The position numbers and the translations under genes were made by a program. A DNA stretch of 64,000 nt, from the NCBI RefSeq assembly GCF_032854445.1, contig NC_088299.1, positions 9,853,608-9,917,607 of the forward strand. Reading direction: 5' to 3'. The stretch's first letter is position 1. Each line of letters begins with the position of its first letter. The stretch comes from Liolophura sinensis (lineage: Eukaryota; Mollusca; Polyplacophora; Chitonida; Chitonidae). This document shows, piece after piece, positions 1 through 64,000 of the stretch. The notes below the pieces were generated by a model, which saw only the letters and a program-made list of their open reading frames with translations, did no database searches and was not told the origin of the DNA.

Positions 1-49
1 GCTGCTCAGTGTTTTGCTTCGACTGGCAGGGAAACTTTTTAGGGACAAT

Positions 50-7788
<7,739 letters not shown>

Positions 7789-8059
7789 CCTCAGTTTTAC
7801 CTTATAAATGTCCATTCCATCGCAATCAGTCATTTTTATTTCCTTCATGATTAATCATCCAGTTACCATATATATATATATATTATACTTTGTTGGCGTC
7901 AGGCTCACAAACTTCCAGTCATTCTTACTGTATGTAGGCTTTTAAACTCAGTGCTCAGAACTTATGATTCAACATGGTGTGTTTTTAGTCGTCGTACACT
8001 GTGTCATTTTCTGTTGATGTCTCAGATCAGCATATTTATGTCTGGATATGGTCATGGGT

Positions 8060-8592
8060 TTTCGTGGGCACTGTCCCTGTAAGTGCAGAATACATTTAGG
8101 TTCCAGTGGGCACAGCCCTTGTATTTGCAACACACATGTAGGTTTCAGTGGGCACAGTCCTTGTATCTGCAACATACACATGTAGGTTCCAGTGGGCACA
8201 GTCCTTGTATGAGAAAAACACGTGAATTCAAGTGGGCACAGTCCTTGTATCTGCAACACACACGTGAATTCAAGTGGGCACAGTCCTTGTATCTGCAACA
8301 AGCATGTAGGTTTCTGTGGGCACAGTCCTTGTATTTGTTACAAACATAGGTTTCAGTGGGCACAGTCCTTGTATCTGCGACAAGCATGTAGGTTGCAATG
8401 GGCACAGTCCTTGTGTCTGCAACACACATGTAGGTTCCAATGGGCACAGTCCTTGTATCTGCAACATACGTGTAGGTTTCAGTAGGCACATTCCTTGTAT
8501 CTGCAACACACACGTAGGTTCCAATGGGCACAATCCTTGTACGGGCAAAACACATGGGAATTGAAGTAGGCACAGCCCTTTTTGTCTGCTGC
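8060..8592. repeat. 42-bp minisatellite, about 12-13 units
   Basis: The core GTGGGCACAGTCCTTGTAT recurs at spacings of 40-44 bases, mostly exactly 42, with ATGTAGGTTCCAGT-type linkers. Because 42 is divisible by three, several frames on both strands stay open. Those frames are not genes. The array lies in the presumed TMEM208 3' UTR, so it is likely transcribed. Confidence 0.93.
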
Positions 8593-8889
8593 AAGTGAAA
8601 TTACCCAATACTGTCAAGGAGGTTTTGGTCTGTCGTCAATGTAATGAAATCTGTGAGATTAAGCATATTGTATTTTTCCTATTGTGCGAAATCTCTTCAG
8701 GTACATTATTGCGGCTGCAGAGTAATGTCCCTTTGTATGGTATCCTCATAAGTCACTTTCACATTTTAATTCGCTGCCATTTTATGAACAGGAATGTCTC
8801 ATTACACAGGAGCTGGGTGCTAATTTTCACTTAACAACCAAGAGGCAGCTTGCTTACTACATTAAATATCTGTTTCGTTGAAAGTCTGC

Positions 8890-9110
8890 ATAGGAAATCC
8901 TATCCCCATTCCCGGTAACTTAAAGTAAAAACAATGGAGGAACTGAAAATGCTAAGTAGAAAGTCTTACTTTGAAATATTGCCATTTTATTGACCCCTGA
9001 AAAGCAGCTGCAACCTCAAACTACAAAGGCCACTATCCAAGACTCGGTGATAATTTGACCACAGCTTCTCTGTTGTGGCTAGTATCCTAAAATGTGAATT
9101 TCGCTTATTC
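8890..9110 (+). repeat. Dispersed repeat (counterpart at 37.4 kb)
   Basis: The order GAACTGAAAATGCTAAGTAG, TACTTTGAAATATTGCCA, AAAGCAGCTGCAACC and AAAGGCCACTATCCAAG is repeated in diverged form at 37375-37570. No coding potential was seen. Confidence 0.5.
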
Positions 9111-9720
9111 CTTTAGACCCAGAATTCCATTTAGCTGTGGTTGTCTTTTGGTTATGTCACGTATGGTCGAATGAAAGAAAAGGGGTACATATACATGTAT
9201 GTAGTTGCTTTATTATTGATAGCTGTCTTGTAGCTGTTTCATGTATAGCACGTAAAAGCTAAGCAACAAAAAGATCAAGATTCTAAAAAAAAAAAAACAA
9301 CACAAAATGACATGCTATATACAAAAGAACAGGGTGTTAAACAATTAATTCTTAAACTCATTTGATGAAGCATTCAATTTTAATGTGGTGGAGTTTGAAG
9401 ATCTTTGTGGTGATTTGCAACAATTAAAAATATGGGATAACAAAGATGTTTTAAACTGTTTAAATATTAGCATAACTGAATTGTTATTCATTACTCAGAC
9501 GAAATGGCATGAGAAGTGCTGCTTTTCATAATATACAGGGGAGTTAAGGCTACCAAGTAGCCGTTATTCCCAACAGTCTGTCTCGATCATTGAGTTCATT
9601 TCCATGGTTAGACTTGTACATTTTATTGTCCAGTTGATTTATGTTTTAAAGAAATTGTATAAATACAAAAATGATTCAAGATATGTAAATACAATGTTGA
9701 AATAAAATTGTTTAAATATC

Positions 9721-11174
9721 ATCAAAAAGTTTTTGTTGTACAACATTACATGTTGGACGATGAGATGTCAGGAATTGAACGAGTGCAGGGTTTTGTTTCA
9801 GTATGCATTAAAAACTAATTCCTCAAAACCCTGCTCTGCTAGTTCAGCACTCTAAACCATAGAACTTATTCAACTATTTATTTTACAAACAAGCAGACAA
9901 CAGAGTGTAGGCAAGGGGAGATAACTGTGATAGTTGGAGAGTGGGAGTTACCAAGTATGACAATGAAGGAATGACCGAGAGTATAGCGAAAATAGCAGGA
10001 GGTCGCACGCTACAATGGGGACATCTCAAACGCCCAGCAGAAGGACCTTAAGGCCAATTTACTGACATGAAACGTTCGTTTCCCAGCTCCTCATTATGAG
10101 GTCATAATGCAGACAGAAGTTAATACATTATAACAACTGCAGACATTAGGCAACAATCTTTTTGACGTAGCAATACATCAAGGCCCAGTTTCACACTAGC
10201 GCAACCTTACAGAATTGAAAATATGCCATCTTCCTGTTTAATGCTTTCAATTGCGAAAACACGAGGTACAAGTTCAATCCTGGCTTTGGATAGGAAATTT
10301 TTACACCATTCAGATGAAGAGAATTGAAAACAGTTACTCTCATAGATTTACAGTACATTTTCCGTATACTGTAATTCAACTTTTTGTCAAGTTTGTAAGG
10401 TGTTTATTCAAGCATATTCTGAAGGCATTACTGTGTGAAGATTGATAAAATTAATTTTTGTAAAACCCTGAAACTGGCTAATCCAATCAATCTAGTTTTG
10501 TATCCAAAATCAGAATAAAAATGATCATAAATTGCACTGAGAGTTACTTTTCCATATGCGGAAAGGCTGAAGAATTGCCGTACACTGTATTTCCATTTGA
10601 TTGCTAAAAGTATAAAAAATCTGGTTACAAAAAACATAGTGTTCAATGTAATGATCTGATACATTTTTTCATTCATTCTTTTTTCTTTGTCTACCACTTA
10701 CATTGTTATATAATAATGTGAATATATAAACTCAAAGAGAACATGCAAGAAAAGGAAATAGGATAATCTGGCGTGAATAGAGATTGATGAGCTATAATTG
10801 TTCTGCCCCAAGCTAATGAAAAATTAGGAATGACAAACTGTTGTGTTGTAAATCCTCCAAATACACATCTGGACATAAATATGCATGGATGCATACAAAT
10901 ATATATGTACATGTATATGTAAGGCTCGAAGGGTTAAGATGTGACTTAAAACAGTAACTTGAAATTATAACTCCTCTTATCAAAGAGCGAGAAATTCATG
11001 ACAAACAGCAGATGGTGACATATATAAACTAGAAACAGGAGATAAAACAAGATAAATATTTATCTAGAGGCCTAGAACGTATACAGTCCTGTATGTATAT
11101 TGTATGCTATTTGAAAGTTTCGGCCAGAAACCCGAGTCAGGCTGTTTTTAGGGGGGAAATATTAAAACTCAGGG
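9721..11174. other. Intergenic spacer
   Basis: Mostly AT-rich sequence without a supported gene. It includes a partial copy of the foldback repeat family (about 10360-10590). No clear promoter motif for the downstream reading frame was recognised; a TA-rich tract (TATATAAACTAG) lies near 11020. Confidence 0.5.
10360..10590. repeat. Partial copy of foldback repeat family
   Basis: Blocks such as CTGAAACTGGCTAATCCAAT, CTAGTTTTGTATCCAAAAT and GCGGAAAGGCTGAAGAATT correspond to the right arm of the inverted repeat at 22240-22570, with many substitutions. Confidence 0.55.
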
Positions 11175-11882
11175 ATGAAACTTAGACCATCTGAGATGTT
11201 ATTTACCGAGGATTATGTGTCGGACATTCCAACCAACCAAAGCACATCTCCAGCCATCAGCTTGACGGAGGGATTGGCTGATTTCCAACAAGGACAACAG
11301 CATCTGATTGACATACCACAACTTCCCGTCATGTTACACCAAGGACAGTTTTGGTGCCTGGAAAACCGGTGGTTATGGATCCTTCAGCAGCTTGAGGCAA
11401 CAACAACAGCAGAGGAGGACCTGCATGTGCCGGTGTATCTTGTGTTGTGTCCAGATAACTTTACAGTGCCACCTATTCACAGCGGGGAAACCGCGGAACT
11501 AAGCTATGATCCGAACAGTAAAACAGAACAGGTGTATAGTGCAAATCCTGTTGGCTGGAATGTTGATGGCAGTCCTGGAGGAGCTTCTGGCTTGAGACAC
11601 CTGTCTGAAGGTGCTAGCTCACAGGTGCCTCCATCTAGCATCAGCCAAGACCCTAACAAAACTGGGTTTACACTGCGAAAAAGATCTGGGCTACGGAAAA
11701 TGAAAGACGGGTCAGAGGACTCAAGCGAAGTTAGTGATTCTGACGAGTCTGATGCTGGACCAGTCATTTCGGATCATCACACCGAAATCATAGACAATTC
11801 CGGCTTCGAAACATTTTGTTTTCGGGCTGGCCTTGCCTACATGTTTGTTATCATTATTTTAGTTTTAACATATGGTCGATAA
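11175..11882 (+). CDS. Unrecognised 235-aa probable tail-anchored protein, apparently single exon
   Basis: An uninterrupted frame of 235 codons, long for this AT-rich sequence, with an in-frame TAA 10-12 bases before the ATG. Residues about 50-90 (PVMLHQGQFWCLENRWLWIL, then VPVYLVLCPDNF) loosely recall the DNRRLW-VPV pattern of ParB/sulfiredoxin-like domains; that is a weak comparison from memory. Residues 130-205 look disordered: Gly/Ser-rich, a basic patch TLRKRSGLRKMK (about 166-177), then an acidic serine run SEDSSEVSDSDESD. Residues 213-232 form one hydrophobic segment (AGLAYMFVIIILVLTYG) three residues from the end, as in tail-anchored proteins. AATAAA begins six bases after the stop. 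A CAG just before the ATG could be an acceptor, but its pyrimidine tract is poor. The gene could also be a retrocopy. Function unknown. Confidence 0.65.
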   Translation: MKLRPSEMLFTEDYVSDIPTNQSTSPAISLTEGLADFQQGQQHLIDIPQLPVMLHQGQFWCLENRWLWILQQLEATTTAEEDLHVPVYLVLCPDNFTVPPIHSGETAELSYDPNSKTEQVYSANPVGWNVDGSPGGASGLRHLSEGASSQVPPSSISQDPNKTGFTLRKRSGLRKMKDGSEDSSEVSDSDESDAGPVISDHHTEIIDNSGFETFCFRAGLAYMFVIIILVLTYGR

Positions 11883-11887
11883 TATAA

Positions 11888-11893
11888 AATAAA
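11888..11893 (+). promoter_or_regulatory. Poly(A) signal AATAAA
   Basis: Starts five bases after the TAA stop (11880-11882) of the 235-codon frame, which would make an extremely short 3' UTR. A TG/TTGTTG-rich stretch follows about 30-45 bases later, as expected downstream of a cleavage site. Confidence 0.5.
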
Positions 11894-12054
11894 TATTAAG
11901 TGTTTTTCACCTGCATGTCATTTTGTTGTTCTGTTTGTAATCTCTTCTTCAGTTTCAAAAATTTTGAACACTGGTTACTTAAATTTACCAAGTTGATCCC
12001 ACTGTTATCATGTTACATGGCAAGGGCCCATTCGACAAAGGTACTTTTGACTTG

Positions 12055-12190
12055 ATTTTGATTTATTCATTTATTTGATTCGTGTTTCACGGCATGCTAG
12101 AGAACATTTCACTGCACGCGGCAGCCAGCATTATGTGGGAGGAAACTGGGCAGAGCCCAGGGGGAGTCCACAACCTGCTGACAGACCTTT
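12055..12190 (-). mobile_element. tRNA-derived SINE, family 2, 3' part
   Basis: Reverse orientation: ATTTATTCATTTATTTGATT, then CAGCCAGCATTATGTGGGAG and AACTGGGCAGAGCCCAGGGG. These match the 3' half of the full copies at 15.7, 50.7 and 53.2 kb. Confidence 0.75.
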
Positions 12191-12279
12191 TCACGGACTT
12201 GAATTTGAACCAAATACATGTATATACTCCAGCAAATAATTCATATATATATATTTGCTGGGGTATATATATGTTGGGG

Positions 12280-12304
12280 TATATATATATATATATATAT
12301 ATAT
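12280..12304. repeat. (TA)n microsatellite
   Basis: A run of TA dinucleotides, with shorter TA runs just upstream. Confidence 0.95.
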
Positions 12305-12384
12305 TTAATTGTTTATGGGTGGAGAAAAAGCGGAGTGTCCAGAGTAAGCACAACCTCCGGCGATTTACTGATGAACTTGCCACA

Positions 12385-13650
12385 TGTGACATACAGATAT
12401 GCACACCATACTGGTAGAAACCATACAGATATGCACACCATACTGGCAGAAACCATACAGATATGCACACCATACTGGTAGAAACCATACAGATATGCAC
12501 ACCATACTGGCAGAAACCATACAGATATGCACATCACACTGGCAGAAACTGTACAGGTATGCACACCATACTGGCAAAAACCATAAAGATATGCACATCA
12601 TACTGGTAGAAACCATACACACATACACACCATACTGGCAGAAACCATACAGATATGCACACCATACTGGCAGAAACCATACAGATATACACACCATAAT
12701 GGTAGAAACCATACAGATATGCACATCATACTGGTAGAAACCATACAGATATGCACATCATACTGGCAAAAACCTTACAGATATGCACATCACACTGGTA
12801 GAAACCATACAGATATGCACACCATACTGGTAGAAATCATACTGATATGCACACCATACTGGTAGAAACCATACAGACATGCACACCATACTGGTAGAAA
12901 CCATACATATATGCACATCACACTGGTAGAAACCATACAGATATGCACACCATACTGGCAGAAACCATACAGATATGCACACCATACTGGTAGAAATCAT
13001 ACAGATATGCACATCATACTGGTAGAAACCATACAGATAGGCACACCATACTGGTAGAAACCATACAGATATGCACATCACACTGGTAGAAACCATACAG
13101 ATATGCACACCATACTGGTAGAAACCATACAGATATGCACATCATACCGGTAGAAACCATACAGATAGGCACATCACACTGGTAGAAACCCTACAGATAC
13201 GAACATCACACGAACAGAAACCATACAGATATGCACACCATACTGGTAGAAATCACACAGATAGGCACATCATACTGGTAGAAACCACACAGTTATGCAC
13301 ACCATATTGGTAGAAACCATACAGATATGCACACCATACTGGTAGAAACCATACAGATATGCACATCATACTGGTAGAAACCATACAGTTATGCACACCA
13401 TATTGGTAGAAACCATACAGATAGGCACATCACACTGGTAGAAACCATACAGATATGCACATCATACTGGTAGAAGCCATACAAATATGCACATCACACT
13501 GGTAGAAACCATACAGATATGCACATATGCACATCACACTGGTAGAAACCATACAGATATGCACATCACACTGGTAGAAACCATACAGATATGCACATCA
13601 CACTGGTAGAAACCATACAGATATGCACATCATACTGCTAGAAGCCATGT
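12385..13650. repeat. 32-bp tandem array, about 39 units
   Basis: The unit is ACCATACAGATATGCACA followed by CCATACTGGTAGAA (32 bases). Units vary mainly at ACACC/ACATC, TACTGG/CACTGG and GGTAG/GGCAG. Because 32 is not a multiple of three, each frame cycles through the three readings every 96 bases. On the minus strand this stays free of stops, giving repetitive frames that are not genes. It lies between two convergent genes. Confidence 0.95.
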
Positions 13651-13982
13651 GGTCGTCAAAGAACTTTAGATTGCCCAAACGGCCACACAACTGTAGTCAA
13701 CCGCTTACAGTCACTAAGGCTTAGAGAAGCAGGACATACATTTATATATAAAGTATATATTGGCGATCTAGTTATATGTCACATGACAGCCACCGAAAAG
13801 TTCCATACTTCATTAGCCCTGTAGCTATGCATCCACCAAAGTTAGTAACGACATATGCAAAACAACTGGAGACGTAACCTGGACACAAACCCGCATGGCA
13901 ACTGTGGAAATGGACAAATGTGAGGTGCGACGCATCTTCACTTCTACAGTATATGTATCCTCCAAATATGGAATTGCAACAC

Positions 13983-14143
13983 TGGAGATATAGCCTGGAC
14001 AAGAAGATATAGCCTGGACAGGAAGATATAGCCTGGACAGGAAGATATAGCCTGGACAAGAAGATATAGCCTGGACAGGAAGATATAGCCTGGACAAGAA
14101 GACATAGCCTGGACAGGAAGATATAGCCTGGACAGGAGATGAA
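13983..14143. repeat. 19-bp tandem array, about 8 units
   Basis: The unit AGATATAGCCTGGACAGGA repeats, with AGGA/AAGA variants. The array ends in GGACAGGAGATGAACAG. It lies downstream of the minus-strand zinc-ribbon gene and beyond a possible AATAAA signal for it (TTTATT on + at 14259-14264). Confidence 0.93.
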
Positions 14144-14768
14144 CAGACAGATACTGTCGTATGTGACGCCTAATGGAACACAAACAAAAGCCTTCTCAAA
14201 CATTTTAACATCTTTTTTGTTTACTTACATGCATTGGTAGCATGACCGTATGATATTTTTTATTTACATTTCGTAAATATTACCTGAGGTAAAGTAAACA
14301 CAGCCTTTAAATAGTCATTAACTAATAGATTACCTCACCTCAAAGAAACATCATCACTAACACAGAAGTACACAAGTACCTGGCATTCAAACGACAACAG
14401 GAAACTTTTAACAGCATGCTAGCAACTTGGTTACCAGAACTAACTAAGAAATTACTACAATCCAATTTTCCATGATTACTGTTTCTCCCCTTATTTTTTT
14501 CTTTTTTAATCACTTACTGCAACTTAATGTACAAGACTGGGAATAATTTTAATGCTGGTACAGAACAAAACGGCAAACATTGAAGCTATTCACATCAACA
14601 TATTAATAAAGCTACACGGTTAACAGCAGTTTTGTCCTGTACCAAACTTGACTATATTTGGTGCAGGCCATTGCCCTTGCCCTCCTGCTTATTTCCAGGC
14701 CTGCTTAAGATGCCTTCATGTATCATTAGCTACTGCCAGGCAATTTCATCACAAATATGCTAACATAA

Positions 14769-15081
14769 CTAAATACTTGACAAGAAGTCCTTTAAAGATC
14801 CAGTACTGCTGTTACTGTTATTATCTTTTTTGAAGATTTTCTGCAATTGAAGATGCAAATCTTTTGTTTTCTTCTTTTTCTTCGGTCTTTGCTGGATTCT
14901 GTTTTTACTGTCATCCAGAAGTGAGGCCGATGACAGTAACTGACTCCTGGATTGTGGACTTTTTCCTGAACTCTTCCCTGGGTTAAGTTTGAATAAAGCC
15001 AGTGTAGGGGGAGCTGTCTTCTCCAAGAGTAGAGAGTCAGAACCAGTTGATGTTGATAATAAGTCCAGGGGTTTTGGAGTG
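14769..15081 (-). CDS. RMP24: C18orf21 homologue, terminal exon (residues 201-304)
   Basis: The acceptor CTGTCCACAG precedes CACTCCAAAACC. The exon encodes STPKPLDLL, a serine-rich part, RPKKKKKTKDLHLQLQKIF and the conserved end LKDFLSSI followed by a stop. That end is the best match to the human protein outside the zinc ribbon. Confidence 0.85.
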
Positions 15082-18000
15082 CTGTGGACAGATATACAAA
15101 AACACAAACAGATGGCAGATCACAGAAGCCTTACTTCACCTTAAGATTAGCATATTGCAACTGACATCTTCTTTCATTCTGATCAATTCATCCATCTTAT
15201 AGGGCCATCTAAAAGTTTTTTGTGAAGTTTTATAAATTTCTTACACAGAGGCCCTATTTCACCTACAGTTTACCATATTACAATTGACACATCTTCTTTC
15301 ATTCTGATCGATTCATCCATCTTATAGGGCCATCTAAAAGTTTTTTGTGAAGTTTTATAAATTTCTTACACAGAGGCCCTATTTCACCTACAGTTTACCA
15401 TATCACAATTGACACATCTTCTTTCATTCTGATCGATTCATCCATCTTATAGGGCCATCTAAAAGTTTTTTGTGAAGTTTTATTAATTTCTTACACAGAG
15501 GCCCTATTTCACCTACAGTTTACCATATCACAATTGACACATCTTCTTTCATTCTGATCAATTCATCCATCTTATAGGGCCATCTGAAAGCTTTTTTGTG
15601 AAGTTTTATTAATTTCTTATCAGATAGATTTGGCAAGTGTTGTCGTCAGAGGTATCATATCAAGGTCTTTATGTATTTTTGAAAGGGCATTTTAACATAC
15701 CAAGCCTTAGGTGAAACATAATACCTTGATTTCTTGATTTGTGTTTTACGCCGTACTCAAGAATATTTCACTTATACGACGGCGGCCAGCATTATGGTGG
15801 GTGGAAACCGGGCACAGCCCGGGGGAAACCCATGACCATCCGCAGGTTGCTGGCAGACCTTCCCACTTACGGCCGGAGAGGAAGCCAGCATGACCGCATT
15901 GGTGAGAGGCTCCAGGGTCATTACGCTGCGCTAGCGCGCTAACCGACTGAGCCACGGAGGCCCCAACATAATACCTACAGTCAATGTAAGTACGATCAAT
16001 TATTTTCACCCTTGAAGTTATTAAATTCAATTTAAATTTTTCACATCTGAACTTTAAATTTCAACATTGCTTCTTTTTCGCTAATTTTATCACAGACTAT
16101 GGATGTTAGGTTGATGGTTGCTTCTCTTACATGTAGCAAATGTATGACAAAACAAAGGAAAAAATGACAAAAAAGAGCTGTATTTCCCCACCAAATCTTC
16201 CCAGTGAAAACTTGGGAAAGCATGCCCCAAAGACCATGTGTAGCATGGAATTTAACTTGAAATGTAACTACATTCCACGTAAAAGCTAACTGATACACAA
16301 GTCTCCAAGGTATGTTCCACGTTTCATGAAAAGTTCATACCTGCTAATGATGGGAGAGCCTAGTGACAAATGGGAGGAGTCTAGGCCAGAGTCTGTCTCC
16401 ATGGAGACAGACAGATTACTGTCACTCATCCGCATCAGCTTCTGCTTTCTCTTCAGCTTTGCCTTCTCCTTTCGCTTTCGCTTACCCTTCAGTAGGGGAG
16501 TCGCTTCAACTGAGCTCTGGACTGCAGGCCAATAAGAGAAGAAAAAACTACATTACATTTTATATAACACAAAGGTAAATAACACATGAATACTGAGTAA
16601 AACATGAATCAAATAAATACATCAAATAATAACAGAATATGTCATCAAGAAATTTGTAGATTCCTAACTCTGACTGCTCGTCGGTGCATGGGACAATGAG
16701 CAGTCAACAATGCTCTGGTGTGATAATTTAAACAGGCCACATTGGCTGTAGAATATTGGTCACAGCATGGAAAATAACTTCCTGTAATTACATCACTGCT
16801 GCGGTACTGTGCTCAAATGACAACATCATGACTGACTTAAAAAGTGTAACTGTTGGCTTGATATGCAAAAACACAGCAGTGGCTCACACATGCTACATGT
16901 ACCAAGGAATTATGTCCTACATGTAATTAGAGCCACACCCAGTCACATGGACAAGAGCTGAAGCGCCATCTAGTGGTGAGAAATTTAAATCAGCTGACAG
17001 GCTTTAATAAGTACAGGTATATTGTTTTGGGAAGCCCATTTGTTGACTTTTCATCTATGTACAGCAGAGCTCACTAACTTTCACTATTTAATAAAGATTC
17101 TTTAATTCACTGGCCCAAACTAATAATTTTTATTACCATTTTAATGCTGTACATCGGACACTGGCATGGTTAGTATTTTCTCAGAGGTTACAACTTGGGT
17201 TATGTGTGAAAAATAATTTAAATTTTATTTGATTTATGTGAAAGTGATTACCGCTTGAATTCCCCTCACTATCTACAGCATGGTTTCTTTGTATAGTTAA
17301 TGATAAATACAATCAAACTTAAACTTAACATGGATTTGTTTTCATTTTAATCGAAAGGATATGAACATAGCAACCTGCCATAGCAAAGTTATTAACTGCA
17401 AACTTTGTTATCAGGTTCCAGGTAAATCCTGAATTCATCATTTTCAGGATGAATCGTCTTATTTGCTTTAAAGCTTTGGGGATCATTGCACTCGTACATC
17501 TGTTTGTCATACAGAACCAAATTGAATACCACACCAGAACATTAATAATGGAGTAACAACTGAAAATTGCCAAGGAAACAGGAAAATCATTATTGCAGGA
17601 AATGAGCAAGGGAGGGCGAAGACCTTCAAGTAATAATATCCTTGTTATAAATTTTCTGTCTGGCCTCTGATCAATAATGTGTGGAATGTTCCTTATGACG
17701 AATACCTGGTGCAATTAATCTGGCAAACTATTGAGTTTTTCCTATCATACATTCTGTTCCAGTCGATATATACGCATATAATGTGGTTGCCCTAAAAATT
17801 CGCCTTAAAAAGTGCATTTTTAACAGCGAATAAAGGTCATACAAAAGTATTTTAACACTTTCGTCTTACATTTTTTCAGTAGGATATCATCCTACCTTCC
17901 AAACAAACCTCAAAACATCTTTCTAAGATATAAAACTGTTAGAATGCGGTAAACTGAGTAAGATAGTAATGGATGAATGTACAGTATGTACACCCCCTCC

Positions 18001-21000
18001 CCTCACCCCCACCCTCAGGTGGTACAGGAAAAGTCTATTAATTAAGCTTGAAATGGCAAAAGGAGTCAGCTGTTAAATGGAATCTGGTCCCAGCAGAATG
18101 AACAAATGTTGCCATGTTACAGAACCTGTTATTGACAATCCTCATACACCTGGGTTTGACATGACTGCTCTAGTCAGTAGAAGACAGATCATGCTGGCTT
18201 CCTTTCCAGCCGTACGTGGGAAGGTCTGACAGCAGCCCGAGGATGGTCGTGGGTTTCCCCTGGGCGCTACTCCCACCACAATGCTGGCCACTGCCATATA
18301 AGTGAAATATTCTTGAGTATGGTATAGTATAACACCGACAAAATAAAATAAATACGTACGTATGTATGTATGTATGTATGTTTTGTAGAATATCAAAGGT
18401 GATTATATCATATCGAAGACCAGGGAAAGATATTGATCATAGACAGTAACACTAGACATGCTGACAGTACCACTGTTACGACAGAATCAGTGGTCAGAAT
18501 TAAACAGCTTGTACATCTGTAAAGTTTCAGTTCAAGTCCTGCTCTGAAGACAAACTTCTGGAAGATGGTAAATGTGTATTTCATTCCTACTTCCACGGTC
18601 TTCTGTCAATAGCTTACAGTTGCTCTGGGGCCTCCATGGCCGAGGGGATTAGCAAGCCCTTTCAGCGTAATGACCCAGGAACCTCTCACCAATGCAGTCG
18701 CTGTGAGTTCAAGTCGGCTCTTCTGCCATACTTTTTAAGGTATGTCAGCAGCCCTATGATGCAAGGTCCTTCAGCAACCTATGGATGGTCGTGGGTTTCC
18801 CCAATTTCCTCACATCATAATTTTGACTGCCGTCTATAGGTGAAATATTCCTGAGTACGGCATAAAACACCAATCAAATAAATAAATAAACACAGTTACT
18901 CTACTTAAATGACATCATGTTTGCATGAGTGTTTTGAGGTTTGTTTGGATATCCTACTGGAAAGCACCAAAAGTAATACATGTACTTCATGACATTTATT
19001 TACCCTTAAAATGGTCAATTTGGGACAAAACTTAAGGTCATTTACATAATATTTTTTTGTAATATTTCTGCTTGGGGTACACTAAAAATATTACGATTTC
19101 TGTCCAATACTAAAAGTGAAAATAAGGAGGAAGAGCAGTTACATTTTTATGATCTTTGTATTTGGAACGCAAATTTTGAAAGATGGTCAGCTCACAAATC
19201 TGGATCCACACCTGAGATGTGTTGTTGGTTGTCTTTAAACGAAAGATCAAAAATAACTTTTGAAACTATTTGTATACTGGTGTTGGCATAATAAGGTGTC
19301 CATCTTTTCAAGACAGGTATTTTTTTTCAAGTGAGAGGTAAAAACCAGAATCTCAGCTATTTGTAGACATTTCTGAAATATTTTTGCTTCAAAATTCAGC
19401 AAATGAAAACTATTCCCAGAAGACAACATATTTATCTGTAGGAGGATAATTTTTATCTCCAAAGAAAGAGATGTTGCTGGAGGTGGAAAATCTTTGCACC
19501 TGTTGAAAAAAAGAATTACCTGTCACATGCAACACAAAGAAAAAAATTTCAATTCAACCTGTATTATATTTGTCTAATTATGACTGCAGGGTATTAATTT
19601 GCTAACAGAAATCGAGAACTAATAAATGCTGTGTGATCAAAGTGTGCACAGTTAGAGCAGAGGAAAGGTAGATGGCAAAGCTTGTCAGAATCAATCAATG
19701 ACAGGCAGGAGTGCTGACATGACAGGAAACCATTTCAGGCAAGTTCCTGCTCACAAGCACCCTCAGAAAGCAGCTAATAATGTCAATCTTGTTACCAAGG
19801 GAACAAGTTAACGATTCACTATCGCTGATGCAATTATAGGTAAATAATGCCAGATCTAACGACCAGTCTCATGTTGCCACTTGTTCAAAAACAATAGCAA
19901 ACACCACCGAGTAGGTTTGAAGTGGAGTAAGAGAAGAAGTTTGCGGGTGTAGATGAACAAGCCTTTTGCTGATATTGATCCATTAATTACATGACTAAGA
20001 TCAGATTACACACATTATATAAACTTCATTTGCCATACAAAAAGGCGTTCCTATGACAACCAAATGTGCATCTGTAGTGGAAAGAAACTATAACTCAATT
20101 TAGGATAATCCTACTGCATCGTCTTGTATACTGTATCTCTTTGCACAGAATAACAACACTCAAATCATGACAGAGACGATAACTGAAGAGAGGGTTACAC
20201 TGTCTTGTGTTTTCAATTCCTGCTTCTGGAAAGTTCCAATACGTACTTTAACTGCACACTGTGCTGGAGAAAGCAATGTGTAGACACAGGAAGTCAATTG
20301 CATTTTCTTATACATGAATACAAGCAGGCACTAATTCAACCTTCACACCATAAAACTATAACTTTCTCACATCTAGTCGTATGGTATGTGGGATGGTCTG
20401 CCAGCAACCTGCGGATGGTCATGGGTTTCCCCCAGGTTCTGCCCCCGTTTCCTCCCACCATAATGCTGGCCACCGCAGTATAAGTGAAATATTCTTGAGT
20501 ACGGCATAAAACATCAATGAAATAAGTAAATAAATAGATCTAGTCCTATGTACAGAAATTAGGGACTGTCTAAAAACTATATATACTCCATAACACTCAT
20601 TGGTCAAGCCATTTGACTTACAGGCACTGATTGGCCATCAAAAATATACTGACAAGCACTCATTGGTCAAGTCATCTATACTCCAAGGCACTCAATGGTC
20701 AAGCCATCTACACTTGCAGGCAATCATTGGTCAAACCATGTGTACACCCATGTACTCATTGGTCAAGCCATCTGTACTCCAAGGCACTCATTGGTCACAA
20801 TGACAATCACGAAAATTGTCCTCAAAGGCACTAATTGTCTAATCAATCTAATTGACTTTTCTAGAAGATAACAAGCCCTTCACAAGTGACACTGCCCTTT
20901 AAAATCTAACTGACACTGGTTTGTATGTGGTAAATGTCTGTTTGGCGCGTCAGGTCTTGCTCTAGTCTTTCAATGCTTTCTATTAATATGAACAAACATT

Positions 21001-24000
21001 CTGGAAGTAAAACAGACAAACAGCCCAAAAGTCCAACTGTATCTGTAACTCACCACAGGGAAGTAATGTACTAAGTTTTGATTCAACACTTGAACCATTT
21101 GGAAGGAAAGTCTGGGGAACTGTCCAGAGCAGGTCAAATATAACCATTATCTTGTTGAAAATGAATGAAACAACCCAAAAGCTGTCATGGTGAATCTATG
21201 CACCAAGTTTCAAGTCACTATGGAGAACTACTTTCAAAATAATTTTGCTTAAATGCGAAAAAAATACTAAAGTGAAATGTCAAATGAAAGACAACTAAAC
21301 ACTTTTCATAAAAGTAGTTTGACTAATTTTTTTTAGAACCTTTTCAACCAAATAAAATACATTCAAAAGTTTGAATCCTGTGGTGGCCTTTCCTGACAAT
21401 ACTGGGACCAGTGACATTACATCATGTTTTTGTCGCTTAGAGTGCTACATTTCATCATCAAAAATGCAAATTAATGTAGATTTTTGAATAAATTTGTGAC
21501 GTCACTGATACCCTCTGCTTCACTACGGATCATAGTATAATCAGATTTTGTCAAACCATTTTATGCGATGGGAAAAATTCTAAAAAAAAAAAAAATCACA
21601 CTATATTCTTGGACAGTTTTTAATGGTATTTCATCTGACATATGATCCATTTTGGTGTTTCCTTTACTTTTAATTGATTTGTTCTTTCCTGCACCAGCAA
21701 CGCACAAATAAAAGCCGGTGAACTTGTCCTCATTGTGAAGAGAAAATACAAGTGAAAATGCACGAAAGATTCATCAAAACTTAAACATACAATGTCATAC
21801 ATGGAGACAAAATCAGTAAAACCTTTAACACTCAGGTGGCAAGACAAATCAAATGTGAACAGTGAATTGTTCAACATCAACAACACACAAACACCAAGTT
21901 CAAACAGTGACATTTTTTCCAACGTACCTCTACACTTAGAACGCCTGAAATTTGACAAACTTCTATCCGGGCCCTTTGTAATTTGTTGTTTGCCGCAAAG
22001 AGAACATTTGGTGACCTATAAAACAACATACACTACATTACATGTATAAAACAATATAATTCCCCATCTGTCAAAATTTTCATTATAATTAATATTTGCA
22101 TTATTTCTCAAAAATAAATGTACCCCATTCTCATAGAAGTTTTTGTATTCATTAATAAAAAAAAACAGTTATTGATGTTCACTGCATTTCAATTTGATGA
22201 GGCAGACAGTTGGACTACACATACACTAATTCGTTAACCTTGTCGCACATGAAAGAGCAACTTTCAGTACAATTTATGCACATTTTTAATTTAATTTTGG
22301 AGACAAAACTACAATAGTTGGATTGACCTCTTTCAGGGCTTCACAAAAAGCATAAGTTTTTCAGTGTGCTGTAATTCTTCAACATTTTCGGTGTTTATTT
22401 AAGCAATTTCCAAAGGCATTTTTCTGTGTTGACTGATCAAATCATACTTTTTGTGAAGCCCTGAATCTGGCCAATCCAACCAATGTAGTTTTGTCTCCAA
22501 AATTAAATTAAAAATGTGCATAAAATGTACTAAAAGTTCCTCTTTTATCTGCGAAAAGGTTGAAGAATTTGGGTATACAGTTTAATGCCTTCAGAATATG
22601 CTTGAATAAACATCTTGCAAACATGCCAAAAGGTTGAAAAATAACAGTACATGAACATTGTTTAAAATCATTTTCAGTTTCTAATTTTTAAATTGCTACC
22701 AAAACCAAACACACAACATGCTGACAGAGAACATTTGCTGGATGTCTGATGTTACACATGTACATGTACTACCAAAACCAAACACACACCATGCTGACAG
22801 AGAACATTTGCCGGATGTCTGATGTTATGCATGTACATGTGCTACCAAAACCAAACACACACCACGATGACAGAGAACATTTGCTGGATGTCTGATGTTA
22901 CACATGTACATATGCTACCAAAACTAAACACACACCACGATGACAGAGAACATTTGCTGGATGTCTGATGTTACACATGTACATGGACTACCAAAACCAA
23001 ACACACACCACGCTGACAGAGAACATTTACTGGATGTCTGATGTTACACATGTACATGTACTACCAAAACCAAACACACACCACGCTGACAGAGAACATT
23101 TGCTGGATGTCCAATGTTACACGTATACATGTACTACCAAAACCAAACACATGCCAAGCTGACAGAGAACATTTGCTGGATGTCTGATGTTACACATGCA
23201 CATGTACTACCAAAACCAAACACACACCACGCTGACAGAGAACATTTGCTGGATGTCCAATGTTACACGTATACATGTACTACCAAAACCAAACACACAC
23301 CACGCTGACAGAGAACATTTGCTGGATGTCTGATGTTACACATGCACATGTACTACCAAAACCAAACACACACCACACTGACAGAGAACATTTGCTGGAT
23401 GTCCAATGTTACACGTATACATGTACTACCAAAACCAAACACATGCCAAGCTGACAGAGAACATTTGCTGGATGTCTGATGTTACACATGTACATGTACT
23501 ACCAAAACCAAACACACACCACGCTGACAGAGAACATTTGCTGGATGTCTGATGTTACACATGCACATGTACTACCAAAACCAAACACACACCACGCTGA
23601 CAGAGAACATTTACTGGATGTCTGATGTTACACATGTACATGTACTACCAAAACCAAACACACACCACGCTGACAGAGAACATTTGCTGGATGTCCAATG
23701 TTACACGTATACATGTACTACCAAAACCAAACACACACCACGCTGACAGAGAACATTTGCTGGATGTCTGATGTTACACATGCACATGTACTACCAAAAC
23801 CAAACACACACCACAGTGACAGAGAACATTTGCTGGATGCCTGATGTTATGCATGTACATGTGCTACCAAAACCAAACACACACCACGCTGACAGAGAAC
23901 ATTTACTGGATGTCTGATGTTACACATGTACATGTGCTACCAAAACCAAACACACACCACGCTGACAGAGAACATTTGCTGGATGTCTGATGTTACACAT

Positions 24001-27000
24001 GTACATGTGCTACCAAAACCAAACACACACCACGATGACAGAGAACATTTGCTGGATGTCTGATGTTACACATGTACATATACCACCAAAACCAAACACA
24101 CACCACGCTGACAGAGAACATTTGCTGGATGTCTGATGTTATGCATGTACATGTGCTACCAAAACTAAACACACACCATGCTGACAGAGAACATTTACTG
24201 GATGTCTGATGTTACGCATGTACATATGCTACCAAAACCAAACACACCATGCTGACAGAGAACATTTACTGGATGTCTGATGTTACACATGTACATGTGC
24301 TACCAAAACCAAACACACACCACGCTGACAGAGAACATTTGCTGAATGTTTGATGTTACACATGCACATGTACTGCCAAAACCAAACACACACCATGTTG
24401 ACAGGGAACATTTGCTGGATGTCTGATGTTACACATGTACATGGACTACCAAAACCAAACACACACCATGCTGACAGAGAACATTTGCTGGATGTCTGAT
24501 GTTACACATGTACATGTACTACCAAAACCAAACACACACCAGAGTGATTGAGAAGACTTGCTGGATGTCTGATGTTACACATGTACATGTACTACCAAAA
24601 CCAAACACACACCAGAGTGATTGAGAAGACTTGCTGGATGTCTGATGTTACACATGCACATGTACTGCCAAAACCAAACACACACCATGTTGACAGGGAA
24701 CATTTGCTGGATGTCTGATGTTACACATGTACATCGACTACCAAAACCAAACACACACCACAGTGACAGAGAACATTTGCTGGATGTCTGATGTTACACA
24801 TGTACATGTGCTGCCAAAACCAAACACACACCACACTGACAGAGAACATTTACTGGATGTCTGATGTTACACATGTACATGTGCTACCAAAACCAAACAC
24901 ACACCATGCTGACAGAGAACATTTGCTGGATGTCTGATGTTACACATGTACATGTGCTACCAAAACCAAACACACACCATGCTGACAGAGAATATTTACT
25001 GGATGTCTGATGTTACACATGTACATGTACTACCAAAACCAAACACACACCACACTGACAGAGAACATTTGCTGGATATCTGATGTTACACATGTACATG
25101 TACTACCAAAACCAAACACATACCACACTGACAGAGAACATTTGCTGGATGTCTGATGTTATGCATGTGCATGGATGACCATAACCAAACACATACCATG
25201 CTGACAGAGAACATTTGCTGGATGTCCAATGTTACACATTTACATGGACTACCAAAACCAAACACACACCACGATGACAGAGAACATTTGCTGGATGTCT
25301 GATGTTACTTGTATACATGTACTACCAAAACCAAACACACACCACGCTGACAGAGAACATTTGCTGAATGTTTGATGTTACACATGCACATGTACTGCCA
25401 AAACCAAACACACACCATGTTGACAGGGAACATTTGCTGGATGTCTGATGTTACACATGTACATGGACTACCAAAACCAAACACACACCATGCTGACAGA
25501 GAACATTTGCTGGATGTCTGATGTTACACATGTACATGGACTACCAAAACCAAACACACACCAGAGTGATTGAGAACACTTGCTGGATATCTGATGTTAC
25601 ACATGTACATGGACTACCAAAACCAAACACACACCATGTTGACAGGGAACATTTGCTGGATGTCTGATGTTACACATGTACATATACTACCAAAACCAAA
25701 CACACACCACGCGGACAGAGAACATTTGCTGGATGTCTGATGTTACACATGTACATGTGCTACCAAAACCAAACGCACAACACGCGGACAGAGAACATTT
25801 GCTGGATGTCTGATGTTACGCATGTACATGTGCTACCAAAACCAAACACACACCACGCTGACAGAGAACATTTGCTGGATGTCTGATGTTACTTATGTAC
25901 ATGAAGCTTCATATTAGCTTGCTGAATTACAATTATGGCTCAACACCTCTAAAGATTGTCTTTAAGACGGTGGTGGTTTAAGTATTCAATGGCTTTTATT
26001 TCATAAAATGCAGTCCAGGGTGTGTCTTAACAAATAAAAATCACCAAATTAACCTTCACTGTCTAGTTCTATGGGGTAAAAGCGGCTTTAAACTGCAAAG
26101 TCCTCCAAAACCTCCAGCTCTAAGACTTAGTCTGGAGATTAAGTACCCGGCTTTCAAGATGAATTCATCTGAAGTTATCTTGCTTTACTGGAAATCTATT
26201 ACAATTTAAACCTGCACAAAGTAATTATCATAAATAATAATCATAATTGGCTAATTTCTGTACTGTAGCTGCTTAAGGGGCCTTAGCCGTAATAACATGA
26301 ACATTGAACAACGCATAAGTGGCTGCTTGTGTTCTTCACAGTGAAAACCACTTGTCTTCCACCAATATTGTCTGCATATCCCTACTTTGTCACATATGGG
26401 GATTTGTGAAAAGTCCCTACTTCACATATGGGGATTTGTGAAAAATCCCTACTTCACATACGGGGATTGTGAAAATCCCTATTTCACATATGGGGATTGT
26501 GAAAAATCCCTACTTCATATATGGGGATTGTGAAAAATTCTTAAATGTGGCATTAACTAACAATCCAATAAAATAAACAGTAATCATGATCAAGTTTTGG
26601 ACTTCTTCTTGTCCAAAATTTATACTATAAAAGTTAAAAATCTGTTCAGGACATGATGAGCCTGTGCTGTGAATGTCTCACCATTTGTGTTGTACTCCTT
26701 CTGTACAATGACAACCAGCTTTGCTTCCATCTACCCAGGGGGACGTTGCTTCCTACAGGCTTGAAATGCACTTGAGACTGCGCTAACTTTGGTCTGTACC
26801 TAACAGTGACAGAATCTGGGTTGTCCAGAAAACACTCACCGCAGAACGGACAGACGGACATGCTCTTCTGACTCGGGGCTGACAATATTACACAGAAAGA
26901 AGTTAAATTCCTGTAAGTGGTTGTTGAATAAGCACTTATAACAACCCTTTGTTTAACATCCTTTACAGGTGCTCCTACAGGTTAAGCACAGTTCTGTACA

Positions 27001-27870
27001 TATGATATGTGTTCTTCACAACACTTTTACTTATTAATTAATGTTATCATGTACATTATAGGTGCATTAATGTTATCCCTACCATAATAGAAGAAAGAAA
27101 TTGAATTAAAAAATTACATTTTATTTCTGAAGGAAGTTAATGTACTTGGGGTATCAACTACAAGTTGTTAAAAGAAAAAAAAAACATTACCCTGCATGCG
27201 TTGCATTAACTCCAACATCCTCACCCTAGAAAGGTAAGGAAAAAATCAAATAAAAGTACTGTCAACTAAAGTGGCCTCTAAAGTTATACTTTATCAATTG
27301 AATTTATCAAGGGTTAAAGTATTTTTACAGTAGGTACATGTAATCATATAAATAGACATAAATACATGAATTCCCCCCCCCCCCCCACCCCTCAACACTT
27401 CACCCCCCTACCACCCCCACCCCTCACATTCCACCCCCTCGAGCCCCACCCACCACACTCCACCCTCCTCCATGCCCCCAAGCTCCACCCCCACCCGCCC
27501 CCCTCTATCCCCTCTTCCTCCATCCCACCACCAAAAAACACCAAAACTGTATTTACCATAAAAATTTGCCTCCCAGAAAGAACACAGCAAATACAGGTTA
27601 CAGATTAGCACAGAAACTTATATTCCAAGGGCATACCATGATGTCCTGCATGCACATGCCACATCCCCGTCCCCACCCCACTCCCCACCTGGATGAAAAA
27701 ACACAAACCATCAATACACTTGTCTTTTATCAATGAAGAATCAGGCTACAAAGCCACCAATCAACTCACCGATACATTCTTTCTAAGGTTGGGTTCTTTT
27801 CCCTCATAATTTCGGCCATAGAGGTAAATAATTTGACCCTCAGTAGGTTTGCCCTGGCATTCTCTTCCAT
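14769..27870 (-). CDS. RMP24: C18orf21 / RMP24 homologue, zinc-ribbon protein, six-exon gene
   Basis: Predicted protein of 304 residues from exons 27770-27870, 27191-27225, 26682-26878, 21928-22015, 16341-16521 and 14769-15081. All junctions are GT-AG and the phases join exactly. An N-terminal helix (ANLLRVKLF...NPTLERMY) precedes two cysteine pairs, CPFC (55-58) and CSLC (115-118), the zinc ribbon of the Rpr2/Rpp21/Snm1 type. A lysine-rich linker (KGKRKRKEKAKLKRKQK) and serine-rich region follow. The C-terminus ends KDFLSSI, like the FLSSL near the end of human C18orf21 (about 220 residues, from memory). Human C18orf21 has been reported as an RNase MRP-specific subunit (RMP24), so a nuclear role in rRNA processing is inferred. 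Upstream non-coding exons are possible. Exons and splice sites are seen directly; the family call rests on the two CxxC blocks and the C-terminal motif. Confidence 0.82.
15125..15620. repeat. 125-bp tandem repeat, about 4 units
   Basis: TTCATTCTGATC(A/G)ATTCATCC recurs at exactly 125-base spacing (GATC at 15181, 15306, 15431, 15556), with the shared TTATAGGGCCATCTAAAAG and TTACACAGAGGCCCTATTTC. Units are nearly identical. It lies in the last intron of the minus-strand gene. Confidence 0.95.
15727..15963 (-). mobile_element. tRNA-derived SINE, family 2, near full length
   Basis: Read on the minus strand it starts GGGGCCTCCGTGGCTCAGTC, with GGTTAGCGCGCTAGCGCAGC (tRNA-like head), and passes through CCGCAAGTGGGAAGGTCTGC-type sequence. 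It ends with GTACGGCGTAAAACAC and an AT-rich tail. It lies in the last intron of the minus-strand gene. Confidence 0.88.
16341..16521 (-). CDS. RMP24: C18orf21 homologue, exon 5, basic/serine linker
   Basis: The acceptor is GGCCTGCAG and the donor is GTATGA. Residues 141-201 include a strongly basic KGKRKRKEKAKLKRKQK run, a likely nuclear or RNA-contact segment, then a serine-rich stretch ending SHLSLGSPIIS. Confidence 0.83.
18160..18360 (+). mobile_element. Family 2 SINE, 5'-truncated
   Basis: Contains CATGCTGGCTTCC, GCCGTACGTGGGAAGGTCTG, GGATGGTCGTGGGTTTCCCC and AAGTGAAATATTCTTGAGTA, then an AAATA-type tail. Confidence 0.82.
18627..18893 (+). mobile_element. Family 2 SINE, diverged full copy
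   Basis: It starts GGGGCCTCCATGGCCGAGGG, has AATGACCCAGGAACCTCTCA and GCTGTGAGTTCAAGTC (B-box-like). It ends TACGGCATAAAACACCAATC plus AAATA repeats. Confidence 0.85.
20372..20538 (+). mobile_element. Family 2 SINE, 3' half
   Basis: Contains GGATGGTCATGGGTTTCCCC, the CACCATAATGCTGGCCACCG block, AAGTGAAATATTCTTGAGTA and an AAATA-type tail. Confidence 0.82.
20590..20840. repeat. 32-bp tandem repeat, about 8 units, with CATTGGTCA cores
   Basis: The unit is close to CACTCATTGGTCAAGCCATC followed by TGTACTCCAAGG. Most units keep ATTGG, the reverse of CCAAT, at about 32-base steps. It lies in an intron of the minus-strand gene. Confidence 0.88.
21928..22015 (-). CDS. RMP24: C18orf21 homologue, exon 4 with second CxxC
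   Basis: The acceptor is GTTTTATAG and the donor is GTACGT. It encodes VTKCSLCGKQQITKGPDRSL, the second zinc-binding pair (C115, C118). It follows exon 3 in phase and is separated from it by the 4.7-kb satellite-bearing intron. Confidence 0.85.
22240..22570. repeat. Foldback element with long imperfect inverted repeat
   Basis: The left arm has TTAATTTTGGAGACAAAACT and GGGCTTCACAAAAAG. The right arm has the reverse complements CTTTTTGTGAAGCCC and AGTTTTGTCTCCAAAATTAA, and both arms extend to GTGCATAAA-type ends. About 120-base arms surround a loop of about 85 bases. Arms also occur near 10.4, 44.9 and 52.8 kb, so this is a dispersed family. It lies in intron 3 of the minus-strand gene, just upstream of exon 4. 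Confidence 0.85.
22715..25905. repeat. 73-bp satellite array, about 43 units
   Basis: The unit is built of CTACCAAAACCAAACACACA, CCACGCTGACAGAGAACATT, TGCTGGATGTCTGATGTTAC and ACATGTACATGTA. Sub-variants recur in blocks: CCAATGTTACACGTATACAT units alternate with standard units at 146-base spacing in 23.1-23.75 kb, and AGAGTGATTGAGAA units sit near 24.5 and 25.6 kb. That shows higher-order duplication. It fills most of the intron between exons 3 and 4 of the C18orf21 homologue. Confidence 0.96.
26385..26540. repeat. Short tandem repeat with GGGGATT...AATCCC hairpins, 5 units
   Basis: Units of about 31-33 bases read ACATATGGGGATTTGTGAAA and AATCCCTACTTC. GGGGATT pairs with AATCCC across TGTGAAA, so each unit can form a small stem-loop. 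Confidence 0.85.
26682..26878 (-). CDS. RMP24: C18orf21 homologue, exon 3 with first zinc-ribbon CxxC
   Basis: The acceptor ATTGTCAG precedes and the donor GTGAGA follows ATG. It encodes residues 46-111, including CPFCGECFLDN, comparable to the CPYC...LDN of human C18orf21, and the following RPKL stretch. Confidence 0.85.
27191..27225 (-). CDS. RMP24: C18orf21 homologue, 35-nt microexon (residues 34-46)
   Basis: It is bounded by CTTTCTAG and GTAATG. Exons 1 and 3 are out of phase with each other. This 35-base exon joins them exactly, completing CG-G (Arg) and G-CC (Ala), and adds VRMLELMQRMQ, which extends the helix. Confidence 0.72.
27366..27535. repeat. C-rich low-complexity tract
   Basis: A run of 14 C followed by CCACCCC-rich sequence with almost no G. 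It gives proline/histidine-rich frames on one strand and glycine-rich ones on the other; neither looks like a gene. It sits in intron 1 of the minus-strand zinc-ribbon gene. Confidence 0.85.
27770..27870 (-). CDS. RMP24: C18orf21 homologue, exon 1 coding part (residues 1-34)
   Basis: The acceptor-like GTGGTGTAG ends at 27884 and the exon runs to the donor GTGAGT, which starts at 27769. ATG at 27870-27868 is the first start in the open frame; the 13 bases before it stay open, so the true start could lie further upstream in another exon. The NPTLERMY motif resembles the NPxLxRxY helix before the zinc ribbon in Rpp21/Snm1-type proteins. Confidence 0.72.
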
Positions 27871-27883
27871 AATTTCCCAATTC

Positions 27884-28344
27884 CTACACCACAAACACAA
27901 ATGGAAAAACATATAATACACATAATTTGTTAATATAAACACACTTCCATCCAGTTTTACTAAATGAGTCCATTTTCAAAAAATAAAAAAAGTTTCACAA
28001 TACTGACTACCTTTGAATCCATCCAGAGGAAGAATAAACTTTCATACCATTGAAACTTTGCAAATATGGACACTTTCCCTAACATACCATTGATTCTCCC
28101 CCAATACCCCAACCCATTTCCCTGCTGCTTAACGGAATTTCATCACAGCATGTCACCAAGTACGTTGTGGACATAGTCCCATTGTCTAGCAAAGATGTGG
28201 GCTGCCTGTTTCTGGAGAATGAAGGAATCAGCTTATGTGATGTGGCGGGATGACGACAATTCATAGAGGAACAGAAGCGGGTTTACAACAAACACAGACA
28301 GCACCCAGTTATTTAGGATACACGCGCATAATTCCCGCAAATGG
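27884..28344 (-). other. Upstream flank of the zinc-ribbon gene; possible 5' UTR exon
   Basis: On the minus strand a 61-codon frame (28264-28079) runs into CAATG-GTATGT, which could be a splice donor with exon end near 28089. Its phase does not fit as coding sequence before exon 1, so if used it would be 5' UTR. No promoter motif was recognised. Confidence 0.2.
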
Positions 28345-31300
28345 GACCAAGGGTAATCTCCAAACTGAAGCAGTACTGGGGCTATGATTAGACAATACTG
28401 GGCCAAAGTTTATCTCCAAACTGAAACAGTACTCGGGCTCTGATTGGACAATACTGGACCAAGGTTTATCTCCAAACTGAAGCAGTACTGGGGCTCTGAT
28501 TGGACAATAGTGGACCAAGGCCTATCACCAAACTGAAGCAGTACTGGGGCTCTGATTAGACAATACTGTACCAAGGTTTATCTCCAAACTGAAGCAGTAC
28601 TGGGGCTCTGATTAGACAATACTGTACCAAGGTCTATCTCCAAACTGAAGCAGTACTGGGGCTCTGATTAGACAATACTGGACCCAAGTCTATCTCCAAA
28701 CTGAAGCAGTACTGGGGCTTTGATTAGACAATACTGGACCAAGGTCTATCTCCAAACTGAAGCAGTACTGGGGCTCTGATAAGACAATACTGGACCAAGG
28801 TTTATCTCCAAACTGAAGCAGTACTGGGGCTCTCATTAGACAATACTGGACCAAGGCCTATCACCAAACTGAAGCAGTACTGGGGCTCTGATTAGACAAT
28901 ACTGGACCAAGGTTTATCTCCAAACTGAAGCAGTACTGGGGCTCTGATTAGACAATACTGGACCAAGGTTTATCTCCAAACTGAAGCAGTACTGGGGCTC
29001 TCATTAGACAATACTGGACCAAGGTTTATCTCCAAACTGAAGCAGTACTGGGGCTCTCATTAGACAATACTGGACCAAGGTTTATCTCCAAACTGAAGCA
29101 GTAGTGGGGCTCTCATTAGACAATACTGGACCCAGGTCTATCTCCAAACTGAAGCAGTACTGGGGCTCTCATTAGACAATACTGGACCAAGGTTTATCTC
29201 CAAACTGAAGCAGTACTGGGGCTCTCATTAGACAATACTGGACCAAGGTTTATCTCCAAACTGAAGCAGTACTGGGGCTCTCATTAGACAATACTGTACC
29301 AAGGTTTATCTCCAAACTGAAGCAGTACTGGGGCTCTGATAAGACAATACTGGACCCAGGTCTATCTCCAAACTGAAGCAGTACTGGGGCTATGATTAGA
29401 CAATACTGGACCAAGGTTTATCTCCAAACTGAAGCAGTACTGGGGCTCTCATTAGACAATACTGGACCAAGGTTTATCTCCAAACTGAAGCAGTACTGGG
29501 GCTCTGATTAGACAATACTGGACCAAGGTTTATCTCCAAACTGAAGCAGTACTAGGGATCTGATTGGACAATACTGGACCAAGGTCTATCTCCAAACTGA
29601 AGCAGTACTGGGGCTATGATTAGACAATACTGGACCAAGGTCTATCTCCAAACTGAAGCAGTACTGGGGATCTGATTGGACAATACTGGACCAAGGTCTA
29701 TCTCCAAACTGAAGCAGTACTGGGGCTCTCATTAGACAATACTGGACCAAGGTTTATCTCCAAACTGAAGCAGTACTGGGGCTCTCATTAGACAATACTG
29801 GACCAAGGTTTATCTCCAAACTGAAGCAGTACTGGGGCTCTCATTAGACAATACTGGACCAAGGTTTACCTCCAAACTGAAGCAGTACTGGGGCTCTCAT
29901 TAAACAATACTGGGCCAACGTCTATCTCCAAACTGAAGCAGTACTGGGGCTCTGATTAGACAATACTGGACCAAGGTTTATCTCCAAACTGAAGCAGTAC
30001 TGGGGCTCTCATTAGACAATACTGGGCCAAGGTTTATCTCCAAACTGAAGCAGTACTGGGGCTCTCATTAGACAATACTGGACCAAGGTTTATCTCCAAA
30101 CTGAAGCAGTACTGGGGCTCTCATTAGACAATACTGGGCCAAGGTCTATCTCCAAACTGAAGCAGTACTGGGGCTCTCATTAGACAATACTGGACCAAGG
30201 TCTATCTCCAAACTGAAGCAGTACTGGGGATCTGATTGGACAATACTGGACCAAGGTCTATCTCCAAACTGAAGCAGTACTGGGGCTCTCATTAGACAAT
30301 ACTGGACCAAGGTTTATCTCCAAACTGAAGCAGTACTGGGGCTCTGATAAGACAATACTGGACCCAGGTCTATCTCCAAACTAAAGCAGTACTGGGGCTC
30401 TCATTAGACAATACTGGACCAAGGTCTATCTCCAAACTGAAGCAGTACTGGGGCTCTGATAAGACAATACTGGACCAAGGTTTATCTCCAAACTGAAGCA
30501 GTACTGGGGCTCTCATTAGACAATACTGGACCAAGGCCTATCACCAAACTGAAGCAGTACTGGGGCTCTGATAAGACAATACTGGACCCAGGTCTATCTC
30601 CAAACTGAAGCAGTACTGGGGCTCTCATTAGACAATACTGGACCAAGGTCTATCTCCAAACTGAAGCAGTACTGGGGCTCTGATAAGACAATACTGGACC
30701 AAGGTTTATCTCCAAACTGAAGCAGTACTGGGGCTCTCATTAGACAATACTGGACCAAGGTTTATCTCCAAACTGAAGCAGTACTGGGGCTATGATTAGA
30801 CAATACTGGACCAAGGTTTATCTCCAAACTGAAGCAGTACTGGGGCTCTCATTAGACAATACTGGACCAAGGTCTATCTCCAAACTGAAGCAGTACTGGG
30901 GCTCTGATTAGACAATACTGCGCCAAGGTTTATCTCCAAACTGAAGCAGTACTGGGGCTCTCATTAGACAATACTGGACCAAGGTCTATCTCCAAACTGA
31001 AGCAGTACTGGGGCTCTCATTAGACAATACTGGGCCAAGGTTTATCTCCAAACTGAAGCAGCAGCGGGGCTATGATTAGACAATACTGGACCAAGGTCTA
31101 TCTCCAAACTGAAGCAGTACTGGGGCTCTCATTAGACAATACTGGACCAAGGTTTATCTCCAAACTGAAGCAGTACTGGGGCTCTGATTAGACAATACTG
31201 GACCAAGGCTTATCTCCAAACTGAAGCAGTACTGGGGCTCTCATTAGACAATACTGGACCAAGGTTTATCTCCAAACTGAAGCAGTACTGGGGCTCTCAT

Positions 31301-31800
31301 TAGACAATACTGGACCAAGGTCTATCTCCAAACTGAAGCAGTACTGGGGCTCTCATTAGACAATACTGGACCAAGGTTTATCTCCAAACTGAAGCAGTAC
31401 TGGGGCTATGATTAGACAATACTGGACCNNNNNNNNNNNNNNNNNNNNNNNNNNNNNNNNNNNNNNNNNNNNNNNNNNNNNNNNNNNNNNNNNNNNNNNN
31501 NNNNNNNNNNNNNNNNNNNNNNNNNNNNNNNNNNNNNNNNNNNNNNNNNNNNNNNNNNNNNNNNNNNNNNNNNNNNNNNNNNNNNNNNNNNNNNNNNNNN
31601 NNNNNNNNNNNNNNNNNNNNNNNNNNNNTGGACCAAGGTCTATCTCCAAACTGAAGCAGTACTGGGGCTCTCATTAGACAATACTGTACCAAGGTTTATC
31701 TCCAAACTGAAGCAGTACTGGGGCTTTGATTACACAATATTCAACCAAGGTCTATCTCCAAATTTAAGCAGTACTGGGGCTCTGATTAGATAATACTACT
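28345..31800. repeat. 56-bp satellite array, about 60 units
   Basis: The unit is CTCCAAACTGAAGCAGTACT, GGGGCTCTCATTAGACAATA and CTGGACCAAGGTTTAT (56 bases). Variation is limited to a few sites: CTCTCATTAGA/CTCTGATTAGA/TATGATTAGA, GGTTTAT/GGTCTAT and GGACC/GGGCC. Edge units (28.35-28.5 and 31.7-31.8 kb) are more diverged. It lies between the divergent zinc-ribbon and FA2H genes and contains an assembly gap. Confidence 0.97.
31429..31628. other. Assembly gap, 200 N
   Basis: Exactly 200 N inside the 56-bp satellite. The round number suggests a scaffold gap of estimated or placeholder size, so the true array length is unknown. Confidence 0.98.
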
Positions 31801-33589
31801 TCACATACATTATAGGTTGACAACACACTATACATTTATGCACTGGTATTTTCCACTTAGTTGAAGTATATAAGAATTTTGTTCATTTTGGATTGAACTG
31901 AAAAATATTTGCCCAGTGTTACTTCCCAAACCGTGGTGGATATCCAGGTGACAAAGTTCTATCACTTCACATCCAGCAACAACAGTTCAAAAAATGGTAG
32001 ACAAGAAATTGGCTGTGAGCTTTTTGTGTTGGGTAAGGTCTATTTCACAGCTGAGAGGACGTCCACAGTAAAATTCCTGTATGGAAACAGAGCCTTTCGA
32101 CTAGCAAGTTGGCAGAAAAAAAACCTCAACCAAAACTTAGGTATCATATGCAAATGTCTGCTGATGGCTATGTAATCTTCTGGACAATTTTTATCTCATT
32201 CCAGGGCATATACATGTGGTAATTCCACAATATCTCTCTTTTGTGTCGCACTTACAGCAGTCACGATAGCGACACTTTACACGTGAAACTAGTGTTTTCA
32301 TGCACTACACATGCGCACCCATGTTTGATCATCTCACTGTCAAGGCATCAATTTCTTGTCATTTTAAAAGCACCAGGCACTTCACACTGACTTTTACTTC
32401 ACTCGTGAATAAGCCTTCAAAACAACATCATTTTCCACCATTGCGTGTTGAGCTGTTCTATACCTTGGAATACTCAGACCTTATTATTAAGATTTTTTGA
32501 CGAAATATCTGATAAATCTCAGTGTCAAATTGCAAAGTGTCAGGTTGCAAAATGTGTAATCTGAGTACACTCACTTTTGGATGATAAATGAGCAGCCATG
32601 CCCATATAGTGTATCCAAATATTTCTCAACTAACAGTTAATGTACTTGGACTACAAACAGTGCACAAATGTCTCAGCTTACGAACAAACCATACATGCCT
32701 TAAATGGATTTGGATATGAAGTATTGTGTGTTCAGCAAGATTTGCCGAAGGGTTAACTAAATACAGATCACACAATGTGATAATCGGGTGTACATGTCGT
32801 CAGGGCTAAGGTCTATGACATACGCACAAATTCACAATGGGTGTAGTGTCTGAAAATGTTCTTACTTTGCGAATTTGTGCATTTGTCATGCACACATTGT
32901 TTTTGGTTCTGAGAACAATTTAGGTGATTATGGGACCATTCGGTTGATATGGCTATACGCAGTAAAATTTTCAATGCGCGTGTGAAATGCGGCTGACGTG
33001 GCTTACCACCGATTGGACACGTCAGAAGCAGTATTTCCCCATAACTCTCTCAACACTTTGTGTCGATCGATCTCAGACTTACATTCCGCAACTATGGCTA
33101 AGGATGGTAGACCTGATTTTCTTGGATGATTTTTTGATACAAGTCCAACGTGCATGTGGCATGGCCTGTCCCTGCGCAAAAGTTTGGGGATATATATTGG
33201 GGGGGGGGGGGGTGAAGTTGACCAATTTACTACATAAATAGTCAGGAAATCAGTCAAGCACTTAAACTTGAACATTAAAGCTAAACTGCAGAAATAGTAA
33301 GGAAAATAACTGCGCTCATCTAACACTTACAACAAGCGTTGAAAGCCAATGTTGTTGCTGCTCGTGTAGCACTTAAACTTAAACATTAAAGCTTCAAAAC
33401 TGTTTAAGCATTTCAGAAGATGGAATCTAAAATGACACCCGGCCAATGTATCTTAGAAAGGCATTTATTTCTTGCCTTACAAATGAACGTATTGACGTAC
33501 AAACCTTAAACCTCTTAACGCTGCATAAGTGAGGCAAAACAAGATGTATATGTTGCATAAGCGACAATATATATTCACCGGATGTTGAT
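31801..33589. other. Intergenic region, no supported gene
   Basis: AT-rich single-copy-looking sequence with a short poly-G tract near 33200. Short open frames on both strands show no domain, and no flanking splice signals could be tied to either neighbouring gene. Confidence 0.5.
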
Positions 33590-33879
33590 GGTGGCTGCCA
33601 TGTTGCAGGGTTCGACACCAACGATCATGCCCTTTGATTGGCCAAAAATAAACCCGCCACCGCTCTCGTACATTTCCGGCAAAACCGATAAGTTCCGTGT
33701 GGCTGGCGGAAAGGCGCGAACATTCCCGAAACAATGACCTTGGCCAGATGTGTGCGCGTGTCTATTTACAGCTATTGGTATAAAAATCGGTGAGCCGAAG
33801 CTGGCGGCTTTGCCAATCGTTTGGTGCGGGTTGCCAGACTCTTGGAGGAGGAAAAGCACTGCGTTTATGGACGTCAAAA
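33590..33879 (+). promoter_or_regulatory. FA2H: Probable FA2H promoter and 5' UTR region
   Basis: CG dinucleotides are clearly denser here than in the surrounding AT-rich DNA, continuing into FA2H exon 1. No TATA box was recognised. The frame stays open upstream of the ATG but has no earlier ATG, so 33880 is taken as the start. Transcription start not determined. Confidence 0.35.
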
Positions 33880-34149
33880 ATGTCTGTCATTACAGCCGGC
33901 ATAATTAAACAGCTCGTGAAAATCGGGCGGCTGTGCGTGGTGGAATCTGGGAAAGTTTACGATGTGACGGATTTCGCAGAAAGACACCCTGGCGGCGCAG
34001 ACAAAGTGGCGAGTAATGTTGGGAAAGACATCACGGAGATTCTGAAGGATGTGAAATCTCATAAGCACACCTCCAACGCTTATTCCATCCTAAAACAGTA
34101 CTATATCGGCGAATACGAAATAGAAGGCAAACACGGCGGCAAATCACAG
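33880..34149 (+). CDS. FA2H: FA2H exon 1, cytochrome b5 domain
   Basis: Ninety codons, residues 1-90, ending CAG before the donor GTAGGT. It contains VYDVTDFAERHPGG and KQYYIGEY. The whole haem domain is in one exon, separated from the catalytic part by a 17-kb intron. Confidence 0.95.
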
Positions 34150-37100
34150 GTAGGTGTTGACTAGCGATCGACGGTTAGGGAGGTTTCTTTGACGTCAAGC
34201 TTTCATGATAATATGGTCATTGTAAAGCGTGACTGAATCTATTGCGCTACGGCAATAGAGATTTTTATTGATCAGTTGTTTTTTTTCTTCAGCTCGATCC
34301 ACTTCCCTTTCTTGCTTTTATAAACAGGTTTAACAAGGTTAATGCATTAATCCAAACCTCAACCCTTATGCTGTCCTTGTACTTCGATGGTACAGATATA
34401 AACTTCCTAAGTTGAGTACTGGGTAGTCATTTACATCTATGCACACTAGGTCTAGCCAGGTGTCATTTGTTCCATTTTTCTTTTTGGCATGTCTGATGTC
34501 TAACTGGAAATCTAAAGCGCTGTTTCATGCACTGGCAACTGGCTTTCAACCTGAAATGTGACTGCCGCTGGCAGTTTGCTAAAGAGCTGCTGAATATAAT
34601 TCACAATTACAAGTTGGGAAATAATACAGGAAAAAGTGCAAAATGAGAAAATGCTAAAGTTCATATTGCTGCCCTTTGATTGTCATTGACCCCTCTGGTC
34701 AGATGTTCATGTAGTGAATAGCAGATTCTTCAACATATCCTCTACCAAACGGCAACAAACTTTTTAATCGGAAATGTGGAATTCAAGTTGCACGGCCACA
34801 AGTGTAACAGTGTGAAATGGTCAGCATATTTTTTGCTTGATTTCTTCAAATAAAAGCAAAGCCTGCTTCCACAACTGTCACATTGTATTTGAGTGATTAC
34901 TGCTAAGAGAAATCTCACTGACAAGCTTTCATTTCGACGTTATCTTCTTTTTTCTGAAAATTTCATGCTCTTTGTTTATACTAGAGAGACTTCAGCACAG
35001 CTATCACACGCTATTTGGGCAAGGTACCACAATAAAAAAAATAATGAAAAGGGACTAAAATACAATGTACTATTCTCTGCAGAAGAGGAGAGAAAATCCT
35101 ACCACACAGTTGTCCTCTGTTCGCATTGTAAGTCTTGTGGCTGTGTCAATCGAACCAGAGTTGCATGTTTGCAACGACAAACTTCACTAACCTTAAAACA
35201 TATGCATTTAAATACCCTTAATCGTAAATTACATAAAATTTCATCCACATAACTGTATTTTTGGAGGCAAATAAATGACACAAAATATTATTTTTTGTGT
35301 CGAAATTTAAAATTTTCCAGTAGAAGATCATCCCATGTTCCAAGCAATCCTCCGATCACCTCTCCAAAATCAATTGAACTCTCAGAATCAGAAAAACTTG
35401 GCGAGTTAGTCATGGACAAAATTTATGGTCATTTAGGGTAGTTACATTTTTTAGTAAATTATGTCTGATTTGTTTTTGGGCAAGAATGCTTTTCATGAAC
35501 ACAGTATGACATGGCAAGGTTTAACATGTAGATGTTGTACTGATTGTGTATAGTGTAGTATTCGTTCAAGCATCCAGGTTCTTTGCAAGAATTGGAATGT
35601 TAATTTGTCAAATTTCTAAATTTTTTGTACTGCAAAACACTGAAACTATCATTTATATTTGAAGACCAGACATAGAATTTCTGCATGATTACCTTTTTTA
35701 TTTTTTATTTATTATTTTTTTTTTGAAAAAATATATGACCTAAAAAATTTTAATTTTTGACGGTCAAGACCTATCTTGCTGACATAAAATTTGCATTGTT
35801 TACACCTGTAGTAGACTCATCACCTGATCAAAGAGGATGCTGATGAGTGGCTCAGAGCAAAGTCTATGAGATCTCAGCAGGACTACGTGATGTGGGAATA
35901 TATATCAGTTTTCATGTGCAGTATGTTGTTCTCATGTTCAGTGATAACCACTTGTGTAAAGGTAAATCTGATAAAAGAATTGCGCTAAATGTCATAGAGA
36001 ATGTGTGCTGTATCAGAGATGCATCAGCAACTTCAGTACAGTGAGGTCAAGGTCAGGGTTCTTGTTTTTTGTGGTTAAAATATACTTTCATAATAAATTG
36101 GACAATTTTTATCAGCAGCAGATGAAATTCTCATAGCATCATTACGTTAAATCAACAGTTCATAAATAAAAACTGATCTGTAAGCCACACACCTAAAGTT
36201 TGACTGGGGAAAAAGGGTCTGTCTCCAAGTTTAAAAAAAAAAAATTGTATCTGAGCTTGTCCAGCAGAATGTATGCACATCTTTATGGAGCTTTTCTGGA
36301 TCTTACACTGACCAGTGTGACAATTGGACTCCATTAATACAAGAAAGGCTCCCTTAGTGGTGAGAAGGGAGTCCTCAGGAATAGTAAAATATTAGGACCA
36401 TGGTAAACTCACATGTATGCACAAACATGTAAGGCATACTTTTCAAAATACATGTAAGCATTGTGGACAACCGCCATTATTATGGGTCCACACTAGTATC
36501 CTAGCGTGACACATCTTGAAATCGTATTAATAATGGATTATTATTATTCTCAGTAAGCTCGTAAAATTGTAATATCTCGAAAATTGGTAAAGGTAGAATA
36601 GCCAAACTCTGAGGAACATATGAAGCAACTGTTGACGTTGTCTGCTCTTTTATCAGTCATGTGATTTAGCTACCATTTTGAATTTCATTGATAAGCTAAA
36701 AAAATCTTCCTCTCCAAAATGGCTAAACATATCGAGATGAACTTTTCATTTACAGTTTTTGTGTGGATCGCCCTACCCAGATGGTAAAAAGCTTTTAGTT
36801 TGGTATGCAAATCTGCAACAGTTATTTTTGGAATTTGTGGTGCTTTCATGTTATGACCAAAAAACCAACACAAATTTGACAAAACCGTCCTATGTAAATA
36901 ACACAGGAGCTTCATGCTAGACTGCATGAAACCATCGACTGCCGTTTGCCTTGGGAACAGCATCAGCTCTGCACCAATGTATTCTTTCTGTCTTTTGTCT
37001 TGGGCCAGCCCATGAAGATCAAAGCTGCCTAATCTCTATGCTAGTCTTCAGTTCCCCTACTTGGCAAATTGTAAATGATGCCTGGCAGTCTAGGGTTCAA

Positions 37101-40100
37101 ATCCAGTACATTCTTTCCATATCTTTCATGCTTTCTTCCATTATCATGAATGGTATAGATACCAGGCTACCAGAAGTGGTTACAGACTAGTGGTGCGGAT
37201 CTTGGCAACACTGTTGGACAACATCTTTAATTTTAGTTGAAACGTTGCGAGACTTGCTGCACTTGGAGGACGGATGTTAATCTTCGCTCTTGTCATATGG
37301 CTTGATCCATCAGTGTCATGGGTACTATCTACATGTACATCTACATGCTGCAAATGGAATTCCAACCAGAGTGAGTGGTGGCTGAAACATTCGAGAAACT
37401 GAAATTACTAAGTGGAATTTGTTACTTTGAACTGTTGCCAATTTATTAGGCGTAGAAAGCAGCTTCAGCCGCATACTTTAAAGGCCACTGGTCTTGGCAG
37501 GGTGCTAATATGACCACTGCATGCTGCGAAATTGTGGCAGTAAGCTGGATCAGCATTTCAGGTGTCTTGCGAGTTCAAGCAGTTTTATGCCATAAAATGT
37601 CGGTAAAAGATGTGACTTTAAGATCGCTGCTAACAGCATCATTGAGCTGACTGACCCAGCTACACAGGATGTATATTTAATCTAGAAGCTTCCATAGAAT
37701 CCTGCCCCTACCTTGTATTGTCCAAATCTACATGAACCTGCAAGATTTCTAATGCCATTCGTCTTATTGATAATTTACCTGTACCTTCCCCATGTACACC
37801 ACACCGTGTAGTTGATGTACTGTGTTAATAACTTCAGGGTGTGTTCATAGAAGTCCTGAATGGTTTAATGTGCAGTGGAGGGCACCATTGTGGTGCTGAT
37901 TGCCTATCAAGTTGATCATTATAGGCATTCAGACAGCTTTAATAATGCTTATCCCAGCCAACAATACCATATTAATGTTTTTCCAAAGAGGAAATTAATG
38001 GAGCACGAGCATGCCTGCATTTATGCCCTTTTATGTTTAAGATCCAACAGAGGAGGAGGGTGGGGTGGGGTGGGGCATGGCTGTAGTCCCCTTACCCCTC
38101 CAACTCTGTCATCTGTTACCGCATATGTTTATATTTACACAAGTTTTATCATTTTTCAAGGATTTGCATGAGGATCACTTGCCATATGGCCATGTTTTGA
38201 TGCATGTAGTTTTATACATGTTGGCTGTTTTACTGCAGATCTAACTTAATACCCTTCTGTGAAATTTTAGCTGCATAACACACGCATATATATATATATA
38301 CACATATATATGTGGAAAGACTGTACTGACTGTTATCTATAATGCTGGGCACTATCGTACAAGTGCAATTTTCTTGAGCACATTGTAAAACTGAAATAAA
38401 ATAGATAATACATAAAAATAAATATTGACAGTAGCCTTGAAATATACTGTCACTATCTATACATTGGCGGCAGAATTAAATGCTATTTCAAATAAATATA
38501 CCAATGTTCTCACAAACATGACAAACTTGTATTTGCCAAATTGCCCCTGAAAGGGCGCATTTGATGACTAACGCGTAGAGAAAGATTTTGGTTACCCGTA
38601 ACTTTGAGCTATAATGTGTACCTCAGCGAATCATGTCAGGGCTTGTCTCGGGAAATACATGTACGAACTTCTAGTATGTCTTGGACCTTGTGATCATTTT
38701 ATTTTTTAAACATGTTGCCCTAGAACAAAATTCACCCTGTGATTACATTACCTGACATGTTGCCCTAGAACAAAATTCACCCTGTGATTACATTACCTGA
38801 CGTGTTGCCCTAGAACAAAATTCACTTGTGGTTATATTACCTGACGTGTTGCCCTAGAACAAAATTCACTTATGGTTGTATTACCTGACGTGTTGCTCTA
38901 GAACAAAATTCACCTGTGGTTATATTACCTGACATGTTGCCCTGGAACAAAATTCACCTGTGGTTATATTACCTGACGATAGCGAGTTGAACATGAGTAG
39001 GCTCTTCAAGACTTTGAGGAGCTGTACTGCATTTGTGCCAAATCAACTGTTTTGGTGTATGTTCGTTGCTGAGGTTGACAATTACGGCTAGGTGTCACAC
39101 ACTTCTGCCCCTGGCTCAAGCAATTGAGATCCAGTTTTTTCATCAGGCCAACATAGGTAAAAACGAAGTTCACACAGTGACACAAGCGAGTGGATTATAA
39201 CTTTTATCATGTATTCACCAAACTGATTCTTTATTTACTTGCCAAACAGATCATAATTAAAAAACAAACAATAATAATCATAATTAGAGAACAAATTTTT
39301 GTGAACTGGTAGTGATTATGTGGCCAGCCGGACTGTCATTTCTTTGCAACAAACGAAGCACAAGGGGTAATGCCACCACAAACCTATTCTACTTATTGGT
39401 AATTCAATGTGAAAAACTAAAAATTGGGGCTGGGCCTTAGATTATAACCAGGGAGGTGTCTTTAATATTGTCTTTGAGACACTATATTCTCATAAAACTA
39501 TCATGCGAGAGATACATGTACATGTAGGGAAAATAGAAAAATTGTACCTGAGACACCCTACTTTCAAATTCTGGCTAAATATATAAGCTACGAGGTCTGC
39601 CAACGACTTGCGGATGGTTGTGGATTTGACCTTGGCTTTGCCCGTATTTCCCCACATTAATGCTGGCTGCCGTCGTGTAAGTCAAATTTTCTTGAGTATG
39701 GCATAAAACAGCAATCAAATAAATAAATATATGGGTCACACAAATCTGTCAAACTCGTGATCTGGAACATTCCAGATGTTCCCTCCAGTGTATTTTTGTG
39801 AGCAGAATAACTTCAGATTTCCACCACATGCACACATGACGGAACATGAGTACAGTCAAAGAGGTGCCTCTGTCCCCAAACATCTCATTTATTAACCTGG
39901 TCGGTGCTCTAAGATTTATACATGTATAATATTGTGGCATAGATAGCTGTTGTAGGGATAAACAAGAAGCAAAACTGAACATTGTGGTCATTTTAAAGTA
40001 TGTAAGTGGCGCCATCCACGGCTATAAAGCTATATGTAGGCACCATCACGTAGGCACATTATCGATGAATAATCTCACAGTAATAATTTATAGAAGCAAG

Positions 40101-43100
40101 CTCCTGTTTGGCAAATTAAAATTGATGAAAGAGACAGACCCCTCTGTCCATCAGCGGGCGGATTGTTATGCATGTGATATGGTAGGGGTTACTTTATTGC
40201 TGTGCTGTGAAATAGTAGGGAGTGCACTGATGCAGATATTGTGACATGTAAATCAGTGTTCCACTACCTTGGGAGGGGAAAATTCTGTGCTCATGTTAAT
40301 GGTTGTATTGATCACCTTGTACATTTGTTCAGCTGTCAGGAGCCTGATGCCATGCATACTGTGCTGCAGCTGTCTACTGTATGTGGATTGTCTGGCAAAG
40401 ATAAAAGAATTATTTGGTAGAAGAAAAATGCCTCATTGTCATGTTCATGGAATTCTGAAATTCAGACAGGTTTTGAGATGGGTTTCTAAAGGGAAATAAA
40501 GAAAGTTTCATTTCTCAGGTATATTTTATTTCCCTTAATTGGGCATCTATTCATCCAAATATTCTGTTAATGGTCAGACATTTATGCTATCAGCAATGAA
40601 CTTGTAGGCTTAGTGAGACCAGCCTCTAACCCCAATGCTGGCTCTTCTCCCCACAGAGTTATTTTGACAGCTGTGACCATTGAGGACACTTATTTTCGGG
40701 AGTGGCCACAGGGGCCTTAGGAAAACTGTACATGTAAAATCATGTTTACATGTTACATGTATTCTAAGGCTGGATGGATTATATTAATATTAGGTTATTC
40801 ATATCTGTGAAATGAAAGTGACAGTGTTTACTTGTACATGTACGTGCATTTTAAAATGCATTTTTAGTTCGCATGCACTTTCTAGCTTTCATGTATGTCA
40901 TGCGTAGAGTGTTGGCATCCAGTAAAAGGGAAAGCAATATTAAACAAAAGGTTAGTACACTGTGCTGCATATATTGAGCTAGGGAGGTAGTGTTGATTCG
41001 CTGTGTGCATATTAAATTCGATAAATGTGTTTTAGAATCAATGTTAAACAAAATGTTAGGGTGTTGTCTTAATAAAGTACTGGATGTGTTGAGCTCAGGT
41101 TTTGCACTAATAAGTGCAGTAACATGAGGAGGATGTTCCTCCTCTGATGCTCTGTGTCTATAGGTATGAATTACCATAATTACCAAATTCACGACTTCAG
41201 TACTTCTTGTGTTGAGCTGAAGGTTTACATTCATACATGTATGTCTCCCACAGTCGAGATCTCTGGTAACCTTGTTCAGAACACACCTTCAAATTTTTGA
41301 AATTGTACATGTAGTATACAGCTTCAGCCTGAAGTGAAAGTATGCCAATTTCCTAGTGTTTGTTTGTCCATGTAACAACATCGACTTAAAATAAATTTTG
41401 AAATGAAAATGAAAATAAAGTTACATGAAATGCATAAATTGAGAGCACTGCGCGTTCACATGTGCTGTGCCTAGGCTGAGTGGTGAGAACTGCTGATATA
41501 CATGTCTGTAGAATACACACAAGGTCATTGTAGTACATTGTATATGTACCACTCAGTCTGTTTTTACCAGTGGTACAGATTTGTTGTTGTATGGCTGTAG
41601 ATGACAACAGCTGGTGCTTTCCCATATTGGAGAGCACTGTTGTAAATGTGGGGATGAAATGGCATTGTTGATTGTTAAGAAGCTTCTAAGCTAGATCTGT
41701 TTGCATATAGTGTAGCTACATGGCATGCCCCATAAAGATATTTAAGGTTTTGTTCCCAAACTTCAAAAGTGGTATTTTGGCCGTGGATAAAGAAGTTTTA
41801 ATTTTTAAAATTTTCGAAATTATGCTTTCTGGGAGTTTATAAGTCTGTTTCGTCCAACAGTTTCAAATCCCAAATGTTGTCGTGAACTAAAATTGCTCTA
41901 GATTTGACCTATATGATGTACATGTTTGTAGTTCAGAAAGCTCCTACTAGGTGTAGTAAAGTCAGCCACTAAAGCTGAAGTAAATTATGACGTAGTATTC
42001 CAGAAATGTTCTGAAAATATTTAAAAAATTATACACCGCTTACCAACCAAGTAAAAAGCAAACAATTTTCAGTACGTAGCCACTCATTTGGTGACGCCAT
42101 TTCAGCTCTGTTCCGTGTTCAAAGGGCCGATATTTCTTTTAGTTTGGCGCTTGTTCAGGGCGATGTTCATGGACATAAGTATTGTGTATTAGCTGCACTG
42201 CTCGTCCTGGTCCTGCATGGGTGTAAGAAAGTGGCCTACCTGCCTCTACCTACATGAGGCAATTTACCGCACATAGCAAGACTTTCTGATTGATAACAGA
42301 CTCTTTCATGGAGATTTTGGGAAGAAATTTTTGTAAAAAAGCTGACTTTGTTAAGGAAAAATAATGCAACTCACAGAATTTTTCTTCAAACAATGACTCT
42401 TCTGTGGCAGTTTTCTTGCCAGCTCACCCTGACAAGTTACTGCAGTATCCTGCCCAACATGTTCACATTGTGACACGGACAGCCATTCTTAGTTGCCTTC
42501 TCATAAATGTGCTGTTCAGAATGCATCATTTTTAACTTTAACACTTAAACAAACTGCAAAATCCAATTTATAGCATTGATATCTGTCTATCCACTGTAAG
42601 AAATCACACTGACAACCCAGATCTCAGAGGTTTTTGATGTGACAGCGAGTTTTCACGTGACGCTTTCAGAGCTAGTGACAATGTCGTTGAGGCTTCTACA
42701 ACACGGCTGCTTCGAGTGAATTGTCCATCAGTGCCAAATCCCCAACACTGAACTTCATTTTCTCGACTTGTAAAAGCTTTGTAGAATTTTTTACATATTT
42801 TTCTGTGATGGCTGTGTCCTGTATCATTTTTTCTATGTATATATAATGGTAGACTTCATGTTCCCTTTAAGTCAAAATTTTAAAAATTCTTTATGATAAT
42901 TACTTTTTGGTACCGAAAGTTGAAATGTGGACACATTTGTTTCAAGATAACATTGATGGGTCGAACAAAACTTCATTTTCTAAAGCCCAACAATAAGCTT
43001 TAAAATTGTATTTCAAATTATTATTTGAATTCAGAAATGGCTTTGTAGAATTGGCCCCAGGTCTTGTGTTTCTGGTAAACACTACCCTTGCATGTTACTA

Positions 43101-46100
43101 AAGGGTATGTACTCGAGATTGCGCACATTGACCTATTTCGTTCACACGAGACAGCGCTTACCCTGCGGCAAGCAGACAACAACATGAAAGATAACATGGG
43201 AGGGTATAAGGAAATGGAAAGTAAAGTGGACAATAGTTGATGGTGTTAATTGATTGCTAAGGCTATGACTGTGATCATAGTGATTTTCGACTTGACTTTT
43301 GATTCCCAGGAGTTTTACATGTACCCTAATTTTGGGACACCTGATCTATTCCTTTTAGCCAGAATAAATGTAATTGTAGAAGGCATACTTAGCTTTTTTT
43401 TTTTTTTCACATGGTTAGTCCATCCAGTGAACAACATATTCATATCTTTACTTTTCCACAATACATGGGAGAGAAATGTAATTCATTATTGTTAGCACTA
43501 TTAATACCTGTCCTAAAAATTAGAAGAATTATGTTAGGTGCTAGGGATGTACTGTAACACTATTACATGTCACATGAGCATGTGAAAGTTGTTGTACTGG
43601 GTGTGTACAGGTGTATATAATGACCTTGACGTGATTAGAAATAATGCAGGTAACAGTTCATGTATTTCACCTTTGGTTATGAATACCAGGATAATGAGAT
43701 TATGGGCATGTTGGCAGATTGTTGAGGTTTGTCATAACATCTAAACTGGTCAGGTGAAATAAACTTTGTGACTGCAAGCTGTGACAGACGCATGTAAATT
43801 CATCCATCTATGAAGGTTGCTGGACTGGGTAAAATACATCTACATGTACATTGCAGAGGTCTGTCAGACTTTCGATACATGTATCAAGCTGTGAAAACCC
43901 ATTGGAATTCATTCACCCATGGCATGCATGGAGAAAGCTGCTGTACTGGGTAAAATACATCTGTGTGTATAAATAAGGACCTTGACACCTGCTTAGGTTA
44001 TAGTTCATGTAGGTTTTTTCAGCTTGTATTTGTGGAAGTAGCTAGGTATATATGATAGCAATTATAGGTCTGTCAAACATCTGAACAGGTGAAATGAAGT
44101 TTTTGACTTCAAGCTGTGATGACCCATCGGAATTCATTCATCCACGGAGAAAGTGAGATAAGAACTTGCACATGCTAATTTAACCATTGAAAGCTCTCTA
44201 AGGGTGGTAGGGACAGAATAATAACCACACCTGCTCATGTTTTCAGGTGACACCTCTCTCCCCTTACCCCTATTTTAGTTCAGGGGAAGAGGTCAGCTGG
44301 ACACATGTCACTGACATGATGCTGCTGACCATGTTATGGACAAAGGCTGACATGTCCCAAGCAACCTGTACAGGCTAGCATGTCGGTCAGTGTCATTGAG
44401 ACAGCAACCTGATGAATTTTTACATGGGAGAGATAGAAAATATGCATTGTGGGACAAAAATTAGAAATGAGACACTCTGATTTAAAACATGCTATCTCAA
44501 TTCCTCAACCTTTTCACATGTATGGAAGAGCAAACAGGGCCATATCTAGAAAAAGCATTAAAGGCTCTGATCCCAAATGTTAATGGTGACATCGTGAGTG
44601 TGCAGAAAGAAATTTCAACTGATGCTTTCTAAGAGCTTTTAAGTCTGTAAATGAAAGAAATTTATATGAAAACTTAACTTTTTATAAGTAAACCATCATA
44701 TTTTTCTTTAGTTGTTAGTTTTATTACAGCTTGTTTAGTTTGAGCGGCCATGAGTTTGAGAGCTCAAATGTTTTCCTGATCCAAAGTGGCTCTAGACATG
44801 GCCAGGACTGCTTTCTTAGTGAACTGTGCACCCTTTAAATTTTATTCTGGATACAAACCTACAGTAGTCCAATTTGAGGGCTTCACAAAAAAATATACAT
44901 GTAATTTTTTTAGTCTGCACAGAATAATGCCCTCAGCATATGCTTGAGTAAACACCTTGCAAACATGTGAACAGGTTGAAGAATTACAGTATTTATAAAA
45001 TCTGTGCAAGTCTTCTGCAGGATATATGCATGTACATGTGAATGTAGGTATTGAACATGCATTGTGGAAACGAAAATAGAAAAAGCCCTCATTGCACTGG
45101 TTTAATGTCAAATGCAAGGGCTGTCTAGGAGTTGTTTTTTTTTTCTCCATATAACATATCTTATTGTCCACACAGTTTTTAACATTTTTACACATGTCTA
45201 ACAAGTCCAATTTCAATTCCAGACACAAATTTAATAGATCATTTTTAAATTGAAACATTTTAACAGGTACATGTACATGAATACAGTTTGCTTCAGTCTT
45301 GATCAATAACACTAATGCATGCAAATACTGTCAAAATTAGAAATCGAGCAAGTCACAAAAGTAAAAAGGCCCTACATGTGGCTGATGGGGGAAAAATCAG
45401 TCTTCACTGTATTATCATACTCTCCTGTGAGCTTAAACCAGATTCACATGAAAATGAAATGGTCTCCAGAACTTTTCAATTTTGGAGGTTCACATAGTGT
45501 TAGGCATTCAGCCTCTGTACTTCAGTGTTATTTACACAACAACAAAACCTGCCTCAGGTTCAGACAGTTTAGATGTGGGCTCACATCGTCATTTCTTATA
45601 CATTGTATAATAATAAGATTGCCACAGACATTTGAACCTGTCCAAAAAACGTGTGACAAGATTATTGACTCATGTACTATCTATAGATGTAGAGGCCTTG
45701 CATTTGACATGTGATAATGAGAGTGTGTGTGTTTGTACAGTGTGTCTAGTGTCCCTTGCTGTCAATGTTGGTTGTGCCTTTAAGACATTATAAAACCATA
45801 AAAAGCACTTGCGTGGACAATTGCCTAGTCTAACTTTTGTTCACAACTTTGTCCTTCACCGACACACTGTGCATATGTGTACCCTACATTTGGAGAAGTA
45901 CCTCAGTATAGTACCAAAGGTCAGTGGTTTACCTGTGGTGCTCTAGTCTACTCTCTGCAGAAAACTGACCTCCGTCAAACGCCCGGGGGGAACCCATCAA
46001 ACGCCCGGCTACAGGAACTTGATGTTTATTGACGTCAAATGTTCCTTCGCTAGCTCATTGTGATGATTGACGTCACGTTAAATACAGTACATGACGTTAC

Positions 46101-49100
46101 AAAGGAAACTGGCACGTTTTAACACTGTAGAAGATGCACCACAATCCACTTACACCAATGGCGATTAAAAAACATATGCTGCCTTCCCAATGAAAGGTAT
46201 TTGAGCATGGCCTTAAACAGCATTCAAATAAATAAAATTAGTTTCTCTCTGGCTCTGACCAGTTTCCTTGCACCGTAATGCTGGCCGCCGTGGTGTAAGT
46301 AAAGTATTCTTAAGTACTGCATGAAACACTAATTAGGTAAATAAGTATTGTGGCAAAGGCTCATAGATGTACATGTATGTTATGGGTACTGGATTCATGT
46401 GTCTTTGTATCACGCTGACATCTATTCTTCGGAGTTTTATAGTCTGTTGAAATGGATATGCATGGATAATAAATTGCTGTGAATATAAATTGTTGGTGCC
46501 ATTATCTGCTTTCAGGCAGCACATTTTGTGACGATATAAATTGCTACAACACCATTAAATGGATAGGTTGCCAGCCGATGACACTGTGCATTAGCCAAAC
46601 TGCACACTAACGTGTACATTGTACATATAAAGTCTGTGTGGTATTTATGTCATTGTATTCCTGTTTGTGAGACTGTTGTCCCAGATATGATACATTCCTG
46701 CATTAAAGTGAGATTACATTGCAAAATCTATTCTCCAGAGTATTAACATTTGTCAATGCAAATGTATAGCCTATATTATTGATCTCTCTCTGAGGTATAG
46801 ATATAAATTCACAGTACAGTTTATATCTACATGTATTCTAGGCTGCTTTAGCGCCGATTTGCGAAAAGCAGTTTCACTCCTAGCAAATGAAAGTGAAATA
46901 AATGTCGAACCTACTGATGGTCGTGGGTTTCTGAGCCTGGTTTCCTCCCACCATAATGCTGGCCGCCTTCGTATAAGTGAAATATTCTTGAGTACGGCAT
47001 AAAACTCCGATCAAGCCCATTGAGAATGTCCATAGTGTGGTCATGAGTTTTAACCAATCACAAACTGTTTCTATAACCTTAGAAGGCAGCTTTTTTCACT
47101 GTCGACATTACGCGAAAAGACAATGCCTTTGGTAATGTATATGAGTGTGGGGTATTAGTGATTCAGAAACATTGTTTTTCTGGTTTATCAATATTGTGGT
47201 TTTTCCAAATGTATCATAAGAATTCAAGCTTAAAAGTCAATTTATGGTTACAAAGCACGTCAGAAAATACATGTAACTGTGACTATTTCGGTGTGTTTAT
47301 ACCCTTCCGAAATAACCGAAGAGAACGGTAGATTATTTGTGGTCTTTTCTTTTAATAGTCAATTTTCAGTCCATGATAGTAACTTTTATTATTTGTGTTA
47401 AGGTGAAATGTAGGGATTTCCTTCGCTGATAAAAGTGATAGTTCACTCAGTTAGATATCACTTTGCTGTTACATTTTGATATGTAACACCAAGATGTCAT
47501 GATGCCAAAAACAGAGACGTTTTGTTTTGATATTCCCACTTCAAACTCCATGGAAAGATGTCACTTTCAGAAATAATGTTAATGTGGATGCTATGCTGGA
47601 ATATGACCAACCAATCTCAGAGCTACATGTACATGTACATGTAGCTATAAACACAAGTCTTGTGAAGGCTAAAAACTTCGCTTAAACTTGTTCAGATACA
47701 AAAAATTGTGATATTGTCAAAATATAAATATAATAAATACTTTTAGGATATTGCACAGTGACTTCGTGTCTGAGGAGTTAGCATTTCCACCTCTCACTCT
47801 AAAAATGTTTGTGGTATTTAGGCTTCACTGTGCAGTAACCTCTATGTTTTCAACCTGACTTATACTGCAATTCATGACTTCAGAACTCATTTGTGTATAA
47901 ATGTAGGCCCCAAACATGATGGCAGTCGTTCACTCAGGGTGTGGTAAAAGTTACTTTCAGGGACTGAAATAAACTCTTTTATAGGATCGGTATTTAAATC
48001 AAAATAATAGTAATAATAGACAAGGATTTTTTAAATTTCTAAGTGCTTGCTTTCAGAGTGTGAATATTGTACATGTATGGATATGTACCTGTAGTTTAGG
48101 TTGAGCTTGAGATGAAGTCGAAAGCAGTGAAGTGACCAAAGGTACAGATGGTTTATGGGGTTTTGGGATGTGATATGTATATATATATATATATAAACAT
48201 TATCATTCATTATCAGTAACCAGTAAATTTGGTGTACATTTTGTTTTTCATCATGTCTTACATTTGATTTGTTTTCCTTGTCATATGACTGAAAAGCTGT
48301 TAAAGTGTAAAACCCTGAGCATACGGTATACATACATTAGACTTATAGTAATGCTTGGTTTGATAGATCTATATACTACATGTACTGTGTACATGCATGA
48401 TGTGCATTGAAGACGTGAACATACTTGTAATGTCATTTCATTTGAAATACACTGGAACTCTTTGTTAATAGCTTCATGTACATGCCTATGGTTTATGAAT
48501 CAGCCACATTGATTCCCCCTCTCCATCCTCCGCCTTGCGGTTCTGGTAGACTTTGTACTTAGGCCATCATTGAAAAATAATTTGTAGGGCGTAACGAAAT
48601 TAACATAGGAGAAAAGTAGTGTACATGTAGGTCAGTTGGGAATTTTTTTCGTTCTTGCACATGGAATTAATATTGTTGAGTAAAAAAAAATACTATCAAA
48701 AGTCTGATATAAACTTTGCAATTGCACTAAGTTTTCCAGGGTCAGTTGGCTACGCCCAGTGAACATACATGTATTTTTAATGATGGCCTCACATAGACTC
48801 ATATTTCAGGAAGGAATGTCGGAAGTGAATGGGCTTCTTGTATTTTAAAGCCAAAGCACTATTTGTGAACATTAATGGCCCAATTCTGTTTACTTACATG
48901 TACATGTAATTGCGTTTTTTCTGGACTTGGGAAGCATAAAGTAAGACGATGTTTGCGCAGTGTTGGTATGGTTCCTTAAGCTGCTTGTAGCGCTCTCAAT
49001 AAAAGTTTCTTTCTTCGTATGTTGTCTCTTGAGAAACAAAGGAAATTCTAGATACATAACCCTGATAATTTTCTTACAAACAGTTTTGTGACATATACGT

Positions 49101-52100
49101 GTATGTTTTTTCATTTACATACATATTAATCTGAAAAATAGTTCTTTTTGTCGCAACTTCAGGCAAATATCTGAAGGCACTACGAAGATGAATCAACACA
49201 ATTGGAATGTAGCGAAATTAAAATAAATAATGTACATGTATATAAACGAAATTACCTACAACATGTCAGTTATGAATTGATCAGAAATGGTCAAATTCCA
49301 ATTAGTATATATTTGTCAGGAAGCCTGAATCCTTTTACATCGTTGCATACAGAATGGCAACCCCAAATGAAATTTGTGTTCCGTAATAAATTAATTTCTT
49401 AAAGAGGCAAAGAAATTTTTGTCAAAAAATCCATTTTAGTTTATCAAATCAAATTATGGGGAATGTATTTACCAAGAATAGCTTAAATTATTAATTTTAG
49501 TAATTATCAGATTCATAAACAGATGGACTGTTTACTGTATTAAAATGCTTTTAAAGTTTAAAAAAGGTATATTACAACCTGCTTTTATAAATTTTAGGAA
49601 CTTTTTACTGATTTGAATAGTTATACATGTACATGCACAAACAAGGGACATGTTATCGAAAGATTGAAAAATCACATGACAGATTTGAAAAAAAAAAAAA
49701 CAATTATATCCTGTATAAATGTATTTGAAACTTCAACTTCTGTACGTGTATCTCTTTTAAAGTCATCAATGATATCTCATAAATTACATGTACACAGCTC
49801 TCGTATATTCATTACATCAGTTGATTCAATATTAACACGGTCATAGAAGGTTCTCCCAAGATTTTTTCACTTAAATCTGATATTGCATACAACTGTACAT
49901 ACTTTTCAGATGTTTTAGAAGAAAACCTAAGAAATTATTGACATTCTTAGCACTGAAAGCATTTGGAACTATATATTTGGTCATCGAAATCTACATGCAT
50001 GATGTTATGCTGTTTTGGTTTACAACTTACATCCAGCATTGGGTTATCTCCATCCCTGTATTATATACACATTGCATGTCAAAGGCTCTTATTGCCTGAC
50101 ATACAACATGTTACACTGTACCACTATCTGACACACCTCATACAACATGTTACACTGTACCACTGTCTGACACACCTCATACAACATGTTACACTGTACC
50201 ACTGTCTGACACATTTCATACAACATGTTTCACTGTCACCACTGTCTGACACACCTCATACAACAAGTTACACTTTACCACTGTCTGACACACCTCATAC
50301 TGTACCACTGTCTGATAAACTTCATACAACATGTTACACTGTTACCACTGTCTTTCGGTGTCTTTGAAACACAATTTTGACAAAATTAACATGGCAGAGA
50401 TAAGGAAAGTAGTAGAAAATTTTAAACTGAAATGCCCTTGTTTCAAATTCTGGCTAAAACTGTATGTTACAGTAGATATCTTCCCAAAATCAGCATTGTA
50501 ATGAGAGAGAGGGGTATGTGTAGAGTGCATCCATGTCTAAAATTTGGCCCATGTCTAAATTGGACGTTTTGTTGTTTTGGAACGTTCTGTTGGTCTTAAA
50601 AAGGTGTTTTGAAGTTTGCTTAAAAGATAGAACGATAACCTACTTGCAAAAAGTTTCAGGCCCATAATTATATTTTATGCCGGGGCCTCCGTGGCTCAGT
50701 TGGTTAGTGCTCTAGCGCAGCATAATGACCCAGGAGCCTGTCACCATTGCGGTCGCTGTGAGTTCAAGTCCACCTAATGAGGGCTTCCTCTCCGGCCGTA
50801 CGTGGGAAGGTCTGCCAACAACCTTTTTCAACGTGCGGATGGTCGTGGGTTTCCCCCGAGCGCTGCCCGGTTTCCACCCACCATAATACTGGTGGCCGTC
50901 GTATAAGTGAAATATTCTTGAGCATGGTGTAAAACACCAATCAAATAAATAAATAAATAAATATTTTATGCCTTTGAAAATGCAAATATTTATTTGAAAT
51001 TTGAAATCATTTATGGTATTCAGGATGTAGTTCTGCATTCTTTATTCCAAGGTTGTCACAAATCCTAGTGTTGACCTCTATGTCTTTACATGTAGTACAT
51101 GCTGGTCTGTGACTGTTGCACATGTTTAAATGCTGACTCTGATTTTGTTTATTTGCAGGGCGACTGTACATCTACTAATGAAGAAGTCACCAATAACAAT
51201 GATGGAAGCTGTTTGTTTGAGGTTAGTGTTTTTCAGTGTGTGTGTAGTCTGATGTGACCTGTGTCCTGTATTTACTTAACATTTGGCATTTTTTCCATGG
51301 CATATTTTGCCTATTCCCTGTTGATCATTGGCCGGATGTGGCCATGTACATGTGCACGTATATACGCGTTTTTATGAAAACTTACGAGTTGGCATCAAAA
51401 ATACCTGAACAGGTATTTAGAATTGGAGAAGGAGGTCAGAGTTGAAAAGTAGGCAGATAAATTGAATGTAATTGTGTCAGAATACTGTTGATTTAAATAG
51501 TAATAATGTTCAGAGTAGGCGGTTACAAGGACAGCAGTAAACAGCTGTCTGCAACCTGCTACTTGCCCTTTGTGAACATAAGTGCATAAGTCATTTTAAG
51601 GCCTCTAAGCGCTTGTGAAAGTGCATTTTAACACAATAAACTTTAGATGAAATATGGGATTTGTGGTGTAACATGTACAGCTGCATTGACGGTATGCTGC
51701 AATACAGCATGGGTGTGACTTCAGTCTAATACAATCCTGACTCAAATGCCAATGCTGCAAATGCTGCAAATGTTTGTATCATTTATACTGATAAATAAAT
51801 GCTGTATGACTCAGGAAAGGAATTTTGAGGTGTTCCAATAATAGTTGCAGTATGCTGACAGGCACGTGTAGGAATTTCTGATATGTTACTGTTGGAATTG
51901 TTGGTATGAAAATTATGGTGACTGTATTATTAATACTGTACAGAAATTGCCGCAACATACCTGAAGCAATGATGGAATCTGCATGAAGTATGGAAGATTT
52001 TTAAAAAACTGCATGTCAGAAATAATTGTAAAGCCTGCATGCATTCACTGTGCCTATGCCAAATTATTTATCCCTGGTTCATAACTGTTGCAAAAATGTG

Positions 52101-53518
52101 CTTCATTTAGGTGTAAACAATTTAGATTGAAATTTCAGGGCCTCTGTGGCGGAGGGGCTGACTACGCCAGCATGGCACAATGACCCAGGAGACTCCCACC
52201 AATGAGGCCCTTATGAAGTCCAGCTCATGCTGGCTTTTTCTTTGGCTGTACAGGAGAAGGTCTGCCAGCAACCTGTCTATTGTCCTAGGTTTTCCCCAGT
52301 TTCCTCCCACTATTATTCTGGCCACCGTTGTATAAGTGAAATATTCTTGAGTACGGCATAAAACACCAATCATATAAATAAATAAATAGATAAATATATC
52401 CATTTCAGTCTGTAAGGTATGTTAACATTGATGGGTTTTTACTGTAGGTTTATGGCTAGTGGTTGTTGTTGCACTTGTATACTTAATAGATGTGGCCTGA
52501 AACCCGATATACACGTATCTATGATATTTGTTTGCCTCAGAAAAACCCAGTAACCACAGTGTCTAGTGCTCCAGATAAGGGGCTATGTGTATGTTACACA
52601 CCCTGAAAATGACCAAAATGTTAAGGAAAACATAAATGTACCAAATAAGCCTACAAAACGCGATGGATATGGGAGATAACTCTGTGTGGGTAAAACTGTG
52701 CTCATGGCAGCTACTCCTTTCCATTGCAATGATGACACTTCCAACTGGTCCATGCGAGTTGCAGTCACTTAATAGTTTGTTTGCAATAATACTGTTTTTG
52801 TTACCCTAATTTCTCAACCTTTTCATATTTGAAAGAGCAGCTTTCAGTGCAGTTTATGCACATTTATAATTAGATTTTGGAGACAAAAGTTGTGGCAGAG
52901 TGACTAATATCTTAAAGTGCTGGACAGGTTAAAACCTGATCTAAGGAATTTGTAGATTAGCAGATTCCTCCGCACTCTGTTGTGGGGCCTTGGTGACACC
53001 GTCCTTTGTATCACCTGTACATGTATTCCACAGATATGATGTGCATACCTATAGGTCACATGTGGCAAAGTCTGTCAGTAGCTCGCCAAAGGTCTGTGGT
53101 TTATGGCAGGCACTCTAGTTTTTTCCATTCATAAAAGTGACCTCCATCCTCTGGGTGAACAATGGTTTAGTTTGGCATTAGACAACAGTTAGTCAGATAA
53201 TAAATAAAAAAAAAATAGATGCATGATAGGTTATTTATTTATTTATTTAATTGGTGATTTACGCTGTACTCAAGAGTATTTCACTCATACAACGGCGGCC
53301 AGCATTATGGTGGGTGGAAACTGGGCAGAGCCTGGGGGAAACCCACGATCATCCGCAGGTTGCTGGCAAACCTTCCCACGTACGGCCGGAGAGGAAGCCA
53401 GGAGAGGAAGGACTTGAACTCACAGCGGCCGCATTGGTGAAAGACTTCTGGTCATTGCGCTGTGCTAGCGCACTAACCAGCTGAGCCACGGAGGCCTCGA
53501 TGCATGATAGGTAAATAG

Positions 53519-53560
<42 letters not shown>

Positions 53561-56500
53561 TAATTATCATGTTTTATCTCAGGACGAGATGGTGGACTGG
53601 AGCAAGCCGCTCATGTGGCAAGTGGCGGATCTGAAGGAGAAGTATTTTGACTGGGTGCATCGTCCTGTGGATCGGCAAATCAGGCTGTTCAAGTCAGACC
53701 TAGTGGAGTACTTCTCCATGTGCTCGTGGTACATTGTGCCAATGGTCTGGTGTCCCGTGGCAGCCGTCTTCACCTGGCTGAGCTACCAGAGGCTGAGCTC
53801 TGGAGAATGTGTGTGGAGGACTCTGTTTGGAAGTAAGTGATCCTAAACCACAGCTATTGTACATAGTAGCAAGTAAGTAAACCCCAACTACATATGACCA
53901 TGTTTGATAAAATTTTGTTCGCATATTTCTTTGTTCTGTGATCCTCATTGGTCATTGGTTTCCCTGTAATACTTGTTTCAAATCTTGTCTGATTTTGATA
54001 ATTATTTATGTACACATTCATTTTGTGGCTGCTCCTTGCACATATTTTGCGTATTTAGTGCAAGATCAATCACTACCTGACAAAGCGAACGGTTCACTCT
54101 CTGTATCCGTTTTGTTAACAGTTTCTTCCGTGGCACTGATTTCACCCTTTATATATTTGGCTTATGCAGATGTCCAACTAACAGAGAAGTACCTGCCAGT
54201 GTTCATTGCTTTTGGGGCTTTGTGCTGGACATTGGCCGAATACATCATCCATCGATGGCTCTTCCACCTTCAGCCTCCGGCCAACTGTCCATTGCTCATA
54301 CAGTTTCATTTCCTCATGCATGGGCAGCATCACAAGGTAAGTGGCTGATAGCTGTTCTCAGCTCATACAGTTTCATTTCTTCCTTCATGGGCAGCATCAC
54401 TAGGTAAGTTGCTGATAGCTGTTCTCAGCTCATACAGTTTCATTTCTTCCTGCATGCACAGCATCACTAGGTAAGTCGCTGATAGCTGTTCTCAGCTCAT
54501 ACAGTTCCATTTCTTCCTGCATGGGCAGCATCACAAGGTAAGTTGCTGATAGCTGTTCTCAGCTCATACAGTTCCATTTCTTCCTGCATGCACAGCATCA
54601 CAAGGTAAGTGGCTGATAGCTGTTCTCAGCTCATACAGTTCCATTTCTTCCTGCATGCACAGCATCACGAGGTAAGTGGCTGATAGCTGTTCTCGGCTCA
54701 TACAGTTCCATTTCTTCCTGCATGCACAGCATCACGAGGTAAGTGGCTGATAGCTGTTCTCGGCTCATACAGTTCCATTTCTTCCTGCATGGGCAGCATC
54801 ACGAGGTAAGTCGCTGATGGCTGTTCTCAGCTCATACAGTTTCATTTCCTCATGCATGGACAGCATCACTAGGTAAGTTGCTGATAGCTGTTCTCAGCTC
54901 ATACAGTTTCATTTCCTCATGCATGGACAGCATCATGAGGTAAGTGGCTGATAGCTGTTCTCAGCTCATACAGTTCCATTTCTTCCTGCATGCACAACAT
55001 CACAAGGTAAGCTGTTGACAACTGTCCACGGCTCGTGCAGTTCTATTTTCTTGTGCATGGACAGCATCACAAGGTAACCCGTTGACAACTGTAAACTGCT
55101 TTTACAGTTCCAGGCAGTGTTTTGCTGGTTAGTGATACCAGGTTACAAGACCCTGTCGAACAGAGCAGTATCTTTCTCACCCTAGTGAAGACCACAAAGT
55201 GGAGAAAACTAACCACCAGCCTTTGGCAAGAACTCAAAAATTTCCCAAATTTGAGAATTGTCCCAATATGAGGCCCAAGTTTTCACCAGTGGAGCACAAT
55301 GAAGGCCTACATGTAGTGCCATATTGTTGGAAGACAAGTGGTAATGAGCTAACTTCATGTAAAACCACACAAAGAAGCGCTACTTCTTCAGGCTTGACCA
55401 GATACAATGACTTAAAACCAGAGAGCATGGGATGTACTGGAATCTGCAAGAACACCCCAACTGGATAATGTGACATGAACGATCTTGGGCAGTTTTATTC
55501 ATCATTAATCGTACGTCTATTACCCTGATGCACTTGTTCTACATGTATTACCCACTGGTTACATATTTCACTGGTCACATGATACAGTAGGTTTTTCTTT
55601 ACCTTCGATGATAAGAGTTTGAACTCGAGACTTTCCTATTGCAAAGCTCACTGAGGCTATCAGACCCTTGACCTTGATTTCAGCTCTTGTCATTTCTGCT
55701 GTGGGTGCAGATGGGATACATGAATATAATGAAGGTTAATGGTTTCCTCTGGTTTCCTCTATCTGTATAACTTAAATTGTGACTTCAGTCCCAAGAGAAA
55801 CCAGGTGGGTATGTTAAAATGATATGAAGAACACCCTGTGGAAGAGGGCTAACAACATGGGTAAAAAGGATTTAACATGAGTAACACTCAAAAACAAAAT
55901 CTCACGTAGTTTCCCTAAAGTTTCCTGATGTGAGGTGATAATGTCATGACAAATTGGGCAGATGGGATGTGGAGTAAGGCAGTAATGCTTGAATGACATC
56001 ACTAGTGTTTGAAAATGCGGCATGATTTGGGGTTATATGTCAGCGATGAGTGACGCCAAATGTTCTGCATGACATCAAACCATGCAACCATGGAAACAAC
56101 AGAAAACTTTCGTTTTTGTATTGTCCTCTGAAACTAACAATCCCAGTTTAAGTACAGTGTAATTTTTGTACAATTTTTTGTAAATATTCAGACTACCTCG
56201 ACCCTTATCAGGTCACGCTGCTTTTAAGATGTGAACATTTTGACACTGGAGTAGCTATTTAACGACACATATATATGGGCAGTCAAATAAATAAATTATT
56301 TATTTATAGCACGCATATTTTGGAATGCTTTGTCTTGTTGCTGATTTCAGACTCCAATGGACAAACGCCGGCTTGTCTTTCCCCCTGTCCCTGCCTCAGT
56401 TCTTGGATTCCTCATTTACCTGGTTTACTCAGTGCTGTTTGTGGAGGGGATATGTTTCGCCATGATGGCTGGCTCCGTGATCGGCTATTTGATGTATGAC

Positions 56501-59500
56501 CTGACGCACTACTTCCTTCACCATGGCACGCCCACTTCCAACTACTTCAAGGAACTTAAAAGATATCATGTCATGCACCACTATGTGGATCAGCAGAATG
56601 GTAGGTATCGGTTTATTGGTCATCTCCCTGTGTCTGGGTATTGATTGTGGGGTGGGGGATCATATACTGTAAAGTACGTACTATTCGCTGGAATTTATTT
56701 TTCATGGATTTTCTCCAAAAATATGTTCGCAGGAATTAATTTTCGTGTATTTTGAGAGAATAATGAAGAACAAATCTTAAATTTTCAGAAATATAATATG
56801 GCCGAAATTATTCTAGCACATCAAACAGGTATCATCATGGGTAGCTTTAATTTTCCTACGTTTCCTGCGGTGTCGCTAATCCTCGTGATCTGGATCAGAG
56901 ATTAAAACAATGGGGGATGGATTATCACTACTTAAGAAGATTACTTTCGCACCTACTGTGGCAGTACTCAAATAGGTGTCTTCTTTTCGAATCATTGACG
57001 CCCGATAAAAACACCTAGCAAAGTGACCTGTCACATTTAGAGCAGTTCAACGCAAAACATATGAAATCACCATTATCGACGCCAGTCACTCATTCTTTAT
57101 CAAGTAACACAGTAAGTTTTGACAGCACGTGCTGGTATCTACTTTTCTTTCACTTTACGGGCATAGTGAAGATTGATCAAACTAAAGATGAATGAACTCC
57201 CACTTTGTTTTATACCCACCTAGCCTTAACACCAAGAGTTTGTATATATTCAAACCATAATTTCCATCCCTGCTTTCAAAAAAAATTCATCTGGCCCATC
57301 AGGCTTTATTAGCGCAACTCCCGTCACCCTGACAAAGATTTCACTTCAGTATTACTACTATCTGTAGTACGTGATTCAAAATTGCATATTTTTTTCGCTG
57401 GAATTATTTTTCGTGGTAAATTATTGACCACCAAAGCCGCAAATATTAGTTCCACGCGAAAATTAAGTACTTCACAGTAATGTAGATATACACTCCAGTT
57501 TTTTCTTTGTGGGGGGGGAGGTTCAACCAAGTGATTTGAAGCTTAACCAGGAAGAGTTACAGTTGGAGTTCAAGTTTGTTCATTCTCAAGCAAGATTTTG
57601 GCCTTTCTTGTGACCTGTATGTTTTGGACTTTTTCTGGCTGTTTCAAACGGTTCATTGTGTTGGATTGAAATTTGGTACATGGCTTCACAGTCAAACATT
57701 ACAGGCTGAGTTAGAGTTTCAGGCCTTTTCATCGATTTTTGACAAATTTATGGTCATTTGTCTGTTGTTGCGGACGTCTACGTAACTATATTATTGTGAC
57801 GGCTTAAACCTGTAGCGGACCTGTACTGCAGATAAATTCAGAATGCCCCTTAGCTCGCCGATACTGTGTAGCTTTTGTTATACCCTGAGTGTGGAGTCCA
57901 ATAACAGAGGAAGCTATGTTAAAGTGAAAGACAGCATGTGACTAATGTTTATGTCCATTGAAAGCCAACCATGCAAAGTAACTTAAACGGGTATTAAATA
58001 TTTTTTTCAACCCAGTAAAAGTTTAGTGAAACTTTGTCTTGAAACAGCTTTCGCGCGTCTCTGTTATCAAGATCAACGCGATGTCATGTTTACTCTAGCT
58101 CTCTAACATGGAAGGTATTTTTTTTTTGTATAATAGACTAAGCAGTAGCCTATGGCAGATAAAAGTTGCAGACTTTGGCAATGAAGGCCCTAGTGATAAA
58201 TATAGTTTTCTCAGAAACTGGACAAACTAGAAGAATATTTCTTCAACTACTTGATCTACTATATCATTTACAAAGACCTCCACTGTTTAAATAGCCTAGC
58301 TGCAGATGCACGGCCAGAGTATTCTTTGATCAGATCATAGCCTCCGAAGGGGTTGTGCAGGGGATTTTGACCCTTATTAAATGTTTACAAAATTACAACA
58401 GGATTATTGTACATTTGCAACTAGATTTATGCTCAGTTCTGAAACAAATGGAAATAAATCTAAGCACCACTGGGGCTGATCTAGACATTTGACGGTTGCT
58501 GGATTTTATGCTTCAGCTTTGTAGCGATGGCTTCTAAGATGAAAGCAATGCTGACCTAGTTATCGCAAATGTCCGAGAAAGCACCTCAGCTTGAATACAA
58601 AGCCATCATTTCAATAACATTTACTCTTATTTATTTTATAAAAGAAAACCGAAAACACATCCCTTGTATCCGAGTAAGACGAAGGAGCAAAATTTTAATT
58701 CTTCAGCTGTAATAAATTCAGAGCAAAAAAATGATATCATTAGATTTAATTAATTTTAAGCATTGTCTGGCGAGACAACATCTCCTCATTCCCATAAACT
58801 TTCAACATCCCTAATGAATTTTGCACTGACTGTGCATGGTATTTGTTATTTAGAAACTTCTGACTAAACGCTAAAATGAAGGACAAAAAATGTATTTGGG
58901 GAGATGAGTGTTTTTTGGGCCGAGACGGTATGCAACTGTCTGGGATAATTAAAAAATAATAATAATAAAATATTTGTGACACCATAGTTGAATATTACAC
59001 GGCTTGTGAATCAACTGATTTTATGTCTGTGGTGGTTCGTAAAAGATACAGATGTGTCCCACAACACTTTGTGAAATGGCGCTTCAGCTACACGTAACTA
59101 AATCGTTGGAAATGATCTCAAAATGATGTCTTATGCAGTATTTTTTTGTTATCATATGTCACTTCATGGAGTGAATGGGTAAAGGCTGTGCCATGCCTTA
59201 GGCCGTACAATGATAGCATCGTGTTAGACTGGATAGAATTCTCAAGATGGCTGCTTCGAGACCAGCCATTTGTGCAATATTGTGACTTTGTTCTACATGT
59301 TATTCGGTGAAATCTCATTAAAATAATAAAGTATGATACCTTTTAGAAAGCTTGAGTATCCTGCTTTCGATTGAAATATGTTTAGCCAGGTGCTGTCTAG
59401 TCCTTTAAACAAAACGTTAGGGGTGGGGTCTTTAAAAAATACTGTCGATATTGAGATCAGGGTTTACACACATATAGAGCACAATAACACGAGGGGGGAT

Positions 59501-60079
59501 ATTCCATCGTTGACTCGGTGTATATATTGAATACCATAAATTACTGAATTCCTGACAATAGTGTATTGTGTATTAGAATAAATGTTAAACAAAATGTTAG
59601 GGGTCTTATCTCAAAAAGTACTGCATATATTGAGCTGAAGTTTTACATGCAGAAAAAAAACACAGTGATACAAGGGGGATGTTCCATCACTGATGTTCTT
59701 TGTACATACAGGTATATCTATTACCGTAAATTACCAAATTCATAATTTTAGTACTTAATGTATTGAGCTGAAGTTTTGCATCCATGTGTCTCCTACAGGC
59801 GAGCTATTTGATTCCTTGTTGCCAAATCTAAGTTAATTCAAATGATTATGTACACATTTCTGCAGTTTATTTCACAGTCCTATATTTGTGTGTTAGGAAA
59901 CAGAGCTAACCCCATGAAAACCCCTGTGGCACTGTACCAAGTGTAGACACTTTTCCAGGTATATCAGGTGTACCTTCAATAGTCTTCACATATACTACTT
60001 CTTGTTTGCAGGCTTTGGAATCTCAAGCAAGATTTGGGACTACCCATTTGGAACCATCATTCGTGATAAAGAAGAATAA
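33880..60079 (+). CDS. FA2H: Fatty acid 2-hydroxylase, six-exon gene
   Basis: An ER membrane enzyme that adds the 2-hydroxyl group to fatty acyl chains used for ceramides and other sphingolipids. Exons 33880-34149, 51159-51221, 53583-53832, 54170-54336, 56351-56600 and 60012-60079 join in phase to 355 residues (human 372 from memory). The N-terminal cytochrome b5 domain (about 8-80) has haem-binding HPGG (36-39) and a second histidine in HTSNA (H63). A short polar linker (91-111) leads to the family signature MVDWSKPLMWQV. The fatty-acid-hydroxylase domain carries the di-iron histidine motifs HRWLFH, HGQHH, THYFLHH and YHVMHH, with hydrophobic segments near 155-180, 200-215 and 265-300. The C-terminus GFGISSKIWDYPFGT matches vertebrate FA2H, followed by a short charged tail. 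No catalytic residue appears missing. Confidence 0.96.
37375..37570 (+). repeat. Dispersed repeat (counterpart at 8.9 kb)
   Basis: GAAACTGAAATTACTAAGTG, TACTTTGAACTGTTGCCAAT, AAAGCAGCTTCAGCCGCATA and AAAGGCCACTGGTCTTGG follow the same order as the copy at 8890-9110. Confidence 0.5.
38718..38975. repeat. About 44-bp tandem repeat, 6 units
   Basis: The unit is TGTTGCCCTAGAACAAAATT, CACCTGTGGTTATATTACCT and GACG. The first two units carry CACCCTGTGATTACATTACC instead. Confidence 0.92.
39594..39730 (+). mobile_element. Family 2 SINE, 3' half
   Basis: Contains CTTGCGGATGGTTGTGG, TTAATGCTGGCTGCCGTCGT and TTTCTTGAGTATGGCATAAA, then an AAATAAATA tail. Confidence 0.75.
40925..41250. repeat. Dispersed repeat with internal duplication (counterpart at 59.4 kb)
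   Basis: ATTAAACAAAAGGTTAG, GCATATATTGAGCT, TTAAACAAAATGTTAGGGTG, GAGGATGTTCCTCCTCTGAT and the ATTACCATAATTACCAAATT block recur in the same order at 59375-59790. Within the element the TTAAACAAAA...TTGAGCT block occurs twice. Confidence 0.6.
43590..44160. repeat. Diverged tandem duplication, about 3 units of about 200 bp
   Basis: AAGCTGTGA(C/A), TTCATCCA/TTCACCCA, GCTG(G/T)ACTGGGTAAAATACA and AGGTGAAAT(A/G)AA recur with indels. The similarity is clear between the first two units and partial in the third. Confidence 0.5.
44530..44805. mobile_element. MITE-like element with GGGCCATATCTAGA terminus
   Basis: It begins AGGGCCATATCTAGAAAAAG and ends GGCTCTAGACATGGCCAGG, an inverted terminal repeat of about 14 bases with mismatches. 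The body matches the copy at 6445-6731. A weaker relative (ATGCTTTCTGGGAGTTTATA, TTGCTCTAGATTTGACC) lies at about 41730-41920. Confidence 0.65.
44835..44990. repeat. Fragment of foldback family
   Basis: TTTGAGGGCTTCACAAAAAA, then GCATATGCTTGAGTAAACAC and AGGTTGAAGAATTACAGTAT, match arm and loop sequence of the elements at 22.2 and 10.4 kb. Confidence 0.55.
46247..46346 (+). mobile_element. Family 2 SINE, 3' end
   Basis: Contains the CACCGTAATGCTGGCCGCCG block, then AGTAAAGTATTCTTAAGTAC and a GGTAAATA-type tail. Confidence 0.7.
46912..47016 (+). mobile_element. Family 2 SINE, 3' end
   Basis: GATGGTCGTGGGTTTCTGAG, TCCCACCATAATGCTGGCCG and ATATTCTTGAGTACGGCATA are present; it stops at CTCCGATCAA without a clear AAATA tail. 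Confidence 0.75.
50098..50350. repeat. 39-bp tandem repeat, about 6 units
   Basis: The unit is CATACAACATGTTACACTGT, then ACCACTGTCTGACACACCT. One unit near 50290 is shortened. The unit length, divisible by three, leaves a repetitive frame open, which is not a gene. Confidence 0.92.
50682..50965 (+). mobile_element. Family 2 SINE, full length
   Basis: The head GGGGCCTCCGTGGCTCAGTT, GGTTAGTGCTCTAGCGCAGC and B-box-like GTGAGTTCAAGTC are tRNA-like. The body has CCGGCCGTACGTGGGAAGGT, and the tail is four AAAT units. It lies about 200 bases upstream of FA2H exon 2. Confidence 0.92.
51159..51221 (+). CDS. FA2H: FA2H exon 2, linker (residues 91-111)
   Basis: The acceptor is GTTTATTTGCAG and the donor is GTTAGT. 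The 21 codons encode polar, asparagine-rich sequence (TSTNEEVTNNNDG) between the b5 and hydroxylase domains. It is poorly conserved in the family, so this exon rests on phase and splice sites. Exons 1 and 3 would also be in phase without it, so it could be skipped. Confidence 0.75.
52136..52392 (+). mobile_element. Family 2 SINE, near full length
   Basis: It starts CAGGGCCTCTGTGGCGGAGG, has AATGACCCAGGAGACTCCCA and ends TACGGCATAAAACACCAATC plus AAATA repeats. It lies in FA2H intron 2. Confidence 0.9.
52800..52885. repeat. Fragment of foldback family
   Basis: TTTCTCAACCTTTTCATATT, GAAAGAGCAGCTTTCAGTGC and TTTATGCACATTTATAATTA, then TTTTGGAGACAAAA, match the left arm of the element at 22240. 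Confidence 0.65.
53228..53499 (-). mobile_element. Family 2 SINE, full length, reverse orientation
   Basis: On + it reads TTATTTATTTATTTATTTAA, CGGCGGCCAGCATTATGGTG and GCGCTAGCGC-like sequence, ending CTGAGCCACGGAGGCC. The bases TGCATGATAGGT on both sides (53220-53231 and 53501-53512) look like a target-site duplication. Confidence 0.92.
53524..53558. repeat. (TA)n microsatellite beside FA2H exon 3
   Basis: About 17 TA units within the polypyrimidine/branch-point region of the exon 3 acceptor. Confidence 0.95.
53583..53832 (+). CDS. FA2H: FA2H exon 3, start of hydroxylase domain
   Basis: The acceptor TTTTATCTCAG precedes and the donor GTAAGT follows. It encodes MVDWSKPLMWQV, the EKYFDWVHRPV block and the first hydrophobic region. 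A 35-base TA microsatellite lies only about 25 bases upstream of the acceptor. Confidence 0.96.
54170..54336 (+). CDS. FA2H: FA2H exon 4, first histidine motifs
   Basis: It encodes EYIIHRWLFHL and FHFLMHGQHHK, then the donor GTAAGT. An in-phase AG fifteen bases in (CTAACAG) could serve as an alternative acceptor, dropping five residues. The last 33-45 bases and the donor are the source of the 67-bp tandem array that follows. Confidence 0.94.
54337..55073 (+). repeat. FA2H: 67-bp tandem array copied from FA2H exon 4 end and its splice donor, 11 units
   Basis: Immediately after the exon 4 donor, eleven units of exactly 67 bases follow (737 bases, no indels). Each runs GTAAGTGGCTGATAGCTGTT, CTCAGCTCATACAGTTTCAT, TTCTTCCTGCATGCACAGCA and TCACAAG. 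GTAA donors therefore recur at 54337, 54404, 54471, 54538, 54605, 54672, 54739, 54806, 54873, 54940, 55007 and 55074. The second half of each unit duplicates the coding end of exon 4 (CTCATACAGTTTCATTTCCT...CATCACAAG). Confidence 0.97.
55775..55885 (+). repeat. Dispersed repeat fragment (counterpart at 1.5 kb)
   Basis: GACTTCAGTCCCAAGAGAAA, ATGATATGAAGAACACCCTG and TGGAAGAGGGCTAACAAC match the copy at 1480-1670. In FA2H intron 4. Confidence 0.5.
56351..56600 (+). CDS. FA2H: FA2H exon 5, remaining histidine motifs
   Basis: The acceptor is CTGATTTCAG and the donor is GTAGGT. It encodes RRLVFPPVPAS, a membrane segment, DLTHYFLHHGTP and YHVMHHYVDQQNG, the second half of the di-iron site. Confidence 0.96.
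56601..60011 (+). other. FA2H: FA2H intron 5, 3.4 kb
   Basis: No supported gene. A segment near 56680-56760 (TTCGCTGGAATTTATTTTTC) is echoed in inverted, diverged form near 57390-57480 (CGCTGGAATTATTTTTCGTG ... CCACGCGAAAATTAAGTACT), suggesting a small inverted or duplicated element. The 59.4-kb dispersed repeat is the other recognisable content. Confidence 0.45.
59375..59790. repeat. Dispersed repeat, tandemly duplicated (counterpart at 40.9 kb)
   Basis: Two head-to-tail units: AACAAAACGTTAGGGGTGGG ... GGGGGGATATTCCATCGTTG, then AACAAAATGTTAGGGGTCTT ... GGGGGATGTTCCATCACTGA. Each continues into ATTACCGTAAATTACCAAAT-type sequence. Confidence 0.65.
60012..60079 (+). CDS. FA2H: FA2H exon 6, terminal
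   Basis: The acceptor CTTGTTTGCAG precedes GFGISSKIWDYPFGTIIRDK and a TAA stop at 60077-60079. The FGIS(S/T)K(I/L)WD block is typical of FA2H. Confidence 0.95.
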
Positions 60080-61512
60080 GTTCTGGTGGTGGAGAGGTCA
60101 CCCAGGTGTGAAGTCCAAGTGGTGGAGAGTGTCACACCAATGGCCTGCTATATCTTGTCAACTACACATCTACATATTACAACATCTACCCAACAAATAA
60201 CTCATACATTGTATTTTGGTGTCCAATATTTATGCTGTATTCCATCCAGTCTATAGTAAGTCTCCGTAAATGTTGAAGTTGCTGTTGTTGTAATGATTCG
60301 AATGCTACCATGTAACATCTTAGATGGTTTTTTCATGGGGTATGTTGGATAATTTTTGTTTTAGTTTTAATTGTGAAGTGTTTATTTAGATCTTTAGATC
60401 ATGTATGATAATGATATAAATCTTTATGGTAACAGGGACATGATTTCCTATGGCATATACAGGTCTGATTTCAGTAAGTGAGGGGCAATTTTTTTTTAAT
60501 TGCATCTGAAATATATGTGCAATCGTCAACTTATCGTTTTACATGGTCCTTGTTACTTTTCATTAGATCGTGAAAACTAGGAATTAGAAATCCTAGCTTT
60601 TACTTGGGGGAAATTATACACTGTTTTTATTTCAACCGTCCTTAGCTGAGCTAGGGTTCCCCAGTTTTCTAAATTTGCGGATGGTTCTACGCAGTCGTTC
60701 CAACTGTTTTTTTTTTTTTTTTTTTATGTCCAGCTTACTAAAAAAGACCACATCAAGTATGGGGCACTTATATGTTAGGCACTTGTTTTAACTGCACTTT
60801 TTTCAGTGATTCACTCTAGAGTTGTCATTCTGCAGTCATTGGTTTTTGGTGGAGGTGCGCTAAGTCAGGTACGATTTTCAGTTTCAGTAATAGGTCCGAA
60901 GGCTTCTTAACATTTAACAGTCATCATTTGCGAATATACATTTTAGAGGTATAGCACATGTGTTGATGGCACATGTATTACAAAGAATGTAAACTTATCA
61001 TTTGTAATTGTGTCAACTGTCACATGGATTTTCATATGTGTGTCTGGAACATAGGAAGGTAATTTTAAAGCATGGTTTGCAAAGCTATTGTCTCTGTAGA
61101 AGTTTAAATCACTGCATTAGATTGATTTCCTTTGTATGTTACAACCATCTGGATTCAGTTTAGAAAAATTGCTACGCTGGGCCGATTCTTCAAAAGCTAT
61201 GAAAGTAACTTCTTTTTAGGTCAACTGATTTTGTCAATAGCTATGCCCGCATGAAATGGCTCTTTAAGCTTTGACATTTTTCAGGAGCCTTCTTTACAAT
61301 GCAGTCTCAAGATTTGTTTTTTTGGTGTACGTCTTAACTCTGTGTGGACACGGATTTTACAACCAATGCATCGTCATAGATAAGACGGGCCCCTAAACAC
61401 TGGGTGAAAAACTTTGTAATTTTTGTTTAAACGTCGAAGCCCTTTCTTGGTATTATGTAGTACATGTACTACACGGTGGTAGTTATGGTCGCTTACTTAC
61501 TGTGTGTGTATA

Positions 61513-61564
<52 letters not shown>

Positions 61565-63140
61565 ATGTATATCTTGTACGCCCATATGGTGTATGTTGTA
61601 CATGTCTATAGAGTGGTAGACTCACCAGTACTCATCAGCAGGGTTTTGTTATGATCAGATCATCAGCTGAGCCTTGCCAAATGCTGCTTACTTTCAATTA
61701 AGACCCATGGAAGCCAATAGAAAAATGTTCACCATATTGCCGAAATGAAAAGCGAAATAATAATAATAATAATAATAGGAATGATGATAATAATAATAAA
61801 TAGATCAATGGATTTGCATTTATTGTTTGCATTTATTGCATGTTTCACAAGCAGTGTCAGTTTTTAGTGTCAAAAACACAGTAAGATTTTGGCTGATTTT
61901 TTCCTGGTTTGGCCTGGTTGGTTTGAATAAGGAACGAGATAGGTTGTGATTACCATCGGATAGTTCTGTATTTGTGGAAAAGACTGAAATCCTTGTTCTT
62001 GGTTGAAAATTTTGCAGTCATTGTGGCATATAAAAGGGGGATATAAATTTATGCAACCAAAGACAAAAAAGAAAATGTGTGTTGGACATCAAAATGCTTC
62101 TGGGTTTCTGAGTTGAAACCTAAGCTATATGAACCATAGCTGTGGAGACAAGATAGCTGTGTTTTTGAGGTCAGAATTTGTAATAGGGCATGATGGGAGG
62201 AGCCGCAAGAATGAGAGAGTCCGTAAGCCTAGTGCAATACATATATATATGACAGATTGTGTTTGGTGCTAGCCTGAACACATTTGGGAAGGTGCAAGCA
62301 AATGACATTATTTAAGTTAGTGAGTATTTTGCTCAAGGATACCTGCAAACCTTTGTCATATGTTGTTTAAAATTTTTAGACAAAGAACAACTACATACAT
62401 GTACATATTTGCTTCATTTGACAGGTTAAATTACAGCATGCATATGTTGGTGGTGAGCTGACCATAGCCGGATGAAAATAGTTGATGTATTTTACACACA
62501 TATATACGGTATAGACATCTTGTTGTATGTATGTTATGACAGATTATCATAACTACAAAGTATATTGTTCATATATGCATGTATTATTAAGTTTGAAATA
62601 ATGAAAGTTTGATGAGTTGTAGATCTAACAACAACATTTATCCTTATGTGTGTCTTACAGAAATTAAGAAACAGTTATAGAAGGCTTAATTACATGTAGA
62701 CCTTTTCAGCCTTTGTGAATCGATTTCAGGATGTAAGGGATCAAGACTGTTGCTATCAGCTAATGATAATTTTGGCAATGATATTGTATTTTACAAAGGT
62801 AATGGGTTTCACCTGGCTTGCATCAGAGAGAATATCCTCAATAACAGAACGGGATATGGTTTGAAGGTCAATTCATGTAATACAGATATATTGAATGTAA
62901 CGGTGAAAAATGAAGATGTTAGGTAATATGAATGAATGATCATTCATCCAGATCACCATAGTGATTTTTGTCCAAATATAGTATATATATTGAGCCTTTT
63001 ATTATATTGAATAGAAAATGTTCTGCTAAAATCGCATATAGTATTTACTGAAACAAAGCTGAGCTGTAGTATTCCCTGTACAGTGAAATTCATAATTAAA
63101 TTCCAGTCTGTTGAAAGGTCATGATTGATATATATATGTT
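60080..63140 (+). other. FA2H 3' UTR and downstream flank
   Basis: No gene recognised. An AATAAA at about 61795-61800, inside an AAT microsatellite, is a possible but weak poly(A) signal. A poly-T run lies at about 60707-60725. The rest is AT-rich with TA runs. Confidence 0.4.
61510..61558. repeat. (TA)n microsatellite
   Basis: A long TA run flanked by TGTGTG on the left and ACACAC on the right, so the whole can fold back on itself. Confidence 0.93.
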
Positions 63141-63144
63141 TTTG

Positions 63145-63355
63145 TTACGCAGATTTATTTAATAATTTTCCTCTGTGCGTATTTACCATTTCTCGTGCTA
63201 ATTGTCTAGTGACCATGTGGATTAAGGTTTGGTTAAACTCGTGAACTGTTATCTCTCCGTCCTGTTTTGGAAAATTGTTCATCATGGCATTGAAAACTTT
63301 CTCTGCTTGCAGATGTTTGGTGAATGGGGGCTTCAGTAAGTCCATGTTGTATACA
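63145..63355 (-). CDS. Possible exon, degenerate EF-hand-like (unrecognised gene)
   Basis: On the minus strand an AATGCAG acceptor-like site is followed by a frame reading NVYNMDLLKPPF, LQAEKVFNAMMNNF, PKQDGEITVHEF and NQTLIHMVTRQLAREM, ending in a stop at 63145. QDGEITVHEF resembles the second half of an EF-hand loop (Gly at 6, Ile at 8, Glu at 12), but the usual Asp at positions 1 and 3 are absent, so calcium binding is doubtful. GTAAAT after CGAGAAATG could be a donor; otherwise this is a terminal exon with an overlapping AATAAA. The phrasing looks more protein-like than the neighbouring random frames. No family was recognised. Confidence 0.35.
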
Positions 63356-63469
63356 TTGGTTGCCTGCATTTATCGCTTACTGTGGGTATTGTGTACTAAC
63401 GAATACTTAAACACCTGTATACATAAGAACATTTTTTATACTATTCTTGCGAGAATTAGTTGTGAATTA

Positions 63470-63700
63470 AAGGCATCTGAGGCCAAAAAATCATTAATAT
63501 GAGTTGTTTCAAATGAACAAGGGATGATGTAGCCATCATTTGACGGAAATTTGTAAATGGGACGGCTTCTTGGCCTAAATGTGAACAGATGGGAAAGTTT
63601 GTACACGAGGATACCTGTCACATTACGAACAATACCATGGCCATATGCTAGTACCTCACTTGAATACCTCGGGCGCCCTGTTTGATTAGCTATATATGTG
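63470..63700 (-). CDS. Possible upstream exon of the same unrecognised gene
   Basis: A minus-strand frame with YSSEVLAYGHGIVRNVTGIL, FTFRPRSRPIYKFPSNDG and CSFETTHINDFLASDAF. It lies just upstream, in transcription order, of the EF-hand-like frame and has a fairly complex composition. No domain was recognised, and clean splice junctions to the neighbour could not be fixed. It may be a chance frame. Confidence 0.25.
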
Positions 63701-64000
63701 TACTCGCAGATCATTTGATCAGGTCTTGGTGTACCAGGAGACTGTTATTATTGCTGTTTCATAGATCACTCATCGTTAGGACTTTTGGCTCAAAGAGCTA
63801 TTGCCATCCTGTCATTTACTAGCATCACACACCCAGATAATGCATCTGATGGAGGGAAAAGAGGCTTAGTCTAAGATACTCCAAGCTGCATGTCTTAGCA
63901 TCGCACTTCTGTCCTAATGCATCTGATAACTTAAGGCAGAAATCATGATTAGCTCAGAGACTCCAAACACAAAATACCACTGCTGAGTAACAGTGTTGAA

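Follow-up and report, generated by a model that had tools for sequence, protein, structure and literature searches.

A Minisatellite Spanning an Exon-Intron Boundary of FA2H in the Chiton Liolophura sinensis, and Similar Arrays at Other Exon Ends

Results and Discussion

In the 64,000-nucleotide stretch of the Liolophura sinensis genome examined in this study (hereafter the window), the end of the third coding exon of FA2H and the splice donor behind it are repeated in tandem through the first part of the following intron. This array is very probably a neutral splice-junction minisatellite, a type of repeat called a 'mirage' in lancelets, that is spliced out from the exon's own donor at 54337; a regulatory role is not needed to explain it. 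Other exon ends of this genome have probably undergone the same process. The class of repeat itself is known from the portions of the literature consulted, and what is new is its recurrence in a mollusc, at several genes of one animal.

Gene Model and Array Structure

The five-exon gene model, which has a predicted start codon, encodes 371 residues, and all four of its introns are of the GT-AG type. The spliced protein contains both Cyt-b5 (5.4e-17) and FA_hydroxylase (4.1e-18) domains above the Pfam cut-offs; this combination in one protein identifies the gene as FA2H, and the gene is intact. Yeast SCS7 matches the model at 1.1e-45, in an alignment that crosses the array-bearing junction. No extra FA2H coding exon turned up in a rough motif scan of the 34.1-53.6 kb interval, and the exon that had been numbered 4 in the original prediction is therefore the third coding exon here. 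Its end, FHFLMHGQHHK, carries histidines that we take to bind the metal pair of FA2H. The features of the gene and the array are as follows (window coordinates, all on the + strand).

33880..34149, +, FA2H coding exon 1 (cytochrome b5 domain; Pfam Cyt-b5 5.4e-17; predicted start codon)
53583..53832, +, FA2H coding exon 2 (GT-AG model; weak segment alignment to SCS7)
54059..54336, +, FA2H coding exon 3, 3' end ...LLIQFHFLMHGQHHK (alignment to SCS7 through THFLLHGCHHYLPMDK)
54294..54336, +, last 43 coding bases of exon 3, homogenised with the array (TRF start at 54294; mismatch counts against the units)
54337..56350, +, FA2H intron 3, 2014 bp, phase 0; 54337 is the putative single productive donor of twelve
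54371..55073, +, intronic exon-end copies, units 1-11, with a 67-bp period, each of 33 exon-like bp followed by a donor
54404..55075, +, the eleven later (decoy) donors, at 54404+67n; the first nine read GTAAGT, the last two GTAAGC (55007) and GTAACC (55074)
54974..55107, +, distal array edge: unit 10 with an old spacer and unit 11, the most diverged
56351..56600, +, FA2H coding exon 4 (gene model; SCS7 alignment)
60012..60079, +, last FA2H coding exon, with stop (gene model; SCS7 alignment)

Exon 3 ends in ...FHFLMHGQHHK at 54336 and is followed by GTAAGT, where 54337 is the G of the GT. TRF places the array at 54294-55077, with a period of 67, 11.7 copies, 92% matches and 0% indels. When the exon end is counted as unit 0, eleven intronic units of exactly 67 bp follow it in exact register, as originally predicted, and the twelve donors in a row that had also been claimed lie at 54337+67k (k=0-11), the last at 55074. 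The complete GTAAGT is present in 10 of the 12 donors, while the last two read GTAAGC and GTAACC, and a partial, degraded 12th copy lies behind unit 11. The predicted motif-end codons were likewise recovered when the units were read: CACTAG, a stop, in units 1, 2 and 8; CACAAG or CACGAG in units 3-7, 10 and 11; and CATGAG in unit 9. Eight of the 11 units are thus open, and their 33 nt are in frame with the phase-0 intron. A search of the 609-Mb assembly with the exon end returned at least 11 matches at a single locus, all inside the FA2H array; because this type of search evaluates just the top candidates, its counts are minimum values. Because the exon-end matches are confined to the array, the FA2H array is not a product of chance.

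Origin and History of the Repeat Unit

The 34-nt spacers between the exon-like segments align without gaps to the exon 3 sequence directly upstream of the last 33 coding bases. Over the last 25 bases, nine of the twelve spacers match the exon at 17 positions, one at 16, and the last two at 19 and 18, compared to a best match of 15/25 elsewhere in the window with the exon itself excluded. The closest to the exon (19/25) is the spacer that precedes unit 11. From these alignments, the founding unit probably joined about 58 bp from the end of exon 3 to 9 bp from the start of intron 3. The spacer is itself copied exon 3 sequence; the CATACAG 'acceptor' within the units is therefore most likely copied coding sequence of exon 3 as well and, since most of the unit is derived from the exon, the appearance of each unit as an acceptor, a mini-exon and a donor would be an accident of its origin.

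Units 0-9 are mutually 90-100% identical, compared to 75-84% identity between unit 10 and these units and 69-78% between unit 11 and all others (all identities were computed one base out of register); the lower identity of unit 10 is due to its old spacer. Within exon 3, similarity to the array has a seam at 54294, where units 1-10 show 2-6 mismatches per 43 bases downstream versus 8-9 per 16 upstream. Unit 11 shows the opposite pattern, with 8 mismatches in the last 43 bases and 5 in the 16 before. For unit 8, which is the most extreme, a Fisher test gives p=4e-5, a value that is illustrative because TRF set the seam from the same similarity. In addition, units 8 and 9 have the CTCATG form of the exon in common, and the other units are without it. 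The seam and the shared form suggest that the end of the exon and the array have exchanged sequence repeatedly. The array may have begun with one tandem duplication across the exon 3/intron 3 junction and would then have grown through slippage or unequal exchange.

Splicing and Coding Constraint

Each of the 11 later donors retains GTAAGTGGCTGA, which reads VSG-stop right after HHK (11/11), consistent with the truncation that had been predicted for intron read-through. Splicing of exon 3 presumably still proceeds from the donor at its own end (54337), which would be the only donor in use, and the array would be tolerated because it leaves with the intron. Splicing from a later donor would yield transcripts with a premature stop, which would presumably be degraded. 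It is conceivable that the decoy donors compete with 54337 and tune FA2H output by way of these degraded transcripts, and the completeness of GTAAGT in 10 of the 12 donors, together with the immediate stop behind all 11 later ones, would suit such regulated unproductive splicing. However, at least seven other genes of diverse function bear arrays of this kind (see below), and the mirages of lancelets are reported, in the portion of that work available, to leave regular splicing undisturbed (PMC3087553); regulation of this type is improbable. The related proposal that the array serves as a donor-choice buffer is not supported, given the VSG-stop that follows HHK at all 11 of the other donors.

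Splicing of the units as in-frame 33-nt mini-exons, each adding a second FHFLMHGQHHK segment, is more improbable still. The frame of the 33 nt relative to the phase-0 intron and the eight open units are compatible with it, as is the share of pyrimidines ahead of the acceptors in the units (0.63-0.69), which falls inside the range of the true FA2H acceptors (0.63-0.75), but three units contain stops and the acceptor is copied exon sequence. Furthermore, the distance from a donor to the next CATACAG is 34 nt, which is too short for an animal intron. The exon-like halves are also not less variable than the spacers: among units 0-9, variable columns make up 8/33 of the exon-like half versus 3/34 of the spacer (p=0.11), a small test whose direction is the wrong one for coding constraint. 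Counts of variation by codon position (4/1/7) are not significant in a similarly small test (p=0.11). Taken over the three stops, the codon positions and the variable columns, this small array of 12 copies of 11 codon-like triplets gives no sign of coding constraint, and the suggestion that the array is a source of 33-nt mini-exons was not borne out.

An exon-derived unit and the lack of a coding-constraint signal instead support a neutral minisatellite seeded at a splice junction. The original prediction had offered such a minisatellite as a 'young' one, and while its neutral, junction-seeded part stands, the argument for recency does not. That argument took the strict length of the units as a sign of recent expansion or constraint; however, ordinary arrays in the same window (73 bp x 44 and 56 bp x 55) also have 0% indels according to TRF, and the lack of indels in the FA2H array is therefore not special.

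Similar Arrays at Other Exon Ends

The genome was searched for paired donor words 18-27 bp apart, and 26 loci besides FA2H were read by eye, unblinded. The AGGTAAGT search contributed 12 loci from the best 100 of 111 matches, namely all 11 clusters among these and one single pair (L021), which has no TRF array. The AGGTGAGT search contributed 14 of the 17 clusters among the best 100 of 265 matches, with three near-copies of included arrays omitted. Among the 26 loci, the array starts at a protein-alignable exon in 7, at an open frame that is a possible exon in 8, and at nothing accepted as an exon in 11. The seven loci with protein-alignable exons are listed below.

L013, G000:C6:43585000-43589000, P-loop exon of a GTPase presumed to be of the GTPBP6/HflX type; donor-side units of 19 bp; with the exons joined by us, MMR_HSR1 matches across the junction (6.3e-11)
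L017, ABCB1-like, 22-bp units; match to ABCB1 at 6e-13 after joining of two exon pieces
L019, integrin alpha; 9.2e-10 for two joined pieces, with only a weak alignment of the boundary exon by itself
L028, SLC22; SLC22A1 5.2e-4
L031, UTP4-like; UTP4 5.1e-6, among better-scoring general WD40 matches
L032, G000:C5:14898100-14900900, SCAP, 108-bp units; 4.6e-8 over all 32 exon residues
L034, EML propeller; 2.2e-5, below the Pfam cut-off

In six of these seven loci, 7-71 exon bases are copied into the array (by script, best of three copies). At the SLC22 locus the script found no copied exon bases because the neighbouring copies read GC at the donor; the TRF array there starts about 15 bases inside the exon. 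The loci with an open frame alone at the array start are L010, L011, L014, L022, L025, L027, L029 and L030, and the script found no copied exon bases in L010, L011 and L014. Upstream pieces of L014 match choline transporter-like protein 1, but its boundary exon does not. Those not accepted by eye are L012, L015, L016, L018, L020, L021, L023, L024, L026, L033 and L035, where acceptance was a matter of judgement, as open frames enter the array in L016, L018, L023, L024, L026 and L035. Pfam at E 0.1 returned nothing for eleven pieces, among them both ABCB1-like pieces and the one from SLC22; for three further L014 pieces its matches were all weak and irrelevant (E 0.05-0.08).

Recurrence of the same architecture at other loci also bears on whether the FA2H array is an assembly or sequencing artefact. 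Tandem repeats are prone to error, and the coverage given in the available text for the published assembly is 14X (PMC11068029). Against this, the array spans 0.78 kb compared to HiFi reads averaging 8.3 kb (PMC11068029), and its units differ among themselves. There is only a very slight chance that the array is an artefact.

Three further observations concern the arrays at individual genes. The intron of L013 has arrays at both ends, one of 19-bp units on the donor side and one of 45-bp units that reaches the acceptor. The SCAP exon end is repeated in 108-bp units (x5.8), behind which come 23-bp units (x38); the array has apparently formed in two generations. Finally, a STING-like exon (L005, G000:C12:21361801-21365055) has repetitive translations about 0.65 kb downstream that likely represent a minisatellite.

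Are Donors Preferred Seeding Sites?

A more far-reaching interpretation would be that the splice donors of chitons are a preferred birthplace of minisatellites, that hundreds of exon ends continually exchange sequence with intronic arrays, that short coding segments such as the histidine motif of FA2H and the P-loop of GTPBP6 undergo concerted evolution with their decoy copies, and that the arrays feed new exons and introns. We consider this unlikely. Over the whole assembly, AGGTAAGT word pairs 18-27 bp apart number 111 compared to 195 for the pattern read backwards, and AGGTGAGT pairs number 265 compared to 116, so that for these two words and this spacing no consistent excess over reversed words was found. 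Pairs of the acceptor word TTTTGCAG number 82 compared to 46 reversed. None of the ten TTTTGCAG clusters, all of which were read by eye, forms an array that ends directly at an exon start, and in two of the acceptor-word arrays (L036 and L042) a likely acceptor lies within about 100 bp behind. By our own estimate, real acceptors are probably far rarer among the TTTTGCAG words, and because of this presumably low base rate the 0/10 result is no proof of donor preference. Similarly, the 15 arrays among the 26 loci that start at an alignable or possible exon could simply reflect the base rate of real donors among AGGTRAGT words. Neutral seeding anywhere, with survival also at junctions, is sufficient.

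Relation to Known Systems

As described in the available portions of two studies, lancelet mirages are minisatellite-like tandem duplications of an exon-intron boundary, for example in Adh3, the globins BflGb6/9, troponin C and PGBD5, with unit lengths of 10-160 bp, AG/GT signals present in many of the units, and an interior that is homogenised while the edges are not (PMC3087553, PMC3902484). Regular splicing was seen by RT-PCR (PMC3087553), and the Adh3 and globin data suggest that it is undisturbed, with cryptic use held possible (PMC3087553, PMC3902484). The FA2H array resembles these mirages as so described: its unit spans an exon-intron boundary (~58 bp of exon and 9 bp of intron), splice signals occur in many units (GTAAGT in 10/12 donors), and a concerted interior (units 0-9, 90-100% identity) gives way to a diverged edge (unit 11, 69-78%). 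Unlike the amphioxus examples, it is found in a mollusc, consists of 11 copies of 67 bp that are mostly of exon origin, and is known here from sequence alone. An Adh3 mirage was not found in this chiton: in the 10 kb with matched exons, the sole TRF minisatellite beyond short and two-copy repeats is 21 bp x 8, and some 190 bp separate it from the closest part of a matched exon.

Human segmental duplications, according to the accessible part of one report, contain internal tandem repeats at exon-intron boundaries that are able to change splicing (PMC2812944). The FA2H minisatellite likewise lies at such a boundary; however, the human repeats differ among recent paralogs and in some cases give rise to new introns (PMC2812944), whereas chiton FA2H is one gene copy seen at the level of its DNA. 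Intron gain by tandem genomic duplication, the AGGT model, is a recognised model in the text available (PMC3443670). As in that model, an exon segment carrying AGGT has been duplicated in FA2H, but there the new intron is made inside an exon (PMC3443670), while the FA2H copies sit inside an intron.

No mollusc report of splice-junction arrays was found in the open-licence literature, among the matches listed. The accessible portion of one chiton genome paper has no mention of 'tandem' (PMC11068029), and that of another has none of 'tandem repeat' or 'minisatellite' (PMC12005716). An intron minisatellite is known in abalone and, in the part of the paper available, is not placed at a splice site (PMC6905558). 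The present results carry a little-known class of repeats from lancelets and human duplicated genes into molluscs, and the many such loci in a chromosome-level assembly make two questions testable: how the spliceosome chooses among a dozen near-identical donors, and whether arrays of this kind contribute to intron and exon gain.

Other Observations in the Window and Assembly

The window is rich in minisatellites, of which TRF places those at 22696-25903 (73 bp x 44), 28344-31428 (56 bp x 55) and 12390-13648 (32 bp x 39) outside recognised exons. A dispersed repeat with translations like GGNWAEPGGNPRSSAGCWQTFPRTAGEEA occurs in the window at 15749-16060, 18145-18402, 50712-51041 and 52122-52421 (all on the - strand) and at 53208-53484 (+), and is also present in L010, L011, L016, L018 and L020; judging from its sequence, it is possibly a SINE-like element or another transposon fragment. 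Pfam at E 0.01 found nothing in nine further open reading frames of the window. An open frame of 238 residues at 11166-11879 (+), also without a Pfam match, could belong to an adjacent gene as one of its coding exons. Elsewhere in the assembly, contig C99 (108,685 bp; listed together with C632) contains seven copies of COX1 at intervals of about 15.5 kb, of which one is matched over a shorter length; it is a mitochondrial concatemer, probably produced in assembly. A lancelet origin of the assembly, which the mirage literature had suggested, was rejected. A GFP-family search returned no match, weak evidence by itself since its controls gave none either. Genes on the mitochondrial contig, named by eye, follow a molluscan order, with COX3-ND3-ND2-COX1-COX2-ATP6 on one strand and ND5-ND4-ND4L-CYTB-ND6-ND1 on the other.
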